Virus record (IMG/VR): IMGVR_UViG_3300048694_000674
Coordinates: 62,001 to 126,000 of that record
Direction: 5' to 3' (one strand)
Length of the DNA: 64,000 nt
Source: a virus
Part shown: positions 1-64,000 of the stretch, in pieces
How the letters are laid out: every line of letters begins with the position of its first letter
How positions within the stretch are numbered: the first letter of the stretch is position 1
Made by a program: the position numbers and the translations under genes
Notes under the pieces: model-generated
Seen by the model: only the letters and a program-made list of their open reading frames with translations
Databases searched by the model: none
What the model was told of the DNA's origin: nothing

Positions 1-2
1 GT

Positions 3-1550
3 GGATATGACTCAACGACATATCCATTGCTGCTTGTTGAGCTTGACTATTTCTCACCAAACACATCAACTGGTTGCGGTTTCTTTACAGTAGAATCATA
101 TAACATTGACGATGCCAATACGGGTAATACCACAGCTATTCAAACCAAGGATATCCCTCTTTATATTGATGAAAAGGGTAATAAGATTTGGTTGAGAGAT
201 TATGTTGATTTCAGAACACCTGCAACAAATACTGCTAATAATACTGGCAATATTTCTGTCTATTACGATAACGTATCTCAATCTTGGTTAGCAAACACTT
301 CTGAGCTAACAACTGCAGTAAGTTATGCTACTGTAAATCCATCAAGCACTCTAGCATTCAACATCCCATCAGGTGGTTTGAATGTTCCTGCTTATGGCGA
401 AAATTTCCAATCTGATTATACAATTTATCTTGGAAGAAGAGATCTTGTTTATGTATCTCCGCAAAACAATGGCACACTTTATGTCAAGGAAGGCGTTTCC
501 TCTGAAACTCCACAACAACCATTGTTCCCAGATAACGGTATGGCTCTGAGTGTATTCAATATTCCTCCATATCCTTCATTATCAACAGATCAGATTGACG
601 AAGATCAAGCTACAAACAGAACATCTATCAATCTAATTAGAGATACATCTACTGCGATATCAACTAGCTTAGTAACAAATAGACGTTACACAATGCAAGA
701 CATTGGTAAGCTAGATAATCGTATTACGAATCTTGAATACTACACACAGTTAAGTTTGCTACAACAGAAAGTTAACAATCTAACAATTACTGATTCAAAC
801 GGTCTAAATCGATTCAAAAACGGTATTTTTGTTGAATCTTTCAATGACTTCCAGAAAAGCGATGTTTCTAATCCAGAATATAAATTTGCTATCGATTTTG
901 CTAACGCAAAAGGTCGCCCAAGATTCTTTACTGAAACAATTGAATTGGTATATAATGGCGCTGGTTCTGCTAACGTTCAACAGACTGGTAACTTTATCAC
1001 ATTACCATATACAGAAATCAATCTTGTAACTCAGCCATATGCAACAAAATATAGAGCTCCTGCGCATGCTGCAAGAGCATGGTTTGGTCATATCGATTTG
1101 TTCCCATCATATAGCGCTGACGTAGATACTAAGAATACAGCATCTGTAAATATGACTAATGATAATGCAAAACCATATCAAGACTTTGCTCAAACACCAT
1201 TTGCAACAACATATGGCACACCAAGAACCACAACATCAACAACTTCTAGTACAGTTACAACAGGTTCAGTTGAAAATATCACTCAGACAAAAACAGTTGA
1301 TAGATATATTGATAGCACAGTTGTTGTTCCAGGAACTACACAAACTCAAAATATATACATAAGTCTTCCTGGAGGAGGCACAGGTGTAGATTATCAAGCT
1401 ACTTTCAATAGTTGGATTAATGGAGATGTTGCTGTTCCTTTACAATATGTACAGGGTGGATTGCCAAATCAGGGGTTTGGACCAGGAGCTGTAATTGGTA
1501 ATGTGACTGTTAATGAACCAACTCGTATAGTTGAAGACGGATTAAATTGA
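3..1550 (+). CDS. Large virion structural protein (baseplate/adhesion), 5' truncated by window edge
   Basis: The reading frame is open to the left edge, so the gene starts outside the window and no start codon can be assigned. About 515 residues are visible. The segment with YTMQDIGKLDNRITNLEYYT followed by DSNGLNRFKNGIFVESF resembles a conserved block of the very large structural proteins of T4-like cyanophages and rhizobial phages. The C-terminal part is rich in Thr, Ser and Gly. Its stop lies 16 bp before the next gene, which looks like the C-terminal half of the same type of protein. An exact role (baseplate periphery or fibre attachment) is inferred from context only. Confidence 0.6.
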   Translation, partial: GYDSTTYPLLLVELDYFSPNTSTGCGFFTVESYNIDDANTGNTTAIQTKDIPLYIDEKGNKIWLRDYVDFRTPATNTANNTGNISVYYDNVSQSWLANTSELTTAVSYATVNPSSTLAFNIPSGGLNVPAYGENFQSDYTIYLGRRDLVYVSPQNNGTLYVKEGVSSETPQQPLFPDNGMALSVFNIPPYPSLSTDQIDEDQATNRTSINLIRDTSTAISTSLVTNRRYTMQDIGKLDNRITNLEYYTQLSLLQQKVNNLTITDSNGLNRFKNGIFVESFNDFQKSDVSNPEYKFAIDFANAKGRPRFFTETIELVYNGAGSANVQQTGNFITLPYTEINLVTQPYATKYRAPAHAARAWFGHIDLFPSYSADVDTKNTASVNMTNDNAKPYQDFAQTPFATTYGTPRTTTSTTSSTVTTGSVENITQTKTVDRYIDSTVVVPGTTQTQNIYISLPGGGTGVDYQATFNSWINGDVAVPLQYVQGGLPNQGFGPGAVIGNVTVNEPTRIVEDGLN

Positions 1551-1566
1551 TTTTAGGAGAAATACT

Positions 1567-4344
1567 TTGGCTGAGTTAAATACTACAACTACTACTCAAA
1601 CTTCTACAACAGCGCAAGATGTTACTAATTTAGTAGTTAGTACACAAACCAGCACACAAACTGTTGGCAATTATGTAACAGATGTATCAATAAATCCATA
1701 CATCAAGTCTCAAACCATTTATTTTTCTGCATACAATCTACGTCCAGGGCAAACGATCCATGCGTTTTTTGACAAAGTTTTAGTTGATCAATATTGCGCT
1801 CCAGGCGATCCTAGCAACCCATCAGTAGATAGTAATGGTTTAAAAACATTTCCTCTAACAGCAGCATTTGGTTCTCCTCTTGTTGTTGACAGTAAAGGAC
1901 GTCTTGCTGGCGCTTTCACAATTCCTGAAGGAATGTTCAAAACAGGAGATAGAACATTCGAATTAGCTGATGCTGATAATCTAGCAGCAGCTGCAGACGC
2001 AATTTCAACTAAGGCGTTTTCAACATTCACTGGATCTCATCTTACGGTAACAAAACAGGCTGTTACTCTCACAACAATAAATCCAGTAATCTCAACATCA
2101 ACATCTACAATCACTTCAAGTAGCACACAATCATTCGTAAACACACAAACAATACCAGATAATGTTATAACACAAACAATTTATAACGATATTGCTAATA
2201 CTACAACAATACAAAATCCTTCAAGTACAGTATATAACTTTATTGTTCAACAAACTTCTGACACTAATGGTCCAGAAAACAACAGTGGAGCTGCGGACGA
2301 TCCAATCGCTCAGTTTTTCAGAGTAAACACTGGCGAAAGTTCATCAGGTGTATTTGCTACATCTCTGGAAATATATTTCAAACAGAAGCCAGCTACAAAC
2401 ATTAATGGTGTTACTGTTTATATTTGCGAACTTAACAATGGATATCCTGATAGCAGTAAAATTCTTCCTTATTCAATAAAACATCTTACATGGGATAATA
2501 TTGTTGTAACTACTGATTCAACAACATCAACTAAGTTTACATTCGATTGTCCAATATTCATGAACAACAACAAAGAATACGCTTTTGTTGTGAAGCCAGA
2601 CAACAATGATGTCGATTACTGGGTATATTCTGCAGAGCTTGGTGAAGTTGATCCATATCAAAATATTCAAGTATCAAGTATACCAGTTGTTGGTACTGCA
2701 TTCTATAGCGCAACAGAAAAAGCTTGGACAGCTCTACAAACAGAATATATTAAGTTCAAATTAAATGTTGCTCTGTTCGCAACATCTGATACAGGAACAG
2801 CGTATTTCAATAATGATGATAAAGATTATCTTACGGTATATAACGTTGGTAGAACAGCTGCTAAAGATATAACTCCAGGAGATTATGTTTTCCAAGCATC
2901 AAATTCAACTCCATCAACAGCAAACACCAAAATATTTGGTGTACTGAAATCATATGATGATGTTAATGGAATTATGTATGTACTGAATACTTCTGGAAAT
3001 AATTATACTTCAAATACTTATCTTCAAGTACATAGATTTGCTAACTCTTCTGTTACAATCAACGGAACAAATGTTAATACAAGTACAATTATTGCTTGGG
3101 CAAATACAGGAAGCTTCCATACTCCTGTGATTGATGCAGCTCAAATTCGTTTTGCTCCTATGACTCCAGGTGGTACAAACATCACTTATGGTTATCAGGG
3201 TACAAGCAATGCATATGTAACTGAATCAGGATATAATAACGTTGTACAGGGATACGAAAGAGAATTCAGAGATCAGGAAAGAATCGTTGCAAGTTATTCT
3301 GACCCATCTGCTCCAGCTAACTATAGTGCACAAATTAAAGCAGATTTGTCGACAATATCTGTATATACATCTCCTGTTATTGACTTGACATCATCAAATA
3401 TGTTCACATACAAGAACTTGGTTGATCCAGTTGCGTTCAATTATGGTGAATATCTTAACAATGGTAATTCATCAACGAAGTATGTTTCTCAGGTAATTAC
3501 ACTCGCTCCAGGTCAGGATGCTCAGGATCTTCAGGTTATTGTTACTGGTAGTCGTCCTGTTGGAACTGATATCAAAGTTTATGCTAAATTCCTTAATGCT
3601 CAAGATGGCGAAACTATCATTGATAAGTCTTGGTCGCCATTGTATAATTCAGGTTATGACACCTATACAGATCCAGCAAATATTGGAGATGTGAAGGAAT
3701 ATACATTCAAAACATTCCCATACTATGGATTGGTCAAAACATCTGGCACTATTTCTACCAGCGGTACAACTGTAACTGGTGTAGGTACAGCATTTGATAC
3801 AGAGCTCGCTGTTGGTTGGTATATCAATATGGCAGCTACTGCTACACAGCAGGAAACATCAAGAAAAGTTGTTGCTATTGCTAATAGCACTTCATTGACT
3901 CTTGATAGTGCATTTACCTATAGTTATTCTGGGCAACCATACTATCTTGTTCCACCACCAACCACAGCTTATAGATCTAAGTACAGTAATACTGCTCTTG
4001 CTGGAACTGTTTCTACATATACTACAAATAATAGTATTATTGGTAACGGGACTAACTTTACTGGCGATTTCCGCGCAGGTAGTATCATTTACGTAAATGG
4101 AGACAGCCAAGTTATAACTTCTATTGCTAACTCTACTTTATTGTATGTTGGTAAACCGTGGACAGCAAATAATAGTAGCAATGTTTATAGCATTCAGACG
4201 CTTGCTGGTATGACATATCTGAATAACAACAACAATCTTTATACGAACTACAAGCAGTTCCAGCTAAAGGTTATCCTCCAATCTAATGATAGCTCGAAAG
4301 TTCCAATTCTACAGGATGTTTCGGCAGTGGCTCTACAGCTGTAA
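1567..4344 (+). CDS. Large virion structural protein, cyanophage-like
   Basis: The start is TTG, 5 bp after the strong ribosome site AGGAGA. The protein has 925 residues. Near residue 40 it carries PYIKSQTIYFSA followed by a P-G-x-T-x-x-x-FFD segment, and around residue 115 FTIPEGMFKTGDRTF. Both recall blocks of large structural proteins of T4-like cyanophages. The rest is beta-rich and Asn/Thr/Ser-rich with few charges, as expected for an extracellular virion part. With the preceding gene it may be one ancestral polypeptide encoded as two. Baseplate or fibre-base location is an inference. Confidence 0.6.
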   Translation: MAELNTTTTTQTSTTAQDVTNLVVSTQTSTQTVGNYVTDVSINPYIKSQTIYFSAYNLRPGQTIHAFFDKVLVDQYCAPGDPSNPSVDSNGLKTFPLTAAFGSPLVVDSKGRLAGAFTIPEGMFKTGDRTFELADADNLAAAADAISTKAFSTFTGSHLTVTKQAVTLTTINPVISTSTSTITSSSTQSFVNTQTIPDNVITQTIYNDIANTTTIQNPSSTVYNFIVQQTSDTNGPENNSGAADDPIAQFFRVNTGESSSGVFATSLEIYFKQKPATNINGVTVYICELNNGYPDSSKILPYSIKHLTWDNIVVTTDSTTSTKFTFDCPIFMNNNKEYAFVVKPDNNDVDYWVYSAELGEVDPYQNIQVSSIPVVGTAFYSATEKAWTALQTEYIKFKLNVALFATSDTGTAYFNNDDKDYLTVYNVGRTAAKDITPGDYVFQASNSTPSTANTKIFGVLKSYDDVNGIMYVLNTSGNNYTSNTYLQVHRFANSSVTINGTNVNTSTIIAWANTGSFHTPVIDAAQIRFAPMTPGGTNITYGYQGTSNAYVTESGYNNVVQGYEREFRDQERIVASYSDPSAPANYSAQIKADLSTISVYTSPVIDLTSSNMFTYKNLVDPVAFNYGEYLNNGNSSTKYVSQVITLAPGQDAQDLQVIVTGSRPVGTDIKVYAKFLNAQDGETIIDKSWSPLYNSGYDTYTDPANIGDVKEYTFKTFPYYGLVKTSGTISTSGTTVTGVGTAFDTELAVGWYINMAATATQQETSRKVVAIANSTSLTLDSAFTYSYSGQPYYLVPPPTTAYRSKYSNTALAGTVSTYTTNNSIIGNGTNFTGDFRAGSIIYVNGDSQVITSIANSTLLYVGKPWTANNSSNVYSIQTLAGMTYLNNNNNLYTNYKQFQLKVILQSNDSSKVPILQDVSAVALQL

Positions 4345-4345
4345 T

Positions 4346-4570
4346 ATGATGAATAAATATAGAAGAACAAATGTTGAAGGTCTAGTAGAGGATCCAGTTT
4401 CTGGCGCAATATTGAATATAAACAATGGTGCGCTAGAAGCATACAAACGCCAAAAAGCTGTTTTGGAGAATTCCAAAGAATCTCAGAAACGGATTGATAA
4501 AATAGAAGACGATATTGATGATATCAAACAAATGTTGCAACAGCTGTTGATGAAGAGACAAGAAGAATGA
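4346..4570 (+). CDS. Small virion-associated protein with coiled-coil tail
   Basis: The start is the first of two consecutive ATG codons directly after the stop of the upstream gene; a longer reading frame into that gene is possible but less likely. The product has 74 residues. The N-terminal part contains GLVEDPVSGAILNINNGALE, similar to short proteins of cyanophage structural clusters with a K/R-x-T/S-GAI-x-N motif. The C-terminal 35 residues are charged with heptad-like spacing (RIDKIEDDIDDIKQMLQQLL), suggesting a coiled coil. The end overlaps the next start by 4 bp, indicating translational coupling. Confidence 0.55.
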   Translation: MMNKYRRTNVEGLVEDPVSGAILNINNGALEAYKRQKAVLENSKESQKRIDKIEDDIDDIKQMLQQLLMKRQEE

Positions 4571-5280
4571 CAATTTTAATACAAAATACTTCGGTAACAA
4601 ACACCTTTGATTTCTGGCGCAATCGTACAAACGAAATAGCGACAGCAATGTCAAACTCTGTTGTTACTGTCAATTCAAATACAGCTACGGGTAATGCGGC
4701 TATTTCAGGAACGTTTACAGCTAACAATCTAGCTCTTGGAACTGGTGCTGCTTATGTTATGATCGGTAATACTACGGTCAATGCATATATGAATACATCA
4801 TCGGTGTTTCTAGGTAATAGTACAGCAAACATTGTATTAACAACAACAGCATTGACGATCTCTACCAATTCTACTGCAAATATTATATTATCAACACCGA
4901 CGTATACACAGTACTCAAACGGTCAGTATTATCTTAATGCCAACGGTAACTGGGCAGTTATTGCTCCTTCTGGAACAGGCACTCAGACAATTCAAACAAC
5001 TGGAACTAGTGCTGCTGACTTAGATAACTTCTCTCCTAATACATACAATGTTGCGGAGTATATTGTTTCAGTAAAAGATAACAATGCAAACAACTACTTT
5101 ACTGGTAAGTTTATTGTGGCGCATGATTCTGGAACTGCATATATTACTCAATATGCTACATTTACTTCGAACTCAACTATTGGTACATTTGCGTCAACTA
5201 TTGCTAGCGGAAACGTCTATTTCAGATTCACACCAACGTCATCTAATACCACAGTCAAATATTTTAGGTCAATCGTATAA
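4567..5280 (+). CDS. Virion structural protein
   Basis: The 237-residue product overlaps both neighbours by a few bases (ATGA at the start, TAATG at the end). The middle is made of short GNSTANI/LTTTALT-type repeats typical of phage fibre shafts. The C-terminal half (TTGTSAADLDNFSPNTYNVAEYIVSVKD, followed by a HDSGTAYITQYATF-like strand) resembles a domain common to cyanophage structural proteins. It is probably a beta-structured distal or adaptor part. Precise function is unknown. Confidence 0.55.
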   Translation: MTILIQNTSVTNTFDFWRNRTNEIATAMSNSVVTVNSNTATGNAAISGTFTANNLALGTGAAYVMIGNTTVNAYMNTSSVFLGNSTANIVLTTTALTISTNSTANIILSTPTYTQYSNGQYYLNANGNWAVIAPSGTGTQTIQTTGTSAADLDNFSPNTYNVAEYIVSVKDNNANNYFTGKFIVAHDSGTAYITQYATFTSNSTIGTFASTIASGNVYFRFTPTSSNTTVKYFRSIV

Positions 5281-5921
5281 TGGCAACAAAGGCTAACATA
5301 AACATTGATCAGGGAACTTCTTTTACAACCTACATTACTCTTACGGACGATGCAGGTAACGCACTAGATTTGTCTGCATATAGAGCTGAATCACAAATTC
5401 GTCGTTGGTATAATTCGATCAATTGTTTTAGCTTTGATACTTCGCTTTCATTAGGGCAGATTGCCCTTTCGATGAATGCCGAAACAACTGCCAAGCTTAC
5501 ACAACAGCGCTACCTTTATGACGTTGTTCTTTTCGATGGCAGCAATACTTCTACTCGTGTTGTAGAAGGTATGATTACCGTAAACTTTGGTATTACAAAA
5601 CCAGTAAACACTACCTATTATTATGGTATTCTAGTCGGCAACGTACAGGGAACTATTTGTACAGGTGATACTGTTTATCAGTCTAATGGCTCAGCTAACG
5701 TTACTGGTATTGTTTATGACATTGAAGGACCGCTGCTTGGCTATGGTTCGAACAATGCAGCGAATACAACAAATAGAGTAACAAGTAATACAGTTCTTAT
5801 TAAGATCTCTGATGCGTCAGGTTCATTCTCAACTACTGCAGATAGCGGTTATATTATAACAAGTTCGAATACAAACGCTAATGGTAATGTCCTATCGATT
5901 ACACAGTATGTAACGAGGTAA
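5280..5921 (+). CDS. Virion structural protein
   Basis: The 213-residue product starts with ATKANINIDQGTSFTTYITL and continues with LDLSAYRAESQIRRWYNS and TRVVEGMITVNFGITKP. This layout (QG-x-x-F, DLT/S-x-Y, RVVEG) is recurrent in structural clusters of T4-like cyanophages, where the proteins are virion-associated but unassigned. The start overlaps the previous stop as TAATG. The gene belongs to the co-translated set 4346-6188. Confidence 0.55.
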   Translation: MATKANINIDQGTSFTTYITLTDDAGNALDLSAYRAESQIRRWYNSINCFSFDTSLSLGQIALSMNAETTAKLTQQRYLYDVVLFDGSNTSTRVVEGMITVNFGITKPVNTTYYYGILVGNVQGTICTGDTVYQSNGSANVTGIVYDIEGPLLGYGSNNAANTTNRVTSNTVLIKISDASGSFSTTADSGYIITSSNTNANGNVLSITQYVTR

Positions 5922-5927
5922 ACGGTT

Positions 5928-6188
5928 ATGGCTATAAATGCAGTCATAAAAAGACCGAACCTGATTATAGCGAATACTGCTCCGCTTACAACAACTCAGT
6001 CTAACCCAGCGATAGAGCTAAAAAACAATTCTTCTGGTGTAAGCCAGAATTATCTCTCACATCTACTTGATGTTACAATAGACCATCCAACTGATGGCCA
6101 GGTCTTAACTTACAATGCGAATACTGGCAAATATGATTTAGCTTCAGTGCAAATCGGTGAAGCCAGCCTTGATGGTGGAAGTTTCTAG
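5928..6188 (+). CDS. Small structural protein resembling a fibre C-terminus
   Basis: The 86-residue product contains SHLLDVTIDHPTDGQVLTYN and ends in SLDGGSF. A nearly identical ending, SLDGGTF, closes the next large fibre protein, so the two share a terminal module. The 'DGQVLTYNANTGKYDL' pattern is common in phage fibre proteins. It may be a fibre tip or assembly piece. No enzymatic motif is visible. Confidence 0.5.
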   Translation: MAINAVIKRPNLIIANTAPLTTTQSNPAIELKNNSSGVSQNYLSHLLDVTIDHPTDGQVLTYNANTGKYDLASVQIGEASLDGGSF

Positions 6189-6190
6189 TA

Positions 6191-6198
6191 TATAAATA
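6191..6198 (+). promoter_or_regulatory. T4-type late promoter TATAAATA
   Basis: Exact match to the T4 late consensus, 39 nt (motif start to ATG) before the fibre gene at 6230. It is one of a set with near-constant spacing in front of structural genes. A gp55 sigma factor is encoded at 45885. Confidence 0.65.
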
Positions 6199-6229
6199 AA
6201 TATAAAGAATAATAACAAGGATTCCAGCC

Positions 6230-7810
6230 ATGGCAAACAAAATTCAGATTAAAAGAAGTGCTACTACAGAAACACCTACCTCGCTAAATGCGGGCGAACT
6301 TGCGTTTTCTAACGTAGTTGGTGGTTCTGGTGTACTGTTTATTGGCTCGACCGATGGTGGAACTGTTGTTCCTATCGGTGGTGTAAGAAATCCTGGCGTA
6401 CTTACTGCTAACCAAGCATTGGTTGCTAATACGACTTCTGGTATCGACAAGATTATTACTGCTAATTTAGCTGTAACAAGCGTTTGGGCTAATGGTTCAT
6501 CTGGTTCTGTCGGCAATTTACTTTATTCTAATGGTTCTGGTGTTTTCTGGGCGGCTCCAGCCCCATCAGTATCAGGTTCAAATACACAAATTCAGTTTAA
6601 TGATTCTGGTTATTCTAACGCTGTTTCTGCATTTACATTTGATAAAACTATAAACAAGCTTTCAGTAGCAAATATTGATACTACGACAATTTATTTTGGT
6701 TTATCAGGTAGCATTGATTATGCAAACTATACTGGTACAGCTTATAATGCTAATAATGCAACCAATTTTGATGGATCTAATTCTACAACATGGCAAGGTT
6801 ATATTACCAGCAATGCAGCTGCAGCGTATACAAATGCTACTTCATATGCTGACACTGTAGCAGGAACTGCTTACTCAAATGCTACCAGCTACGCAGATAC
6901 AAAAGCAGGTACAGCATACTCTAACGCTACGTCGTATGCAGACACTGTGGCTGGCACAGCCTATTCTAATGCTACTTCATATGCTGATGCGAAAGCAGCA
7001 AACGCTTACTCGAATGCAATGTCAGATACGCTATCTCGTAATGGTAGCTATACAGGCAATAACACATTCGGTGGAACAAATACTGTATTCAATTCGAATG
7101 TTGTATTCGGCGGTAGTATTACTAGCTCTATTACACCAGCTGCCAATGTTACATACAATATTGGTACGAACTCAATGCGTTGGAATGAAATCCACGCTTC
7201 TAATGTCCATTCTGTAACTGGTTACTTCGATGGCAACGTTGAAGTTGCTGGCGATCTTATCGTTTCTGGTAACGTTACAACAACAAACGTAAATTCTGTT
7301 ATCATATCTGATCCTTTAATCTATCTCGCTGGTAATAACTACTATGCTGACTTGGTAGATATTGGTTTTGTCGGTAACTACTATGATGGCGCCAATCAAC
7401 GTCATACTGGTGTGTTCCGTCATGCTTCAACAGATGAATACTATGTATTCCATAATCTGACACAGGAACTTTCAGGTAACACTGTTGTTGACATCAACGA
7501 TAGTTCATTCCAGCTTTCTACTTTGAACACCTATCTAAAATCTGGTGGTCTAGTATCCAACAGTTCGAACGTTCAAATTACCGCTAACAGCACAGTTGGC
7601 GTTAATATTACTGGTAATACATTGACATTATCTACTCCTCTTGCAGGAACATCTGGTGGTACTGGATTAAATACATATACTGCAGAAGATATTCTTGTTG
7701 CTAATGCAACCAATGGATTCCGTAAGCTTAATGTTGGAACAGAAGGTTATGTCCTTCAAGTTTCATCAGGTGTTGTTGCTTGGAACTCATTAGATGGTGG
7801 TACGTTCTAA
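6230..7810 (+). CDS. Tail fibre-like protein
   Basis: The 526-residue product begins MANKIQIKRSATTETPTSL, followed by NAGELAFSN and a LFIGSTDGG strand. This N-terminal layout is shared by many phage fibre/adhesin proteins and by the product of 8054. Residues about 200-265 hold tandem copies of a 13-residue unit, AGTAYSNATSYAD. The middle carries the 'GNVEVAGDLIVSGNVTTTN' type of shaft motif, and the C-terminus ends SLDGGTF. The start is preceded by AAGG and a late promoter at 6191. It is probably a trimeric fibre segment. Confidence 0.65.
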   Translation: MANKIQIKRSATTETPTSLNAGELAFSNVVGGSGVLFIGSTDGGTVVPIGGVRNPGVLTANQALVANTTSGIDKIITANLAVTSVWANGSSGSVGNLLYSNGSGVFWAAPAPSVSGSNTQIQFNDSGYSNAVSAFTFDKTINKLSVANIDTTTIYFGLSGSIDYANYTGTAYNANNATNFDGSNSTTWQGYITSNAAAAYTNATSYADTVAGTAYSNATSYADTKAGTAYSNATSYADTVAGTAYSNATSYADAKAANAYSNAMSDTLSRNGSYTGNNTFGGTNTVFNSNVVFGGSITSSITPAANVTYNIGTNSMRWNEIHASNVHSVTGYFDGNVEVAGDLIVSGNVTTTNVNSVIISDPLIYLAGNNYYADLVDIGFVGNYYDGANQRHTGVFRHASTDEYYVFHNLTQELSGNTVVDINDSSFQLSTLNTYLKSGGLVSNSSNVQITANSTVGVNITGNTLTLSTPLAGTSGGTGLNTYTAEDILVANATNGFRKLNVGTEGYVLQVSSGVVAWNSLDGGTF

Positions 7811-7823
7811 AAGGAAAAATATT

Positions 7824-8021
7824 ATGGATGTTGAATTTGTTAATGCTTATATTGAAAAGCTTTTAAATGAAGTGATGGAATTAACTAAGACAAAAATGTT
7901 ATTGGAAACACAGTTAGTCATTGCTTCTAAAACAGTGACTAGCTTGAAGTCTGAAAACGAGAAGTTACAAAACTCACTAAATAAAAAGTCTTCTAAAACT
8001 AAAGAAGAAAACAGTTTCTAA
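7824..8021 (+). CDS. Small coiled-coil protein
   Basis: The ATG at 7824 is chosen because it follows AAAAGGAAAAAT at good spacing and begins after the upstream stop; the earlier in-frame start lies inside the fibre gene. The 65 residues are strongly helical and charged, with leucines and methionines in heptad-like register (YIEKLLNEVMELTKTKMLLE). A coiled-coil oligomer is likely. It sits between two fibre genes, so a fibre-assembly or small structural role is possible but unproven. Confidence 0.5.
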   Translation: MDVEFVNAYIEKLLNEVMELTKTKMLLETQLVIASKTVTSLKSENEKLQNSLNKKSSKTKEENSF

Positions 8022-8024
8022 ACC

Positions 8025-8038
8025 TCGGTATATACCGA
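8025..8038. promoter_or_regulatory. Perfect 14-bp palindrome in front of fibre gene
   Basis: TCGGTATATACCGA is fully self-complementary and lies 15 bp upstream of the ATG at 8054. It has no loop, so it suits a dimeric DNA-binding site or a short RNA hairpin. CCTC before it and GAGG after it extend the symmetry; GAGG also contributes the ribosome site. Function is unknown. Confidence 0.3.
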
Positions 8039-8053
8039 TTATGAGGATGCCAT

Positions 8054-10627
8054 ATGGCAAAAATTCAGATCAAGCGCACGTCTGTATCTGGACGCACGCC
8101 GAATACCACTAACTCAGGCAACGGTCAGTATATTGACTCTGGCGAATTTGCGCTAAACCTTGCAGATGGTATTCTGTATTCCTCAAATGGTGGTCTTATC
8201 GCAATCGGTGCTAACAACGTTGATGTTAGCGTATCAAACTCAATTAACATCGGTAATAGTAGCTCATATGTATTTGCCAATTCAACTATAATTGGTGGTA
8301 ACAGCTACAATAATCCTGCACTATTTGCACCAAATGTTAATGATCCTTATTGGTCATTTGGTTCGTTTGCCAACAGCACCGACTTCTTTATGCAAACAAG
8401 ATTCTGGGGCGGTAATGATACCAATCACGGATTCAGAATTTTCGATACAAATAGCAATACGGTTCCTTTTAAAATAGATGGTACAGGATATGTCTATTTC
8501 GACAAACTGAAAGCAAACAATACTTCAGGATCTTCTGGTCAAGTTCTTACATCAAATTCTACTGGTGGTCTATATTGGCAATCTCCTGGTGCATCTAGTG
8601 TTGATACTGATGCGCAATATACTTGGACGAACACTCATACTTTTCAGAATACTATCACATTCAGCTCTCGATTAAATGTTGGATCTAATGTATCAGTAAA
8701 CACTTCTATGATTTCTGTTGGTAATGCAACAGTAAATACTCAAATTGTTGCTGGTAACGTTATACTCCATGGTTCAGCGATAACAATTACTAACTCAACA
8801 TCGCAAATTATTATTAATGACGCTGGATATAGTATTACAGATATATCTACTGGCTCTAACACTGTTGCCAATTCATCATCTATTGTTATCGACGGTCAAT
8901 ATGTTCTCACATCAGCAACAGCTGGTGTTGCGAACGATGCATTACATTTAGGTGGTGTTGCACCAGAAGGGTATCAAACTACTGCTGGGTTAGCATCAAA
9001 TGTGGCTACTTTAACATCCAACAATACATCGTTTGTTGGATCTGTAACAGCTGCAAATGTTGTATCTAATGGCCAACTACAATCAAATCTAAGTAATTAT
9101 CAAACAACTGCAGGACTTGCTGGTAACGTGGCTACACTTGCCGCCAATTCTGCAAGCTATCTTGGAACTGTTGCAGCAGCATCCTACGTACAAAATACTG
9201 ATTCTAGAACACTTTCTGGTAATCTAAATTTCACTGGTGTAAACACATATTTTAGCAGTACAACATATTTCAATGGCAATGTGACATTTACAAACAATGC
9301 TATGATTGTTGCTAATGGATCTGGTGGAGCAAATGGAACTGTTCTTGTTTCTAATGGAACATCAATTTACTGGTCTAACAGTATTAGTACAGGTACAGTT
9401 GTTGCAACTAGCGCTCAGATTGCTGATGCTGTTAATGTTGGTAATAGCACAGTTAATGTTAGCATCAATTCTACAAGTATTTTCGTTGGTAATAGTGTAT
9501 CTAATACTGTTGTCAATACTACATTCATCGCAGTAAGTAATACTCTAAGCAATTCAGAAATATCACCACAAATGATTTTTGTTGGTAATACTTCTGCTAA
9601 TACTCTTGTAGATTTGTCTGGCGCTGGTAATAGCGTAACTGTAAGCTATGCTACACTTTATACAAACGGGTATTGTGTTGTAAATACAGCATCAAACCAT
9701 GGTGTGTTATATACCACTGGCTTAACTGTATCGATATCTAATACATCAGTCCCATATCTTAATACTGCAAATTATCCAGCTGGTTTTTTAATAAGAAAAG
9801 GTGGTATTGGGTCTAACAGTTTCTCGTTTAATATAAGTCCTTCTACCTTTGCTTCTGGTGCAAGAATTATTACATCAGCTATAAGAAGTGCTAATGTTAT
9901 TACTATCAGAACTTCACAACCACACCAATTAACAAATAATGATTTAGTAACGTTTACTGGAATTACTGGAACACTTTATACATTTATTCCACCAACTTCT
10001 ATCAATATTTCAACTGTAAATGGCGATCCTTCTGCATTTACTTACAATTGCGGTAATAATATTGGTGGAAGTATATCTGGTAATACTTACACATTTCCTA
10101 CGATGACGTCATCAGCTACTGGACCAATATTGATGGTAATCAGTAAACCAAATAATGGTTTTACAGTTGGTCAATATGTTGCCATTTCTGGTGTAACGAA
10201 TGGATCACCTGCAGGAACTTTTTATCCATCATCAAGAGGTAGTATTAATAATTATTTCAATATAAACAAAACATGGTCCATATATGCTGCAAATAGTACC
10301 ACATTTACGATCAAAGTAGGAACAAAAGTTAGCACATCGGGACCCATGGGTGGTACTGGTACAATTACTGGAGCAGCTGCGATTGCTGGTGTTTCCTACG
10401 ATGAAACCGCACCATTAACACCAGGTTCAGGGCTAGTAATACAATCATTTACTGCAAATACATTAGGTGGTGGAGCTGTTGCTAGATCAGCAAATCCAAT
10501 AGGTATTACTATTTCAAACAGTTCGTTCCAAGTTAAAGCAACACCAAATTTCTTGTACATAGGTTCAACTTCCGCAGGTTATCTATTCACGCCAACTGGC
10601 GGTAGCGCCACTTCAGGTATTCCATAA
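8054..10627 (+). CDS. Large tail fibre-like protein
   Basis: The 857-residue product starts MAKIQIKRTSVSGRTP and has GEFALNLADGILYSSNGG, the same N-terminal layout as the protein at 6230. The shaft has repeated VGNATVNTQI/NSTSIFVGN-type strands and the module 'GYQTTAGLASNVATLTSNNTSFVGSV'. About residues 620-720 form a different beta domain ('RSANVITIRTSQPHQLTNNDLVTF'), probably a globular insertion. It ends overlapping the next start by one base (TAATG). Probably a receptor-binding or fibre-shaft protein. Confidence 0.6.
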   Translation: MAKIQIKRTSVSGRTPNTTNSGNGQYIDSGEFALNLADGILYSSNGGLIAIGANNVDVSVSNSINIGNSSSYVFANSTIIGGNSYNNPALFAPNVNDPYWSFGSFANSTDFFMQTRFWGGNDTNHGFRIFDTNSNTVPFKIDGTGYVYFDKLKANNTSGSSGQVLTSNSTGGLYWQSPGASSVDTDAQYTWTNTHTFQNTITFSSRLNVGSNVSVNTSMISVGNATVNTQIVAGNVILHGSAITITNSTSQIIINDAGYSITDISTGSNTVANSSSIVIDGQYVLTSATAGVANDALHLGGVAPEGYQTTAGLASNVATLTSNNTSFVGSVTAANVVSNGQLQSNLSNYQTTAGLAGNVATLAANSASYLGTVAAASYVQNTDSRTLSGNLNFTGVNTYFSSTTYFNGNVTFTNNAMIVANGSGGANGTVLVSNGTSIYWSNSISTGTVVATSAQIADAVNVGNSTVNVSINSTSIFVGNSVSNTVVNTTFIAVSNTLSNSEISPQMIFVGNTSANTLVDLSGAGNSVTVSYATLYTNGYCVVNTASNHGVLYTTGLTVSISNTSVPYLNTANYPAGFLIRKGGIGSNSFSFNISPSTFASGARIITSAIRSANVITIRTSQPHQLTNNDLVTFTGITGTLYTFIPPTSINISTVNGDPSAFTYNCGNNIGGSISGNTYTFPTMTSSATGPILMVISKPNNGFTVGQYVAISGVTNGSPAGTFYPSSRGSINNYFNINKTWSIYAANSTTFTIKVGTKVSTSGPMGGTGTITGAAAIAGVSYDETAPLTPGSGLVIQSFTANTLGGGAVARSANPIGITISNSSFQVKATPNFLYIGSTSAGYLFTPTGGSATSGIP

Positions 10628-13600
10628 TGACTGACGTATTTCAATCTAAATTACTAACAGACAGTTTAATTATTCAATCAGTACCAGAACTTGACGGTAT
10701 TGCGAATACTGATGCAAATAACTTTTTCGTTAATACAAGTACAATTCATATTGGTAATACGTCTGTTTCAGTAACAATAACACCAAATAATGTTACAACA
10801 CCATCAGTTTTCGTTGGCGATGCTTTTCAAAATACAACTATTACACCAACAACATTAACAATACTTGATATTACTGGTGCAAATACTTACATTGACAACT
10901 TTATTGCATCTTTTCCTGCTGAAGTTATAGTTGGTGGTTCGATAACAATTACTGGTGATCTTGCTGCTAATGGCGCGACAGGAAATACTGGCCAAGTATT
11001 AGTATCAGATGGAAATGGTAGTATATACTGGGGTGACGCTAATAATACAGCGTATCTCGGTGGTGTTGCTGCAGCTGGCTATCAAACTACTGCTGGGCTT
11101 TCAGCTAATGTAGCTACTCTTACTGCGAACAATACATTATATCTTGGAGGAACTGCAGCTGCTGGTTATCAAACTACTGCTGGCTTGAATGCAAATATTG
11201 CTGCATATCTTCCAAACTATACTGGTACAGTAAATGCAACAACAATAAATGCTACGACTGCAACGTTTACTGGTAATGTATCTGTTTCTAGTCTTATTGT
11301 AACTGGCAACGTAGAAGTTATCGGTGCAAATAATCTTTCTATTTCAGATAATATGATCTATCTGAATGCAAATTCAACATATTCTAATCCTGATCTTGGA
11401 TTTGCTGGCAATTATAATGATGGTACATATCATCATGCTGGTTTCTTTAGAGATCATTCTTCTGGCGTTTGGAAAGTATTTGATAACTATGGACCAGAAC
11501 CAGATGCATCTCAGTATATTGATCAAACAAATACTACATTCCATATAGCTAACTTCCAAGCAAATGTTGTTTATGTCGGTAACACTAGTGTTTACTCAAC
11601 AGTAAACACAACAAACTTTACAGGAACTGCCAATAATACTTTATTCGTCGGCTCAGTATCTGCTGCAAATGTAGTATCAAATGCGCAGCTATCGGGTAAT
11701 TTAGCTAGTTACGCAACAACATCTAGTTTGTCTAGTTATCAAACAACTGCTGGTCTAGCAGCTAACGTAGCTACACTGACATCTAATAATTCAACTTATT
11801 TAAATGGTCAGCCAGACACATACTATACGAATGCAACAAATATTAGTTCTGGTACACTTGCTTGGGCAAGAGCTCCTGCAGGCACAGTAAACACTTCTGG
11901 TAATTTTATTATCGGTGGTAATCTCAATTTCACTGCATCAAATACATATTTCACTACAGCAATCTATGCTGCTGGTCAGGTTGTAATTAATCCTAGTGGC
12001 GATTTGGTTATCTCCAATGGAGCTGGTATCCAAGCGAATGGCACATTTGGTACAGCTGGTCAAATTTTATATACCGATGGTAGTGGTAATGATTATTGGG
12101 GCGATCCAGGAACGACAATTGCAACTGCAAACAATGCACTATATCTTGGTGGTGTCGCTGCTGCTGGTTATCAAACTACTGCTGGATTAGCATCAAATGT
12201 TGCAACGTTAACAGCGAATAATACTAGCTTTGTTGGTTCAGTATCTGCTGCAAACGTAGTATCAAACGCGCAATTATCAGCTAATTTAGCTAACTATCAG
12301 ACAACTGCTGGCTTGAACGCAAATATTGCTGCTTATCTACCAACTTATACTGGCGTGGTAAATGCATCATCTCTTACATTAGGTACAGCTGTAACTGTTA
12401 ATTCCACAGGTCTTTATACTGGTACAACAACGGATACAACAACTGGTACTGGCGCAACTATTGCTAATGATACATTGATTTTTATTGGTAATAATACTAT
12501 CAATACATCAATTACCGCTGGTTCTATATCTGTTAATGGTACGGCGGTAGTTGCCAACAGTACTGGTATTTTTACAACTAGTACAGTTAATGCAGCTTCG
12601 CACACAACAGGCGCAACTGGAACAGGTACAGGCGGCATTTCAGCCAATGTTACCACTTTATTGATTGGTAACAATACTATCAATACAACAATTACTTCTG
12701 CAGGATTGACTGTTAATGGAACTGCAGTAGTCGCCAACTCTTCTGGCGTATATACCACTGGTACAATTAATGCTACTTCTTTTACGATTGGTACGACAAC
12801 AACAGTAAATTCAACTGCAGTATATGTTTCAAATACAACTGGTAACGTAACAATTGGACCTTACGGCGTAACTATTACAGCCAATGGTTTAGGTTACCTT
12901 ACAATGGGTAATACCACCGTAAATACTGTCGTTAACGCAACATCAGTTTATATAGCCAATACAACTGGTAATGTTATTATGTCTCCCTATGGAATCACAG
13001 TAGCTGCCAATGGTCTTGGTTTTTATAAACTTGGCAACTCAACAGTAAATTCGACATCTAATGCATCTGGATTCTTTACAACTGGTACAGCTAACGCTTC
13101 ATCATTAACTGTTGGCACTAATTTTATTGCAAACACAACACAGCTGACAATAACAATCCCACTTTCTGCTAATGGTGGCACAGGATCAGCTGGGCAGGTA
13201 TTGACTTCTAATGGTGCTACTGGCGCTCCATATTGGGCAACTGGTGGTGGTGGTGGATTTTCGAACGGGCAATCTATATCTGTAAATAATTTCGTAATTA
13301 CTGGAGCTTTTACAGCAAATAGCGCTAATGGTACAGCAGGACAAATTCTTACCTCCAATGGTTCCGCAACATACTGGTCAACTTTACCATCAGCTGTAAG
13401 ACAACAATTTACAGGCGACGGTTCAACGACAATATTCACAGTTACTGGTGGGTATTCAGCCAATAATTTGGATGTTTTTGTTAATGGTGTTAAAGTAAGA
13501 AATGGTACAGATGTAACAGTAACGAATGGATCTACATTTACATTTACATTAGCTCCACCTAACGGTTCATTAATTGATGTGATCGGTTCAGCAGCATCGG

Positions 13601-14019
13601 GCGGCGGCGGTTTCACAAATGGTCAGTCGATATCAGTAAACAATTTCGTAATTACTGGTGCATTTACAGCAAACAGTTCTAATGGTACAGCTGGCCAAGT
13701 ATTAACAACTAATGGTTCTGCTACATACTGGTCAACAGTATCTATTCCTATGGTCGTTGTTACTGGAACAACTCAGACAGCTACTATAAATAACAGGTAT
13801 GTACTGACCAATGCTGCGGCAACAACAGTAACGTTACCAGCATCTCCTTCTGCTGGCGATACTCTTTATATTGTTGTAGCAAATGGCTTAGCAACAAATA
13901 TAGTTGCCAGAAATGGTAATAAAATTATGTCTACTAGCGAAGACTTAACATTAGATGTGAATTATTATTCGTTGGGTCTTATGTATGTTAATTCAACTTT
14001 AGGATGGGTGATTATATGA
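10627..14019 (+). CDS. Very large tail fibre-like protein
   Basis: The 1130-residue product is low in charge and made of short repeats. GGVAAAGYQTTAGLxANVATL occurs at least three times, followed by V-N-S-T-x-x-YV/I-x-N-T-T-G-N-V strands. Two copies of a 'NGQSISVNNFVITGAFTANS' module flank an 'FTGDGSTTIFTV..LDVFVNGVKV' domain near residues 930-990. The last 90 residues (beginning VVVTGTTQTATINNRYVLTN) look like a compact beta domain seen at fibre ends. It is translationally coupled to the upstream gene. Confidence 0.6.
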   Translation: MTDVFQSKLLTDSLIIQSVPELDGIANTDANNFFVNTSTIHIGNTSVSVTITPNNVTTPSVFVGDAFQNTTITPTTLTILDITGANTYIDNFIASFPAEVIVGGSITITGDLAANGATGNTGQVLVSDGNGSIYWGDANNTAYLGGVAAAGYQTTAGLSANVATLTANNTLYLGGTAAAGYQTTAGLNANIAAYLPNYTGTVNATTINATTATFTGNVSVSSLIVTGNVEVIGANNLSISDNMIYLNANSTYSNPDLGFAGNYNDGTYHHAGFFRDHSSGVWKVFDNYGPEPDASQYIDQTNTTFHIANFQANVVYVGNTSVYSTVNTTNFTGTANNTLFVGSVSAANVVSNAQLSGNLASYATTSSLSSYQTTAGLAANVATLTSNNSTYLNGQPDTYYTNATNISSGTLAWARAPAGTVNTSGNFIIGGNLNFTASNTYFTTAIYAAGQVVINPSGDLVISNGAGIQANGTFGTAGQILYTDGSGNDYWGDPGTTIATANNALYLGGVAAAGYQTTAGLASNVATLTANNTSFVGSVSAANVVSNAQLSANLANYQTTAGLNANIAAYLPTYTGVVNASSLTLGTAVTVNSTGLYTGTTTDTTTGTGATIANDTLIFIGNNTINTSITAGSISVNGTAVVANSTGIFTTSTVNAASHTTGATGTGTGGISANVTTLLIGNNTINTTITSAGLTVNGTAVVANSSGVYTTGTINATSFTIGTTTTVNSTAVYVSNTTGNVTIGPYGVTITANGLGYLTMGNTTVNTVVNATSVYIANTTGNVIMSPYGITVAANGLGFYKLGNSTVNSTSNASGFFTTGTANASSLTVGTNFIANTTQLTITIPLSANGGTGSAGQVLTSNGATGAPYWATGGGGGFSNGQSISVNNFVITGAFTANSANGTAGQILTSNGSATYWSTLPSAVRQQFTGDGSTTIFTVTGGYSANNLDVFVNGVKVRNGTDVTVTNGSTFTFTLAPPNGSLIDVIGSAASGGGGFTNGQSISVNNFVITGAFTANSSNGTAGQVLTTNGSATYWSTVSIPMVVVTGTTQTATINNRYVLTNAAATTVTLPASPSAGDTLYIVVANGLATNIVARNGNKIMSTSEDLTLDVNYYSLGLMYVNSTLGWVII

Positions 14020-14744
14020 AGAAAATTTTTATTGGTACTCCTGCATATGATGGTAAAGTCGATGTTCCTTATGCGATGGCGCTGCTGGATACATGCGAAT
14101 TATTGAAGTCCTGTTTTTATGAACCAATCGTAAGAGTTCCTGTTTCTGGTTCTCTTCTTGTTGCAGAAAGAAATAGATTAATTGAAATGTTTTGGCAATC
14201 AAATGCTGATTATATGTTGTGTATTGATAGCGATTTAGGTTGGAATCCATATTCAGTAATAAGATTATTAAATTCTGGTAAGGACGTATGCGGTGGTGTT
14301 TATCCTGGCAGAAAGGGAAATGGATTTACATTTAGACCATCTCTTCAGCCAGATAAACAAATTGAAATGTGTCCAGAAACTAAATTGTTGAAAATGGAAT
14401 ATATTCCAGCTGGATTTATGCTTTTTAGTAGAAAAGTTATTGCTGCTATGAGAGAGAAATTTCCAGAACTATATTATTCCCCAAAAGATCCAAGAAATGA
14501 TTCTGAAAGTGCATTTTGTTTCTTTGATACACAGGTTTATGAAGGCGAATTTTGGGGCGAAGACTACGTATTTTGTAGAAGGGTAAGAGAAGCTGGTTTT
14601 GATATTTGGGTTGATCCGATGATTGAGTTTAATCATGGTGGAACATGTGGTGCATTGATTCAGTCTCTTACTACTGATAAGAAATTAGCAGGGGTAACAG
14701 AAATAAATGACATCACCAGCGAAATCCAGCACGCCTCAGCTTAA
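14016..14744 (+). CDS. GT-A family glycosyltransferase-like protein
   Basis: The start at 14016 (ATGA overlap with the fibre stop) is preferred to an ATG 12 bp upstream because the family begins directly with KIFIGTPAYDG. The product has 242 residues. Residues 1-10 form the first beta strand, and DSD at 71-73 within CIDSDLGW is the likely nucleotide-sugar/metal-binding DxD. GGVYPGRK near 90 and WGEDYVFCRR near 190 match two other proteins in this window (20172 and 53887). Its position inside a fibre cassette suggests glycosylation of fibres or of host surface. The acceptor is unknown. Confidence 0.6.
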   Translation: MKKIFIGTPAYDGKVDVPYAMALLDTCELLKSCFYEPIVRVPVSGSLLVAERNRLIEMFWQSNADYMLCIDSDLGWNPYSVIRLLNSGKDVCGGVYPGRKGNGFTFRPSLQPDKQIEMCPETKLLKMEYIPAGFMLFSRKVIAAMREKFPELYYSPKDPRNDSESAFCFFDTQVYEGEFWGEDYVFCRRVREAGFDIWVDPMIEFNHGGTCGALIQSLTTDKKLAGVTEINDITSEIQHASA

Positions 14745-15876
14745 CATTGGTGAATTTGTTACCGTTGTAAGTGCTAATTTAGTTCATCAATCAACATTAT
14801 CTGCACCATCAACTGTTCAGAATAAATTTCTGACAGTTGGCGGTTATTATAACCAAGCAGATTATCCTGCTCTTTATGCTCAAATTGGATTGATAGGCGC
14901 ATTCCCAACTACACCAAGAACATCTAATACTAGCTCAAATATAAACTCAGTAACCTATGGTAATGGTCTATATGTTTATGGAGGAGCTGGTGGCGTATTG
15001 GCAACTTCTACGGATGCGATAACTTGGGCAACACAAGCGAGTGGCACAACATCAGTAATTAACTCAGTAACCTATGGTGCTGGTGTATACGCATATGCTG
15101 GAACTGGTGGTGTATTAAAAACATCTACAGATGGTGTTACTTGGACGACACGAACATCTGGAACCGCATCAGCTTTACAAGTAATCACATATACTAATGG
15201 TATATTTTTGTATGGAGGAGCTGGTGGAGTATTGGCAACTTCTACTGATGCTATTACTTGGTCGTCAAAAACTTCTGGAACTACTTCTCAAATAAACCAC
15301 ATAACCTATGGTAATGGTTTATATTTTTATGATACAAATCCAGGTTCTGCGAACGTTGGTTCATCATCAGATGCAACAACATGGACAACAACTATTAATA
15401 CTGGTTTAACAGCAACAATTAAGACTGGTGTTGTTTATGGTAATGGTATATATGTGGTTGGTGACAGATTAGGATCCGTGGCTACATCAACTAACGGTAC
15501 ATCTTGGTCAAATACCAAACCTACTTCAACTGCAATTATTCATATGGCGTATGGTAATGGGTTATTTGTTTATGGCGGTGTTGCTGGTATTCTTGCTACT
15601 TCTGTTGATGGTGTTACATGGACAACTGTATCTTCAAATACAACATCAACAATACAGTGGATAACTTATGGAAATAATTTGTATGTTTATGTTACGCAAT
15701 TGGGAGGAATTATAACATCAAAATCATTTACAGCAGAATATTCTACCTATTATGATGCAACAAGTCAATTTTATGCGCCAGCTTTTACATCTACTGATTT
15801 GTTGACAGTTCAAGCAACATCAACATTGTTATCTTCAGCTGTTTATACTACTACGTATGTGAGGGCAAAAAAATGA
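14707..15876 (+). CDS. Beta-propeller fibre protein with split tail-collar-like domain
   Basis: The product has 389 residues. Residues about 46-64 (GGYYNQADYPALYAQIGLIG) look like the first half of a phage tail-collar domain. The last 40 residues (SQFYAPAFTSTDLLTV...TYVRAKK) look like its second half. Between them are about seven repeats of roughly 40 residues, each with YGNGLYVYGGAGG and TSTDAITW, recalling BNR/sialidase-type propeller blades. The start overlaps the glycosyltransferase gene by 38 bp. Probably a receptor-binding tip; glycan binding is a guess. Confidence 0.6.
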   Translation: MTSPAKSSTPQLNIGEFVTVVSANLVHQSTLSAPSTVQNKFLTVGGYYNQADYPALYAQIGLIGAFPTTPRTSNTSSNINSVTYGNGLYVYGGAGGVLATSTDAITWATQASGTTSVINSVTYGAGVYAYAGTGGVLKTSTDGVTWTTRTSGTASALQVITYTNGIFLYGGAGGVLATSTDAITWSSKTSGTTSQINHITYGNGLYFYDTNPGSANVGSSSDATTWTTTINTGLTATIKTGVVYGNGIYVVGDRLGSVATSTNGTSWSNTKPTSTAIIHMAYGNGLFVYGGVAGILATSVDGVTWTTVSSNTTSTIQWITYGNNLYVYVTQLGGIITSKSFTAEYSTYYDATSQFYAPAFTSTDLLTVQATSTLLSSAVYTTTYVRAKK

Positions 15877-17093
15877 CATCGATTAAAAAACTAAGCTCTC
15901 CTCAAGTAGAATTTGGCGAATACTTTACAGCTGTATCAGCAAATATTATTCATCAAGAAACACGTGGAGCAAATTCTGTTCAAAATGATGCTAACAATTC
16001 TGCTGTGTTTCTCAAAGATAATGCTGCATATAGTCAGGCGACATATCCAGATCTGTATAATAGACTTGGACTAATTGGAGCTGGTGTTACTACACCAATA
16101 ACTTCTGGTACTGCGGCTACAATTCAAAAGATTGTATATGGGAATGGAATTTATCTTTATGGAGCTTCTGATGGAACTGTGGGGACTTCTACTGATGGTG
16201 TAACTTGGACAACTAGATCTGTCACAACTGTTACTGCTATAGTTGATTTAGATTATGGTAATGGTATTTTTGCTTTTGCTGCTAACCCACAATCAGTAAG
16301 ATATGGAACTTCTACTGATGGCGTAACTTGGACAACACAAACTTCTGATTCGAATCCAGTCGTTGCATTGACTTATGGAAATGGTATATTCATAGTAAGC
16401 AAAAGTTTAGGTGGTGGTACAGGCGCGTCTTTGCAAAAATCTACAGATGGACTCAACTACAGCACAACGGGTATTGCAACTCCATCTTCTTCATCACCAA
16501 TTAACAGTCTTTTTTATGCCTCTAGTGGATTATGGCTGTGTTGTAATCAAGACGCAACACAGTATGTAAAATCTTCAACAGATAATGGAGCATCATGGTC
16601 ATCTTCTGGTACATTAGGTTTTGGTGCATCGACAGCAAAAACATTTGGTTATGGTAATGGTTTATATGTTTTAGTTTCAACAAATGCAACTTTATACACA
16701 TCAACCAATGGAACAACATGGACATCCAGAACTTCTGGTACTGCATCAGCTATTAATACGGTAACATATGGTAATGGTTTATATGTTTATGGAGCTGCTA
16801 GCGGTACATACGTTACATCAACAGATGCAATTACATGGAATCAAGCTTTATCAGTTGTTGGTTCTATTACCTTTTCCTGTTCTTCATACATGAATAGTAA
16901 ATATTATTTTGGAGGCGGTTCTGGTTCGATAACAACATCAACAACTATGACAAATGTTGAATATTCTCCATATTATACTGCCGCTTCTCAATTCTATATA
17001 CCACCACTAACAGAATCAAGTACTTTGACGTTGCAAGCAACAACCACTTTATTATCTTCAGCAATTTATTCAACTTATATAAGAGCAAAATAA
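15873..17093 (+). CDS. Beta-propeller fibre protein, second paralogue
   Basis: The 406-residue product overlaps the previous gene by ATGA. It has the same layout: an N-terminal SPQVEFGEYFTAVSANIIHQ segment, YSQATYPDLYNRLGLIG (collar-like), about seven propeller-like repeats (YGNGIYLYGAS, TSTDGVTWTT), and a C-terminal FYIPPL...TYIRAK. The three genes 14707, 15873 and 17095 are clearly paralogous and arose by duplication. Confidence 0.6.
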   Translation: MTSIKKLSSPQVEFGEYFTAVSANIIHQETRGANSVQNDANNSAVFLKDNAAYSQATYPDLYNRLGLIGAGVTTPITSGTAATIQKIVYGNGIYLYGASDGTVGTSTDGVTWTTRSVTTVTAIVDLDYGNGIFAFAANPQSVRYGTSTDGVTWTTQTSDSNPVVALTYGNGIFIVSKSLGGGTGASLQKSTDGLNYSTTGIATPSSSSPINSLFYASSGLWLCCNQDATQYVKSSTDNGASWSSSGTLGFGASTAKTFGYGNGLYVLVSTNATLYTSTNGTTWTSRTSGTASAINTVTYGNGLYVYGAASGTYVTSTDAITWNQALSVVGSITFSCSSYMNSKYYFGGGSGSITTSTTMTNVEYSPYYTAASQFYIPPLTESSTLTLQATTTLLSSAIYSTYIRAK

Positions 17094-17094
17094 A

Positions 17095-19920
17095 ATGAGC
17101 AATGCTAGTAATTTCAGACCAGATCCAGTATCTTTACCAATAGGTACAGTAAAGAAAGAAATATTCGTTGGTACTCCTAATACTGGAGTGACAACTCCAA
17201 CAACTCTTACTGAAAATGGTGTTTGGCTTTTATCTGGTTCTACTTATGCACAAGCAACGTATCCAGCGCTATATAACCAATTAGGATTGTTACGTGGTAC
17301 AAGCCCAATACCAAAAACAACTGGCAGTACAACAACAATTAATGCTGCAGTTTATGGTGCTGGTCTTTATGTTCTTTCTGCAACTGATGTTTATTTAACT
17401 TCGACTGATACAAATGTTTGGACTACGAGATCTTCTGGTACATCATCGATAATATATTCAACAGCATATGGTAATGGAATTTATCTTTATGGCGGAGCTG
17501 GCGGCGCTCTAGCAACTTCTACAGATGCAATAACTTGGACTCAAAGAACATCTAACTCATCGACATTTTTATATACATTGGCGTATGGTAATGGCGTATA
17601 TCTTTATGCAGGATCTGGTGGTGGTTTAGGATCTTCTACAGATGCAACAACATGGACAACAAGAACTTCAGGAACAAGTTCTGCAATACAAGATCTTGCA
17701 TATGGTAACAGTTTATACGTATATGTTGGGGCTGGTGGTGTAACAGGCACATCAACAGATGGTATAACTTGGACATCAAGAACATCTGGTGCTGCGAATG
17801 GCGGTTCTACTACTACTCAGGCTTTAAATGGTGTTATCTACGCTAACGGATTGTATGTTTCAGGAGGAGCTGCTGGTACAATTATAACAAATACAAACCC
17901 AAATGGAACTAACTGGACAACCAGAACTTCTGGAACTGCATCAATTATATATTCTGTTGCTTATGGCGCTGGCGTTTATGTATACGCTGGGGCTGGTGGT
18001 GTATTAGCTTCATCAACTGATGGTACAACATGGACATCCAGAACTTCTGGTACAACATCTATTATTCTTGATATTGTTTATGGTAATGGCGCTTTTACGT
18101 ATGTTGGCGTTGCTGGTGCCACTGGTTATTCAACTGATGGTATAACTTGGTTTTCAGGTATTTCGTTGACAACATCTTCATATGAATCTGTTACTTATGG
18201 TAATGGTGTTTATGTTACTGGAGGTTATGGTGGATTATTAAAAATTTCAACTAATAATTTGACAAACTGGTCTCCATATTCAAACTTTATAACATATGGT
18301 AATGGTAAATTTGTTTCTGCTTCTCAGGCTTATGTAGAAACATCAACGGATGCTTATACTTGGACAGCAAGAACTGCATATACAAATAAAGCAATATCGT
18401 TTGTAAATTATACCAATGGTATCTATGTATATACTGGATTACTTGGTAACTACGGATCATCAACAGACGGTATAACTTGGTCAGCAAGAAATGTTGATAC
18501 AGGATCTGTTCTTAGAGCGACGGCGTATGGTAATGGTACTTATGCGATGGGTGGAACTGGTGGCGCTCTTTTATCAAATTCAGATTCAACGCTGAAATTA
18601 TTCACATCTAGAACTTCTGGCACTGCTTCACAAATTTTAGCAATGGTATATGGTAACGGCGTTTTTGCTTATGGAGCAGTCAGTGGTGGTTTAGGATCTT
18701 CTACAGATGCCATTACGTGGACAGCAAGAACTGCAGTAAATACATCCACAGTAAATGCTATGGCATATGGCAATGGTACATATGCGCTTGGAGGAAACCT
18801 TGGTGTATTAGGATCTTCTACAGATGCCATTACGTGGACAGCAAGAACTGTTGTAAACACATCAACAGTATATGGAATGACTTATGGCAACAGCTTATTT
18901 GTTCTTGGCGGTCATTTAGGGTTAATTGCTTCATCACCCGACGCTATTACTTGGACATCAAGAACAGTTGTAAATACTTCAACAGTATTTGCTGTTACAT
19001 ATGGTAATGGTACATATGTTGTTGCTGGTCATCTTGGCGTTTTAGGAACAAGCACAGCTCCAGCAACTGTCGCTTTTTCTGCTAAAACATCTGGTACAAC
19101 ATCTTCTATTCGTAGTTTGACGTATGGTAATGGTATTTATGTATTTGGTACAGATGCTGGTGGTATTAGCTCTTCTACAGATGCAACAACATGGAATGCA
19201 AGAACTTCTGGAACGACAGTTACAATTTGGTCGCTTAGTTATGGTAGTGGTACTTTTTATTATGTTGATAACAATGGATCTGCTGGTACTTCTACTGACG
19301 GCACTACTTGGTTACCATACAAAGCAGGTCCAACAACATCAACAATAAACAGTGTTGTTTATGGCAATAGTTTATATTTATTTTCTGGAACTGGTGGTTA
19401 TTTAGTAACAACAACCAATTTCAATACATGGACAGTTCAAACATCTGGCACAACATCTAATATTATTGCAGTATCGTATGGTAATGGATTGTTCCATTAT
19501 GGTGGTGTTGGTGGTGTGTTAGCCTCTTCTACTGACGCTGTTACTTGGACAGCTAGAACACCTGGAGTGGGAACAGCAACTATTGAATCTATAACTTATG
19601 GTAATGGTAATTATACTTTAGTTGCTGATTCTGGCTGGATGAGTACATCAACAGATGGTATTACTTGGAATCTAAAACCAACAAATACCACCTCTACGCT
19701 GAATAATATAACATATGCTAGTGGAGCTAATACGCATCTGATAAGTGGTATTACTGGTTATTTCGCTGTGGCAAATAACACATCATTGATAAATTATTCG
19801 CCTACATATGATGTTAGCACTAATTTCTATGTACCATCATTTACTGGTCAGGGAACATTTGGTACAGTTACTTTAGGTTCTCAGCCTGTAATACAAACAT
19901 ATGTGAAAGGTAAAAACTGA
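17095..19920 (+). CDS. Giant beta-propeller fibre protein, third paralogue
   Basis: The 941-residue product begins 1 bp after the previous stop. It has YAQATYPALYNQLGLL near residue 65 and the C-terminal NFYVPSF...TYVKGKN, enclosing about twenty repeats of YGNGxYxYGGxGGxLxxSTDAITWTxRTSG. The unit is about 39 residues in places; the DNA around 18691 and 18808 is identical over 43 bp at an offset of 117 bp. That many blades exceeds one propeller, so two or three propellers in series are likely. Repeat number could vary between relatives. Confidence 0.6.
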   Translation: MSNASNFRPDPVSLPIGTVKKEIFVGTPNTGVTTPTTLTENGVWLLSGSTYAQATYPALYNQLGLLRGTSPIPKTTGSTTTINAAVYGAGLYVLSATDVYLTSTDTNVWTTRSSGTSSIIYSTAYGNGIYLYGGAGGALATSTDAITWTQRTSNSSTFLYTLAYGNGVYLYAGSGGGLGSSTDATTWTTRTSGTSSAIQDLAYGNSLYVYVGAGGVTGTSTDGITWTSRTSGAANGGSTTTQALNGVIYANGLYVSGGAAGTIITNTNPNGTNWTTRTSGTASIIYSVAYGAGVYVYAGAGGVLASSTDGTTWTSRTSGTTSIILDIVYGNGAFTYVGVAGATGYSTDGITWFSGISLTTSSYESVTYGNGVYVTGGYGGLLKISTNNLTNWSPYSNFITYGNGKFVSASQAYVETSTDAYTWTARTAYTNKAISFVNYTNGIYVYTGLLGNYGSSTDGITWSARNVDTGSVLRATAYGNGTYAMGGTGGALLSNSDSTLKLFTSRTSGTASQILAMVYGNGVFAYGAVSGGLGSSTDAITWTARTAVNTSTVNAMAYGNGTYALGGNLGVLGSSTDAITWTARTVVNTSTVYGMTYGNSLFVLGGHLGLIASSPDAITWTSRTVVNTSTVFAVTYGNGTYVVAGHLGVLGTSTAPATVAFSAKTSGTTSSIRSLTYGNGIYVFGTDAGGISSSTDATTWNARTSGTTVTIWSLSYGSGTFYYVDNNGSAGTSTDGTTWLPYKAGPTTSTINSVVYGNSLYLFSGTGGYLVTTTNFNTWTVQTSGTTSNIIAVSYGNGLFHYGGVGGVLASSTDAVTWTARTPGVGTATIESITYGNGNYTLVADSGWMSTSTDGITWNLKPTNTTSTLNNITYASGANTHLISGITGYFAVANNTSLINYSPTYDVSTNFYVPSFTGQGTFGTVTLGSQPVIQTYVKGKN
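18691..18850 (+). repeat. Tandem coding repeat, 117-bp unit
   Basis: A 43-bp stretch at 18691-18733 recurs identically at 18808-18850, an offset of exactly 39 codons. It encodes LGSSTDAITWTART. Other units in the gene have diverged, so this pair is a recent duplication. Confidence 0.7.
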
Positions 19921-19921
19921 T

Positions 19922-20140
19922 ATGCTATTATACAGAATATTAGAAAATGGTTATTATGGTGGTTGTTATCAAGTCCCAGATGATCCAGATGATGTAAATG
20001 GCATTCCTCTTGGCACAACAAAGAAAGCTGTTCCTGATGATATTCCAGAAGGATTGTATCCTTTTTGGGGTGGCTCTGGTTGGAATTTGACGAATATACC
20101 TCCAACCCCACCTCCACCACCCGAAGAAATACCACAATAA
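19922..20140 (+). CDS. Small proline-rich protein
   Basis: The 72-residue product starts 1 bp after the fibre stop. It is aromatic-rich at the N-terminus (MLLYRILENGYYGGCYQVPDD) and ends in a polyproline stretch (IPPTPPPPPEEIPQ). Translation is probably coupled to the fibre gene. A fibre chaperone or tip adaptor is possible; no family is recognised. Confidence 0.45.
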   Translation: MLLYRILENGYYGGCYQVPDDPDDVNGIPLGTTKKAVPDDIPEGLYPFWGGSGWNLTNIPPTPPPPPEEIPQ

Positions 20141-20143
20141 ATA
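20136..20143 (+). promoter_or_regulatory. Late promoter-like AATAAATA
   Basis: Seven of eight match to the T4 late consensus, 36 nt before the ATG at 20172, the same spacing as the exact sites. It overlaps the end of the upstream gene. Confidence 0.4.
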
Positions 20144-20171
20144 GGTATACTATGTTATTTGGAGATATATT

Positions 20172-20885
20172 ATGAAAATAATGATTGCTACGCCTACGCA
20201 AAATAGTATGTGTACTATTAACTATACTGCTTCTATGATTAATCTGTTCAAAGAAGCAGCAAAATATGATGACTTTGAATTAGAATTTTTATATGGTACG
20301 AATGAAGCTCTAGTAACTCATGCCAGAAATTTATGTGTAAATCTTTTTTTAAAATCAGATGCGACTCATTTGCTTTTTATAGATTCGGATATTCAATTTC
20401 ACCCAAGTCAAATTATACAAATGATTAGAACTAAATCTGACTTTGTTTGTGGCATATATCCAAAAAAAAAGATTGATTGGGAAAAGGTAAGAGTTGCTGC
20501 ATTACATGGCGTACAGGCTCAACTATTGCAATCACATTCAAACGAATATTTGGTTGTACCTTCTGCTAATACAGAACCACTAGAAAATGGGTTGGTAGAA
20601 ATTGATAGAGCAGCTACTGGTATGATGTTGATCAGTAAAACTGTATTTGAAACATTGAAAGATAAGGTGAACGCATTCAATCTAGTTGCGCCAGTTCAAT
20701 CCAATATTCAATACGGTCAGGATGAAAAATATTATGAGTTTTTCTATTCTCAAATTGAACCAGAAACTAATTTGTTTCTCAACGAAGATTTTAGTTTTTG
20801 TAAATTGTGGATAGATAATGGTGGTAAGATATACGGCGCACCATGGGTAAAATTGTTTCATGTCGGTAATCATGTTTATGGATGA
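20172..20885 (+). CDS. GT-A family glycosyltransferase-like protein
   Basis: The 237-residue product starts after GGAGATATATT. KIMIATPTQNSMC is the first strand, LVTHARNLCVNLFL precedes FIDSDIQFHP (DxD at 71-73), then GIYPKKKIDWEKVR and NEDFSFCKLW near the end. It is closest in layout to the protein at 53887. Its neighbours are a methyltransferase and structural proteins, so it may modify fibre proteins or glycans. The acceptor is not deducible. Confidence 0.6.
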   Translation: MKIMIATPTQNSMCTINYTASMINLFKEAAKYDDFELEFLYGTNEALVTHARNLCVNLFLKSDATHLLFIDSDIQFHPSQIIQMIRTKSDFVCGIYPKKKIDWEKVRVAALHGVQAQLLQSHSNEYLVVPSANTEPLENGLVEIDRAATGMMLISKTVFETLKDKVNAFNLVAPVQSNIQYGQDEKYYEFFYSQIEPETNLFLNEDFSFCKLWIDNGGKIYGAPWVKLFHVGNHVYG

Positions 20886-20894
20886 GGTATTATT

Positions 20895-21425
20895 ATGAGA
20901 AAAGAATTATTGATTGGTTGTGGAGCTCAGAGAAAAAAGGTTTTGTTCTCAAAAGGAAACGAGAGCTGGAGTAATTTGGTAACATTGGATATTGAAGCTG
21001 TTCATAAGCCTGATGTTATTCATGATCTTTGTGTTTTACCATATCCTTTTGAGAGTGATGAATTTGATGAAATTCATGCCTACGATGTTTTAGAACATAC
21101 TGGACAACAGGGAGATTATAAATTCTTTTTTGCTCAGTTTAGTGAATTTTGGAGAATACTAAAACCGAATGGTATGTTATTCGCAAAATGTCCTTCTTAT
21201 AAATCGAGTTGGGCATGGGGTGATCCAGGTCATACTCGTATAATTCAGTCTAATACTTTGGTATTTTTAAAACAACCAGAATATACTAAGCAGATCGGCA
21301 AATCGCAAATGACTGATTATCGTTCAATATACAAAGCAGATTTCCAAGAAGTATATGTAAAAGAAACAGATGAAGATCTATTTTTTGTTATGAAAGCTAT
21401 AAAACCATCCAGAATAAGCATCTAA
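20895..21425 (+). CDS. Class I SAM-dependent methyltransferase
   Basis: The 176-residue product begins MRKELLIGCG, a shortened glycine-rich SAM motif I. It continues with VTLDIEA (acidic motif II), LPYPFESDEFDEIHAYDVLEHT (motif IV region as in UbiE/small-molecule methyltransferases) and FWRILKPNGMLFAKCPS. This pattern is typical of methyltransferases acting on sugars or small molecules rather than DNA. It lies 9 bp after the glycosyltransferase, so the two may decorate the same glycan. Substrate unknown. Confidence 0.65.
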   Translation: MRKELLIGCGAQRKKVLFSKGNESWSNLVTLDIEAVHKPDVIHDLCVLPYPFESDEFDEIHAYDVLEHTGQQGDYKFFFAQFSEFWRILKPNGMLFAKCPSYKSSWAWGDPGHTRIIQSNTLVFLKQPEYTKQIGKSQMTDYRSIYKADFQEVYVKETDEDLFFVMKAIKPSRISI

Positions 21426-21431
21426 TAAATA
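21424..21431 (+). promoter_or_regulatory. Late promoter-like AATAAATA
   Basis: Overlaps the methyltransferase stop and lies 30 nt before the ATG at 21454. Seven of eight match to the T4 late consensus. Confidence 0.4.
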
Positions 21432-21453
21432 TAACAAAAAAAGAGAAAAACCA

Positions 21454-21966
21454 ATGACAATCAGTTTAGAATTAGCAAAAGTCGCTCAGTATGTTTCAGT
21501 CAATACATCTTCGAATGTAGTGACTTCGAATGCAACATTGGCATTGTCTGGTTCGTCTTCTTCTCTTGGTACGTTATTATTAAATGCAGCCGAAACTACT
21601 AACGTTTCTGCAACAGCTGCCAATAGTACTATGACATATTATTTGTCTAGCCAATCTGTAATGTATTTGACGACAAATGCTGCAGCTAACTGGAATCCAA
21701 ACGTAGCATTTTCTTCTGGAACTACTTTGAATACTGCTCTGACAACTAACCAAGCTATTACATTTGTTATGATGGTTACTCAAGGAACTACTGCTTATTA
21801 TAGTAATACAATTTATGTTGATGGAACGCAAGTAACACCAAAATGGCAAGGTGGATCAGCCCCTACTGCAGGTAATGCTTCTGGCGTTGATATATATACA
21901 TATACAATAATTAAAACTGCTAGTGCTACATTTACGGTATTCGCTTCGCAGACACAGTTTAAGTAA
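21454..21966 (+). CDS. Virion structural protein, cyanophage-like
   Basis: The 170-residue product has the segment MMVTQGTTAYYSNTIYVDG followed by VTPKWQGGSAPTAGNASG and SATFTVFASQTQFK. That C-terminal block is characteristic of a family of T4-like cyanophage structural proteins found in fibre regions. It probably forms a beta domain in an adhesin. No enzymatic motif is seen. Confidence 0.6.
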   Translation: MTISLELAKVAQYVSVNTSSNVVTSNATLALSGSSSSLGTLLLNAAETTNVSATAANSTMTYYLSSQSVMYLTTNAAANWNPNVAFSSGTTLNTALTTNQAITFVMMVTQGTTAYYSNTIYVDGTQVTPKWQGGSAPTAGNASGVDIYTYTIIKTASATFTVFASQTQFK

Positions 21967-21975
21967 GAGGAAATT

Positions 21976-23379
21976 ATGCCTACAATTATTACTCGTGGTG
22001 CTGCTTCTCCGCGTGGATTTGGATTTGGATACAGTTCATCTTTAACAAATTATATTGCATATCAGTCTTTTACACAACCCCCTTATAGCACAGTTCATGC
22101 GTACGGATCTTGTACAGATAGTTCAGGTAATTTTTACTATGTTGGAAAGGGCGCATATACTACTAATTCAGGATTATATTTACAAAAACAAGATTCAAAA
22201 GGTAATACAATATGGACTCAAGGATTCAATGATACTCATTTAAATGATATTTGTTTTGGATATCTATTCAATATTGGAACTTGTATAGATGTTGATTCGT
22301 CAGGAAATATTTATGTTGGTGGAAGTACTTATATAGTAAGTACAGGTTTTACTTATGCTTTTATTATAAAATTTGACTCTACTGGTTCGTTACAATATGA
22401 AAAGAAAATTCTTTATAGTTCTGGTACAGGCACAGATCCTATTTGTGTGAGTGGATTGAAATGTGATCCATCATCAGGATATATTTATGTGGGTATTCAA
22501 TTAGACAATTCAAGTTATGGATTAATAAAATATGATTCAACTTTGACATCACAATGGAAATACAGATTAGCTGGCGCTCGTACATTTTATCAAGACTATT
22601 CATATATATATGGTTCAACAAATAATATGGCTTTAGACAGTTCAGGAAACATTTATGTTAATATAGTAACAACTGTTACTTATTCTGGAGATAGAGCAGG
22701 TTTTATAAAATTTGATAGTTCAGGAAATGTATTACTTGAGCGCAGATTAGCTACAGGAGGTAATTCATATTATGGTGGATTTGGTATATGTTTAGATTCA
22801 TCAAATAATATTTATATTACTTCTGGATATAACAATTCTTCATATGTTAATGGTTTTCTTTCAAAATTTGATTCAAGTGGAACATACCTTTGGAGTTATT
22901 ATATAGCAACTGCTAGTCCATCCCATACTATTGCAAATTGTCTATCAGTCGATAGTAGTAATAATATTTATGTTGGAGGCGGAACTGGTATATCTGGTGC
23001 TGGTAATGCCTTTATTATGAAATTTAATTCAAGTGGAACTATACAATATCAAAGAAATATAGGTGATGCAGGCACTATAGTTGTTAATAGATATGTTACA
23101 TCTTTAATAATGAACGGTAAAAATGCATTTTATATAACTGCATATGGAACAAATACTCCATTTATAGCAAGTTTACCATTAGATGGTTCTAAAACAGGAA
23201 CTTACACAGTAGGAGCTTATTCAGTTGTTTATACTGCTTCATCGTATACTATAAGTTCAATATCGCTTACTGATTCTGCAGGAACTAGATCAACAAGTTC
23301 AGGAGCTGTTATGTCTGAAAGTACTGCAACACAAACACAAACTACTGCTACATCTACAAACAGTGTTAAAGTAATATGA
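21976..23379 (+). CDS. SBBP-repeat beta-propeller virion protein
   Basis: The 467-residue product starts PTIITRGAASPRGFGFG, an N-terminus also seen in cyanophage structural proteins. It then has repeated blades of the SBBP type: SSGNIYVGG, SSNNIYVGG, FIIKFDSTGS, FIMKFNSSGT. The C-terminus (TAGTRSTSSGAVMSESTATQTQT) is a Ser/Thr-rich tail. A propeller that binds surface glycans or protein is likely. Ribosome site GAGGAAATT precedes the ATG. Confidence 0.6.
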   Translation: MPTIITRGAASPRGFGFGYSSSLTNYIAYQSFTQPPYSTVHAYGSCTDSSGNFYYVGKGAYTTNSGLYLQKQDSKGNTIWTQGFNDTHLNDICFGYLFNIGTCIDVDSSGNIYVGGSTYIVSTGFTYAFIIKFDSTGSLQYEKKILYSSGTGTDPICVSGLKCDPSSGYIYVGIQLDNSSYGLIKYDSTLTSQWKYRLAGARTFYQDYSYIYGSTNNMALDSSGNIYVNIVTTVTYSGDRAGFIKFDSSGNVLLERRLATGGNSYYGGFGICLDSSNNIYITSGYNNSSYVNGFLSKFDSSGTYLWSYYIATASPSHTIANCLSVDSSNNIYVGGGTGISGAGNAFIMKFNSSGTIQYQRNIGDAGTIVVNRYVTSLIMNGKNAFYITAYGTNTPFIASLPLDGSKTGTYTVGAYSVVYTASSYTISSISLTDSAGTRSTSSGAVMSESTATQTQTTATSTNSVKVI

Positions 23380-23678
23380 GATACATTAAGCTAGAAACCT
23401 TAGAATACCCACGACACCAAGGGGATATTCGACTTGAATATCCAGAAATGGGAGAACAATTTGTTTGTCCAGATACATATGCTTTTGTTGATTTGGATTT
23501 AACACCTGAGTACGATCCAGATACACATACATTCGAATGGCAGTTTCCTTCTAATGAAAATGGAAAATGGATTCAAAAAGCAAAGGTAAGATTATTAACT
23601 CAAGATGAAATTGATAATAAAAACAAATTTATAAATTTAAATCAAGTATATGGGACTGCACCAGATGTTATCGGTTAA
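23376..23678 (+). CDS. Fibre-associated hypothetical protein
   Basis: The 100-residue acidic product overlaps the propeller gene by ATGA. It contains FEWQFPSNENGKWIQKAKVRLLTQDEI, a pattern (NGKW...K..V..LT..E) seen in small proteins encoded beside phage fibre genes. Expression is coupled to the propeller protein. A chaperone or fibre adaptor role is inferred. Confidence 0.5.
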   Translation: MRYIKLETLEYPRHQGDIRLEYPEMGEQFVCPDTYAFVDLDLTPEYDPDTHTFEWQFPSNENGKWIQKAKVRLLTQDEIDNKNKFINLNQVYGTAPDVIG

Positions 23679-24012
23679 ACCAATCGAAAATATTGGCGAT
23701 CTTCGTGGTGGTATATATGACTTCGAAAAATCAGGAGATATTTTACCGAAGCACGTTCACACTGAAGACAATGTTCACATAACTATTGTCGCTCGTGGAC
23801 GTATCAAAGCTTATAGCCATGATTGGGAACAAGAAGGATCTGCAGGTCAAATACTCAACTTTCGACCCGATGAGCCTCATGAAATTATGGCCTTGGAAGA
23901 CAATACTCGTATTATCAATATACAGAAAAAGATGGGCGGAGTTTATTCTTCAGATACAGACTTATTGAGTTTGGACAGGGAAACATCGACTGCAACCATC
24001 GACCAACTATAA
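23665..24012 (+). CDS. Small cupin-fold protein
   Basis: The ATG at 23665 follows a weak TGGGA site; an in-frame ATG at 23650 would add five residues. The product has 115 residues and overlaps the upstream gene by 14 bp. HVHTEDNVHITIVARGRIKAYSHDW and GQILNFRPDEPHEIMAL match the two cupin motifs, with His residues that could bind a metal. In a fibre/glycan cassette it could be an epimerase-like or sugar-modifying protein, but this is inference. Confidence 0.6.
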   Translation: MLSVKPIENIGDLRGGIYDFEKSGDILPKHVHTEDNVHITIVARGRIKAYSHDWEQEGSAGQILNFRPDEPHEIMALEDNTRIINIQKKMGGVYSSDTDLLSLDRETSTATIDQL

Positions 24013-24015
24013 ATA
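24008..24015 (+). promoter_or_regulatory. T4-type late promoter TATAAATA
   Basis: Exact late consensus overlapping the cupin stop, 37 nt before the ATG at 24045. Confidence 0.65.
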
Positions 24016-24044
24016 GAAATAAAAACACAAAGGGAATATAAGTT

Positions 24045-24455
24045 ATGGCTGGTTTATCATTTAATGTTCAATCTGGTGTAAATCTTCAGAGCAATACGAT
24101 TCAGAATTATACTGAATTTGCTACTGGATCTTCATTTACAGGAACTTCTGCTACAGTTCCATCTAACACCAACGTTGTCCGATATATTCTGAATAACAAT
24201 ACAACAATCACTCTTCCATCAAGTCAGCCAGGAGTTTCAAACGCTCTCAAGACGATTGTTCTTATGTTCACACAGGATGCTACTGGTGGAAGAACGATGA
24301 CACTGGCAGCTCCTTCTGGAGAATCAATCAAATACAATAACGCATCTACACAACCAGCAGTTGTTAGTGGAGCTGGCAAAACAACAATCTATACATGTAT
24401 GAAATTTGACTCTGACACTGTTTGGCGTGTAGCTCTTTCTTATATCGACGCTTGA
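24045..24455 (+). CDS. Virion structural protein
   Basis: The 136-residue product (MAGLSFNVQSGVNLQSNTIQ...) is beta-rich and ends DSDTVWRVALSYIDA. The 'ITLPSSQPGVSNALKTIVLMFTQDATGGRTMTL' segment resembles the terminal domain of phage fibre proteins, including the end of the protein at 10627. It is the first gene behind a late promoter and is followed by the collagen-like gene. Probably a fibre head or adaptor. Confidence 0.5.
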   Translation: MAGLSFNVQSGVNLQSNTIQNYTEFATGSSFTGTSATVPSNTNVVRYILNNNTTITLPSSQPGVSNALKTIVLMFTQDATGGRTMTLAAPSGESIKYNNASTQPAVVSGAGKTTIYTCMKFDSDTVWRVALSYIDA

Positions 24456-24471
24456 TAAAGGAGTTAACGCG

Positions 24472-26247
24472 ATGCCAGGAATAGCATTTTCGCTTTTAAT
24501 GAAGTCGATTGTACCAGCCAATACTCAGACGTTTACGGCTAATGGTACATATACTGTTCCTTATGGTGTAAGAAATATCACAGTATCAAACGTCGGTACA
24601 GCAGGTAATCCTGGCAATCCAGGGAATCCAGGAGCCTCTGGTAATGCTGGTGGTACAGGAAATCCAGGTAATGCTGGCAATCCAGGAAATAACGGCGCTG
24701 CAGGAGCAGCAGGTAATGCTGGTAATCCAGGAAATAATGGCGCAGGTGGTGCTGCAGGTAATCCAGGAAATGCTGGATCTCCTGGTAATGCTGGTAATCC
24801 AGGAACTCCAGGATACGGTGGTAATGGCGGCGCAGGTGGTTATGCTGGTGGTGCTGGTAATCCAGGATATAACGGTTCTGCAGGTAACGGTGGCGCTGGC
24901 GGTCCAAATGGTGGTCCAGGAAATCCAGGAAATGCTGGCAGTATTGGTTATGATCCATCAAACGATACATACTACGGAATAAACGGTAATCCAGGTAATC
25001 CAGGAGCAAGTTATTCTGGTGGTTACTCTGGTGGCGCTGGCGGACCAGCTTCATATGTTTACGATTACAATTATAATGTTTCTTATTATAACGGTAGTGG
25101 TGGTACTGGTGGATCTGGTGGATCTGGTAGCCCAGGAAATCCAGGCTCTGCTGGTGGCGCTGGGTATTCAGGTTATCCTGCAACTGGCGGTTATCCAGGA
25201 AATCCAGGATCATATGGTAGCGCAGGTTCTGCAGGAAATCCAGGATCTGCAGGTAATTCTGGTACAGGAACGCCAGCTGGTAACGCAGGTAACAATGGAA
25301 ATCCAGGAACGGGTACACCTGCAGGTGGAGCTGGAAGTGATGGTACAAATGGTACATCAGGAAATCCTGGAGCTGCAGGTAATGCTGGCGCAGATGGTAC
25401 AAATGGAACTGCTGGTAATCCAGGAAATGGCAACGCAACATTCTACAACAATTCTTATTTTACACTAACATTTACAGCTGGTAATGGTGGTACTGCAGGT
25501 ACTAAAGGAACTGGTGGTGCAGGAGGAAATGGTGGCGCTGGCGGTAATGGTGGCACTAAAGGAACTGCTGGTAATCCAGGAAATCCAGGAACATACGGTA
25601 ATGCTGGTACTAAAGGAAATCCAGGCAATGCTGGTACATATGGTAATGGTGGTAACGGTGGTGCTGGCGGTGCTGCAGGTAATGCTGGTGGATTAGGAGC
25701 TCCAGGAAATCCAGGAAATGATGGTACTGCTGGTAATGGTGGTTCTGCAGGAAATCCAGGTAATCCTGGTAATGCAGGAAATCCAGGAGGTGGTGGTACA
25801 GGTGGTAACTCTGCTACAGGATTTGGTTCTCCAGGAGCTGGTGGACCAAGTAATCCAGGAACTGCTGGTAATGCTGGTACAGGCGCTACTGCTGGTAATC
25901 CAGGATATTCAGGAAATCCAGGAAATGCTGGTACGCCAAGTTATGCTGGTTCAGGTGGATCTGGTAGTCCAGGAAATCCAGGAAATCCAGGAGTAGCAGG
26001 AAACCCAGGAAATGGCGCAACAGCAGGAAATCCAGGATCTGCAGGTAATTCTGGTACAGGTGCTACTGCTGGTAATCCAGGAAATCCAGGATCTGCTGGT
26101 AACCCAGGATCTGCTGGCAATTCTGGAACTGCAGGTGGAGCTGGTAACGGTACAACAACACAATCTTCAAATACTGTATCTTTGGTAACATACAACTTTA
26201 CAGTAGCTCCAGGAGGATCAACTACAATATCATATGCTAGACAATAA
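24472..26247 (+). CDS. Collagen-like Gly-X-Y fibre protein
   Basis: The product has 591 residues. The first 45 (beginning MPGIAFSLLMKSIVPA) form a cap. From about residue 45 to 565 it is mainly Gly-X-Y triplets, dominated by GNP, GNA, GAG and GTG, with interruptions near residues 165-215 and 320-335 (aromatic/Asn-rich). The last 25 residues (VTYNFTVAPGGSTTISYARQ) form a beta cap. Proline sits in the Y position before Gly, the position used by prolyl-4-hydroxylase. A triple-helical fibre is likely; a polyglycine-II adhesin is the alternative. A hydroxylase-like gene lies 0.7 kb downstream. Confidence 0.7.
   Translation: MPGIAFSLLMKSIVPANTQTFTANGTYTVPYGVRNITVSNVGTAGNPGNPGNPGASGNAGGTGNPGNAGNPGNNGAAGAAGNAGNPGNNGAGGAAGNPGNAGSPGNAGNPGTPGYGGNGGAGGYAGGAGNPGYNGSAGNGGAGGPNGGPGNPGNAGSIGYDPSNDTYYGINGNPGNPGASYSGGYSGGAGGPASYVYDYNYNVSYYNGSGGTGGSGGSGSPGNPGSAGGAGYSGYPATGGYPGNPGSYGSAGSAGNPGSAGNSGTGTPAGNAGNNGNPGTGTPAGGAGSDGTNGTSGNPGAAGNAGADGTNGTAGNPGNGNATFYNNSYFTLTFTAGNGGTAGTKGTGGAGGNGGAGGNGGTKGTAGNPGNPGTYGNAGTKGNPGNAGTYGNGGNGGAGGAAGNAGGLGAPGNPGNDGTAGNGGSAGNPGNPGNAGNPGGGGTGGNSATGFGSPGAGGPSNPGTAGNAGTGATAGNPGYSGNPGNAGTPSYAGSGGSGSPGNPGNPGVAGNPGNGATAGNPGSAGNSGTGATAGNPGNPGSAGNPGSAGNSGTAGGAGNGTTTQSSNTVSLVTYNFTVAPGGSTTISYARQ
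24604..26150 (+). repeat. Degenerate 9-bp-based coding repeat (Gly-X-Y)
   Basis: Near-continuous repeats of GGTAATCCA/GGAAATCCA-type triplet codons encode the collagen-like region. Third-position variation shows selection on the protein. Such DNA is prone to slippage, so repeat number may vary. Confidence 0.7.
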
Positions 26248-26266
26248 ATTGAAAGGATAACTTATT

Positions 26267-26962
26267 ATGTTTTTTGGTGATGATAAAATTAAATTTATGT
26301 GCGATCCAAGAATGATAGAGGTAATACCAAAACCTTATCCAGCAAGAAAGTATATTCCAGATTGGTATAAAAAGCTTTCAAACCATTGGATGGATAAAGA
26401 TGGTTATGAAACGCCAACAATCAAAAGATGTCCACCATTCCTTGATGCAATGTCAGCTGGTTGGATTATACCTTTCCCAGCAGACACATACGTTCAAGTA
26501 TTTGATGATGGTTCTGGAATAAAATGGAAAACAGATTTCTTTGCTGATACAATTTCAACACATAGTTTGAACCAGATAGAAACTCATCCAAAAGTTCCTA
26601 CTGTGCCCGTAAAGGTTTTGAATTACTGGATGATTCAAACTCCTCCAGGATGGTCTTGTGCTTTTGTGCCACCTCTAAATAGACCAGACGATGTTTTCGA
26701 TCTATTATCTGGTATTGTTGACACAGATAAAAACTTTTGGGAATATGTAAATTTCCCAGGATTTCTCAAAGCAAAGGAAGGCTCGTTCAAAATACCGAGC
26801 GGTCATCCTATGATGCAGGTAATACCATACAAAAGAAACTTCAACAAAGAAGCAGAAGTCAGAGCACTTACTCCAAGAGAAATGCAAAAAGTGCAGAAAC
26901 ATCGCGATAAACATTCAGCAAATTTTAGTAATTATAGAAACAACATGTGGGAAAAGAAATGA
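26267..26962 (+). CDS. Conserved hypothetical protein
   Basis: The 231-residue product is globular and non-repetitive, unlike its neighbours. Recognisable features are PKPYPARKYIPDWYKKL near residue 22, PTIKRCPPFLDAMSAGW near 48 and NYWMIQTPPGWSCAFVPP near 125, a pattern seen in uncharacterised proteins of T4-like marine phages. The last four bases overlap the hydroxylase start, so the two are co-translated. No catalytic motif is identified; a role linked to the oxygenase is possible. Confidence 0.5.
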   Translation: MFFGDDKIKFMCDPRMIEVIPKPYPARKYIPDWYKKLSNHWMDKDGYETPTIKRCPPFLDAMSAGWIIPFPADTYVQVFDDGSGIKWKTDFFADTISTHSLNQIETHPKVPTVPVKVLNYWMIQTPPGWSCAFVPPLNRPDDVFDLLSGIVDTDKNFWEYVNFPGFLKAKEGSFKIPSGHPMMQVIPYKRNFNKEAEVRALTPREMQKVQKHRDKHSANFSNYRNNMWEKK

Positions 26963-27495
26963 TTACAAATCCTCTTTATTGGTCATGGAAAAAAGAAATA
27001 CCAGATTCTGTTTGTGATGCTATTATCGAAGAAGGTAAAAAGTTAGAATTGAAAGATGGTCTTGTTGGAGATGAAAAAAAGCTAAACAAATCTATCAGAA
27101 ACTCTCAAATAGGTTGGTTCTCGAATATTACATGGGTTGCTGGTATTATGCGACATTATACTGAAGTTGCAAATAATCAGGCTTGGAATTTTAAACTAGG
27201 ATACATACAAAATCCACAGTTTACGATCTATTCAAAAGGTGGATTCTATGGGTTTCATCAGGATTCTAGCGTTGTCAACGATGGTATGCGAAAACTGAGC
27301 TGCGTAATAACAATAACCAAACCAGATGAGTATGAGGGCGGCGAATTTGAGTTTGAAGACGGTACAGTTCCAGATATTAAGGAAAGAGGGTCTATTATTG
27401 TATTCCCATCATTCCTTCGTCATAGAGTAAGCCCAGTTACTTCAGGAACAAGGTATTCATTGGTCTCTTGGTATGAAGGTCCGAAGTTTATATAA
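26959..27495 (+). CDS. 2-oxoglutarate/Fe(II) dioxygenase, prolyl-4-hydroxylase-like
   Basis: The ATG at 26959 (ATGA overlap) is preferred to a GTG 12 bp upstream. The product has 178 residues. The double-stranded beta-helix core carries H100-x-D102 in FYGFHQDSS, GGEFEFEDG near 128, the distal H155 in PSFLRHRVSPV and R165, the expected 2-oxoglutarate anchor (GTRYSLVSW). Iron ligands and the cosubstrate Arg are all present, so it should be active. Its closeness to a Pro-Gly-rich collagen-like fibre makes that protein the best substrate candidate. Phages of this group also carry such enzymes elsewhere, so the substrate is inferred. Confidence 0.75.
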   Translation: MITNPLYWSWKKEIPDSVCDAIIEEGKKLELKDGLVGDEKKLNKSIRNSQIGWFSNITWVAGIMRHYTEVANNQAWNFKLGYIQNPQFTIYSKGGFYGFHQDSSVVNDGMRKLSCVITITKPDEYEGGEFEFEDGTVPDIKERGSIIVFPSFLRHRVSPVTSGTRYSLVSWYEGPKFI

Positions 27496-27498
27496 ATA
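27491..27498 (+). promoter_or_regulatory. T4-type late promoter TATAAATA
   Basis: Exact late consensus, 36 nt before the gp13 start. It opens the neck/packaging operon. Confidence 0.65.
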
Positions 27499-27526
27499 CA
27501 AATAAACACTAATAATAGGGTCCAAA

Positions 27527-28264
27527 ATGGCTGTTCCAAGAACCAGAGATGAATTCAAGACATATTGCCTTCGTAGATTAGGAGCTCCTGTTATTGAAAT
27601 TAACGTCGATGATGATCAGGTCGATGATCGTGTGGACGAAGCTATTCGCTATTATTGGGACTATCATTTTGATGGCGCAGAAAAGGTTTACTACAAGTAC
27701 AAAGTAAACGCTGTTGACATAACAAACAGATATATCACAATGCCAGACAACATCATCGGCGTTGTCAATCTATTCCCTATCGGTCAGGCTCTCAATACAA
27801 ACAATCTGTTTAATATTCGTTATCAAATTGCATTGAACGATCTTTATACTTTGACATCAGTTTCGATGGTACCATACTATATGGCGCTTACTCATGTTCA
27901 GTTTCTTGAACAGTTTCTTGTTGGCCAGCAGCCACTCCGCTATAACAGAATGATCAATAAGTTGTATATCGATATGGACTGGACAATCATCAATGAAGGC
28001 GATTATCTAATCGTCGAAGCATATCAGGTTGTTGATCCAGCTGTTTATCCAAAAGCATTTGGCGAACGCCTACTACAGAACTATGCTTCTGCGTTGATCA
28101 AAGAACAGTGGGGAACGAATTTAAAGAAATTTGGTGGTATGCAACTTCCAGGTGGAATTACATTTAATGGCCAACAAATATATGATGAAGGTCATAATGA
28201 AAGATTAGAAATTGAGAAACAAATCTATGATAGCAGCCTACCAATTACAGATATGATAGGCTAA
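27527..28264 (+). CDS. gp13: Neck protein gp13
   Basis: The 245-residue product (MAVPRTRDEFKTYCLRRLGAPVIEINVDDDQVDDRVDEA) matches the N-terminal pattern of gp13 from the cyanophage branch; T4 gp13 is 309 residues. In T4, gp13 and gp14 complete the head after packaging and form the collar to which the tail docks. The gene is followed 2 bp later by gp14 and then gp15, the canonical order. The C-terminal part has PAVYPKAFGERLLQNYASALIKEQWG. Confidence 0.85.
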   Translation: MAVPRTRDEFKTYCLRRLGAPVIEINVDDDQVDDRVDEAIRYYWDYHFDGAEKVYYKYKVNAVDITNRYITMPDNIIGVVNLFPIGQALNTNNLFNIRYQIALNDLYTLTSVSMVPYYMALTHVQFLEQFLVGQQPLRYNRMINKLYIDMDWTIINEGDYLIVEAYQVVDPAVYPKAFGERLLQNYASALIKEQWGTNLKKFGGMQLPGGITFNGQQIYDEGHNERLEIEKQIYDSSLPITDMIG

Positions 28265-28266
28265 TT

Positions 28267-28989
28267 ATGGCAACCAATTTCTACTTCAATAATTTTAAGC
28301 AGTCACAAGAACAAAACCTGCTTGAAAATTTGATCATTGAAGCGATCCGTATATATGGTGAGGATATGTATTATATCCCACGTAATATTAATAATCTAGA
28401 TCAGCTCTATACAGCCGACGATCAATCATCATATACACAAACATTCATGCTTGAGTTCTATATCAAGTCCGTTGATGGTTTTTCTGGTGATGGTAACTTC
28501 ATGTCTAAGTTTGGTCTTGAGATTCGCGATCAGGTTGTATTCTCTGTCGCACAAAAAGTATTCAATCAGGAGATTGGTTCCTATACTACATTGACAAGAC
28601 CACGTGAAGGTGATCTAATATTCTTTCCACTGAACAACAAATGTTTTCAGATCAAGTATGTAAATAAGTTTGAGATGTTTTATCAGTTAGGCGCATTACA
28701 GACATGGGAAATGACTTGTGAATTGTTCGAGTATTCTAACGAAGTATTCAATACAGGTATACCAGAGATCGACGCTATTCAGACTAATTTCAGTACCAAC
28801 ATAATTGATTATAGCGTAAAAGACGAACAAGGTCAAGCACTTTTAGACGAAGAAGGAAATTATATTGTTATGGAGCAATATGATTTAGCAACAATTATTG
28901 GTACTGGCGAGAATGATATTATTCAACAAGAATCAGATCAATTTGTTGACTTTACGGTTCAGGATCCATTTAGCGAGGGTCATGTGTAA
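28267..28989 (+). CDS. gp14: Neck protein gp14
   Basis: The 240-residue product (NFYFNNFKQSQEQNLLENLIIEAIRIYGEDMYYIPR) matches T4 gp14 (256 residues). Typical features are FMLEFYIKSVDGFSGDGNFMSKFGLEIRDQ and the LTRPREGDLIFFP segment. It partners gp13 in the neck. Its stop overlaps the ATG of a homing-endonuclease-like gene, which separates it from gp15. Confidence 0.85.
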   Translation: MATNFYFNNFKQSQEQNLLENLIIEAIRIYGEDMYYIPRNINNLDQLYTADDQSSYTQTFMLEFYIKSVDGFSGDGNFMSKFGLEIRDQVVFSVAQKVFNQEIGSYTTLTRPREGDLIFFPLNNKCFQIKYVNKFEMFYQLGALQTWEMTCELFEYSNEVFNTGIPEIDAIQTNFSTNIIDYSVKDEQGQALLDEEGNYIVMEQYDLATIIGTGENDIIQQESDQFVDFTVQDPFSEGHV

Positions 28990-29567
28990 TGTACACATAT
29001 TTAATTGGATGGAGCGATAAAAATATATTTTATTATGGTGTTCGTTATGCAAAAAAATCTGATCCAAACGAATTGTGGAAAACATATTTTACTTCTTCAA
29101 AATATGTAAAATCATTTAGAGAAAAAAATGGCGATCCAGACATAATTCAAATAAGAAAAACATTCAATGATAAAAAAGCAGCTATATTGTGGGAACATAA
29201 AGTTCTCAAAAGATTAAATGTGGTAAAGGATGAAAAATGGTTAAATAAAACAGATAATTTCGCAATCGATTACACATCATCAAAAAGAAATACAATTCCT
29301 GGTATGTTAGCTTCGAAGAAAAAAATTAAAGGTAAAACTTACGAAGAACTTTATGGTCTTGAAAAGGCTGCATTTTTAAAAGAAAGATCAAAAGGAATTA
29401 TGGAAGAGAATTGGAATAACCAAGAAACAAGATTAAAAATGTCAAAAAAACCTTCTGATACTTCGAAATATAAAGAAGCTGCATTGAAAAGATGGGCTAA
29501 CAAAGAACAACGCGAAAAGCTTTGTGCTAGTATGCGTGGTGTTTCTAAAAAGTCCAAGGAGGTGTAA
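28989..29567 (+). CDS. Putative homing endonuclease inserted between gp14 and gp15
   Basis: The 192-residue basic product begins MYTYLIGWSDKNIFYYGVRY, a GIY-YIG-like first motif, and continues with DLW-like (NELWKTYFTSSKYVK) and HKVLKRLNV. The C-terminus is Lys/Arg-rich with SKKPSDTSKYKEAALKRW, as in DNA-binding tails. Related freestanding homing endonucleases are frequent between late genes of T4-like phages. The gene is more AT-rich than its neighbours. It ends at GGTGTAA, directly in the leader of gp15, and appears to have disturbed the gp15 start. Confidence 0.65.
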   Translation: MYTYLIGWSDKNIFYYGVRYAKKSDPNELWKTYFTSSKYVKSFREKNGDPDIIQIRKTFNDKKAAILWEHKVLKRLNVVKDEKWLNKTDNFAIDYTSSKRNTIPGMLASKKKIKGKTYEELYGLEKAAFLKERSKGIMEENWNNQETRLKMSKKPSDTSKYKEAALKRWANKEQREKLCASMRGVSKKSKEV

Positions 29568-29568
29568 C

Positions 29569-30408
29569 ATTTTCGGGCATAATTTTTACTACCAAACGAT
29601 TCGTAAATACGTTGCGCTATTTGGCACATTATTCAACGATATTCATATCTCAAGAACAGATAAGAATGGGAATCTTGTTGCATATATGAAGGTTCCAATT
29701 ACCTACTCAGCAAAAGATAAAATGCTGGCGCGTATTCAACAGGATCCTAATATTGACCGACCAACAGCAACGATACCACTTCCTCTTATGACATTTGAGC
29801 TTACATCAACAACATATGATGGCGATCGTAAGTTACCAACTATCAATAGATCAGCTACCAAGAATGCAAACAACAGCAATATTGTAAATTATCAATACAA
29901 TCCTGTGCCATATAATTTTGGATTCCGACTGAATATTCTTGTTAAAAATGCAGAAGATGGTACAAAAATTGTTGAACAGATCCTCCCATTCTTTACACCA
30001 GACTTCACTGTCACGGTTCAACTAATACCTCAGATGAACGAATTGAAAGATATTCCTGTTATCCTCAACAGTATTTCACATGAAGATACGTACAGCGGCG
30101 ACCTAAAAGAAAGACAGACTCTAACATGGACTCTTGACTTTACATTGAAGGGTTATCTGTATGGTCCAATCAAAACATCGAAGATTATCAAGTATGCAAA
30201 CGTATATTTCTATACACCATCTGTTCCAGATGGTCAGTTAGTAGCAGCTGTTGGGAATACAGCAAATGTTTCATATATACATATACAGCCAGGATTAACA
30301 GCAAATGGTATGCCAACATCAAATGCTGCTTTATCAATACCTGTAGCTGACATTAATATAACTGATGATTTTGGATATGTAATAGAGAAGGTAGATGCCC
30401 CAGAATAA
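29569..30408 (+). CDS. gp15: Tail sheath stabiliser/terminator gp15
   Basis: The homologous N-terminus is FGHNFYYQTIRKYVALFGTLFNDIHI, matching gp15 of T4-like phages (T4: 272 residues). There is no ATG, GTG or TTG at this point. An ATT at 29569 lies 6 bp after a perfect AAGGAGG, giving a 279-residue protein, so I place the start there. The alternative is an upstream ATG at 29524 inside the endonuclease gene, giving 15 foreign residues. In T4, gp15 caps the tail and joins it to the neck. The end overlaps gp16 by 14 bp. Confidence 0.75.
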   Translation: MFGHNFYYQTIRKYVALFGTLFNDIHISRTDKNGNLVAYMKVPITYSAKDKMLARIQQDPNIDRPTATIPLPLMTFELTSTTYDGDRKLPTINRSATKNANNSNIVNYQYNPVPYNFGFRLNILVKNAEDGTKIVEQILPFFTPDFTVTVQLIPQMNELKDIPVILNSISHEDTYSGDLKERQTLTWTLDFTLKGYLYGPIKTSKIIKYANVYFYTPSVPDGQLVAAVGNTANVSYIHIQPGLTANGMPTSNAALSIPVADINITDDFGYVIEKVDAPE

Positions 30409-30817
30409 TAATGATCCTATTGGTAAGGCGCTTAATCTCGCACCAATAACAACTGAGAATGCTGTCAAGTCTATAGTCGCCAAAGCGCATGACGATTCAG
30501 CTAAAAATGATTTCGAAATGGCTCGTTCAAATATACATGAGGTCATTCAGAATGGCGTCAATGCAATGGAAAAACTATCACAGATTGCTGACAGCAGCCA
30601 ACATCCAAGAGCATTCGAAGTTCTAGCAAAGCTTATGGAAACAATGCTTCAGGCGAATAAAGATTTACTTGCGCTTCAAAAAGATATTCGTGAGATAGAT
30701 GCTAAAGACACACCAACAAACGAACAAGCAAAGTCAGTTACCAATAACCTTTTCGTAGGATCAACAGCAGATCTCCAAAAAGCAATAGAAAATATGAAAA
30801 ATGGAAATAGATCTTAG
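30395..30817 (+). CDS. gp16: Small terminase subunit gp16
   Basis: The 140-residue product is all-helical: a short N-terminal segment, a long coiled-coil centre (NIHEVIQNGVNAMEKLSQIADSSQHPRAFEVLAKLMETMLQANKDLL) and a C-terminal VTNNLFVGSTADLQKAIENMK. T4 gp16 has 164 residues and forms a ring that recognises DNA and stimulates gp17. It sits in the standard place between gp15 and gp17 and overlaps both. Confidence 0.8.
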   Translation: MPQNNNDPIGKALNLAPITTENAVKSIVAKAHDDSAKNDFEMARSNIHEVIQNGVNAMEKLSQIADSSQHPRAFEVLAKLMETMLQANKDLLALQKDIREIDAKDTPTNEQAKSVTNNLFVGSTADLQKAIENMKNGNRS

Positions 30818-32450
30818 TAGTCTAAAAGGTTATAATGGTAATCTTCTATTAAAAAGATCCAATCAGAATATTGAATGGACTCCTGAATTAGTTGAAGAAT
30901 ATGTCAAATGTTCCAACGATGTAATATACTTCACAGAAAAGTATATGAAAATCATCAACATTGACAAAGGTCTAGTTAGCTTTACACTCTACGAATATCA
31001 AAAAGAAATGCTCCAGTCGATGCAGGAGAATCGTTTTACGATTATTGCTACTGCTCGTCAGGCTGGTAAGTCGACTGTAACCTGCGCATTTATATTGTGG
31101 TATATCATTTTCCATGCTGAAAAAACTGTTGCGTTGCTGGCTAACAAAGGCGAAACAGCGAGAGAAATTCTTGGTCGTGTTCAGCTAGCATATCAACACC
31201 TACCTAAATGGCTGCAACAGGGCGTTAAAGAATGGAACAAGGGTTCTATGGAACTCGAAAACAACAGCCGTGTTCTTGCTGCAGCTACATCATCAGATGC
31301 CATTCGTGGTTATTCTATTAATCTTCTGTTTATCGACGAAGCTGCATTTATTGAGAACTGGGATACGTTTTTTACATCAGTTTATCCTACAATTTCTTCT
31401 GGTAAAGAATCTAAGATTGTTCTTGTTTCCACACCAAACGGATTGAACCATTTTTATTCATTGTGGATCAATGCCAAAGAAGGAAGAAACGGATACAACC
31501 CAATACAAGTAACATTCGATAAAGTTCCTGGACGCGATGAAAAGTGGAAACAAGAAACACTAGCTTCAATGAATTTCGATATTCCTAAGTTCGAACAGGA
31601 ATACTGCGTCGAATTTATGGGTAGCTCTGGTACTCTTATTGCTGGCTGGAAACTAAAGGAGCTCGTTCATCAAACACCAATAACGCATAAAGAAGGGCTG
31701 TCACAATATTTCCAGCCAAAGGAAAGACATGTCTATGTTACTGTTTGTGACGTTTCCAGAGGTAAGGGACTAGACTATTCAGCATTTCACGTAATAGATG
31801 TTACCTCTATGCCATACGTTCAGGTTTGTTCATATAGAAGCAATACAATAACACCAGTAGATTATGCGGCTGTTATTTTCAGAGTTTCAAAGGCATATAA
31901 CAATGCTTCTGTTCTTGTTGAAATTAACGATATCGGCGAGCAGGTAAGCAGCTCTCTTCATTATGATTTCGAGTATGAGTATGTTCTGTTTACTGAAAAT
32001 GCAGGTAGAGCTGGTAAACGTGTCTCCGCTGGTTTCGGTGGCGGTAGCGTAGATAAAGGTATCCGTACAACAAAACAGGTCAAAGCAACAGGCTGTGCTA
32101 TTCTAAAACTGCTGATCGAACAGAATCAGCTGGTAATAAACGACTTCCATACTATAGAAGAACTGGCTACGTTTTCTCGAAAGAAAAATAGCTATGAAGC
32201 GGAGGAAGGTAAACATGATGATATGGTTATGCCTTTGGTATTGTTTGCTTGGTTATCAGACCAGCAATACTTCAAAGACTACACCGATATAAATACCTTA
32301 TTAAAGCTCCGAGAAAAAACTGAGGAAGACGTCCTCAATGACCTTTCTCCTTTTGGATTTGTTGATGATGGTCGAGGCGATTTTATAGATGATCTCGACT
32401 TGCCCCCATCAGGTAATTGGATGTTTGGAGTAGAAAATGAAAAATTATAA
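30801..32450 (+). CDS. gp17: Large terminase subunit gp17
   Basis: The 549-residue product carries the packaging ATPase: Walker A ARQAGKST (85-92), Walker B LLFIDEAAF (175-183) and coupling motif STPNG (210-214). The C-terminal RNase H-like nuclease has D317 (TVCDVSRG), E374 (LVEIND) and D473/D474 (KHDDMV), matching the three acidic residues of T4 gp17. T4 gp17 is 610 residues. It translocates and cuts concatemeric DNA at the portal. No intron or intein interrupts it. Confidence 0.93.
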   Translation: MEIDLSSLKGYNGNLLLKRSNQNIEWTPELVEEYVKCSNDVIYFTEKYMKIINIDKGLVSFTLYEYQKEMLQSMQENRFTIIATARQAGKSTVTCAFILWYIIFHAEKTVALLANKGETAREILGRVQLAYQHLPKWLQQGVKEWNKGSMELENNSRVLAAATSSDAIRGYSINLLFIDEAAFIENWDTFFTSVYPTISSGKESKIVLVSTPNGLNHFYSLWINAKEGRNGYNPIQVTFDKVPGRDEKWKQETLASMNFDIPKFEQEYCVEFMGSSGTLIAGWKLKELVHQTPITHKEGLSQYFQPKERHVYVTVCDVSRGKGLDYSAFHVIDVTSMPYVQVCSYRSNTITPVDYAAVIFRVSKAYNNASVLVEINDIGEQVSSSLHYDFEYEYVLFTENAGRAGKRVSAGFGGGSVDKGIRTTKQVKATGCAILKLLIEQNQLVINDFHTIEELATFSRKKNSYEAEEGKHDDMVMPLVLFAWLSDQQYFKDYTDINTLLKLREKTEEDVLNDLSPFGFVDDGRGDFIDDLDLPPSGNWMFGVENEKL

Positions 32451-32453
32451 ATA
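32446..32453 (+). promoter_or_regulatory. T4-type late promoter TATAAATA
   Basis: Exact late consensus overlapping the gp17 stop, 52 nt before the gp18 start. Confidence 0.65.
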
Positions 32454-32497
32454 ATTTGTAGAATTACAAATACCTTTTCTATGGAAGGAGAGTCCAA

Positions 32498-34882
32498 ATG
32501 CCATTTCAACTTAGTCCAGGCGTAAACATCACTGAAATCGACCTGACAACAATTGTTCCTGCAGTTGCCACATCAACTGGCGCTATTGCAGGTGTTTTCA
32601 ATTGGGGTCCGATCGGTGAACGTGTTCTGATTGATTCAGAAACTGCGCTATTAAATACTTTCGGTAAGCCAAATGCTAACAACGCAGAAACATGGTTCAC
32701 TGCAGCTAACTTCTTGGGCTATACAAATAGCCTTTATGTAGTTCGTGCTGCTAACACAACTGCAACAGAAGCTAATACCGTTTCTGCAAAGAACTCATAT
32801 GCTAACGTAGGTTCGGTTTCAAACGGCGCTATCGTTCTCAATAACAACGACTTTGCTGCAAAAGACGGTACATTCGATACAGACATTCTATTCGCTTCTC
32901 GTTATCCAGGCGATATTGGTAACTCACTAGAAATTTCTGTTTGCGATACAGCAAATGCATATTCTTCAAATATTGAGTTAATCTCCTCAACAGCTGCTGT
33001 ATTCAACCTACAGGCTAATGCTACTGGTGTTGATACTACATCAAATACTATCCTTCTTGTAAATGCTAACACAAAGGTAGAAGTTGGCTCAAGACTCGTT
33101 TATACAGTTCCAGCTGGTAACACCGCAATCGGCGGTCTAAACGGTGGTTCGGTTTATTACGTTTCATTCGTTAACAGCTCTGCTTTTGCCCTTACAACAA
33201 GTCCAGGTGGTCCAAACGTAAATATCACAGAATCAAGAACTGGTGTTGCTGAAACTCACACTGTTTCTAACTTCCAGGACACAAAGGCTACTTTCTCAAT
33301 TACTATTGGTTCTCGTTTCGCAACAGTAGCTGCTACATCAACTAGCGGTAACGTAACTGCCGCAAACGCATTGCTTACTTCTGTATTGGGCGGTCTAACT
33401 GTTGGCGATAATGTTACACTCGGTAACAGCTCAATTGGTATTCAGTACAATACTATTAGATCCATAACAAATAGCTCAAACGCTACTGTATCAACTGGCA
33501 CAGTAGTATTCGATAACATCTATAGCCTAAGCAAAGACTTTGTTGCTAATACATCAGAGAACGGTACAGCAACATCTGTTCTAATCAATCGTAAATGGGC
33601 ATATTTCAATGTAATCGAAAGTGCTCCAACAACATCAGAATATGTTTCTGGATTTGGAAACTCATCTGCTGTTGATACAATGAGCATCGTTGTTGTTGAC
33701 CAGGACGGTCGTTTCACTGGCACTCCAGGCGCTCTTCTTGAAACATACGTAAATGTTTCACGTGCGAAAGATGCTAAGACAGTTGGCGGTCAAACAAACT
33801 ACTACAGAAACTTGATCAATAACAGTTCAAGATACATCTGGGCTATCAATGATCGCTCAAATGCTGCTTCAAACACTGCAATGAATATTGCTTCTTCAAC
33901 TAACTATACACCTCTAACACTTTCGTTCGTTGGTGGTGCTGATGGTTATACAGAATCAACTGTTCCTCTATCAGTAATTACAAGCGGCTATCAGTTGTTT
34001 GCTTCTCCTGAAGATGTTGATGTTTCTCTCATCCTTCAAGGTAAGCCAATCAGCGGTTCTACTTCATCTGGTGGATTCACAGTTGGCAACTTCCAGCTAG
34101 CAAATTATCTAATCGATAACATTGCTGACGTAAGAAAAGACTGCGTTGTATTCCTTACTCCAGATGACGCTATTACAACAGGTAATGTCGGTAACGAATC
34201 TTCAGCAATTGTTGCTTGGAGAAACGTAATTCACGATAGCTCATATGCTGTAATGGACTCTGGCTACAAGTATATGTACGATCGTTACAACGACCTATAT
34301 CGCTATGTACCAACAAACGGCGACGTAGCTGGTCTTTGCGCTCGTACTGACTCACAGCGCGACCCATGGTGGTCACCAGCTGGTCTAAATCGTGGTCAGA
34401 TCAGAAACGTAGTAAAAATGCGTTACAATCCAGGCAAGTCAGCAAGAGACAACCTTTACAAGAATGGTGTCAACCCAGTTGTATCATTCCCAGGAGAAGG
34501 AACTGTTCTTTATGGCGATAAGACTCTTCAGTCTAAGCCATCAGCATTCGATCGTATCAATGTTCGTCGTCTGTTTATTGTTCTGGAGAAAGCAATTGCA
34601 ACTGCTTCTAAGTTCACTCTATTCGAGTTCAACGATGAGTTTACAAGAGCGCAGTTCAAGAACTTGATCACTCCTTATCTTCGTGACATTCAGGGTCGTC
34701 GTGGTATCACTGACTTCTTGGTTGTTTGCGATAACACAAACAATACGCCTCAGGTGATCGATTCGAATCAGTTCGTCGGTGATATCTATATTAAGCCAGC
34801 TCGTTCAATCAACTTCATTCAGCTTAACTTTGTTGCTGTCGCTACAGGTGTTCAGTTCTCTGAAGTTGTTGGCAAGTTCTAA
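32498..34882 (+). CDS. gp18: Tail sheath protein gp18
   Basis: The 794-residue product begins MPFQLSPGVNITEIDLTTIV, the typical sheath N-terminus, and has VFNWGPIGERVLI. T4 gp18 is 659 residues; the extra length lies in a Ser/Thr-rich middle (about 120-400) that would form the outer domain. The C-terminus (FRDIQG-like YLRDIQGRRGITDFLVVCDNTNNTP and AVATGVQFSEV) is the conserved sheath core. Ribosome site GGAGAG precedes ATG. Contraction of this sheath drives the tube into the host. Confidence 0.92.
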   Translation: MPFQLSPGVNITEIDLTTIVPAVATSTGAIAGVFNWGPIGERVLIDSETALLNTFGKPNANNAETWFTAANFLGYTNSLYVVRAANTTATEANTVSAKNSYANVGSVSNGAIVLNNNDFAAKDGTFDTDILFASRYPGDIGNSLEISVCDTANAYSSNIELISSTAAVFNLQANATGVDTTSNTILLVNANTKVEVGSRLVYTVPAGNTAIGGLNGGSVYYVSFVNSSAFALTTSPGGPNVNITESRTGVAETHTVSNFQDTKATFSITIGSRFATVAATSTSGNVTAANALLTSVLGGLTVGDNVTLGNSSIGIQYNTIRSITNSSNATVSTGTVVFDNIYSLSKDFVANTSENGTATSVLINRKWAYFNVIESAPTTSEYVSGFGNSSAVDTMSIVVVDQDGRFTGTPGALLETYVNVSRAKDAKTVGGQTNYYRNLINNSSRYIWAINDRSNAASNTAMNIASSTNYTPLTLSFVGGADGYTESTVPLSVITSGYQLFASPEDVDVSLILQGKPISGSTSSGGFTVGNFQLANYLIDNIADVRKDCVVFLTPDDAITTGNVGNESSAIVAWRNVIHDSSYAVMDSGYKYMYDRYNDLYRYVPTNGDVAGLCARTDSQRDPWWSPAGLNRGQIRNVVKMRYNPGKSARDNLYKNGVNPVVSFPGEGTVLYGDKTLQSKPSAFDRINVRRLFIVLEKAIATASKFTLFEFNDEFTRAQFKNLITPYLRDIQGRRGITDFLVVCDNTNNTPQVIDSNQFVGDIYIKPARSINFIQLNFVAVATGVQFSEVVGKF

Positions 34883-34888
34883 TAAATA
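34881..34888 (+). promoter_or_regulatory. Late promoter-like AATAAATA
   Basis: Seven of eight match to the late consensus, overlapping the gp18 stop and 35 nt before gp19. Spacing agrees with the exact sites. Confidence 0.45.
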
Positions 34889-34915
34889 GATAAAACTCGA
34901 AAGGGAGTATAATAA

Positions 34916-35512
34916 ATGGCTTCAGGTTTCAATATTAGCACTTTTAAGTCAAGAGGTCTAACTCTTGGCGGTGCTCGTCCTTCGCTGTTCGAAGTGTACT
35001 TGTCAATTCCACCATTCGTTGCGGCAGATACTGGATCGGATACCAAATTCCGATTCACCTGCCGTGCGGCACAACTACCAGCTGCTACAGTTAGCGCGAT
35101 CGATGTAAATTACTTCGGTCGTCCTATTAAATTTGCTGGCGATAGAACATTTGCTGATTGGACAGTAACAGTAATGAACGACGAAGATTTCCTCGTTCGC
35201 TCAATGTTCGAAAAGTGGTCAAATGCTCTAAACAAGCTACAGGCTAACGTTCGTCAGGCTTATGGTTCAGAAAACGACTATAAGGCAACATTGAATGTTC
35301 TCCAATATTCAAAGTCTGGTAATCTAATCCGTGGTTACGATATTATTGGTGCTTTCCCAACAACAGTTGATTCTATCGACCTAAATTGGGATGCAACAAA
35401 CCAGATCGAAACATTCGGTGTTACATTCTCTTATGATTATTGGTTGCCAACTGATGGTACAGAGCTAAGAAATGCTTATCTTGGTTCTGCAACATCGCCT
35501 GTTTCAACTTAA
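34916..35512 (+). CDS. gp19: Tail tube protein gp19
   Basis: The 198-residue product (FNISTFKSRGLTLGGARPSLFEVYLSIPP) has the tube-protein layout: FTCRAAQLPAATV, PIKFAGDRTFADWTVTVMNDEDF and FPTTVDSIDLNWDATNQIETFGVTFSYDYW. T4 gp19 is 163 residues. It stacks in hexameric rings inside the sheath. Placement directly after gp18 is canonical, and a hairpin terminator follows. Confidence 0.9.
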   Translation: MASGFNISTFKSRGLTLGGARPSLFEVYLSIPPFVAADTGSDTKFRFTCRAAQLPAATVSAIDVNYFGRPIKFAGDRTFADWTVTVMNDEDFLVRSMFEKWSNALNKLQANVRQAYGSENDYKATLNVLQYSKSGNLIRGYDIIGAFPTTVDSIDLNWDATNQIETFGVTFSYDYWLPTDGTELRNAYLGSATSPVST

Positions 35513-35554
35513 TATATATGATGATAGCCTCTTTTAGATTAATGTAATTTTAGA

Positions 35555-35574
35555 GAGGGGCTACCCAGCCCCTC
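35555..35574 (+). terminator. Hairpin after gp19
   Basis: GAGGGGCT / AGCCCCTC forms a perfect 8-bp stem with an ACCC loop. It is followed by ATCTATTT rather than a clean U tract, so termination may be partial. It separates gp19 from gp20. Confidence 0.6.
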
Positions 35575-35594
35575 ATCTATTTGAAGGAACAAAA

Positions 35595-37322
35595 ATGGCA
35601 GAATTATTTGGATTCGAATTCAAAAGAAAAGTAACAGTAGATAAACAACAGCCTTCTTTTACACCAAAAGATACTGATGATGGTGCAGTTGTTGTTGCTG
35701 CTGGTGGTTCTTTTGGAACGTATGTTGATCTTGATGGTACAGTAAGAACAGAAGCAGAGTTAGTAACAAAGTATCGTGAAATGGCATTGCAGCCTGAATG
35801 CGATTCAGCTGTTGATGAAATTATCAATGAATCAATGTCTATTGATGAAGAAGAGATTGTAAAGATTAATCTCGATCAATTAGAAGTTACCGAAACAATC
35901 AAAAAAGCTATTCGCGATGAGTTCAATAATGTACTAAACATTCTTGATTTCAATCGTCATGCATATGAAATATATCGCCGTTGGTATGTTGATGGTCGTC
36001 TTTATTACCATGTTGTTATTGATGACAAAGATCCAAAGGCAGGTATCAAAGAAGTCAGATATATTGACCCACGCAAAATTCGTAAAATTCGTGAAGTCTC
36101 TAAGAAAAGAGCAATTGGTGGCGAAACTAATGAAGCTGTCATCACTAAGGTTCAGAACGAATATTACATTTACAATGACAAAGGTTTCAACTATGGCAAC
36201 AAATCAGTAGGTCCAACTACCACTGGTTTACGTATTGCCAAAGATTCTATTCTTCATATTACATCTGGTTTGACAGACACAAATGGTACGATGGTTCTGT
36301 CATATCTTCACAAATCAATCAAAGCATTAAATCAGCTGCGCACTCTTGAGGATGCATTAGTTATTTATCGTCTTGCTCGTGCGCCAGAACGTCGTATTTG
36401 GTATATTGATGTTGGCAATCTCCCAAAGATCAAAGCTGAACAGTATGTTCGTGATATTATGGTCAAACACAAAAATCGTTTGATCTATGATGCTGAAAGT
36501 GGAAATATCAGAGACGATCGCAAATTTATGACTATGCTCGAAGACTACTGGCTACCAAGACGTGATGGTGGTAAGGGTACAGAAGTTACAACACTTCCTG
36601 GCGGTCAAACACTCGGACAGATGGACGATGTTCTTTATTTCCAGAAAAAGTTTTTCCAAACACTCAATGTGCCTGTTAACAGACTTAATTCAGATGCATT
36701 GTTTTCATTAGGTCGTGCAACAGAAGTTACTCGTGATGAATTGAAGTTTTCTAAGTTTATCTCGAGACTCCGTGGTAAGTTTGCTTATCTGTTTGTCAAA
36801 ATGCTTGAGAAGCAATTGGTATTGAAGCAGGTAATGACAATCGAAGACTTCGAGAACATTTCACCTGATCTCAAGTTTGACTTCTCTAAGGATAATTACT
36901 TCACTGAATTAAAAGACGGTGAAATTATCGAGAACAGAATTAATCTTGCTCGTAATCTACAGGATATGGTTGGTAAGTATTATTCGAATGAGTGGCTCCG
37001 TAAAAACATTCTTCAACAATCAGAAGATGATATCGAAGAGATGGATGAACAAATCGAAGAAGAAGCAAACTCTGGCGATCCTCGTTGGTTGAATCCTCAG
37101 TTGCAACAAAACGAAATGATGCAACAACAAATGGGTGAAACAGAACAACAGGCATTAGCTTCTGATGAAGATACTGATGCTACCCCAGCCACTGATGAGA
37201 AAAACAAAAAGATTCAGAATGCAAAAGCTCAGTATGATCTGCTTTCTCAAAAGAAAAACAGAACACTAGCTGATGAAGCTAAATTAAAATCAGCTACTCA
37301 AATATTAGCTCGAAATAAATAA
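35595..37322 (+). CDS. gp20: Portal protein gp20
   Basis: The 575-residue product has the portal signature VDEIINESMSIDEEEIVKINL, FNRHAYEIYRRWYVDGRLYYHVVID, DPRKIRKIREV and GRATEVTRDELKFSKFI. T4 gp20 has 524 residues. The C-terminal 60 residues are Gln/Glu/Asp-rich and probably disordered. The dodecameric portal nucleates the prohead and forms the packaging channel. Ribosome site AAGGAAC precedes ATG. Confidence 0.93.
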   Translation: MAELFGFEFKRKVTVDKQQPSFTPKDTDDGAVVVAAGGSFGTYVDLDGTVRTEAELVTKYREMALQPECDSAVDEIINESMSIDEEEIVKINLDQLEVTETIKKAIRDEFNNVLNILDFNRHAYEIYRRWYVDGRLYYHVVIDDKDPKAGIKEVRYIDPRKIRKIREVSKKRAIGGETNEAVITKVQNEYYIYNDKGFNYGNKSVGPTTTGLRIAKDSILHITSGLTDTNGTMVLSYLHKSIKALNQLRTLEDALVIYRLARAPERRIWYIDVGNLPKIKAEQYVRDIMVKHKNRLIYDAESGNIRDDRKFMTMLEDYWLPRRDGGKGTEVTTLPGGQTLGQMDDVLYFQKKFFQTLNVPVNRLNSDALFSLGRATEVTRDELKFSKFISRLRGKFAYLFVKMLEKQLVLKQVMTIEDFENISPDLKFDFSKDNYFTELKDGEIIENRINLARNLQDMVGKYYSNEWLRKNILQQSEDDIEEMDEQIEEEANSGDPRWLNPQLQQNEMMQQQMGETEQQALASDEDTDATPATDEKNKKIQNAKAQYDLLSQKKNRTLADEAKLKSATQILARNK

Positions 37323-37335
37323 TTGGAGATGAAAA

Positions 37336-37590
37336 ATGGATGATAATGTAACTGTACAGGATTTGATTTACCATTCTTATGAACAAAAGCCTATTGAGTT
37401 TCAAAACACATTTAATACATTAATGTCTGACAAAATTACTGCTGCTATTAATGATAGAAAAATGGAAGTAGCTCAGACAATGTTTAGAGACCAACAGGAA
37501 TATGAAGAAGAAGATCAAGAGGAACAACCTGATACGGAAATAGAATCAGAAACGGATCAAGAGGAAACATCAGATGGCGAAACTACTTAA
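37336..37590 (+). CDS. gp67: Prohead core protein, gp67-like
   Basis: The 84-residue product has a helical N-terminal half (TVQDLIYHSYEQKPIEFQNTFNTLMSDKI) and a very acidic C-terminal half (EYEEEDQEEQPDTEIESETDQEE). This matches T4 gp67 (80 residues), a precursor of internal peptides, in length, acidic tail and position between gp20 and the next core gene. It overlaps the following gene by 17 bp. Confidence 0.7.
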   Translation: MDDNVTVQDLIYHSYEQKPIEFQNTFNTLMSDKITAAINDRKMEVAQTMFRDQQEYEEEDQEEQPDTEIESETDQEETSDGETT

Positions 37591-38998
37591 AGATATTTTA
37601 AAACAAGCGCACGACACTATCAAGGGAGTTCGTCCATCCACTACTGTTGATGGCTCCATTGGTAAAGATCCTGGCGTTGATTACGATCCAAAAGCTGGTG
37701 ACGAACAAGACTTTGTTGCCAAGCATTCCGTACAGAAATGGGATGACCCGAACGGTAATAGCACTGGCGTATTTACTTCTCAAAAGGGTGAAGCTCCTTA
37801 CCAGAAGCAATCCAAAGGTGTTTACGAATCAAAAAAAGATGAGGACACCAAGTGTAATATGTCAGAAGCTGGCTCTTGGTGTCCAATGCACGAAATGGCT
37901 GACTGCTCAAAAATGACCAAGATTAATGAGATTTCAAAATCGACTCTTGGTTCATACATCAAAAAGTCTTCGCAGGATTTGAAAAATATTGAAGCTGGTC
38001 GCGAAAAGAATGCAGGTTATGCAGCGCATGTAAAAACAAATCGCATGCAAACTAATAGAACCAAAGGTATTAATAGAGCTGTAAATAAACTCGCAAAAGA
38101 AGAAGTTGAGCAGATTGATGAGCTTTCTTCTGCTACGTATAAATCTGCAATGCATAAAGCTTCCAACAGAGCTATGTGGGATCCCCAGGGACCAAAAGGA
38201 CCAATGTATAAAAAATACAAAACAATGGCACAAAAGTTCCGTGATAAAGGAATGGACCAGGAAAAGAAAGAAAAGGCTTCTATGAAAGAAGAAGTCGAGC
38301 TCGATGAAGTATCAAAGGCAACACTTGGTTCTTATGTAAATAAAGCTGATGATTCTGTGAGAGCATTATCAAGAAAAACTGTTGTTGGTAATGCTTCACC
38401 AGAACAAAAAAAGAAATTCTATGACAATAATGATAGAAAAATCGATAAAAGATTTGATTCGATGGATTTAGCTATCAAAAAGTTATCAGGTAAAGCCAAA
38501 GTAAATGCAAAAGAAGAAGTCGAGCTCGATGAAGTAATTACAAAGAAAACATCAGCTGGCGAAGTTATTTCTGACTTCATTCATTCAAAGAATCCTAAGT
38601 TTGCTGGTAAGTCAAAAGAAGAACGTAAGCGTATGGCTCTTGGTGCTTATTATTCAAAGCATCCAGAAAAGTCAAAGAGCGTTAAAGAAGATCTTGCTGT
38701 TCCTTTACTCGGTGGTGAACCACCACGTGGTCATTCAGATGAAGCTGCAGAGATGGTAAAGTCAGAGTTGAAAGCTCTTGCTAATAAAGCAATGCATCTT
38801 ATTTCTCAAATGCCAGACTCAATGCATGTCGAGCCATGGATTCAAGCTAAAATTGCACAAGCAAAAGAACATGTCTCAGCTGTTCACGATTATATGATCT
38901 ATGGCGATCATGATAAGCAAGATGAAAAAGAGCAGATGGACACACCAATGACATTTCCAAATATGTCAGTAGATGTTAATACAGGAAGAAACGTATGA
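37574..38998 (+). CDS. Large prohead core/internal protein, gp68 position
   Basis: The 474-residue, highly charged product lies between gp67 and gp21, where T4 has gp68 (141 residues). It contains repeated modules: EISKSTLGSYIKK (119-131), EVSKATLGSYVNK (245-257), and KEEVEQIDELS, KEEVELDEVS, KEEVELDEVI near 175, 239 and 315. A cluster C94, C103, H106, C111 could bind zinc. LxE-type sites fit cleavage by the gp21 protease, suggesting it is processed to internal peptides. Fragments of this gene recur, rearranged, at 59449-59896. Confidence 0.6.
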   Translation: MAKLLKDILKQAHDTIKGVRPSTTVDGSIGKDPGVDYDPKAGDEQDFVAKHSVQKWDDPNGNSTGVFTSQKGEAPYQKQSKGVYESKKDEDTKCNMSEAGSWCPMHEMADCSKMTKINEISKSTLGSYIKKSSQDLKNIEAGREKNAGYAAHVKTNRMQTNRTKGINRAVNKLAKEEVEQIDELSSATYKSAMHKASNRAMWDPQGPKGPMYKKYKTMAQKFRDKGMDQEKKEKASMKEEVELDEVSKATLGSYVNKADDSVRALSRKTVVGNASPEQKKKFYDNNDRKIDKRFDSMDLAIKKLSGKAKVNAKEEVELDEVITKKTSAGEVISDFIHSKNPKFAGKSKEERKRMALGAYYSKHPEKSKSVKEDLAVPLLGGEPPRGHSDEAAEMVKSELKALANKAMHLISQMPDSMHVEPWIQAKIAQAKEHVSAVHDYMIYGDHDKQDEKEQMDTPMTFPNMSVDVNTGRNV

Positions 38999-39243
38999 TT
39001 TACAAACTATTAGGCGATGAAGTCAATATTAATAGTACAGCTAATAATGTTGGTTCGAATAGACTGGTCCGTGTTGTAAATGCAGGAACTGGTAACACTG
39101 TTTTGCTTGTAAGATATGCAAATGGCACTCAATATGCTTCAACAACTGTTCTTGCTAATAGCGAAATAGTAATTCTTAAAGATTCAACAGATCTTATTAT
39201 TGGCAGCAATATGTTTGCAACTGCCGTAGCTTATAAGGCATAA
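38995..39243 (+). CDS. Small beta-rich conserved protein
   Basis: The 82-residue product (MIYKLLGDEVNINSTANNVG) is coupled to the core gene by ATGA and ends 2 bp before gp21. Short strands such as RLVRVVNAGTGNTVLLVRYANG suggest a small beta barrel. Comparable small genes occur in this position in related phages and may encode virion components. No motif reveals function. Confidence 0.5.
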   Translation: MIYKLLGDEVNINSTANNVGSNRLVRVVNAGTGNTVLLVRYANGTQYASTTVLANSEIVILKDSTDLIIGSNMFATAVAYKA

Positions 39244-39245
39244 AA

Positions 39246-39914
39246 ATGAAACTTATTACCGAACTTTTTGAAGACGTTCAATATATCGCCGAAGCAAAAG
39301 AAAACGGTGATAAGGAACACTTCATTGAAGGTGTATTCCTTCAGGCTAACCGTAAAAACCGTAACGGACGTGTGTATCCATTGAACATAATGGAAGGCGA
39401 AGTTAATCGTTATATGGATGAGGTTGTTAAACACAATCGCGGATATGGCGAACTTGGTCATCCACAAGGACCACAAATTAACCTCGACAGAGTATCACAT
39501 ATTATTACAGAGCTTCGTCGTGATGGCGACAACTTCATTGGCAAGGCAAGACTTACCGATACTCCTATGGGCAATATCGCAAAGGGTCTTCTAAAGTCTG
39601 GTGCTAATCTTGGTGTTTCTTCTCGTGGTATGGGAACACTTACACCAAGCAAAGACGGATCAATGGTTGTTGGACCTGATTTTCGTCTTGCTACTGCAGC
39701 AGATATCGTTGCTGATCCTTCCGCTCCAGATGCCTTTGTTAAGGGTATTATGGAAGGCGTAGAGTGGATTTATGATCCTGTCAAGGATTCATGGCATGAA
39801 GAAAAATTAGATAATATGAAAAAAGCTATGCATAAAATGACAATGGACCAGATTGAAGAAAGCAAATTTGCTATTTTCGAATCATATCTAACATCTTTAA
39901 TGACTAAAAAATAA
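39246..39914 (+). CDS. gp21: Prohead protease gp21
   Basis: The 222-residue product matches T4 gp21 (212 residues), a serine protease of the herpesvirus-assemblin type. ANRKNRNGRVYP precedes the catalytic His in GELGHPQGP (H72). The nucleophile lies in LGVSSRGMG (S125/S126). The C-terminal 40 residues (DNMKKAMHKMTMDQIEESKFAIFESYL) would be removed by self-cleavage. It matures scaffold, core and capsid proteins after (I/L)xE. Confidence 0.9.
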   Translation: MKLITELFEDVQYIAEAKENGDKEHFIEGVFLQANRKNRNGRVYPLNIMEGEVNRYMDEVVKHNRGYGELGHPQGPQINLDRVSHIITELRRDGDNFIGKARLTDTPMGNIAKGLLKSGANLGVSSRGMGTLTPSKDGSMVVGPDFRLATAADIVADPSAPDAFVKGIMEGVEWIYDPVKDSWHEEKLDNMKKAMHKMTMDQIEESKFAIFESYLTSLMTKK

Positions 39915-39918
39915 TTTT

Positions 39919-39926
39919 TATAAATA
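39919..39926 (+). promoter_or_regulatory. T4-type late promoter TATAAATA
   Basis: Exact late consensus just after gp21, 42 nt before the gp22 start. Confidence 0.65.
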
Positions 39927-39960
39927 ATTGTAAATTATTCTAGGTATAGGAGACCTTTAA

Positions 39961-41001
39961 ATGACAGACCAAGTAGAAAACGTTGAAGCTATCGAAGAAG
40001 GCACACTAGCTGCTAGCTCTCTTCAACCAGCTTCCAAGCCAGTTGGATCAGATCCAAAATCACGTATCGAAATGATGCTTTCCGTTATCCGTGGTATTGA
40101 CTCAATGCCAAAGAAAGATTTCGTAAAGTGGTTCGATCAACAGCAAGCTGTATTCGGTCCTGGTAAGGATTACGGCGTTGGCGATAAGTCAGCTGCAAAT
40201 CAAGCTACTATCGACATGACAACTGGTAAGGGTCCAAAGACACGCGACGCAATGCCGAAGCTCAATGTTAAGGAAGACGTCGAAGAAATGTTCTCTGGTT
40301 CAGATCTTTCTGAAGAGTTCAAAGACAAGGCAGCAACACTTTTCGAAGCAGCCATATCTGCTCGCATTATTGCTGAACAGGCTCGTCTCGATGAAGAAAT
40401 GGAAGTAAAGCTACAGGAAGCCATTTCTGAAATCAATGAAGAATTAACAACAAAAGTTGATTCATATCTCGACTATGTTGTCGAGCAATGGTTAGAAGAT
40501 AATGCCGTTGCTATTGAATCAACACTACGTAACGAAATTATGGAAGAATTCATGGATGGTCTAAAGGGACTATTCGCAGAGCATTACATCGACGTTCCAC
40601 AGGAAAAGGTTGATGTTATTGAATCACTTGCTTCTAAGATCGAAGAGCTCGAAGGAAAGCTCGACGAACAGATCACAGAAAACACTGAAATCAAGCGTTC
40701 TCTTGTTGATTCTGAAAAGAAGGAAGTATTCGAGTCATTCCTTGATGATCTTGCACTAACACAGCAAGAAAAGTTCAAAGCATTGGCAGAAGGCGTTGAC
40801 TTTGATGGCGACATTGAAGTTTATGCAAAGAAGCTAGCTATCATTAAGGAAAACTATTTTGCTACAGAGAAGAAGGCTCCAGGGTCAACTAATATTGTTG
40901 AAGAAACCTTTGAAGCTGAGACAGATACAAAAAATGTATCCGTTAAAGACCCTGCAGTAAATCGCTACGTAGAAGCTATTTCAAGATCATTGAAAAAGTA
41001 A
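39961..41001 (+). CDS. gp22: Prohead scaffold protein gp22
   Basis: The 346-residue acidic, helical product matches T4 gp22 (269 residues) in position and composition. It has SRIEMMLSVIRGIDSMPKKDFVKWFDQ near the N-terminus and a long coiled-coil centre (EEMEVKLQEAISEINEELTTKVDSYLDYVVEQW). It is the major internal scaffold and is degraded by gp21. It is followed closely by gp23, each with its own late promoter, allowing high expression. Confidence 0.88.
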   Translation: MTDQVENVEAIEEGTLAASSLQPASKPVGSDPKSRIEMMLSVIRGIDSMPKKDFVKWFDQQQAVFGPGKDYGVGDKSAANQATIDMTTGKGPKTRDAMPKLNVKEDVEEMFSGSDLSEEFKDKAATLFEAAISARIIAEQARLDEEMEVKLQEAISEINEELTTKVDSYLDYVVEQWLEDNAVAIESTLRNEIMEEFMDGLKGLFAEHYIDVPQEKVDVIESLASKIEELEGKLDEQITENTEIKRSLVDSEKKEVFESFLDDLALTQQEKFKALAEGVDFDGDIEVYAKKLAIIKENYFATEKKAPGSTNIVEETFEAETDTKNVSVKDPAVNRYVEAISRSLKK

Positions 41002-41005
41002 CAAT

Positions 41006-41013
41006 TATAAATA
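41006..41013 (+). promoter_or_regulatory. T4-type late promoter TATAAATA
   Basis: Exact late consensus just after gp22, 41 nt before the gp23 start. Confidence 0.7.
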
Positions 41014-41046
41014 TTTAACTAACCCAGTATAGAAAGGGAGACAAAA

Positions 41047-42450
41047 ATGTATCTAGCTGAGGAAATTCAAAACAAGTGGGCGCCAGTCCTTGACCATGAA
41101 GGTCTTGGTGCTATTAAGGATCAAACTCGCCGTTCAGTAACTGCAGTTGTCCTAGAAAACACAGAGCGCGCACTTCGCGAAGCTGGTGCTCATGGTTCAT
41201 ACCAGACTCTTACAGAATCACCAACAGCTGCTTCTGTAATTCCAGCTAACTTCATGGGCGGTTCAAGCTCAACAGCTGGTTCTGGTGGTATCGATACATT
41301 CGATCCAGTATTGATTTCACTCGTTCGTCGTGCAATGCCAAACCTTATTGCCTATGACATCTGCGGCGTTCAGCCAATGACAGGTCCAACTGGTTTGATT
41401 TTCGCAATGCGTTCGAAGTATAACAACCAAGGTAACGGTACTTCTGCTTCATCTTACGGTGGATCACAGGACAACGAAACCTTCTACAACGAAGTTAATA
41501 CTGCGTTCTCAACTGTCGTTGCTAACAAGACTGGTCTTGGTAACAACTTCACTGGTACAATTCCAGGCAATTCAAACACAACACCATTGACATCTCTTTC
41601 GAACTATAATACTGGTTCTGCTATGGCAACAGCTCAGGCTGAAGCTCTTGGTACATACCAGAATTCAGACTTCGCTCAGATGGCATTCAGCATTGAGAAG
41701 GTAACTGTAACTGCTCAGTCACGTGCTCTCAAGGCAGAATACTCAATGGAACTCGCTCAGGATCTTAAGGCTATCCATGGTCTTGATGCTGAAACAGAAC
41801 TTGCTAACATTCTTTCAGCTGAAATTCTTGCTGAAATTAATCGTGAAGTAGTTCGTACTATCAACATCACTGCTGTTCCAGGCGCTCAGGACAATACAAC
41901 TACTGCTGGTGTATTCGATCTTGACACTGACTCAAACGGTCGTTGGTCAGTTGAAAAGTTCAAGGGACTTATGTTCCAGCTAGAGCGTGAAGCTAACCAG
42001 ATTGCTAAGCAAACCCGTAGAGGAAAGGGTAACATCGTTATCTGTTCTTCAGACGTTGCTTCTGCTCTTCAGATGGCTGGTGTTCTCGACTACGCTCCTG
42101 CTCTCAACTCAAACAACCTACAAGTAGACGATACAGGTAACACTTTCGCTGGTGTTCTCAATGGTCGCCTTCGTGTTTACATCGACCCATACGCAATCGG
42201 TGGTAACTATCTAACTGTTGGCTATAAGGGTTCTTCAGCATTCGATGCTGGTCTCTTCTATTGCCCATATGTTCCACTCCAAATGGTTCGTGCAGTTGAT
42301 CAGTCAAGCTTCCAACCAAAGATCGGCTTTAAGACTCGTTACGGAATGGTCGCAAACCCATTCGCTGAAGGTCTTAACAAGGGATCTGGTGAGCTTGTTC
42401 TTTCAACAAACAAGTACTATCGTCGCGTTATCGTCAATAATTTGATGTGA
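41047..42450 (+). CDS. gp23: Major capsid protein gp23
   Basis: The 467-residue product is the T4-type major head protein (T4: 521). Landmarks are NKWAPVLDHEGLGAIKD, DPVLISLVRRAMPNLIAYDICGVQPMTGPTGLIFAMRS, and the C-terminal KTRYGMVANPFAEG. LTE at residues 55-57 fits the (I/L)xE rule of the prohead protease, predicting maturation after E57 (T4 cuts after 65). Codons are biased to a preferred set, as expected for the most abundant protein. A UUCG-loop terminator follows. Confidence 0.95.
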   Translation: MYLAEEIQNKWAPVLDHEGLGAIKDQTRRSVTAVVLENTERALREAGAHGSYQTLTESPTAASVIPANFMGGSSSTAGSGGIDTFDPVLISLVRRAMPNLIAYDICGVQPMTGPTGLIFAMRSKYNNQGNGTSASSYGGSQDNETFYNEVNTAFSTVVANKTGLGNNFTGTIPGNSNTTPLTSLSNYNTGSAMATAQAEALGTYQNSDFAQMAFSIEKVTVTAQSRALKAEYSMELAQDLKAIHGLDAETELANILSAEILAEINREVVRTINITAVPGAQDNTTTAGVFDLDTDSNGRWSVEKFKGLMFQLEREANQIAKQTRRGKGNIVICSSDVASALQMAGVLDYAPALNSNNLQVDDTGNTFAGVLNGRLRVYIDPYAIGGNYLTVGYKGSSAFDAGLFYCPYVPLQMVRAVDQSSFQPKIGFKTRYGMVANPFAEGLNKGSGELVLSTNKYYRRVIVNNLM

Positions 42451-42486
42451 CGGGCTACTTTTCGCCTTATTTGGTGAATAAATATA

Positions 42487-42512
42487 CCAGGGGCTTCGGT
42501 CCCTGGTTTTTT
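42487..42512 (+). terminator. Strong intrinsic terminator after gp23
   Basis: CCAGGGGC and GTCCCTGG pair (with one G-U) around a UUCG tetraloop closed by C-G, followed by six Ts. This is a textbook rho-independent terminator ending the capsid transcript. Confidence 0.85.
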
Positions 42513-42570
42513 ATTGTCCGTCGCGGAGTACCATTCCCACGGACTCTATATCTTATAAGGAGATACAGCG

Positions 42571-43269
42571 ATGTCAAAAGAAAAATACGGTTTCGTTTAT
42601 TTATGGTATGATCGCAAACATAAACGATATTATGTTGGTTGTCATTGGGGAACTATTAATGATGGTTACATTTGTTCTTCTGATTGGATGAGAAAATCTT
42701 ATAAAAGAAGACCAGAAGATTTTAAACGTAAAATTTTAAAAACAAATTTATCTCGAATTGATATGTATGAAGAAGAACAACGATATTTAAATATGATAAA
42801 ACCTGAAGAAAGAAAAATACGATATTATAATCTTCACATAAAAAATGGCAACCTTTGGCACAAATACCCAGAATCAGTAAAAACTGTTGGTCAAAAAATA
42901 TCATATTCAAAAACTGGCAAAAGTGTGGCTGTTCCTGCGGATAGAGGCGCTAAAATATCTGCATCAAAAAAGGGTAAACCACTCACAGAAAAACATAAAA
43001 TAGCTCTGCGAGGAATAAAAAAGAAACCACACACAGATGAATGGAAACAACAAAATTCTATTAGAATGAAGGAACAATGGTCTGATGGTTCAAGAAAAAG
43101 AGCAGAACCAAAGAAAACTATGAGCCGAGAAGATCAAGATAAATTGTGTTCAGAACAACTGAAAAATAGATGGTCTGATCCAGAATGGGCTATGAAACAA
43201 AAAGAGGCTTTGAAAACTGCTTGGGCTAAAAGGAAAGAAAAACTAAATAGTTATGAATTGGCTCATTGA
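42571..43269 (+). CDS. GIY-YIG homing endonuclease with NUMOD-like repeats
   Basis: The 232-residue product begins GFVYLWYDRKHKRYYVGCHWG, the GIY-YIG motif, followed by DGYICSSDWM and R/K-rich helices. The centre has GAKISASKKGKPLTEKHKIAL, a NUMOD3-like DNA-binding repeat, and the end has repeats of W-S-D-x-x-W/R. It lies alone between two terminators downstream of gp23, typical of a freestanding mobile endonuclease. A hairpin (GTCCGT at 42516, ACGGAC at 42539) precedes the AAGGAG ribosome site. The likely target is a related phage lacking the insertion. Confidence 0.75.
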   Translation: MSKEKYGFVYLWYDRKHKRYYVGCHWGTINDGYICSSDWMRKSYKRRPEDFKRKILKTNLSRIDMYEEEQRYLNMIKPEERKIRYYNLHIKNGNLWHKYPESVKTVGQKISYSKTGKSVAVPADRGAKISASKKGKPLTEKHKIALRGIKKKPHTDEWKQQNSIRMKEQWSDGSRKRAEPKKTMSREDQDKLCSEQLKNRWSDPEWAMKQKEALKTAWAKRKEKLNSYELAH

Positions 43270-43308
43270 AGGCTAAGATGAACAAGACGGTTTCAAGCCG
43301 CAAACTAG

Positions 43309-43335
43309 AGGGGAGCCGAAGCTCCCCTTTCTTTT
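43309..43335 (+). terminator. Intrinsic terminator after the homing endonuclease
   Basis: AGGGGAGC and GCTCCCCT form a perfect 8-bp stem with a CGAA loop, followed by TTCTTTTT. It insulates the gp23/endonuclease unit from the next promoter. Confidence 0.85.
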
Positions 43336-43338
43336 TGC

Positions 43339-43367
43339 TTGACAAATTTGTAAATTACCAGTATAAT
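43339..43367 (+). promoter_or_regulatory. Consensus sigma70-type promoter
   Basis: TTGACA, 17-bp spacer, TATAAT: a perfect match, directly downstream of a terminator. It should drive the gp3-like gene and possibly uvsY onward early in infection. Confidence 0.85.
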
Positions 43368-43384
43368 CATATTGTGGGCATGAT

Positions 43385-43392
43385 AATAAATA
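43385..43392 (+). promoter_or_regulatory. Late promoter-like AATAAATA
   Basis: Seven of eight match, 32 nt before the ATG at 43417. With the upstream sigma70-type promoter it would let the tail gene be expressed late as well. Confidence 0.45.
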
Positions 43393-43416
43393 GATAAAGG
43401 TAATTGGAGAATATAA

Positions 43417-43941
43417 ATGACTGCTATTGACAATACGCCTGAGAATAAGAATTTTCTTAGCCCACTTAATTTCAGATTCTCTATCAAGAGAGCACCACAT
43501 GTTAACTTTTTCTTACAGAAGGTTAACATCCCCGAAATATCATTACCAGAAATTGAGATACCTACTCAGTTTGTTCCTATTCCAACTCAGTACACTCACT
43601 TACAGTATGGTAAGTTTGCAATAACATTCAAAGTTGATGAAGACTTTCAGAATTATCTCGAGCTGCATAATTGGATTAGAGCTCTTGGTTTCCCAACAGA
43701 CTATAATGAATACAAGTCTATTGCTGATATTCCAGAGTATACAGGCGAAGGTATTAGATCAGATATCTCTCTGATTGCTCTAAACTCAGCCAAGAATCCA
43801 AACTATGAATTTACATTCATCGATGCATTCCCAATATCTCTTGGTGATATTGTTTTTGATACAACTGACACAGACGTTCAGTATATAACAACGACAGCTG
43901 AATTTATCTATACATACTACAATATCACTAAAATTACTTGA
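43417..43941 (+). CDS. gp3: Tail completion/tube-like protein, gp3-like
   Basis: The 174-residue product (LSPLNFRFSIKRAPHVNFFLQKVNIPEISLPEIEIPTQF) has a tube-protein-like fold pattern (YGKFAITFKVDEDFQNYLELHNWIRALGFP). T4 gp3, the tail terminator, has 176 residues, and in T4-like cyanophages gp3 lies between gp23 and uvsY as here. A gp19/gp54 paralogue is the main alternative. It acts in capping the tail tube. Confidence 0.55.
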   Translation: MTAIDNTPENKNFLSPLNFRFSIKRAPHVNFFLQKVNIPEISLPEIEIPTQFVPIPTQYTHLQYGKFAITFKVDEDFQNYLELHNWIRALGFPTDYNEYKSIADIPEYTGEGIRSDISLIALNSAKNPNYEFTFIDAFPISLGDIVFDTTDTDVQYITTTAEFIYTYYNITKIT

Positions 43942-43966
43942 CTTTTTCTGAAAAGTATAGTATTAT
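43938..43966 (+). promoter_or_regulatory. Sigma70-type promoter before uvsY
   Basis: TTGACT, 17-bp spacer, TATTAT (one mismatch in each hexamer). It overlaps the end of the gp3-like gene and lies 31 bp before the ATG of uvsY. Confidence 0.65.
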
Positions 43967-43996
43967 ATAATATGATTGGTTTGAGGATACTATATT

Positions 43997-44431
43997 ATGT
44001 TGTTAGAAGCCATTTATGATGAATGGAAAAAAGATTCAGAAATAGACAAGACAGAACTTGGGGATGAGTCGATTGCCATACCTAAGTTACATCACAAGTA
44101 TTATCAGATATTCACAGCTGAAAGATTACAGCTTCGTAAGCTTGAAGCACAGATGAAAACATTGAAGCTGCAGAAGTATGAGTTCTATACACAGGGTCCG
44201 TCAAAAGAAACACAGGATAAAGGTTGGGAGCTTCCAGGTAAAGGTATGATTCTAAAACAAGAAATGCCTATGTATCTGGAAGGCGATAAAGATATTATCG
44301 AGTTATCATTAAAGATTGGATATCAACAAGAGAAGTGTGAATTACTTGAATCAATTATCAAGAGTCTTACCAACAGAGGCTTCCAGATAAAAGCAGCAAT
44401 TGATTTCATGAGATTTACGATGGGAGCATAA
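43997..44431 (+). CDS. uvsY: Recombination mediator UvsY
   Basis: The 144-residue product matches T4 UvsY (137 residues) in length and helical layout: WKKDSEIDKTELGDESIAIPKLHHKYYQIFTAERLQLRKLEAQMKTLKLQKYEFYTQG and the C-terminal SIIKSLTNRGFQIKAAIDFMRFTMGA. UvsY loads the UvsX recombinase on gp32-coated single strands. The stop overlaps the uvsW start by one base, the conserved uvsY-uvsW pair. Confidence 0.85.
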   Translation: MLLEAIYDEWKKDSEIDKTELGDESIAIPKLHHKYYQIFTAERLQLRKLEAQMKTLKLQKYEFYTQGPSKETQDKGWELPGKGMILKQEMPMYLEGDKDIIELSLKIGYQQEKCELLESIIKSLTNRGFQIKAAIDFMRFTMGA

Positions 44432-45882
44432 TGGATATAATTGAGATAATCAAAGTAGATGAAACATACAATAAGATAAAATGTGATCCTGGTATTGCTT
44501 TTGAATTGAATGATCATTTTACATTCGAAGTTCCTGGCGCTAAATTTATGCCTGCAGTTAGGAACAAATTTTGGGATGGAAAAATTAGATTGTTCAATGC
44601 ATTGACATGTCACATCTATGCTGGTCTCAATAAGTATATCGAAGAGTTTGCTCAAAAAAGAAATTACAAAGTTGAATACAATTACGATATCTCAGCTGAA
44701 GAGTTTTCCGTCAAAGAAGCCAATGACTTTGTTGACTCGCTGAATATTCCATCGAAGTTTGAACGTCGAGATTATCAAATTGATGCCTTTGTTTATGCTA
44801 TCCGCAACAGACGAGCAATGATGCTTTCTCCAACAGCATCTGGTAAGTCGTTCATCATCTATCTAATTACGAGGTATTACAATGCCCGCACTCTTATTAT
44901 CGTTCCAACTACTTCTTTGGTTAGTCAGCTTGCTTCTGATTTTGCCGATTACGGTTTTGCTTCTGATAAGTTCGTCCATAGAATCTTCTCAGGACAGGAT
45001 AAACAAACGTCTAAACCAATTACAATCTCAACATGGCAGTCGATTTACAAACTGGATAAAAAATACTTCGAACAATTTGATGTGGTCATAGGAGATGAAG
45101 CACACTTATTCAAAGCTAAATCTCTTACGAGTATTATGTCTAAGCTGGGCAGCTGTCCACATCGGTTTGGTTTCACTGGTACTCTTGATGGAACTCAAAC
45201 ACATAAGCTCGTCCTCGAAGGTTTGTTCGGTTTGGTGCGAAAGGTTACAACAACATCTGAATTAATTGAACAAAAGCATCTTGCCAACTTTATGATCAAG
45301 GCTATTGTTCTCAAGTATTCAGATGAAATAAAGAAACAGATATCTAAATACGATTATCAGGCAGAACTAGACTTCCTGGTAAGGAATACAGCAAGAAACA
45401 ATTTCATAAAGAATCTTGCTCTGTCGCTAAAAGGTAATACGCTTATACTATTTCAATTTGTCGAAAAACACGGCGATGTTTTACATGACATGATAAAGAA
45501 TGCTACTGATCAGCCTGTTTATTATGTCTATGGTGGAGTTGATGGAGAGGAACGTGAACAAATTCGTAAGATTGTGGAGGAGCAACAAAACGCTATTATC
45601 GTCGCTAGCTCAGGAACTTTCTCCACAGGTGTTAACATTCGCAACCTGCATAACGTTATATTTGCTAGTCCTTCAAAATCCAAAATACGAAATCTTCAGT
45701 CAATTGGTCGCGGACTACGTAAATCAGACAGTAAAGACAGCGCTACTCTATATGACATCGCTGACGATATGACATGGAAAAATAGAAAGAATTATACTAT
45801 ACTACATTTTATGGAACGTATGAGAATATATAATGAAGAGAAATTTGACTACAAAATTTACCCAGTAAATCTAAAGGCATAA
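44431..45882 (+). CDS. uvsW: DNA/RNA helicase UvsW
   Basis: The 483-residue product (T4: 503) is a superfamily 2 helicase. SPTASGKS (133-140) is Walker A, GDEAH (221-225) is motif II, GFTGTLD is motif III and NLQSIGRGLRKSD is motif VI. The N-terminal 90 residues form the UvsW-type substrate domain. UvsW unwinds R-loops and branched intermediates, switching replication from origin- to recombination-dependent. Confidence 0.92.
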   Translation: MDIIEIIKVDETYNKIKCDPGIAFELNDHFTFEVPGAKFMPAVRNKFWDGKIRLFNALTCHIYAGLNKYIEEFAQKRNYKVEYNYDISAEEFSVKEANDFVDSLNIPSKFERRDYQIDAFVYAIRNRRAMMLSPTASGKSFIIYLITRYYNARTLIIVPTTSLVSQLASDFADYGFASDKFVHRIFSGQDKQTSKPITISTWQSIYKLDKKYFEQFDVVIGDEAHLFKAKSLTSIMSKLGSCPHRFGFTGTLDGTQTHKLVLEGLFGLVRKVTTTSELIEQKHLANFMIKAIVLKYSDEIKKQISKYDYQAELDFLVRNTARNNFIKNLALSLKGNTLILFQFVEKHGDVLHDMIKNATDQPVYYVYGGVDGEEREQIRKIVEEQQNAIIVASSGTFSTGVNIRNLHNVIFASPSKSKIRNLQSIGRGLRKSDSKDSATLYDIADDMTWKNRKNYTILHFMERMRIYNEEKFDYKIYPVNLKA

Positions 45883-45884
45883 TA

Positions 45885-46439
45885 ATGGCATCGAAAAAGC
45901 ATTACGTAAATAATAAAGATCTTTATCTAGCGATGGTGAAATTTAAAGAAGCTGTTGACAAAGCGCAAAAAGAAAACAAGCCACTCCCAATAGTTCCTGA
46001 CTATGTTGGTACTTGTTTTATGTTGATATGCAATAAGCTTTCAACCAAACCAAACTTTATGAATTATTCATATAGAGAAGATATGGTTGCTGATGGTATA
46101 GAGAACTGTGTTGCTGCAGCTCACTCTTTTGATCCATCGAAGTCAAACAATCCATTCGCTTACTTTACGCAAATTGCTTGGAATGCTTTTATTAGAAGAA
46201 TCGCCAAGGAAAAGAAACAGTCATATATCAAACATAAAAACTTTGAACACAGCAATTTACTTGACGAATTACTAGAAGAGAGTTATAATACAGGTAAGTC
46301 GACTTATAATGAATATTCAGACGATATTATCAGAAATTTTGAAGATAAATTGGTCAAGAACTCGAAGAAAACAAAGGTAAAACTTGAAAAATTTATAGAG
46401 GAAGACGACAGTGAACAAACTACATCTGGTTCCAGCTAA
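45885..46439 (+). CDS. gp55: Late-transcription sigma factor gp55
   Basis: The 184-residue product (T4: 185) has MASKKHYVNNKDLYLAMVKFKEAV, then YREDMVADGIENCVAAAHSFDPSKSNNPFAYFTQIAWNAFIRRIAKEKKQ, which is the sigma region-2-like core. It directs host RNA polymerase to the late TATAAATA element, tethered to the gp45 clamp. Both the clamp gene and numerous TATAAATA sites lie in this window. Position after uvsW is standard. Confidence 0.9.
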   Translation: MASKKHYVNNKDLYLAMVKFKEAVDKAQKENKPLPIVPDYVGTCFMLICNKLSTKPNFMNYSYREDMVADGIENCVAAAHSFDPSKSNNPFAYFTQIAWNAFIRRIAKEKKQSYIKHKNFEHSNLLDELLEESYNTGKSTYNEYSDDIIRNFEDKLVKNSKKTKVKLEKFIEEDDSEQTTSGSS

Positions 46440-46602
46440 TATTATTGATCTTGTTGAAAAGATCAAGGACAAAAATATTAGAGATAGCGAACGAAACAAT
46501 TATATTGTTAGACTAGAAACTACTGCTTCATATATTAATGAATCATTGTCTAAGAATAAAATGAATCAACAACAACTTATGAGAAAGAATCAGAATCGCT
46601 AA
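46411..46602 (+). CDS. Small conserved hypothetical protein
   Basis: The start is GTG at 46411, overlapping gp55 by 29 bp, with GAGGAAGA upstream. The 63 residues (NKLHLVPANIIDLVEKIKDKNIRDSERNNYIVRLETTASYINESL) are helical and charged, and the stop overlaps the gp47 start. A similar small gene often sits between gp55 and gp47 in related phages. Function unknown. Confidence 0.6.
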   Translation: MNKLHLVPANIIDLVEKIKDKNIRDSERNNYIVRLETTASYINESLSKNKMNQQQLMRKNQNR

Positions 46603-47657
46603 TGAAGATTGCTTTGATTACGGACACTCATTGGGGTGTCAGAAATGATAATGTTGCGTTCTTAGATGACTCGAAGAAATTTCTAGATACAATCTTTTTT
46701 CCATATCTGGAGAAGAATGGTATTACTACAGTCGTTCATCTTGGTGATCTGGTCGATCGTCGCAAGTATATCAACATTAATACTGCTACTCGTCTCAGGA
46801 AAGATTTTCTTGAGCCATTGAGTAAGTATGATGTTCATATCATTGCTGGAAATCACGATACATATTTCAAAAACACAAATGAGATCAACTCTCTCAGAGA
46901 GCTACTGCCTTCATATCCTTATAAGATATATGACAAGTTCCCACAAGAAGTTGAATTTGATAACTCAGTAATTCTAATGACTCCATGGATCTGCGATGAA
47001 AACAGAAAACTATCTTTTGAAAAAATCAGATCAACTCCATCGCAGATCCTCATGGGACATCTGGAAATCGCTGGGTTTGAAATGTATCGAGGGTCTATGG
47101 TCTCTCATGGCGAAGATCGCACGAGCTTTGACAGATTTGATATGGTACTGTCTGGCCATTATCATCATCGTTCTAGTGATGGCTGCATTTACTATCTTGG
47201 TAATCATTGTGAGTTTACCTGGAGCGATTATGATGATCCTAAAGGATTTCACATCCTCGATACAGAAACGAGGGACTTGACTTTTATACGAAACCCATAT
47301 AGAATGTTTGATAAGGTTTGGTATGATGATGCACAAGAAAGTTTAGATCCAGCTAATATGGAAATATCGCATCTAAAAGGTAAGATCATCAAAGTCATTG
47401 TACAAAACAAAACCAATCCTTACAAGTTCGATTTGTTCATAAACAGTTTAGAAAAGATTGGTGTTCTGGATATGCAGATTGTTGAAGATCATTTGAATCT
47501 CGCCTTTGAAGATGATACATCTATTGTGAATGAAGCAGAATCTACAATAGACATATTCCGTCATCATATTGAGCAGATCAATATTCAAAATCTTGACAAG
47601 AAAAAACTCGAAGCTACGATCGTCGATCTCTATCAAGAGGCATTGACTATAGAATGA
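46602..47657 (+). CDS. gp47: Recombination nuclease subunit gp47 (SbcD/Mre11-like)
   Basis: The 351-residue product (T4: 339) has the metallophosphoesterase motifs D8-x-H10, GDLVD (48-52), GNHD (83-86) and a GH motif in LSGHYHHRS. Two metals bound here cleave DNA. It forms a complex with gp46 that processes ends for recombination-dependent replication and helps degrade host DNA. It overlaps gp46 by ATGA. Confidence 0.93.
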   Translation: MKIALITDTHWGVRNDNVAFLDDSKKFLDTIFFPYLEKNGITTVVHLGDLVDRRKYININTATRLRKDFLEPLSKYDVHIIAGNHDTYFKNTNEINSLRELLPSYPYKIYDKFPQEVEFDNSVILMTPWICDENRKLSFEKIRSTPSQILMGHLEIAGFEMYRGSMVSHGEDRTSFDRFDMVLSGHYHHRSSDGCIYYLGNHCEFTWSDYDDPKGFHILDTETRDLTFIRNPYRMFDKVWYDDAQESLDPANMEISHLKGKIIKVIVQNKTNPYKFDLFINSLEKIGVLDMQIVEDHLNLAFEDDTSIVNEAESTIDIFRHHIEQINIQNLDKKKLEATIVDLYQEALTIE

Positions 47658-49360
47658 TTTTATTTAAAACATTGCGTTGGAAGAACTTCCTTTCAACTGG
47701 TAATATATTCACAGAAATTTCTCTCAATAAATCATCATCGACATTGATTGTTGGTGAGAATGGTGCAGGCAAATCAACCATTCTCGACGCATTGACATTC
47801 TCATTGTTCGGTAAACCATTCAGAAAGATCAACAAACCACAGCTACTTAACAGCATAACTCAGAAGGGTCTTGTTGTTGAGATTGAGTTTGATATTGGAT
47901 CGAACAAATATAAGATAATTCGTGGGCTGCGACCAAATATCTTTGAAGTGTATATGAATGATAATCTGCTTAACCAAACAGCAGAGATGAAAGATTATCA
48001 GGAAATACTTGAGCGTCAGATACTCAAGTTGAATTATAAGTCATTCTGTCAGGTTGTTGTTCTTGGATCAGCTTCCTTTGTTCCATTCATGCAGTTAGCT
48101 GGTGGTCAGCGTAGAGAGATTATTGAGGATCTGCTTGATCTACAAATCTTTACGATTATGAATAGTTTGCTGAAAGATAAGATATCTGTCAACAATGAAA
48201 ACTTGGCAGAAATATCTTCAGATCAAAAAGTTGTTACTGAAAAGTTGAAGATCATTCAGCAACATCTGCTCGAGAAACAAAACAGTAATGATAAGATCAT
48301 TAGAGAGAAACAAGATCTTCTGATCGAAACAATAGTAAAGATTGAGGATCTGCAGAACAAATACTTCAAAATAAAAGTTTCTATTGAGAATGAGAAGGAA
48401 AAGGTAGCTGACTCTGAATCAATAACAAGTAAGATAACAAAACTTGAACAGCTGAAGCATAAGATTGAAGCAAAGAAAGCTCTGATCTGTAATGACATTG
48501 AGTTTTTCAAGAAGCATGAAAATTGTCCAACATGCACTCAATCTATCAGTGCTGAGTTTCGCGAAACAACTATTGAGTCTAAGAATCGCGAAATAGAAAC
48601 GATTGATGTTGGCTTGGTTGATCTTGCCAAGAAATATGATGAAACGAGCGCTCGTCTTAGTGAAATTATGAGCACAAATACTTTAATCAATGATATGCAG
48701 ATTGAAGGTGTTAGAATGAGTTCTAACATTGATAGTTTGATTCGATATAAAGATCATCTTAATAAAGAAATCAACACAATCAACAAAGATCTTGAGGATG
48801 ATGAGGAGAGTAAGATGACTGCTCTTCAACAGGAACTAGAAGATATTGCGACGAGATATAATGATGCAATGGATGAAAAGCAACTATTAACTGCTGCGTC
48901 TTATCTTCTGAAAGATGGTGGTATCAAAGCCAAGATTATCAAACAGTATGTTCCTGTTATCAATAAGCTTATCAATAAGTATCTTAGCGCTATGGACTTT
49001 TTCGTTCAGTTCGAACTTGATGAAGAGTTCAATGAAACTATCAAGTCAAGATTCCGTGATGAGTTCAGTTACAGCTCTTTCTCAGAAGGCGAGAAGATGC
49101 GTATCAATCTTGCTATTCTTTTCACTTGGCGTGCTGTCGCTAAACTGCGTAATTCTGTCAGTACAAATCTACTCATTATGGATGAAGTTATGGATTCATC
49201 GATGGACTCAAATGGAACAGATGAGTTTCTGAAGATATTAAACAACTTGACTTCTGACACAAATACGTTTATAATATCTCATAAAGGTGATCAGCTATAT
49301 GATAAGTTTCCAAACATCATTAGATTTGAAAAGAAACAAAACTTCAGCAAGGTAATATAA
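47654..49360 (+). CDS. gp46: Recombination nuclease subunit gp46 (SbcC/Rad50-like)
   Basis: The 568-residue product (T4: 560) has Walker A GENGAGKST (34-42), a zinc hook CPTC (291-294) between two coiled-coil arms, the ABC signature FSEGEK (476-481) and Walker B LLIMDEVMD (506-514). It is the ATPase partner of gp47. All key residues are intact. Confidence 0.94.
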   Translation: MILFKTLRWKNFLSTGNIFTEISLNKSSSTLIVGENGAGKSTILDALTFSLFGKPFRKINKPQLLNSITQKGLVVEIEFDIGSNKYKIIRGLRPNIFEVYMNDNLLNQTAEMKDYQEILERQILKLNYKSFCQVVVLGSASFVPFMQLAGGQRREIIEDLLDLQIFTIMNSLLKDKISVNNENLAEISSDQKVVTEKLKIIQQHLLEKQNSNDKIIREKQDLLIETIVKIEDLQNKYFKIKVSIENEKEKVADSESITSKITKLEQLKHKIEAKKALICNDIEFFKKHENCPTCTQSISAEFRETTIESKNREIETIDVGLVDLAKKYDETSARLSEIMSTNTLINDMQIEGVRMSSNIDSLIRYKDHLNKEINTINKDLEDDEESKMTALQQELEDIATRYNDAMDEKQLLTAASYLLKDGGIKAKIIKQYVPVINKLINKYLSAMDFFVQFELDEEFNETIKSRFRDEFSYSSFSEGEKMRINLAILFTWRAVAKLRNSVSTNLLIMDEVMDSSMDSNGTDEFLKILNNLTSDTNTFIISHKGDQLYDKFPNIIRFEKKQNFSKVI

Positions 49361-49905
49361 TGAATCTGGTAGAGAGCAATGATCCAATCCTTACGACCGA
49401 ATGTGAACCATTCGACTTTCGCAATCCACAATTTGATCCTGTAGATTTTGCGCATCAAATTGTTAAATTTATGTATGATAACAATGGTATTGGTATTTCT
49501 GCCAATCAGGTTGGAATACGTAGCCGTGTTTTTGCTATGCGTTCTTCTCCCCAAAATTTTGTATGTTTCAATCCAAAGGTTGTCCAGCCTAGTGAACAGA
49601 TGGTTGTTCTAGAAGAATCATCATTGACGCATCCTGGACTTATTGTTAAAGTAAAACGACCGCAGCATGTTCGAGTCAGATTCACTACACCAAATGGAGA
49701 AACTAAGACAGAAACATTTACTGGAATGACTGCCAGAGTATTTCAACAAATGGTAGATAATTTAGATGGAGTCCTTTACTTTAATCGTGCTTCGAGGTAT
49801 CATAGAGATATAGCGTTGGAAAAGTGGAGGAAAGGTAATCACTCTACGATTCAAGTTAAACCTAAAGATGGATTGAATAAATATGAATATCTTCTACATC
49901 GATAA
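49360..49905 (+). CDS. Peptide deformylase-like protein lacking metal ligands
   Basis: The 181-residue product has the deformylase fold signature: motif 1 GIGISANQVG (43-52), motif 2 position EESSLTHPG (85-93) and motif 3 position FQQMVDNLDG (128-137). In active enzymes motif 2 is EGCLS and motif 3 is QHExDH. Here the metal Cys is Ser88, the two His are Gln130 and Asn134, and the catalytic Glu is Met131. Deformylase activity is therefore not expected. The frame is intact and overlaps both neighbours, so the protein is probably made and has another role. Confidence 0.75.
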   Translation: MNLVESNDPILTTECEPFDFRNPQFDPVDFAHQIVKFMYDNNGIGISANQVGIRSRVFAMRSSPQNFVCFNPKVVQPSEQMVVLEESSLTHPGLIVKVKRPQHVRVRFTTPNGETKTETFTGMTARVFQQMVDNLDGVLYFNRASRYHRDIALEKWRKGNHSTIQVKPKDGLNKYEYLLHR

Positions 49906-50422
49906 AGATCCTGTACAGGCTGCGCAGTGGATGGTTGACAAACATGTTGTCAAGATGATCCTCGAATCAGCACAACTTCTTTCTACTGCACATCGTTTAC
50001 TTGATGGTCGCGAGGTCGAAGGTAAAACTAAGACTGGTCGCAAAGCTCGTCGCTGGGTTCTTGATGATTCTCGCGATCCTGTTATCTATCAGGCTACGCA
50101 TATCAATCATCCTTCTGCTGTTTGGTGTCGTCAGTCTGTTGAAAACTATATCTGGTTAGCAGATCATTTACATGCGCTTATGCAGGAGTATACATATCGT
50201 TATGGTAAGAAGCATGCAGTTGATGGTAATCTATCATACATGCTTATGTCGCCACCAAAAAACTTACAAGAATATGATATGACTACTATGCCATCAGCTA
50301 TGGATGAACAATACAAAATCAGTGACGATCCAATCGTCAACTATCGCAACTACTATAAAGTCGGTAAAGCCAGAATGCATAACTGGAAAAACCGCCAACC
50401 ACCAGAATGGATTACACAATGA
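49883..50422 (+). CDS. Conserved phage protein of unknown function
   Basis: The 179-residue product begins MNIFYIDKDPVQAAQWMVDKHVVKMILESAQLLSTAHR. This DKHVVKM...AQLLSTAHR pattern is widely conserved in T4-like and other large phages, without assigned function. His and Asp residues in the motif (DKHVVK, TAHR, ATHINHPSAVWCR) suggest an enzyme active site. It overlaps the deformylase-like gene by 23 bp and the next gene by ATGA. Confidence 0.6.
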   Translation: MNIFYIDKDPVQAAQWMVDKHVVKMILESAQLLSTAHRLLDGREVEGKTKTGRKARRWVLDDSRDPVIYQATHINHPSAVWCRQSVENYIWLADHLHALMQEYTYRYGKKHAVDGNLSYMLMSPPKNLQEYDMTTMPSAMDEQYKISDDPIVNYRNYYKVGKARMHNWKNRQPPEWITQ

Positions 50423-50835
50423 GTTTTTATACAGACGTAAAAGATTTTCATATTGCTTTCGGTCAGCGAGTAGGCGAGAAGCCAGAACTTCCAGTTGATT
50501 CAAATGAACGTAAGCTTCGTATAAGACTTCTAAAAGAAGAATTTGAAGAATATATGGCAGCAGAAATTGATGAAGATATTGTCGAGGTTGCTGATGCTCT
50601 TGCTGATCTTATCTACATTGCCTGTGGTACTGCTGTATCTTATGGCATCCCACTTGACAAAGTGTTTGAAGAAGTACATCGTTCAAACATGGCCAAACTT
50701 GTGGATGGTAAGCCACTATATCGTGAAGATGGAAAGGTAATGAAGCCAGAAGGATGGACTGCTCCAGATATTGAAGGCGTATTAAAAAAGTCACAGGAAG
50801 AAATTATTATTCGTAATGCTCAAATTACACTATGA
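50419..50835 (+). CDS. MazG-like all-alpha NTP pyrophosphohydrolase
   Basis: The ATG at 50419 overlaps the previous stop and is preferred to an earlier in-frame ATG. The 138-residue product has EEFEEYMAAEIDEDIVEVADALADLIYIACGTAVSYG, the ExxE...ExxD metal-binding pattern of the MazG/HisE/dUTPase-2 superfamily, then VFEEVHRSNMAKL and a REDGKVMKPEGW tail typical of phage members. It probably hydrolyses non-canonical or specific dNTPs. Its place beside a DNA-modification pair suggests nucleotide-pool control. Confidence 0.7.
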   Translation: MSFYTDVKDFHIAFGQRVGEKPELPVDSNERKLRIRLLKEEFEEYMAAEIDEDIVEVADALADLIYIACGTAVSYGIPLDKVFEEVHRSNMAKLVDGKPLYREDGKVMKPEGWTAPDIEGVLKKSQEEIIIRNAQITL

Positions 50836-50836
50836 T

Positions 50837-50861
50837 GTTCGTATATATACGATATACGAAC
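50837..50861. promoter_or_regulatory. Inverted repeat between MazG-like and JBP/TET-like genes
   Basis: GTTCGTATA and TATACGAAC form a perfect 9-bp stem with a 7-nt loop, 17 bp before the TTG start at 50879 and 5 bp before the AAAGGAGG ribosome site. No U tract follows, so it is more likely an operator, processing site or RNA stabiliser than a terminator. Confidence 0.45.
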
Positions 50862-50878
50862 TTTGAAAGGAGGCTACA

Positions 50879-52183
50879 TTGGTCAATCAACTTATCATAA
50901 AGAAACTTGATGCTGAAGAAACACTTGGTACATTCATCACCTGTAAAGATTATGCCAATCTGATCATTACTGAAGATTGTGATCTTTATGCAGAGGATCC
51001 TATGGATCCAACTAAAGCAGATGAAGAGAATGTTATCTTCAGATATCGCAAGGGCGTATTTTCTCATGAAGAACGTCGTCGTTGTTATCATGGTCTAAGA
51101 GCAGCTGCTACTGAATCTCAAAATCGTGGTATGGCTGCTGGTCCTCGTGGCGATCAGCTTGGACAGGAAGGACGTGGTAATCGCGATTGGGTTACTGCTG
51201 AACAACTTGACATTCTTTCATTTCTTGCTCGTCCTCTCAATACAATTGATGATGGTGTCGCGCTTGAAGATATTCGCGCAAGTCATCAACAGTTCAAAGA
51301 AAAAGATGAGACACGTGGACAGGTTTGGCTTCGTTCAGAAGTAACGAAGAAGTATCCAGAATACCATGGTTGGTTTGAAAAGTGGGTATCTGGTATTCAT
51401 AATATGTCTCGCGAAGAGCAGAAAGAAGAAGCACAGTTTATCATTGATAACTATATCTCAGACACCAACTACGCGCAGTCAGTAATGTCTGGTATCGCTG
51501 GTTTCTATGATCGTTATCCTCGCATTCCTTATGGTCGTGCTACTTCTTATACTGAAAAACATCCAGAAGATTTTGCTGAATCCTTTCCGTTTCTCAACAA
51601 GTTGAATGATCAGTTTAGAAAACTATTGCCTGTTCGTTGGGCTAATCAACGTGCTTGTGCTGATAAACTTGATCCAAAATTTTTGATTGATGGAACAGTA
51701 TTTACTACGCTAACAGTCAATCATAACTGGCGTACAGCATGTCATCGAGATGCTGGCGATCTTCATGAAGGATTCTCTAACATCTGCGCTCTAGGTAAGG
51801 GTTGGCAGGGAGCTGAATTTATTCTTCCTGAGTTTCGTATTGCTGTGAAACTTGAATCAGGCGATATGTTGCTTGTCAATAATCATGGCGGTATCCATGG
51901 CAATGATGCGCTTGTTGGTGATGATAATGATCGTATGACAATCGTTGCTTACTTCCGCGAAAAGATGATGGATCTTAAGTCCTGGGATTATGAACAGCTG
52001 CGTAAGAAGTATATTGACGAACGTCGCATGAACAAGGAACACAAACACTGGCGCCATCTTTGGAATGGTGTTAGCCCAGATATGTGGCATGAACAGGAAT
52101 GGTATGATTATATGGCTGCGCATAATATGGAAGATCCATATAAAGAAACAAAAGCAGCAAGTCTAGAGGATTTCTTCGTATGA
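50879..52183 (+). CDS. JBP/TET-type 2-oxoglutarate dioxygenase
   Basis: The start is TTG, preceded by AAAGGAGG at good spacing. The product has 434 residues. The C-terminal half carries NHNWRTACHRDAGDLHEGFSN with H289-x-D291, then GAEFILPEFRIAVKLESGDMLL, the distal H340 in HGGIHGN and R352. The layout (N-x-N, HxD-x-GD, GF-x-N, PE-x-x-x-A, GDMLL, HG) is that of the JBP/TET family that hydroxylates thymine or 5-methylcytosine. The N-terminal 250 residues are unassigned. A glycosyltransferase follows with a 4-bp overlap, so DNA-base oxidation followed by glycosylation is the likely pathway. Confidence 0.7.
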   Translation: MVNQLIIKKLDAEETLGTFITCKDYANLIITEDCDLYAEDPMDPTKADEENVIFRYRKGVFSHEERRRCYHGLRAAATESQNRGMAAGPRGDQLGQEGRGNRDWVTAEQLDILSFLARPLNTIDDGVALEDIRASHQQFKEKDETRGQVWLRSEVTKKYPEYHGWFEKWVSGIHNMSREEQKEEAQFIIDNYISDTNYAQSVMSGIAGFYDRYPRIPYGRATSYTEKHPEDFAESFPFLNKLNDQFRKLLPVRWANQRACADKLDPKFLIDGTVFTTLTVNHNWRTACHRDAGDLHEGFSNICALGKGWQGAEFILPEFRIAVKLESGDMLLVNNHGGIHGNDALVGDDNDRMTIVAYFREKMMDLKSWDYEQLRKKYIDERRMNKEHKHWRHLWNGVSPDMWHEQEWYDYMAAHNMEDPYKETKAASLEDFFV

Positions 52184-53163
52184 GTTTACATGCTTTTCTT
52201 GATGAAGAACGTGAGCTACAATGGTTCTACGATAACAATAAACTTAACCAAGGACCGACTATCGGTTATCGTAGAGTATCTGGTAAGATTGGTTTAACTA
52301 AGAATGAAGCTGGTATTCGTGGCGCATGGGTAGATAAGAGAGTTGCTCTTTTCAAAACTCTTGGTTATGATAAGTATCGCATCAAACTTCTTTCTGAAGT
52401 AACAGAAGAAACTAAAGGAGATGGTGTTACTGTTGAAGATGATAACACTGTTTGTGATATTCTCTACCTCGAGTTTGGTGGAACCAATCTACAGTTTTAT
52501 GGTAAGAACTGGGACAAGACGATTGAAATTGTCAAACTTCACAGAGGTAAGAAAAAGGTTTTCGTTTGTGATGATCCAGATCTAACATTCCTCTGGGAAC
52601 TTCTACCCGACGAAGATTGGTCGTTATGGTCAATCGCTGCGAATGCGGTAAACACAGATGAGGTGTTGAAAGTATTAAAAGCGCCAGAAGGTGTTACCTG
52701 CTTTCATCTACCGATGGATAAAGGTATGACTGCTGAAATGTTCAGCGATGGAACTATTCAGAAGATTGTTTACATTGGTCGCAATCAGGGACGTTCTTCT
52801 TATTTCAAAACTTTCGGTAGTTCGCCTTATCTTCAGATAGCTGGTAAGACGAGTGAATGGGAAGATTATCCAAACCTTACTCTTGTTGATATTCCACAAC
52901 AGAAAGATCGTCGTTCGTTTTATCGCAAGTACTATGGTTGTTTGGCTGTATATGATAAAAAGCACGCAGTAACTGGATGGCATACTGGTCGCGCATATCA
53001 TGCTCTTTATGCTGGTGTACCTGTACTTGCTCCTCCTGGAAATGATGGACTTGATTGGACATATCCAATAAACAATGCCAGCGACATTGAAACTTTTGTC
53101 AATATGCCAGTTGAAGAAAGACAAAATATTTGGCACAAACAACTTGACAAAATTCTAAAATGA
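52180..53163 (+). CDS. GT-B-like glycosyltransferase, probable DNA base glycosylation
   Basis: The 327-residue product starts within the stop of the dioxygenase gene. GYRRVSGKIGLTKNEAGIRGAWVDKRV and CDILYLEFGG lie in the N-terminal domain. VTGWHTGRAYHALYAGVPVLAPPGND (about 265-290) looks like the donor-binding region of a GT-B enzyme. Coupling to a JBP/TET-like gene suggests it adds sugar to the hydroxylated base, as in known phage TET modification systems. The sugar and base cannot be read from sequence. Confidence 0.6.
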   Translation: MSLHAFLDEERELQWFYDNNKLNQGPTIGYRRVSGKIGLTKNEAGIRGAWVDKRVALFKTLGYDKYRIKLLSEVTEETKGDGVTVEDDNTVCDILYLEFGGTNLQFYGKNWDKTIEIVKLHRGKKKVFVCDDPDLTFLWELLPDEDWSLWSIAANAVNTDEVLKVLKAPEGVTCFHLPMDKGMTAEMFSDGTIQKIVYIGRNQGRSSYFKTFGSSPYLQIAGKTSEWEDYPNLTLVDIPQQKDRRSFYRKYYGCLAVYDKKHAVTGWHTGRAYHALYAGVPVLAPPGNDGLDWTYPINNASDIETFVNMPVEERQNIWHKQLDKILK

Positions 53164-53172
53164 TAGTATCAT
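53144..53172 (+). promoter_or_regulatory. Possible sigma70-type promoter
   Basis: TTGACA, 17-bp spacer, TATCAT, inside the end of the glycosyltransferase gene and overlapping the HAD gene start. The -10 is weak, so this may be chance. Confidence 0.3.
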
Positions 53173-53603
53173 ATGATATTGATGGTGTTCTCGCCGAAGG
53201 ACCACCTCCTTCTGCAAAGAAGTGGGGAAAAATGAATGGAGCTGAGAGATCAGAACGTAAGCGATTCCTTGTAGATTGGTACAGGAATGCTGTTCCTCTT
53301 TTAGTTCCAGAAGAACCCTACTTCTTTGCAATTTCGGCAAGAAAATTTGAACCAGATGTTTATTCTGCTACTCAAATATGGTTGGATACATATTATCCAA
53401 AGAGAGTAGTAGAAACTTTTCTATTGAGTGGATCGCGTTCAGTTATAAATGCTGCGACCTTCAAAGCAGATATTATTTCTAGAAATAACGTCCAGAGACA
53501 TTATGAGGATAACAAAAAAGTTTTGAAGATTATGAAGAATATCAATCCAGAAGTTGAATATTATTTTTGGGAAAAAGGAATGGTGACTCCAGAAAGGTTT
53601 TGA
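53160..53603 (+). CDS. HAD-superfamily phosphatase-like protein
   Basis: The 147-residue product begins MIVSYDIDGVLAEGPPP: DxDG is HAD motif I. FAISARKFEPDVYSATQIWL provides the motif II Ser, and RHYEDNKKVLKIM the acidic motif IV. Small phage HADs of this kind may be deoxynucleotidases or polynucleotide 3'-phosphatases. It overlaps both neighbours, in the middle of the nucleotide/DNA-modification group. Confidence 0.65.
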   Translation: MIVSYDIDGVLAEGPPPSAKKWGKMNGAERSERKRFLVDWYRNAVPLLVPEEPYFFAISARKFEPDVYSATQIWLDTYYPKRVVETFLLSGSRSVINAATFKADIISRNNVQRHYEDNKKVLKIMKNINPEVEYYFWEKGMVTPERF

Positions 53604-53887
53604 TGATGAAAAAAATTCCTTATAAATATGCTGAGGACAAAATAATTGCTGACTTCCATGCCTATATAGATAAGACATACGGTCAGCACTATCAGACAGA
53701 AAACAATGTTCAATGCTTCGATGCTTGGATTGCTCTGGATGATGCTACTCCTACTTTCCGTAATACTGCCATCAAATATCTCTGGCGATATGGTAAGAAG
53801 AATGGCAATAACAAAGATGACTTGATGAAGGTCTTGCATTACACAATTATGTGTTTGTATAATGATCATTATAAGGATGGTAAATAA
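53603..53887 (+). CDS. DUF3310-like protein
   Basis: The ATG at 53603 overlaps the previous TGA by one base; longer frames enter the HAD gene. The 94-residue product has ENNVQCFDAWIALDD, TIAIKYLWRYGKKNG-like (FRNTAIKYLWRYGKKNGNNKDDLMKVLHYTIM), the pattern of DUF3310 proteins, which are common in phages and sometimes annotated as nucleotide-kinase-like. Function is unproven. The stop overlaps the next start. Confidence 0.65.
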   Translation: MMKKIPYKYAEDKIIADFHAYIDKTYGQHYQTENNVQCFDAWIALDDATPTFRNTAIKYLWRYGKKNGNNKDDLMKVLHYTIMCLYNDHYKDGK

Positions 53888-54735
53888 TGGAAATTAAAAT
53901 TGATATCGAAAAGCTAAAAGAGCGTGGATTATTTGTAGCCACACCAATGTATGGTGGTATGTGTGCGGGTATGTTTTCTAAGTCATGCGCCGATCTCTCT
54001 GCTATCTGTACACAGTACGGAATTCCTCTACAGTTCTACTTTCTGTTTAATGAGTCGCTAATTACTCGTGCAAGAAATTATTGCTGCGATGAGTTTATGC
54101 GTTCAAACTCACAACATCTGATGTTCATTGACTCTGATATTGGTTTTAATCCACAGGATGTTATTGCTATGATGGCTCTACAAGCACAAGAGCCAGAGAA
54201 ATATAATATCATCGGCGGTCCTTACCCTAAGAAGTGTATCTCATGGGAAAAGATCAAGGCAGCTGTTGATAAAGGTATTGCTGACGATGATGCAAATATT
54301 CTTGAAAGATTTGTCGGCGATTATGTTTTCAATCCAAAAGGCGGTCAACAATCAATTCCGATCTCAGAGCCAGTCGAGGTTCTTGAAATTGGTACTGGTT
54401 TCATGATGATTGAAAAAGCTTCTATGAAGAAGTTTGTTGATACATATCCTCAATATATGTACAAGCCTGATCATGTTCGTACAGAGCACTTTGATGGTTC
54501 GCGCGAAATTATGATGTTTTTCCAAGCAGAAGTTGATCCAGTATCGAAGCGTTATCTGTCAGAAGATTATTGGTTCTGTCAGAAAGCTCAACAGGCTGAC
54601 ATTCGTACATGGTTCTGTCCTTGGATGAAGCTACAACATGTTGGTAGCTATATCTTTGGTGGGTCATTAGCCGACCTAGCATCTATCGGTGCGTCTGCAA
54701 CAGCAGATCCAGGGCAATTGAAGAAGCGTAAGTAA
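53887..54735 (+). CDS. GT-A family glycosyltransferase-like protein
   Basis: The 282-residue product has LFVATPMYGGMCAGMFSKS, SLITRARNYCCDEFMRS, FIDSDIGFNPQ with DxD at 82-84, GGPYPKKCISWEKIK and LSEDYWFCQKAQQADIRTW. It is the most complete of three paralogues in the window (others at 14016 and 20172). Similar proteins occur near the clamp gene in T4-like phages. It could glycosylate hydroxymethylated bases made by the upstream oxygenase or act on proteins; which is open. Confidence 0.6.
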   Translation: MEIKIDIEKLKERGLFVATPMYGGMCAGMFSKSCADLSAICTQYGIPLQFYFLFNESLITRARNYCCDEFMRSNSQHLMFIDSDIGFNPQDVIAMMALQAQEPEKYNIIGGPYPKKCISWEKIKAAVDKGIADDDANILERFVGDYVFNPKGGQQSIPISEPVEVLEIGTGFMMIEKASMKKFVDTYPQYMYKPDHVRTEHFDGSREIMMFFQAEVDPVSKRYLSEDYWFCQKAQQADIRTWFCPWMKLQHVGSYIFGGSLADLASIGASATADPGQLKKRK

Positions 54736-54755
54736 TCTAAAATTGGGAGTATATT

Positions 54756-55418
54756 ATGAAACTTGATGCAAAAACTGTGGGTGTTTTGAAGAACTATTCA
54801 ACAATCAATCCTTCTCTCCTGTTCCGAGAAGGTAATGTCCTTTCAACTATCTCACCATCTAAAACAATTATCGCAAAGGCGACTGTACCAAATACATTCA
54901 ATCGTCGTTGCGCTATCTATGAATTGACAAAGTTGCTTGGTGGTATTTCTCTTTCAGATGATCCAGAAGTTTCTTTTAATGAGACTTCTGTTACTATCAA
55001 GGATGAGAAGACTCAGGCTGCTAGTAGCATTACCTATGCTTCAGAAGCAACTATCAAGGTGCCACCAGAAAAGAATCTTGTATTGCCTTCTGTTGATGTT
55101 TCAGTTGATATTACTGATAATGATTTGAAGTCAATCATTCGTGCTGCTGGAATTTATGGTTTGCCAGCTGTTGCTCTTGTTGGTGATGGTTCTAAGGTTT
55201 CATTTGTTGCAATGAATCCAAAAGATCCTAACAGCAATACCTATAGCATTCCGATTGGTAACACAGAAAAGACATTCAAAGTCGTGTTCAATGTGGATAA
55301 TCTTCTCAAGTTGATGAGTGGCAATTATCATCTTGATGTTTCATCTAAGTTACTCGCCCACTTTGTTGGGGCTGATATTGAATACTGGGTTGCAGTAGAA
55401 ACTAGCTCAACTTTTTAA
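54756..55418 (+). CDS. gp45: Sliding clamp gp45
   Basis: The 220-residue product (T4: 228) begins MKLDAKTVGVLKNYSTINPSLLFREGN, the characteristic clamp N-terminus, with IKVPPEKNLVLPSVDVSVDITDNDLKSIIRAA and the C-terminal VGADIEYWVAVETSSTF. The trimeric ring tethers the DNA polymerase and activates late transcription with gp55. Gene order 45-(small gene)-44-62-regA is conserved. Ribosome site GGGAG precedes ATG. Confidence 0.93.
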   Translation: MKLDAKTVGVLKNYSTINPSLLFREGNVLSTISPSKTIIAKATVPNTFNRRCAIYELTKLLGGISLSDDPEVSFNETSVTIKDEKTQAASSITYASEATIKVPPEKNLVLPSVDVSVDITDNDLKSIIRAAGIYGLPAVALVGDGSKVSFVAMNPKDPNSNTYSIPIGNTEKTFKVVFNVDNLLKLMSGNYHLDVSSKLLAHFVGADIEYWVAVETSSTF

Positions 55419-55419
55419 G

Positions 55420-55448
55420 TTGACATTTGAGTGGGGAGAGGTTATAAT
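55420..55448 (+). promoter_or_regulatory. Consensus sigma70-type promoter before the clamp-loader genes
   Basis: TTGACA, 17-bp spacer, TATAAT: a perfect match beginning 1 bp after the gp45 stop. It should express 55485, gp44, gp62 and regA early. Confidence 0.85.
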
Positions 55449-55460
55449 ATACTTCTCCCC
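55433..55460 (+). terminator. Inverted repeat embracing the -10 element
   Basis: GGGGAGA (55433-55439) and TCTCCCC (55454-55460) form a 7-bp stem with a 14-nt loop containing the -10, followed by AATTTTAT. On the gp45 transcript it could act as a terminator or attenuator; as DNA it could be an operator covering the promoter. Confidence 0.5.
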
Positions 55461-55484
55461 AATTTTATATTATGGAGTTATATC

Positions 55485-55820
55485 ATGGAACTGTTGAAGA
55501 GAGAAGATGTAGTTGGTATAGTTTCCAGACACATGGCTACACCATACGCAAATAGTGTATTTGGAACGATGGCGCCTAAATTGAAATGGTGCGATCATCA
55601 TAAAAAACTAGAACCCATTAACAACTTTTATGTAAAGAAAGAACGTCAGCATATTGCCAAAGAAAATTTGACAGTAGATGACTTCAGACATGTTTGTATT
55701 GAGATTTGGGATGAGATGAATGAAAATCTCCGTAACGGATTTGGTTGGGCGACTGATCAAGAAGTTATTGACCAAAACAATGCAAGCAATCTTACAAAAT
55801 TTTTAGTTGATGGAGATTAA
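55485..55820 (+). CDS. Hypothetical protein between clamp and clamp loader
   Basis: The ATG at 55485 follows ATGGAGTTATATC and lies downstream of the promoter; the longer frame would start inside the -10, so it is rejected. The 111-residue product (MELLKREDVVGIVSRHMATPYANSVFGTMAPKLKWCDHHKKLEPINNFYV) is not assigned. T4 has rpbA (an RNA-polymerase-binding protein) in this position, but no clear similarity is visible. Confidence 0.6.
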   Translation: MELLKREDVVGIVSRHMATPYANSVFGTMAPKLKWCDHHKKLEPINNFYVKKERQHIAKENLTVDDFRHVCIEIWDEMNENLRNGFGWATDQEVIDQNNASNLTKFLVDGD

Positions 55821-55821
55821 G

Positions 55822-56757
55822 ATGGATCAAGAATTTCTCTGGGTCGAAAAGTATCGCCCAAAAACTATTGAAGATACAATCCTTCCTGCTGATCTAAAGG
55901 CGACGTTTCAGCAGTTTGTTGATCAAAAGAATATTCCCAATTTAATTCTATCTGGCTCAGCTGGTGTTGGTAAAACGACAGTGGCAAGAGCTATGCTTGA
56001 ACAATTAGAATGTGATTACATTATCATTAACGGATCTATGAATGGAAATATTGACACTCTCAGGAATGAAATCCTGTCCTTCGCTTCCACGGTATCTTTC
56101 ACTGGCGGCAGGAAGTACGTTATCCTCGATGAGGCTGATTATCTCAACGCGAATTCCACACAGCCAGCTTTACGAAATTTCATGGAAGAATTCAGCCGAA
56201 ACTGTGGCTTTATACTCACATGTAATTTCAAAAACAGAATCATCGAACCCCTCCACTCCAGATGTTCTGTCATCGATTTTAGGATACCCAAATCAGCTAG
56301 TGCTAAACTTGCTTCCCAATTCTTCAAACGAGTGCAAAAGATACTCAGTGGAGAACTTGTGGACTACGATCCCGCAGTCGTAGCAGAAGTTGTACAAAAG
56401 TATTTCCCAGATTGGCGTCGTGTTCTTAATGAGCTGCAGCGTTATTCAGCAACTGGTAAAATTGATTCTGGCATTCTTGCTAACCTTCAGGAAATTTCTC
56501 TCAAGGAACTGATCAATCTTATTAAGGACAAGAACTTCACAGAAGTCCGTAAGTGGGTTGCCGAGAACGGTTCTGATAACAACACAATCTATCGTAAGCT
56601 CTATGATACCTGTGCTGACTATTTCACACCGAGATATATTCCTCAGTTGATTCTTACCATTTCGCAGTACCAATATCAGTCTGCATTTTCCGCAGATCAG
56701 GAGATCAATCTCTCAGCCTGTCTAGCTGATATTATGACAAACTGCGAGTTCAAGTAA
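55822..56757 (+). CDS. gp44: Clamp loader large subunit gp44
   Basis: The ATG at 55822 follows TGGAGATTAAG; an in-frame TTG lies 15 bp upstream. The 311-residue product (T4: 319) begins DQEFLWVEKYRPKTIEDTILP. Walker A is GSAGVGKTT (45-53), Walker B VILDEAD (100-106) and the arginine-finger motif SRC is at 146-148 (EPLHSRC). With gp62 it loads gp45 at primer ends. Confidence 0.94.
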   Translation: MDQEFLWVEKYRPKTIEDTILPADLKATFQQFVDQKNIPNLILSGSAGVGKTTVARAMLEQLECDYIIINGSMNGNIDTLRNEILSFASTVSFTGGRKYVILDEADYLNANSTQPALRNFMEEFSRNCGFILTCNFKNRIIEPLHSRCSVIDFRIPKSASAKLASQFFKRVQKILSGELVDYDPAVVAEVVQKYFPDWRRVLNELQRYSATGKIDSGILANLQEISLKELINLIKDKNFTEVRKWVAENGSDNNTIYRKLYDTCADYFTPRYIPQLILTISQYQYQSAFSADQEINLSACLADIMTNCEFK

Positions 56758-57128
56758 TGAACCCGTTTGATTTTGTTAATGCAATCAATTCAAACAAAAA
56801 GGATCTGATCGTCGATGAAGCCACAGAAAAGGCATATGTTCCGTTTGTTGTAAACAGAGCTTTATCCTATTTCACAGAAACTTTAACAGACGCCCAGATC
56901 ATGACTATGTCAAGCCATCTGGACAAAAAACTTCAATTTCATTATCTTCTAAATAGTGTACGTCGCGCAAAGAGATACTCTAAGTGGGGCAAAAAGAAAG
57001 AAGATAAAGATCTAGAATTGGTCCAAGAGTATTATCAATGTAATCATCAGCGAGCCAAAGAAGCCCTTTCTATTCTTTCTAAAAAGCAGTTGAATATTAT
57101 AAAAGAAAAATTAGAAAAAGGTGGATGA
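56757..57128 (+). CDS. gp62: Clamp loader small subunit gp62
   Basis: The 123-residue product (MNPFDFVNAINSNKKDLIVDEATEKAYVPFVVNRALSYFTETL) matches gp62. Landmarks are PFVVNRALSYF, MSSHLDKKLQFHYLLNSVRRAKRYSKWGKK and the helical end. T4 gp62 has 187 residues; the short form is typical of the cyanophage-like branch. It starts on the gp44 stop (TAATG). Confidence 0.88.
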   Translation: MNPFDFVNAINSNKKDLIVDEATEKAYVPFVVNRALSYFTETLTDAQIMTMSSHLDKKLQFHYLLNSVRRAKRYSKWGKKKEDKDLELVQEYYQCNHQRAKEALSILSKKQLNIIKEKLEKGG

Positions 57129-57129
57129 T

Positions 57130-57528
57130 ATGGTGTCTATAGACTCGCTTATTGAAGTGAAAATTGCAGAGGAAGAAGACTTTCTAAAGATCAAAGAAAC
57201 ACTGACTCGTATTGGTGTAGCATCTCGTAAAGACAACAAACTTTATCAATCATGTCATATTCTCCATAAGCAGGGGAAATATTACATTGTTCATTTCAAG
57301 GAATTATTTGCTCTTGATGGTAAGCCATCTGACTTTACCGAAGAAGATAAAGGTCGCCGTAACACGATCGTTCAGCTTCTTCAAGAATGGGGTCTGATAA
57401 AGGTTGTTGAAGCTGATTCAATCAAGGAACCAAAAGCTCCAATGAGTCAGGTAAAGATTATTCCTCATAAAGATAAAGCAAACTGGACACTCGAAGCAAA
57501 ATATAATATTGGTCGTAAAAAGAAATAA
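57130..57528 (+). CDS. regA: Translational repressor RegA
   Basis: The ATG at 57130 is 1 bp after the gp62 stop; a GTG 9 bp upstream in frame is possible. The 132-residue product (T4: 122) contains EEDFLKIKETLTRIGVASRKDNKLYQSCHILHKQGKYYIVHFKELFALDG, very close to T4 RegA, and ends KYNIGRKKK. RegA binds AU-rich starts of early mRNAs and blocks translation. Position after gp62 is canonical. Confidence 0.92.
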   Translation: MVSIDSLIEVKIAEEEDFLKIKETLTRIGVASRKDNKLYQSCHILHKQGKYYIVHFKELFALDGKPSDFTEEDKGRRNTIVQLLQEWGLIKVVEADSIKEPKAPMSQVKIIPHKDKANWTLEAKYNIGRKKK

Positions 57529-57543
57529 CAGCGGAGTTATTTT

Positions 57544-57903
57544 ATGTTATTTGGTATGTTTAAAGTGAAAAAAGAAGCGAAAACAGATTCGGAGAAAAAG
57601 CTAGAGAAGCTATCAAATATTCTGTTTCCTCCATTTGAAAAACAAACGCTGAAGAATGGCGACAAGATTCTAATTGATTATTCGATAGACTCGAATCTAG
57701 ATGCTGCTCTGTCAGATCTAGAAGATGGTAATAATGACCCAGCTTCCAGAAAAACAATCAAACTGTGCGTCGATAGATTGATCGAAGCAAGAAAAATTCT
57801 TGAAACTTATGGTGAGTTTGATAAAGATGTCAAGTATATTGTAGTTGATGACTTGAGCAGAAAAGAGGATTCGATCGATGAAAAAGTACAGGCAAAAGAT
57901 TGA
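57544..57903 (+). CDS. Hypothetical protein after regA
   Basis: The 119-residue product (MLFGMFKVKKEAKTDSEKKLEKLSNILFPPFEKQTLKNGDKILIDYSIDSNLDAALSDLEDG) is charged and helical, with no family recognised. A GGAG ribosome site precedes it. A gene of similar size and MFG-F-K N-terminus often follows regA in related phages. It overlaps the next gene by 26 bp. Confidence 0.6.
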   Translation: MLFGMFKVKKEAKTDSEKKLEKLSNILFPPFEKQTLKNGDKILIDYSIDSNLDAALSDLEDGNNDPASRKTIKLCVDRLIEARKILETYGEFDKDVKYIVVDDLSRKEDSIDEKVQAKD

Positions 57904-58093
57904 GAACATAGACAAGTTCATCGAATCTCTTGAAGAGATGATTGATGCTCGTGATGATATGTGGGAAGAGGAAAAGTACTCAAACCATAGGCAAATGTGG
58001 AAGATCAAAGAAGAGCGATACCTTCCTGCCAAGGCAAAGCTTCGGGAAGCGCTCCATGACTTTATTGCTGAGGTAATCGAAGAAGATGTCTAA
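57878..58093 (+). CDS. Small helical hypothetical protein
   Basis: The 71-residue product (MKKYRQKIENIDKFIESLEEMIDARDDMWEEEKYSNHRQMW) is nearly all charged helix. GAGGATTCGATCG supplies a ribosome site inside the upstream gene. It ends the replication operon; the first of the small early promoters follows. Function unknown. Confidence 0.55.
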   Translation: MKKYRQKIENIDKFIESLEEMIDARDDMWEEEKYSNHRQMWKIKEERYLPAKAKLREALHDFIAEVIEEDV

Positions 58094-58119
58094 GTTATTG
58101 ATTTTATTATAGAAAAAAA
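58091..58119 (+). repeat. 29-bp direct repeat, copy 1
   Basis: TAAGTTATTGATTTTATTAT plus AGAAAAAAA; the same sequence occurs at 58388-58416. Each copy lies just upstream of an early-type promoter, so promoter segments appear duplicated. Confidence 0.7.
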
Positions 58120-58123
58120 GTGC

Positions 58124-58152
58124 TTTACTTATTTCCAAATTTGGCGTATACT
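58124..58152 (+). promoter_or_regulatory. Sigma70-type promoter, CCAAA-spacer family
   Basis: TTTACT, 17-bp spacer, TATACT. The spacer has TTTCCAAATTTGGCG, shared in outline with promoters at 58443 and 59132. It lies 27 bp before the ATG at 58179. Confidence 0.65.
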
Positions 58153-58178
58153 GAGAAAGTCAATAAAGGAGACGGATT

Positions 58179-58352
58179 ATGGTTTTAAGGGAAATTTACG
58201 CTGACTTTCAAAAAATTACCAATATTCAAGAAAAAATTGACTTTCTCAAGGTTTTACAGTCGCTTAACCTCAGTTATGATATAAATTATAATAATCTTAT
58301 AGAAGCTTGGACTGAACGATTGCCCAAAAGTGACGACCAAGCCTCAGAATAA
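58179..58352 (+). CDS. Small hypothetical protein
   Basis: The 57-residue product (MVLREIYADFQKITNIQEKI...) has an AAGGAG ribosome site and is flanked by a promoter and a terminator, forming a single-gene unit. It is helical and acidic at the end (LPKSDDQASE). Such units are typical early host-takeover genes. No family is recognised. Confidence 0.6.
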   Translation: MVLREIYADFQKITNIQEKIDFLKVLQSLNLSYDINYNNLIEAWTERLPKSDDQASE

Positions 58353-58361
58353 GCTTAACCA

Positions 58362-58390
58362 TTAGCCCCAGATCTCGTATTTGGGGCTAA
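58362..58390 (+). terminator. Intrinsic terminator
   Basis: TTAGCCCCA and TGGGGCTAA form a perfect 9-bp stem with an 11-nt loop, followed by GTTATTGATTTTATT. It ends the 58179 transcript. Confidence 0.7.
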
Positions 58391-58416
58391 GTTATTGATT
58401 TTATTATAGAAAAAAA
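58388..58416 (+). repeat. 29-bp direct repeat, copy 2
   Basis: Identical to 58091-58119. It overlaps the end of the terminator stem and precedes the promoter at 58443. Confidence 0.7.
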
Positions 58417-58442
58417 AAGTTGAAAAAAAGCGAAAAAAGTGC

Positions 58443-58471
58443 TTTACTTATATCCAAATCGGCGGTAGAAT
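58443..58471 (+). promoter_or_regulatory. Sigma70-type promoter, CCAAA-spacer family
   Basis: TTTACT, 17-bp spacer, TAGAAT. The spacer TATATCCAAATCGGCGG resembles those at 58124 and 59132. It should drive 58500, 58619 and 58974. Confidence 0.6.
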
Positions 58472-58499
58472 GTATTATAGGTTGATGAAGGAGTTCTAA

Positions 58500-58607
58500 A
58501 TGTCTACCTCTGATATGCTTTATGTGTTCGGTCCTATGATTGGTTTGGTGATTGGAATGATCGTTACTTTCGGTGTCGTTCACTATAATGACGTTCGTGG
58601 TCGTTGA
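58500..58607 (+). CDS. Single-pass membrane mini-protein
   Basis: The 35-residue product (MSTSDMLYVFGPMIGLVIGM plus 15 residues) has one hydrophobic helix of about 20 residues and a short basic end (HYNDVRGR). The ribosome site AAGGAG is at good distance. Small early membrane proteins of phages often affect superinfection or lysis timing; this is inference. Confidence 0.6.
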   Translation: MSTSDMLYVFGPMIGLVIGMIVTFGVVHYNDVRGR

Positions 58608-58618
58608 GGAGTTCTAAT

Positions 58619-58972
58619 ATGAGCAATGGTATCGAGCTGTTACTTTCTGATAATCGTGGCATTTATATCCCGCAGCATTGGGCAATGTATTGCCAAGATA
58701 TGGATGGTGTTTCTGCTGAGGATATGGAAATCCTCAAAGCTGGTCCCGATCATGAGTGGTACTGGGAAGCTTGGGATGCTGTTCTCTCCAATGCTTCCGC
58801 TACGCATAACGGCAAAGTCTGGCGCTTGTGGCAGGATGGCGATTTGTTTGCTTACTGCGAAGAGCTGATGACCGATGAGGAATACAAAGGATTCTTCGGC
58901 GAAAATCGGGATGGCGCTTTTCAGCCCGAAGCTGATATCTACGGTGATAATGTTCTAGAAGAGGAGATCTGA
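58619..58972 (+). CDS. Hypothetical acidic protein
   Basis: The ATG at 58619 follows GAGGAGTTCTAAT; the longer frame starts inside the upstream gene. The 117-residue product (MSNGIELLLSDNRGIYIPQHWAMYCQDMD) has many Trp (WYWEAWDAVLSNASATHNGKVWRLWQDGDLF) and acidic residues. The W-x-L-x-Q-DGDLF segment resembles small phage/bacterial proteins without known function. Its GC content is higher than that of the structural genes, hinting at separate origin. Confidence 0.6.
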   Translation: MSNGIELLLSDNRGIYIPQHWAMYCQDMDGVSAEDMEILKAGPDHEWYWEAWDAVLSNASATHNGKVWRLWQDGDLFAYCEELMTDEEYKGFFGENRDGAFQPEADIYGDNVLEEEI

Positions 58973-58973
58973 T

Positions 58974-59135
58974 ATGATGTTTAAGAAATTCGCTCTTGTT
59001 GCTTTGGTTGGTGGTATCGTCGGCGGAACACTGTCCGTAATCCTGCCAGCATCACCGATATCGGCTTTAGCTATCTTCGGTATTTGTTTCGCGATTGGTT
59101 GGTTCTTCAACGATTTTCTAGATAAAATCGCTTGA
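58974..59135 (+). CDS. Two-helix membrane mini-protein
   Basis: The 53-residue product (MMFKKFALVALVGGIVGGTL...) has a positively charged start, a Gly-rich first helix, a PASP turn and a second helix (ALAIFGICFAIGWFF). GAGGAG precedes the ATG. It follows 58619 by 1 bp. A small membrane effector is likely; target unknown. Confidence 0.6.
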   Translation: MMFKKFALVALVGGIVGGTLSVILPASPISALAIFGICFAIGWFFNDFLDKIA

Positions 59136-59160
59136 CTAATATCCAAAACTGCGGTATACT
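59132..59160 (+). promoter_or_regulatory. Sigma70-type promoter, CCAAA-spacer family
   Basis: TTGACT, 17-bp spacer, TATACT, overlapping the stop of 58974. The spacer AATATCCAAAACTGCGG matches the family. It precedes the gene at 59186. Confidence 0.7.
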
Positions 59161-59185
59161 TAGTATATGATGAGGAGATGGTGGT

Positions 59186-59473
59186 ATGAGATTCGACGAT
59201 TACGCTTTTGAGCAATGCGCTCGTGCTGTTTATATCATGAACGATTCTGCACGGGAACTCTATGATTCATGGGAAGAACTACGTTCGTTCATGGAATCTA
59301 TGGCTTATCAATATGGCGGAAACGCTGGGTGCACTCATTTCGAAACTGGTGGTTTCTGTCTTTCGTTCTCGCGTTCATCGGTTGATCGCGAAGATTGGTT
59401 TGTAACTGCATCTATTGAGCCATATACAGCTTTGCGATATATTAAATCAATGCAGATTATGCAGCGCATGTAA
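59186..59473 (+). CDS. Hypothetical protein with C-terminus replaced by duplicated DNA
   Basis: The 95-residue product begins MRFDDYAFEQCARAVYIMND after GGAGATGGTGGT. From codon about 88 the DNA (59449 onward) is a copy of part of the prohead-core gene (38009-38064) read in another frame, giving the last residues MQIMQRM and the stop. The native C-terminus has therefore been lost or altered. No family is recognised. Confidence 0.6.
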   Translation: MRFDDYAFEQCARAVYIMNDSARELYDSWEELRSFMESMAYQYGGNAGCTHFETGGFCLSFSRSSVDREDWFVTASIEPYTALRYIKSMQIMQRM

Positions 59474-59896
59474 AAACAAATCGCATGCAAACTAATAGAA
59501 CCAACTGTTGATGGCTCCATTGGTAAAGATCCTGGCGTTGATTACGATCCAAAAGCTGGCGACGAACAAGACTTTGTTGCCAAACATTCCGTACAGAAAT
59601 GGGATGACCCAAATGGTAATGGACCAGATGTGTTTCAAGGCACAAATATAAAGTACTCGTTGGATAAAGAAGCTCATCATGGCTATAAGAAGCCAGAAGA
59701 TAAGAGAGTCAACGAATCAAAAAAAGATGAGGAGACCAAGTGTAATATGTCAGAAGCTGGTTCTTGGTGTCCAATGCACGAAATGGCTGACTGCTCAAAG
59801 ATGACCAAGATTAACGAGATTTCAAAATCAACTCTTGGTTCATACATCAAAAAGTCTTCGCAGGATTTGAAAAATATTGAAGCTGGTCGCGAAAAG
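59449..59896 (+). repeat. Rearranged partial copy of the prohead-core gene
   Basis: Three blocks match the gene at 37574: 59449-59504 to 38009-38064 (one difference in 56 bp), 59504-59620 to 37643-37759 (four in 117) and 59712-59896 to 37824-38008 (five in 185). The order is permuted: the first block is the piece that directly follows the third in the donor. A 91-bp segment at 59621-59711 has no counterpart in the donor. Confidence 0.85.
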
Positions 59897-60139
59897 GGTG
59901 ACAAATGTGAGCTTGGAGTATGCCTAATGACTAGCGAATTCTTTTCCAAGGAAAACACATTGGTCGAGTTGAAGGAAGAACTGTATACTCGTTTGAGTGA
60001 TGTGCGTCGAGTTATGGCTTTGAAGTCGGGCGACCAAGAAGATTTCTTGGATGGCTTTTACGAAGGTATCAACTGTCGTGCTGCCAATGAAGACTTCTGG
60101 CTGTCGATGCTACTGGATAAATTGGAGAAATCAGTATGA
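59630..60139 (+). CDS. Chimeric protein: core-gene fragment fused to a hypothetical protein
   Basis: The open frame from GTG 59630 gives 169 residues. Residues 1-28 are unique, 29-89 copy the core protein in its own frame including the Cys/His cluster, and the rest is another protein. No good ribosome site precedes the GTG. The ATG at 59927 (MTSEFFSKENTLVELKEELYTRLSDVRRVMALKSG) is the likely original start, giving 70 residues ending DFWLSMLLDKLEKSV. The short form is the safer call; the fusion may be pseudogenic. Confidence 0.5.
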   Translation: MFQGTNIKYSLDKEAHHGYKKPEDKRVNESKKDEETKCNMSEAGSWCPMHEMADCSKMTKINEISKSTLGSYIKKSSQDLKNIEAGREKGDKCELGVCLMTSEFFSKENTLVELKEELYTRLSDVRRVMALKSGDQEDFLDGFYEGINCRAANEDFWLSMLLDKLEKSV

Positions 60140-60501
60140 CTATGCAACTTTGCCCAGCATTTGTCACAACTACAAATTTGCGTAAGCGTAAGTCAACCAT
60201 GACTGGCAAACAGAAGCTACAACTTCTTGCCCATCAACAGTGGGTTGACTCCATGAAAAAAGGTATGACAAAAGATAAAAAAGTGCTTGACAAATTATGG
60301 AAAACCGAGTATACTAATAATATGGTTGTCGATCGATCTGCTATGCAGAAGTCAGGTTTGGTTTCTGGAGCTTGCGCAAAGCCAGAGGAAAAAGTATATA
60401 CTGGCACCAAGCTTCTTGGTATCGCTACTATGCATAAGAGTAATATGGTTCCTGTCTTCAAAGCTGAAGATGCTGCCGATATTGCTAGTATGAGGAGATA
60501 A
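60136..60501 (+). CDS. Hypothetical protein with internal promoter
   Basis: The 121-residue product overlaps the previous gene by ATGA. It is basic at the N-terminus (LRKRKSTMTGKQKLQLLAHQQW) and ends VPVFKAEDAADIASMRR, an ending seen in small hypothetical proteins of T4-like phages. A perfect -35 and near-perfect -10 lie inside it at 60287-60315. An internal ATG at 60322 could give a 59-residue shorter protein from that promoter. Function unknown. Confidence 0.55.
   Translation: MTMQLCPAFVTTTNLRKRKSTMTGKQKLQLLAHQQWVDSMKKGMTKDKKVLDKLWKTEYTNNMVVDRSAMQKSGLVSGACAKPEEKVYTGTKLLGIATMHKSNMVPVFKAEDAADIASMRR
60287..60315 (+). promoter_or_regulatory. Sigma70-type promoter inside a coding region
   Basis: TTGACA, 17-bp spacer, TATACT, lying within the frame 60136-60501 and just before an in-frame ATG at 60322. 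It may drive the C-terminal part and the genes at 60505 and 60751. Confidence 0.65.
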
Positions 60502-60504
60502 GCT

Positions 60505-60684
60505 ATGGGTAATTATTATATTCAAGCACAGGATAAGTCGGGTGTTTGGCGTACATATCATGTAACACCAGCAAGTCCAAATATGCAAAGAGTTTTGTCA
60601 GAAATGCAATCGTTGAAGCGATCATTTCCTGATTATCGAGTTCGTACCATTGATGATAATGGACGAGTGGTAGATATTCTATAA
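60505..60684 (+). CDS. Small hypothetical protein
   Basis: The 59-residue product (MGNYYIQAQDKSGVWRTYHV...) starts 3 bp after the previous stop with GAGGAGATAAGCT as ribosome site. FPDYRVRTIDDNGRVVDIL at the end suggests a small alpha/beta fold. Similar short proteins with 'RVRxxDxxGRxVD' occur in bacteria and phages. Function unknown. Confidence 0.6.
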   Translation: MGNYYIQAQDKSGVWRTYHVTPASPNMQRVLSEMQSLKRSFPDYRVRTIDDNGRVVDIL

Positions 60685-60721
60685 AAGAATATCAAATTGT
60701 GAAATATATCTCATCAAGATG

Positions 60722-60729
60722 TATAAATA
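60722..60729 (+). promoter_or_regulatory. T4-type late promoter TATAAATA
   Basis: Exact late consensus, 29 nt before the ATG at 60751. Confidence 0.55.
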
Positions 60730-60750
60730 ATGTTTAACATGGAGAAACTA

Positions 60751-61011
60751 ATGTCTAAGACTAATCAGGTATTGCAAGCATTTTTGAATGGTGAAGCTCT
60801 TACTGCTTCTCAAATTACAGCTCGTTATGGTATTGCGAATCCTCATGACACTGTTTATAATCTTCGTAACTCTGGATACGCTGTGTATCTGAATACTAAG
60901 AAGAATTCGAAAGGTGTCAGTGTTTCCAAGTATCGTCTCGGCGCGCCAACTCGTAAGGTTGTAGCAGCTGGGATCGCCGCTCTAGGTGTTCGGGAAGCTG
61001 GTCTCGTCTAA
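60751..61011 (+). CDS. Winged-helix-like small protein
   Basis: The ATG at 60751 follows GGAGAAACTA and is preferred to an ATG 21 bp upstream that overlaps the late promoter region. The 86-residue product has NQVLQAFLNGEALTASQITARYGIANPHDTVYNLRNSGYAVYLN, a helix-turn-helix with a wing, as in small phage regulators. The C-terminal RKVVAAGIAALGVREAGLV is helical. It is followed by a terminator. A transcription role is inferred. Confidence 0.65.
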   Translation: MSKTNQVLQAFLNGEALTASQITARYGIANPHDTVYNLRNSGYAVYLNTKKNSKGVSVSKYRLGAPTRKVVAAGIAALGVREAGLV

Positions 61012-61036
61012 AAGATAAGAAATAACTTATCGAAGG

Positions 61037-61065
61037 GGCGGGACTGAAAAGTACCCGCCTTTTTT
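61037..61065 (+). terminator. Intrinsic terminator
   Basis: GGCGGG and CCCGCC pair (with adjacent AC/GT and one bulge) around a short loop, followed by six Ts. It ends the winged-helix transcript. Confidence 0.75.
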
Positions 61066-61070
61066 AGTGC

Positions 61071-61099
61071 TTTACTTTTTTAGTGAAGTATGGTAATAT
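61071..61099 (+). promoter_or_regulatory. Sigma70-type promoter of the tRNA region
   Basis: TTTACT, 17-bp spacer, TAATAT, directly after a terminator and upstream of the structured RNA and tRNA genes. Confidence 0.6.
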
Positions 61100-61134
61100 A
61101 AAGAATATGCTGTTTGACATTGTTAGAAACCTTT

Positions 61135-61154
61135 GAGACAACTTCGGTTGTCTC
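61135..61154 (+). other. UUCG-capped hairpin in the tRNA leader
   Basis: GAGACAAC and GTTGTCTC form a perfect 8-bp stem with a TTCG loop. Only TTCATGG follows, so it is more likely a leader/processing structure than a terminator. Confidence 0.55.
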
Positions 61155-61159
61155 TTCAT

Positions 61160-61264
61160 GGGTGTATCAGAGCGTGGTCTGGCGCAAAGACTGCTAGGCT
61201 TCTCAGTCCGTCTTATTCGCGATACAACGACGGTGGTGACAGAAGTTAGATAGCTGGTACATCC
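61160..61264 (+). ncRNA. Candidate structured small RNA upstream of tRNAs
   Basis: GGGTGTATCAG (61160-61170) pairs with CTGGTACATCC (61254-61264) over 11 bp with two G-U pairs. Inside are a hairpin GGTCT/AGACT-like (61176-61192), a stem GCTTCT/AGAAGT (61198/61241) and a nested stem CCGTC/GACGG (61208/61229). No reading frame or tRNA cloverleaf fits. T4 has two stable RNAs (C and D) among its tRNAs, so this may be an analogue. Confidence 0.45.
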
Positions 61265-61279
61265 TTGAAGAGATAATGA

Positions 61280-61356
61280 TGGCGCATAGCTCAGTTGATT
61301 AGAGCACGCGATTGATAATCGTGAGGTCGATGGTTTGAGTCCATCTGTGCCAACCA
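61280..61356 (+). tRNA. tRNA-Ile (GAT)
   Basis: Acceptor TGGCGCA/TGTGCCA, anticodon stem CGCGA/TCGTG with loop TTGATAA (anticodon GAT), T arm GATGG-TTTGAGT-CCATC, discriminator A and encoded CCA. A standard cloverleaf of 77 nt. Confidence 0.92.
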
Positions 61357-61360
61357 ATAC

Positions 61361-61434
61361 TGGGAAATCGTCTAATGGTAGGACTACGGTTTTTGGGTCC
61401 GTCTATCGGGGTTCGAGTCCCTGTTTCCCATCCA
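61361..61434 (+). tRNA. tRNA-Gln (TTG)
   Basis: Acceptor TGGGAAA/TTTCCCA, T arm CGGGG-TTCGAGT-CCCTG, anticodon loop TTTTGGG giving TTG, encoded CCA after discriminator T. The anticodon stem ACGGT/TCCGT has a T-T mismatch next to the loop. Confidence 0.85.
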
Positions 61435-61441
61435 ATAAGTT

Positions 61442-61518
61442 TCTGCGTGTCGCCTAGCCTGGTGTGGCACTTCGTTTGGGACGAAGAATAACGGGAGTTC
61501 AAATCTCTCCACGCAGAC
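61442..61518 (+). tRNA. tRNA-Pro (TGG), CCA not encoded
   Basis: Acceptor TCTGCGT/ACGCAGA, anticodon stem CTTCG/CGAAG with loop TTTGGGA (TGG), T arm GGGAG-TTCAAAT-CTCTC. The 3' end runs into CATAAGCGACT of the endonuclease leader with no CCA, unlike most tRNAs here. Confidence 0.88.
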
Positions 61519-61525
61519 ATAAGCG

Positions 61526-61574
61526 ACTCCGATGTATAAATAGTAATGTCAATAAAACTGTTATACATCGGAGT
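61526..61574 (+). promoter_or_regulatory. RBS-sequestering hairpin with embedded late promoter
   Basis: ACTCCGATGTATAA (61526-61539) and TTATACATCGGAGT (61561-61574) are perfectly complementary over 14 bp. The right arm contains the GGAG ribosome site of the endonuclease; the left arm overlaps TATAAATA (61535-61542). RNA from upstream promoters would hide the ribosome site; RNA started from the late promoter would lack the left arm. Confidence 0.75.
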
Positions 61575-61579
61575 GCAGC

Positions 61580-62224
61580 TTGTTTTATACGATCTATAAA
61601 ATTACTAACAAAATAAACAATAAATTCTATATTGGGATGCATAAAACCAATAATTTAGATGATGGTTACATGGGTTCTGGTAAGCTTATTAGAAGAGCCA
61701 TCTCTAAACATGGAATAGAAAATTTCACTAAAGAAATTCTTCATGTGTTTGATAACGAACAAGATATGAAAAATAAAGAGAAACAGCTTGTTATTCTTTC
61801 TGAAAACACCTACAATCTTTGTGATGGTGGTAAAGGCGGATTTGGTTACATCAATTCGAATCCAGAAAAGTTTTTAACAGAAAAGAGATTAAAATCTCTT
61901 TGGACATCAGAAAAAAGAATAAATCGTTGGCGGGAAAAATATAAAAATGATGTAAAATTTAGAAATGATTGTTTAGAAAGATCTAGGCATGCATTGAAAA
62001 AATATAAAGAAAAATATCCAAAAAGTGCATTTTTTGGGCGAACCCATTCTGAGGAAACAAAAAATAAGATGCGTAAGTCGAAAAATGCTGGTGAAAAAAA
62101 TTCACAGTACGGAACTTGTTGGATAACCAATGGTCAAGAAAATAAAAAGATCAAAAAAGAAGAACTTGACAAATTTATCGAATTAGGTTATTATAAAGGT
62201 AGAATAATTAAATTACAAGAATGA
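61580..62224 (+). CDS. GIY-YIG homing endonuclease next to tRNA-Pro
   Basis: The start is TTG, 6 bp after GGAG, and the same arrangement recurs at 63834. The 214-residue product begins [37 protein letters not shown], the full GIY-YIG motif (YTIYKITN...FYIG) with the GYMGSG turn. It continues with a Lys-rich spacer, HSEETKNKMRKS (NUMOD3-like) and a YGTCWITNGQENKKI C-terminal module like that of T4 Seg-type enzymes. It is much more AT-rich than neighbouring tRNAs. It probably cleaves tRNA-region DNA of related phages. Confidence 0.85.
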   Translation: MFYTIYKITNKINNKFYIGMHKTNNLDDGYMGSGKLIRRAISKHGIENFTKEILHVFDNEQDMKNKEKQLVILSENTYNLCDGGKGGFGYINSNPEKFLTEKRLKSLWTSEKRINRWREKYKNDVKFRNDCLERSRHALKKYKEKYPKSAFFGRTHSEETKNKMRKSKNAGEKNSQYGTCWITNGQENKKIKKEELDKFIELGYYKGRIIKLQE

Positions 62225-62235
62225 ACCGTAGGAAT

Positions 62236-62386
62236 GACAGTCTGACTGTCTGATAGTCGGGTAATACAAGCAGAGTGGTTTCTGTGAGTACCGAGTCGCC
62301 TATGCCTCTTGTCGTTGCACTAACCAGCAACGATCGTGTGAGAGAGGGCGCTGTCGCCGAGCAGCAGGAGAGCGTAGGATATACGC
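62236..62386 (+). ncRNA. Candidate structured RNA segment before tRNA-Ser
   Basis: Four hairpins follow each other: GACAGT/ACTGTC (62236-62250), TCGTTGC/GCAACGA (62312-62333), GGCG/CGCC (62347-62358) and GCGTA/TACGC (62372-62386). There is no reading frame with a ribosome site, and no tRNA fits. It may be one RNA or processing signals of the tRNA transcript. Confidence 0.35.
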
Positions 62387-62400
62387 ATCGGCAATAATTT

Positions 62401-62484
62401 GGAGGTATGCGAGCAAGGTGCTCAAACGGTCTTGAAAACCGTGCCACCGCAAGGTTGATGGTTCGATTCCTTGTACCTCCGCCA
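62401..62484 (+). tRNA. tRNA-Ser (TGA)
   Basis: Acceptor GGAGGTA/TACCTCC, anticodon stem ACGGT/ACCGT with loop CTTGAAA (TGA), a long variable arm as in class II tRNAs, discriminator G and encoded CCA. 84 nt. Confidence 0.92.
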
Positions 62485-62487
62485 AAT

Positions 62488-62561
62488 ATCAGTGTCGTAT
62501 AATGGTAGTACAACTGTCTCCAAAACCGTTAGTGTGGGTTCGATTCCTACCACTGGTGCCA
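62488..62561 (+). tRNA. tRNA-Trp (CCA)
   Basis: Acceptor ATCAGTG/CACTGGT, T arm GTGGG-TTCGATT-CCTAC, anticodon loop CTCCAAA (CCA), discriminator G as in Trp tRNAs, encoded CCA. The anticodon stem ACTGT/ACCGT has one T-C mismatch. Confidence 0.82.
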
Positions 62562-62563
62562 TC

Positions 62564-62571
62564 AATAAATA
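62564..62571 (+). promoter_or_regulatory. Late promoter-like AATAAATA
   Basis: Seven of eight match, 39 nt before the lipoprotein start and just after tRNA-Trp. Confidence 0.45.
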
Positions 62572-62602
62572 TTACAAATACAACTCTATCGGAGTAAATC
62601 AA

Positions 62603-62965
62603 ATGAAAGCATTGGTAGTAGCAAGTATCGTAGCACTTTCATTAGCTGGTTGCGCAAGTACATCTGGTCCAAACCAAACAATTGGAACTGGTGTTGGTGC
62701 AGTTGGTGGATATGGTGTTGCAAGAGCATTAGGAGCAGGACCAGCTGGATCTGCATTAGGAGCTGTTGCTGGTGCTTTGATTGGTAATGAAGTTGGTAGA
62801 AGTATTGATGCTCCGAGACCACAGGTCATCGTTCAAGAGCCGAGATATATTGTACAACAACCAAGATATATTGCTCCTCCACCGCCTCGTCGTATCAGCT
62901 GTTATAGCGTATGGGACAATTACCATGGTCGTTATGTAGAGCGCAGAGTTTGTAATAGATATTAA
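62603..62965 (+). CDS. Glycine-zipper lipoprotein
   Basis: The ATG at 62603 follows GGAGTAAATCAA; the longer frame runs through tRNA-Trp and is rejected. The 120-residue product has a lipoprotein signal MKALVVASIVALSLAGC with lipobox LAGC, cleaved before C17. Residues 28-66 form a glycine zipper (GTGVGAVGGYG...AVAGALIGNEVG), as in bacterial SlyB/17-kDa-antigen-type proteins. The rest is Pro/Arg-rich with two Cys. It should be anchored in an envelope membrane. A superinfection-exclusion or envelope-stability role is plausible. Confidence 0.7.
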   Translation: MKALVVASIVALSLAGCASTSGPNQTIGTGVGAVGGYGVARALGAGPAGSALGAVAGALIGNEVGRSIDAPRPQVIVQEPRYIVQQPRYIAPPPPRRISCYSVWDNYHGRYVERRVCNRY

Positions 62966-62973
62966 AAGATTAT

Positions 62974-63052
62974 TCCCAGGAATCCGAGCATGGTGCATGG
63001 ACTTGCCTGTTAAGCAATGATTAGGTGGGATCGTTACCCACACTGGGAGCCA
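62974..63052 (+). tRNA. tRNA-Asn (GTT), somewhat degenerate
   Basis: T arm GTGGG-ATCGTTA-CCCAC is perfect, acceptor TCCCAGG/ACTGGGA has one mismatch, discriminator G and CCA are encoded. The anticodon loop CTGTTAA gives GTT; its stem has four pairs. The D arm is unusual, so function is less certain. Confidence 0.65.
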
Positions 63053-63057
63053 AGCTC

Positions 63058-63139
63058 ATAGGGCATAAAGACGTTATGTCGAGTAATCGCAATTTGCGGC
63101 TAAATGATAACCAAATTGTCACCTTGTGTGGCTCCCTAT
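63058..63139 (+). ncRNA. Candidate cloverleaf-like non-tRNA
   Basis: ATAGGG (63058-63063) pairs with CCCTAT (63134-63139) and encloses three hairpins: CATAA/TTATG (63064-63078), CGCA/TGCG (63088-63098) and GATAA/TTGTC (63106-63120). No T-loop sequence (TTCRANY) is present, so it is not a normal tRNA. It starts 6 nt after tRNA-Asn and would be released with it. Confidence 0.4.
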
Positions 63140-63149
63140 CGAAATCAAT

Positions 63150-63225
63150 GCGAGATTAGCTCAGCTGGGAGAGCGTCTGTTTTACACGCAGAATGTCGGC
63201 AGTTCGATCCTGTCATCTCGCACCA
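63150..63225 (+). tRNA. tRNA-Val (TAC)
   Basis: Acceptor GCGAGAT/ATCTCGC, D arm TAGCTCAGCTGGGAGAGC, anticodon loop TTTACAC (TAC), T arm GGCAG-TTCGATC-CTGTC, encoded CCA. Very close to bacterial tRNA-Val. Confidence 0.93.
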
Positions 63226-63282
63226 TTTGTTTTTAAACGACTAACATTAGATCCTATTCTTATCCGTTTTATATCATTCTTT

Positions 63283-63359
63283 GGTCTGTTAGTTCAGTTG
63301 GTCAGAACACTCGCCTGTCACGCGAGAGGTCATGGATTCGAGTTCCATACAGATCGCCA
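63283..63359 (+). tRNA. tRNA-Asp (GTC)
   Basis: Acceptor GGTCTGT/ACAGATC, anticodon stem CTCGC/GCGAG with loop CTGTCAC (GTC), T arm ATGGA-TTCGAGT-TCCAT, discriminator G, encoded CCA. Confidence 0.93.
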
Positions 63360-63378
63360 CTTTATGATGGAGTATATA

Positions 63379-63699
63379 ATGAATTCGCACGTGAGTTATG
63401 AATACAATATGATGACACTTGTAGCCAATGCTTGGATCAATGGTGGTAATCTTAATGATCCTATCGTTGTCAATAATATGTGTGGTATGGTATTATATAC
63501 AACAGCAAGTAAGATCATTTTATATTTGTATGCAAATGAAGGTTTAGTGATTCCAGATGATATTCTAGAAATCTTAAATAAGGTTGTGCTTCAGATTACA
63601 ACTCTTGTTCCAGAACTTCGTACAGAAGTCCAAGAAGAAAAGTTACAACCAAAAGATTTTTTGAAGTTACAAAAATTTATCGATGATAATATAAGTTAA
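63379..63699 (+). CDS. Hypothetical helical protein
   Basis: The ATG at 63379 follows TGGAGTATATA; earlier in-frame starts lie in tRNA-Asp or have no ribosome site. The 106-residue product (MNSHVSYEYNMMTLVANAWI...) is mainly helical, with a hydrophobic centre (VVNNMCGMVLYTTASKIILYLY) and a charged end (KLQPKDFLKLQKFIDDNIS). It lies between tRNA genes, a common place for orphan phage genes. No family recognised. Confidence 0.55.
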   Translation: MNSHVSYEYNMMTLVANAWINGGNLNDPIVVNNMCGMVLYTTASKIILYLYANEGLVIPDDILEILNKVVLQITTLVPELRTEVQEEKLQPKDFLKLQKFIDDNIS

Positions 63700-63700
63700 T

Positions 63701-63772
63701 GTTGCTTGGGTGGGACGGTAACGCGCAGGTCTGCAAAACCTTGAGAATCCAGTTCAACTCTGGAAAGCAACT
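63701..63772 (+). tRNA. tRNA-Cys (GCA), CCA not encoded
   Basis: Acceptor GTTGCTT/AAGCAAC, anticodon loop CTGCAAA (GCA), T arm TCCAG-TTCAACT-CTGGA, discriminator T as in Cys tRNAs. No CCA: the 3' end runs into CATAAGCGACT of the second endonuclease leader. Confidence 0.88.
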
Positions 63773-63780
63773 CATAAGCG

Positions 63781-63828
63781 ACTCTGATGTATAAATAGCT
63801 ATATGTAAGTCTCTTTATACATCGGAGT
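63781..63828 (+). promoter_or_regulatory. RBS-sequestering hairpin with embedded late promoter, second copy
   Basis: ACTCTGATGTATAAA (63781-63795) pairs with TTTATACATCGGAGT (63814-63828) over 15 bp with one G-U. TATAAATA lies at 63790-63797 and the ribosome site GGAG at 63824-63827. Same design as at 61526. Confidence 0.75.
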
Positions 63829-63833
63829 GCAGC

Positions 63834-64000
63834 TTGTTTTATACAATCTATAAAATTACTAATAATCTTAATGATAAGTTTTATGTTGGTAAACATAAAA
63901 CTATCGATCTTAACGATGGTTATATGGGTTCTGGTAAACTTATCAAACACGCCATAGAAAAATATGGCTTAGAAAACTTTACTAAAGAGATTTTGCATGT
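63834..64000 (+). CDS. GIY-YIG homing endonuclease, cut by window edge
   Basis: The TTG start and leader are the same as at 61580. The 55 visible residues ([20 protein letters not shown], then [27 protein letters not shown]) are a close paralogue of that endonuclease. The gene follows tRNA-Cys as the other follows tRNA-Pro. It continues beyond the window. Confidence 0.8.

Follow-up and report, generated by a model that had tools for sequence, protein, structure and literature searches.

Background

In human segmental duplication pairs, circular intermediates have been inferred from a change in the order of the duplicated parts and from joints that carry only micro-homology (PMC7450558), and the precedents cited in that study include the cattle colour-sidedness translocations and vasa of the Nile tilapia. 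Among bacteriophages, T4 recombines readily at short homologies, and segmental duplication is documented there, typically at 6–10 bp (PMC9391042). For relatives of T4, ectopic insertion without mobile-element signatures has been proposed (PMC2993671). Here, we analyzed a window of 64,000 nucleotides (positions 62,001–126,000) from a 141,393-bp metagenomic virus record of IMG/VR, IMGVR_UViG_3300048694_000674, in which a rotated copy of part of one gene lies at the end of another, unrelated one from the early region. Unless a position is given as one of the record, coordinates are those of the window.

The phage and the donor-type gene

The phage is of the T4 type. The genes and segments that frame the donor-type gene were as follows.

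35595, portal gene (PHROGs)
37336, prohead-family gene, upstream neighbour of the 37574 gene (PHROGs)
37574–38998, + strand, donor-type gene of 474 aa, resident allele in the order A-Y-B-C (ORF)
37643–37759, + strand, donor block A (self-BLAST)
37760–37823, + strand, segment Y, 64 bp, the variable part of the resident allele, similar to L012 and L018
37824–38008, + strand, donor block B (self-BLAST)
38009–38064, + strand, donor block C, abutting B directly (self-BLAST)
39246, gp21-like head protease, Peptidase_S77 (PHROGs and Pfam)
54756, sliding clamp gene
55807, clamp loader gene

The donor-type gene sits between the prohead-family gene and the head protease, which we take to be the place of the small core genes in T4. 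The first-pass annotation had called it the prohead-core gene, but that label reflects position only: the prohead match belongs to the neighbour at 37336, and the sole match of the 37574 gene in PHROGs is PHROG 5709, whose function is unknown. In the family of this gene (L011–L030), the N- and C-terminal ends are kept and the modules between them differ strongly, which makes it suitable material for studies of module shuffling. Searches of phage records gave no DNA match to the donor region or to the target region described below.

Several other features of the record were observed. A curli-type cluster lies outside the window (record 354–3292) and encodes CsgF (PF10614, E = 2e-17), CsgG (PF03783, E = 2e-51), a FecR-domain protein (PF04773) and a curlin-like protein that is rich in repeats and has no match in Pfam. 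At record 14286–14499, a 108-bp unit with internal 21-bp repeats occurs twice in tandem (98% identical). Furthermore, about 230 bp after the tRNA genes is repeated at 79% identity (61518–61746 and 63773–64000). The first of these copies includes 5' sequence of a GIY-YIG/NUMOD3 homing endonuclease gene (61580–62224), so the second may be another copy, cut by the end of the window.

The insert is a rotated copy

The insert consists of the following parts.

59449–59896, + strand, insert of 448 bp in the order C-A-X-B
59449–59504, + strand, insert block C (self-BLAST)
59504–59505, + strand, putative circle-closure junction C|A, where 38064 is joined to 37643 with a 1-nt overlap relative to the resident allele
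59504–59620, + strand, insert block A (self-BLAST)
59621–59711, + strand, segment X, 91 bp, an allele of the donor gene (tblastn)
59712–59896, + strand, insert block B (self-BLAST)

Self-BLAST gave exactly three ungapped matches at 96.6–98.2% identity: block C, 59449–59504 to 38009–38064 (98.2%, E = 6e-21); block A, 59504–59620 to 37643–37759 (96.6%, E = 8e-50); and block B, 59712–59896 to 37824–38008 (97.3%, E = 6e-86). These coordinates reproduce the three near-identical blocks of 56, 117 and 185 bp with few differences reported in the first-pass annotation, and its claim of an ectopic, near-identical duplicate of a segment of the 37574 gene was likewise confirmed. The blocks are the only dispersed repeat of that length with > 95% identity in the 141-kb record, and the copy lies 21 kb from the donor locus.

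In the donor, A-Y-B-C run unbroken (37643–38064). In the insert, the 91-bp X takes the place of the 64-bp resident Y, and C stands first. The permuted order noticed earlier is thus real, but it is no arbitrary shuffle: the two outer ends of the insert correspond to 38009 and 38008, which are neighbours in the donor. In the order and joints of its blocks, the insert is an exact circular permutation, that is, one complete turn of a circle. For independent ends, the probability of exact abutment is about 0.002 within the 422-bp span and about 0.0007 within the whole gene. The outer joints (TTAAATC|AATGCAG and CGAAAAG|GGTGACA) have 0 nt of common sequence, and the closure joint C|A has 1 nt of micro-homology. 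A-X-B is open in frame; block C is not in frame with A.

The target gene and its surroundings

The features at the target site are listed below.

59186–59473, + strand, interrupted early-region gene, 95 aa now and 97 aa with the flanks joined (homologues L010, L039 and L042–L046)
59897–59930, + strand, 3' end of the 59186 gene, displaced by the insert; it overlaps the beginning of the downstream gene (in-frame rejoining)
59928–60139, + strand, downstream gene of 70 aa (own ATG after GGAG; homologues)

When 59448 was joined to 59897, the interrupted gene was restored (...RYIKS|VTNVSLEYA*). The joined flanks form an open frame (...YTALRYIKSVTNVSLEYA) whose stop codon overlaps the ATG at 59928, and the rejoined-flank peptide reads RYIKSVTNVSLEYA*. 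As far as the sequence tells, no base was lost at the target and no target duplication arose. The present 59186 protein ends in seven residues, MQIMQRM, where the restored frame has nine, VTNVSLEYA. The first-pass annotation had described this gene as truncated by the insertion; an insertion into the gene is supported, but only its end is altered (97 to 95 aa) and it is not grossly truncated. The insert was absent from all six related contigs (L041–L046, of which L046 is more distant; L041 is the same contig as L010, and L044 the same as L039). Four of the six (L041, L043, L044 and L045) have YIEAVTN at the site (...YIEAVTNR...), and L042 has ...YIERVNK.... The exact empty site was not found in the viral contigs.

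The boundary 3' of the target gene varies, being followed by two other genes in L010, by none in L039 and by the 70-aa gene here. In L010 and L039, homologues of the 70-aa gene precede the target gene; the 70-aa query alone had no match in the viral contigs. A reading frame is open from GTG 59630 through this downstream gene, and a fusion gene had been proposed there. An ATG of its own, preceded by GGAG, stands at the start of the downstream gene (59928), and in relatives the homologues start close to the equivalent position; a fusion protein is therefore unlikely, and the predicted fusion is probably not a gene. The insert is probably a non-functional passenger at a boundary of variable gene content.

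Repeats were also observed upstream of the target. A 57-bp repeat, present at 59132–59189 and at record 129906–129962, lies in front of the interrupted gene and contains a sigma-70-like promoter (TTGACT-17-TATACT). A further repeat of 30–105 bp, which lies some 1 kb before the insertion, recurs at several places in the record with 85–100% identity (window 58387–58489 and 58090–58119; record 30093–30195 and 128906–128975).

Source of the inserted allele

Segment X encodes GPDVFQGTNIKYSLDKEAHHGYKKPEDKRV. In tblastn searches, this peptide matched seven homologues of the donor gene (L014–L017, L019, L020 and L025) at the same position, with 57–66% identity over 30–39 aa, and Y aligned best with L012 and L018. 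Judged from these alignments, X and Y are both normal alleles in a gene family of marked modularity. The earlier suggestion that X came from a divergent allele agrees with the X-like sequence at the same place in relatives; its further specification, that the allele belonged to another phage, is one of two options, as the source may have been another phage or an earlier state of the same lineage. The core gene with X between the matching blocks envisaged in the first-pass annotation has X-like counterparts in relatives, but none with the exact X: the exact piece was not found in viral contigs, no exact source allele was found, and a search of prokaryote genomes gave no relative of the A-X-B peptide.

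Blocks A, B and C differ between the two copies at 10 sites, 8 of which are synonymous in the donor frame, compared with about 3 expected (P about 0.0007). This excess of synonymous differences indicates that most of the divergence predates the insertion and stems from a time when both copies were under selection as the 37574 gene.

Proposed mechanism and alternative explanations

The exact rotation points to a circular intermediate, and the likely and most parsimonious account is the homology-free insertion of a ~448-bp DNA circle derived from a divergent allele. In step 1, a ~448-bp fragment of an X-type 37574 allele would have become circular when the positions equivalent to 38064 and 37643 were joined, with a 1-nt overlap; the allele would have come from an earlier state of the lineage or from a co-infecting relative. 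In step 2, the circle would have been opened at a single point, 38008|38009, and its full length joined between 59448 and 59897 without homology, with a blunt linear piece entering a break or through one reciprocal non-homologous crossover. The product (step 3) is exactly one rotated unit, which displaces the final nine residues of the 59186 protein. DNA fragments of a few hundred bp form circles readily, and type II topoisomerases are capable of non-homologous DNA exchange. The record, which may be incomplete, gave no Pfam match for DNA ligase (PF01068), type II topoisomerase (PF00521) or reverse transcriptase (PF00078); the joining enzymes would therefore be host-made, unrecognised or encoded in a missing part. 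The rotated insert is a single example, and the C|A junction occurred in no second viral contig.

Recombination-dependent replication is central to T4-type phages, and a template switch during this process could have copied 38009 to 38064, moved back to copy 37643 to 38008, and returned to the target. Such a jump would agree with the short overlap between C and A. However, the start and stop points would have to match exactly by mere coincidence (a probability of about 1 in 450 or lower), the two outer joints have no homology, and nothing was lost at the target, so we regard template switching as unlikely. It is highly improbable that the source phage carried the donor segment as a tandem duplication and that a linear piece of this array was inserted directly, without a circle. 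T4 does make tandem amplifications at short homologies (PMC9391042), but those reported typically involve 6–10 bp as against 1 nt here, a random piece would not equal exactly one unit, and excising exactly one unit from an array would again yield a circle.

A library or assembly chimera, in which a gene fragment of a second strain was artificially joined into the contig, is unlikely as well. The metagenomic nature of the record, joints without homology, a length of 448 bp within the range of sheared library fragments, and junctions seen in no independent contig would all suit it. Yet donor and target share nothing at the joints that could mislead an assembler, which means that junction molecules must have existed, and both outer joints fit one precise site, where the chimera would have had to outcompete the native path. 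We find it extremely improbable that the insert is kept for a function, for instance as a silent cassette through which conversion across A and B would swap X and Y in the 37574 gene. Those two blocks (117 and 185 bp, about 97% identical) do flank the alternative cores, A-X-B is open, and the family is strongly modular in relatives; against this, there is no start signal, no relative has an insert at the 59449–59896 site, the frames of C and A do not agree, and a cassette would not need rotation.

The following candidates were rejected. For an insertion sequence or transposon, the flanks (AAATC and GGTGA) differ, there is no target duplication, and the insert is coding sequence of the donor gene. 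For a group I intron or homing endonuclease insertion, Rfam detected only tRNAs in 57500–64000, and the insert encodes a donor-gene peptide. Integrase-mediated site-specific insertion of a circle was discarded because 59448|59449 and 59896|59897 have no common core, and T4 tandem segmental amplification because the copy is rotated and 21 kb away rather than head-to-tail at the donor locus. Routes through reverse transcriptase or a phage topoisomerase or ligase have no support in the record, where these Pfam families gave no match. A 27-bp match at C1:734 lies inside a CsgF gene and looks like a chance match.

Circle-type rotation is a rarely documented rearrangement route in viruses. The event described here is resolved to the base and provides a signature that can be searched for across phage genomes, namely a rotated order with an exactly restorable target. 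If such insertions recur, minicircles would be a vehicle of phage gene shuffling. It is very doubtful, at present, that circles of a few hundred bp arise regularly in T4-type infections, carry modules between co-infecting phages, insert without homology and partly shape the modularity of the 37574 family.

Comparison with known systems

The locus shows the sequence features associated with circular intermediates. Positions 38008 and 38009, neighbours in the donor, form the two outer ends of the derivative copy, and the donor ends are joined inside it (38064 to 37643, at 59504). The joints lack homology (0 nt outer, 1 nt closure), and the acceptor site is intact in L041–L046, with the joined frame matching the YIEAVTN of L041 and L043–L045. 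As in the duplications of PMC7450558, the order is changed (A-B/C-D to B-A/D-C) with the donor retained, and micro-homology is confined to closure with no homology at insertion. Unlike those duplications, which exceed 20 kb in an animal genome, the phage insert is 448 bp, its allele differs from the resident donor, and its joints have no indels. The T4 segmental amplifications (PMC9391042) likewise concern a T4-type phage and duplication with little joint homology, but they are tandem and in order, whereas the insert here is dispersed and rotated. Similarly, the ectopic insertions of PMC2993671 add DNA without signatures of known mobile elements; in contrast to those, the donor, the opening point and the target site are resolved here to the base.

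Follow-up and report, generated by a model that had tools for sequence, protein, structure and literature searches.

A covarying leader hairpin with an embedded late promoter on tRNA-linked SegB-type endonuclease cassettes: a probable early lock with late release

The window analysed here is a stretch of 64,000 nucleotides (positions 62001-126000 in a virus record of 141,393 bp) that contains two freestanding endonuclease genes within a run of tRNA genes, the first with tRNA-Pro upstream and tRNA-Ser downstream, and the second after tRNA-Cys (Table 1). Over its full length, the gene 1 protein is 42% identical to T4 SegB, with 60% positives (reported as 137/230) and an E-value of 1e-47 for the pair, and a C-terminal GEKNSQ motif is common to both. 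It also matches PHROG 314 (homing endonuclease, E 9e-44) and NUMOD3, while its Pfam GIY-YIG score of 22.1 bits lies just under the cut-off of 22.6. Y17 and G19, which correspond to the residues changed in a catalytically dead T6 SegB according to the available sections of PMC13096335, are present. By homology, gene 1 is a SegB-type GIY-YIG homing endonuclease with predicted cleavage and homing activity, and the occupied and empty alleles found in relatives are consistent with insertion by homing. An intron-encoded identity of the I-TevI type is not supported, as the ORF is freestanding between tRNA genes and, in an Rfam scan of 60900-64000, tRNA families alone reached the cut-off and no group I intron was found.

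Table 1. Features of the two cassettes and their setting, in window coordinates.
Feature	Position	Strand	Basis or detail
T4 gp55 (late sigma factor) homologue	45849..46439	+	38% identity, E 6e-24, open frame
Early-type promoter motif CTTTACTT-N14-GGTANNAT, ahead of first tRNA; putative read-through source	61070..61099	+	exact match
tRNA-Pro(TGG), discriminator A at 61517, no encoded CCA	61443..61517	+	
Gene 1 leader, from one base past the tRNA discriminator	61518..61579	+	
Lower stem, pairing with 61578-61583 including UUG	61519..61524	+	RNA fold
5' arm of hairpin	61526..61539	+	repeat scan, fold, covariation
Late promoter motif TATAAATA	61535..61542	+	motif search
Loop and short upper stem; putative late 5' end here	61540..61560	+	fold
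3' arm with ribosome site GGAG (61570-61573)	61561..61574	+	repeat scan, fold
SegB-type GIY-YIG homing endonuclease gene 1, 214 aa, TTG start	61580..62224	+	
tRNA-Cys, discriminator T at 63772, no encoded CCA	63701..63772	+	
Second leader	63773..63833	+	arms 63781-63795 and 63814-63828; TATAAATA at 63790-63797
Endonuclease gene 2, 212 aa, running beyond the window end to G000 126472	63834..64000	+	

The leader of gene 1 contains a perfect 14-bp inverted repeat (ACTCCGATGTATAA and TTATACATCGGAGT) around a 21-nt loop, and the initial annotation, which had placed the GGAG ribosome site in the 3' arm and the late promoter in the 5' arm of such a repeat, is confirmed at 61526-61574. This is the sole perfect inverted repeat of at least 14 bp with a loop of 3-40 nt in the window, and 20 shuffles of the window yielded one such repeat in total. 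The first five bases of TATAAATA lie inside the 14-bp arm and the remainder in the short upper stem, and GGAG is located 6 nt upstream of the TTG at 61580. For the RNA spanning 61518 to codon 7, the folding energy is -27.6 kcal/mol as compared to -11.7 +/- 2.7 for shuffled sequences, none of 500 being as low. The predicted fold also extends the stem beyond what was first described, through pairing of 61519-61524 with 61578-61583, and since this pairing includes UUG, the start codon would be sequestered as well. The start-codon pairing, the second copy at 63773-63833 and the exact tRNA junction were absent from the initial annotation. The unpaired loop (61540-61560 and its counterparts in other class-A leaders, described below) retains a motif, approximately AATAAGACTA, while the stem varies freely; the motif may represent an operator or the late 5' end.

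The gene 2 protein is 64% identical to that of gene 1, and the arms of the two leaders agree at 13 of 14 and 14 of 14 positions as against 12 of 19 in the loop; the single arm difference, C to T, leaves a G-U pair. The second leader folds at -26.0 kcal/mol, again with 0 of 500 shuffles as low. A covariance model of the leader (R1), which scores the gene 1 leader at 70.6 bits (61517-61580), recovers exactly these two leaders on the plus strand of the record, its weaker minus-strand matches being the same two palindromes.

The genome setting is compatible with transcription of the leaders at two stages. The window holds 13 occurrences of TATAAATA, where 6.4 would be expected, and several of them lie just upstream of large ORFs, which by their starts we take to encode major-capsid-like, tail-sheath-like and other structural proteins. 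The motif CTTTACTT-N14-GGTANNAT, which probably works as an early-type promoter, has nine matches with up to two mismatches in the window (0.67 expected). Together with the gp55 homologue, these motifs make both an early source of read-through and a late system of the T4 type plausible. Beside the tRNA genes, the noncoding stretches 61104-61279 and 62225-62400 fold better than shuffled sequences (z -2.7 and -2.2) and match no Rfam family at cut-off; they are perhaps small RNAs like T4 rnaC and rnaD.

The initial annotation had proposed looking for the element in related phages. Searching viral contigs with the two proteins yielded 265 loci, of which the best 80 were used; with the two leaders of the window these provided 82 leaders, 53 of them distinct, and 52 were judged after L059 was set aside as too short. 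By our reading of the folds, 31 of the 52 (class A) have the design of the window, one long stem over the ribosome site and the promoter; in eight (class B), the start codon and codons 2-3 are the partners of the 5' arm, which is the T4 segB pattern; in ten (class C), a shorter version, the start region has the promoter stretch itself as its partner; and three (L011, L080 and L086) are without such a leader. Exact TATAAATA is missing in 10 of the 31 class-A leaders. The three classes cluster on the protein tree (57 rows), with 5 changes against a shuffled mean of 16.7. The design thus recurs in relatives, whereas the strict sequence pattern ATGTATAAATA...TATACATCNGAG had no match in viral contigs, because stem sequences differ between relatives. 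A looser hairpin pattern returned 92 stretches, mostly before non-endonuclease genes and with weaker stems, and a scan of genome contigs gave one distant relative only. R1 found no match in nine endonuclease loci of named phages or in T4, so that the exact design comes so far from environmental contigs only; the copies in Rhizobium RHph_TM30 and Ochrobactrum OC are without this hairpin. In L234, two cassettes (10428 and 12169) that follow different tRNAs have nearly identical leaders with the same hairpin and differing proteins, which suggests that leaders were exchanged or homogenised within one genome.

Covariation was assessed on the 31 class-A leaders. Standard pairs fill 86% of the 527 pair cells against 68% after shuffling, a percentage that is inflated by the choice of these leaders for this very fold. 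Changes on both sides occur in 11 of 17 pairs, and the covariation score is 0.483, as compared to 0.167 for shuffled and at most 0.144 for slid versions; the selection of the set is unlikely to explain this excess of both-side changes over the slid versions. An independent 16-base pattern, CATAAGC-N10-TATAAATAG, which does not require the 3' arm, gave 53 matches, 33 of them distinct, and 24 of the 33 precede a GIY-YIG ORF. At these 24 sites, the uninterrupted stem is at least 11 in 22 cases and 10 in the other two, and a tRNA T-loop, identified by regular expression, lies upstream in 23. Among the nine sites without GIY-YIG, seven have stems of 5-7, one of them with a chance T-loop match; of the others, L225 (and its copies) has the hairpin and a tRNA with no recognised ORF start, and L248 has a local stem of 12.

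The accessibility of the start region was compared in silico between the long RNA and a late RNA modelled from 13 bases past the first base of TATAAATA. In the 37 distinct leaders that have TATAAATA exactly, the fraction of the start region left unpaired rises from 0.25 (long RNA) to 0.52 (late-start RNA), and the folding energy changes from -24.5 to -3.9; the two copies in the record move from 0.18 to 0.54 and from 0.16 to 0.56, and the late RNA of copy 1 keeps a weak fold of -6.8 kcal/mol. In 28 control late-promoter genes of related contigs, from loci not selected for hairpins, the fraction rises from 0.40 to 0.54 and the energy from -16.6 to -6.4. Leaders and controls differ in long-RNA accessibility (p 2.6e-5) and in the energy difference (p 1e-8), and no significant difference was found in the accessibility of the late-start RNA. 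A gain above 0.2 is seen in 25 of 37 leaders and also in 13 of 28 controls, so the gain by itself is weakly specific and the test a modest one; leaders and controls are told apart better by the energy difference and by how poorly accessible the long RNA is.

At its boundary with the tRNA, the cassette starts exactly one base past the discriminator. The tRNA tails were tabulated for the forward strand, counting each distinct sequence once and requiring at least 6 of the 7 acceptor pairs. Among the 43 distinct tRNAs directly upstream of the genes, the discriminator is followed by CA in 35, by CCA in three and by other bases in five, whereas 402 of 430 other tRNAs from the same loci have CCA, 15 CA and 13 other tails; at least eight of these 28 non-CCA tRNAs precede further endonuclease cassettes. 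For class A and B leaders, 34 of 36 tRNAs have CA and none CCA; the remaining two are L049 and L018, and in the latter the discriminator was probably misplaced by the automatic rule. The exceptions that retain CCA, L069, L080 and L084, have class-C leaders or none. The cassettes use 16 tRNA isotypes, with at least 28 isotype changes across 44 tree rows, which indicates that cassettes moved between tRNA genes.

Matched occupied and empty sites point in the same direction. A tRNA-Asp gene present in 13 stretches carries the cassette in six (G followed by CATAAGCG) and is empty in seven (G followed by CCA), and at the occupied sites the stop codon of the ORF abuts the next tRNA-like gene. The pairs L056/L071 and L039/L032 present the same contrast; in L039, at about 2330-2435, a tRNA-like RNA missed by ARAGORN and Rfam stands before the cassette, and the empty L032 form ends in CCA. 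In T4, the A of tRNA-Ile is followed by TATTTTGAG...segB, while a near-identical tRNA-Ile of PSD2002 without segB has A followed by CCAACTAT. In FL44, the T4 leader is found on another tRNA-Ile, which has A followed by CCA where it is empty (slur02, RB51 and FFH2), and in Providencia PSTCR6 the T4 leader comes directly after tRNA-Asn. The matched tRNA-Asp sites and the comparison of T4 with PSD2002 show that insertion removes the encoded CCA. As an exception, an RB51 endonuclease that follows tRNA-Gly without this leader retains the CCA.

Several known systems are controlled in a comparable way. According to passages of PMC2988022 and PMC3014915, I-TevI, I-TevII, I-TevIII, T4 segB and Aeh1 mobE share promoter/hairpin control, and T4 segB, freestanding inside a tRNA cluster, is reviewed there as translationally controlled. 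The initial annotation had contrasted the freestanding, tRNA-linked case with the known ones as new, a contrast that fails since T4 segB has already been reviewed with the same arrangement. T4 SegB is likewise a freestanding GIY-YIG enzyme in a tRNA cluster (tRNA-Ile, segB, tRNA-Arg), directly after a discriminator without CCA, and its leader also forms a hairpin with a late-promoter-like sequence. In the T4 leader, however, the 5' arm pairs with the start codon and the next codons around a second stem that contains the Shine-Dalgarno (SD) sequence, whereas in the window a single long stem pairs both SD and start codon and covers exact TATAAATA; moreover, the T4 leader is unmatched by R1, and the window has two copies of the cassette, unlike T4. 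In I-TevI, I-TevII and I-TevIII, as far as the passages of PMC2988022 describe them, a read-through hairpin hides the ribosome site and the gene's own late (or middle) promoter omits the 5' arm; these enzymes are intron-encoded, unlike the gene in the window. Aeh1 mobE is a freestanding homing endonuclease with a sequestered ribosome site (PMC2988022 and PMC3014915, in part), but belongs to the HNH family and lies in a ribonucleotide reductase gene region (PMC2988022, in part) rather than next to tRNAs. Finally, the early read-through RNAs of T4 e and soc fold over the ribosome site, and the late promoters of gene e yield RNA without the 5' arm (PMC3014915, in part), yet both are ordinary late genes and not mobile cassettes.

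Taken together, we consider it very likely that the leader is the control region of a mobile SegB-type cassette on the 3' end of a tRNA gene, with an early hairpin lock that is released from a late promoter. Early RNA of the tRNA operon would read through the cassette, and its leader would fold into the long hairpin. With the ribosome site and start codon buried there, no nuclease would be made early. By the geometry of T4 late promoters, RNA from TATAAATA should start within the loop (61540-61560) and, because TATAAATA sits inside the 5' arm, would be without that arm, unfolded and translated. The hairpin, its covariation, the placement of the promoter, the second copy, the tRNA junction and the loss of CCA are all read from sequence and comparison. 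The anatomy, the covariation, the gp55-type sigma gene and the repeated early-type promoter lend good support to the block and late opening that the initial annotation put forward.

A different origin of the palindrome, in which it is kept at the DNA level by copying of one arm from the other in replication or repair (quasi-palindrome correction) or as a dyad bound by protein, with no translation switch, seems improbable to us. It would account for the near perfection of the class-A stems, where 457 of 467 pairs are Watson-Crick and three are G-U, and for the L234 copies, which share the hairpin sequence though their proteins differ. As the stems are nearly perfect and G-U pairs barely outnumber the single A-C mismatch, selection at the RNA rather than the DNA level is likely but unproven, and these counts do not fix the strand on which selection acts. 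However, a dyad operator would conserve sequence, while the stem bases vary freely with pairing kept, and templated copying could make perfect arms but leaves unexplained why they are maintained at this place, where an arm covers the ribosome site or the start codon in three different designs.

Less probable still is a hairpin that serves mainly the 3' processing of the upstream tRNA or the stability of the downstream message, with any effect on translation being secondary. The position of the leader directly after the discriminator, the stem base only a few bases from the tRNA end and the loss of the encoded CCA would suit such a role, which however would not call for the 5' arm to hold a late promoter or for the ribosome site or start codon to be paired, and in classes B and C the pairing involves the start codon itself. 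That the strong stem in intergenic space is a transcription terminator or a chance repeat is hardly credible, given that no T run follows, that a terminator scan made no call at the hairpin, and that chance is excluded by the covariation and the second copy and contradicted by the window shuffles.

An early lock with late release might also have a biological rationale. In the accessible parts of a study of T6 SegB (PMC13096335, Nat Commun 2026), the enzyme cuts inside tRNA genes with a preference for RAWTSGAAC, its overproduction inhibits growth of E. coli, and SegB homologues are enriched near tRNAs of many isotypes, measured as co-location within 1 kb. A term search of the accessible text of PMC13096335 gave no mention of a hairpin, late promoter, CCA or discriminator. 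We read RAWTSGAAC as the reverse complement of a tRNA T-loop sequence, and the toxicity of SegB could be the reason for early silence. RAWTSGAAC lies near the promoter, with 0-1 mismatch, in 7 of 11 class-C or other leaders (shuffle p <0.05 in three, L072, L084 and L086), and gave no signal in the 14 class-A leaders tested. In L061, L068, L072, L082 and L084, T-loop-like GACTCGAAC/GAATCGAAC occurs near RAWTSGAAC just upstream of the late promoter, with weak statistics, an arrangement that recalls the I-TevI operator.

Here we speculate, and hold this only as a tentative possibility, that SegB cassettes are mobile elements specific for tRNA 3' ends, whose enzyme recognises the T-arm that all tRNA genes have in common, and which dock one base past the discriminator of any isotype and delete the CCA. 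If so, the CCA-less tRNA precursor could be cleaved precisely where the cassette begins, for instance by RNase Z/BN, an enzyme inhibited by CCA; the tRNA would be freed and the inhibitory hairpin left whole on the nuclease message, and the cassette would couple tRNA maturation to early silence of a toxic nuclease and to its late expression.

While the switch logic on a freestanding, tRNA-linked enzyme is not new, given the T4 segB precedent, what does seem new is how widely it occurs, the covariation, the division into three leader designs and the precise tRNA junction at which CCA is lost. The insertion rule and the CCA loss were not found stated in the literature searched, which comprised mainly titles and the starts of abstracts, with subscription journals largely outside. 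A handful of T4 examples thus becomes what looks like a family-wide rule, a covarying RNA lock of which the 5' arm is the late promoter, with an exact insertion point one base past the discriminator and CCA lost. The comparison with empty alleles offers an explanation for the CCA-less tRNA-Ile before segB in T4, and the insertion rule could aid the annotation of missed endonucleases and CCA-less tRNAs in environmental phages.

Two further observations concern other genes of the relatives. A strong hairpin also covers the start of a non-endonuclease gene (MTQLISPQKF...) in L107 (1332) and L175 (103). Its 5' arm contains TATAAATA, so that this gene may be a late gene of another kind under the same switch. 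In L003, at 15027-15700, a DNA polymerase frame is seemingly split by a stretch with an ORF (ERSDYESHHIFPKSIYG...) that we take to be HNH-like, perhaps another mobile element.
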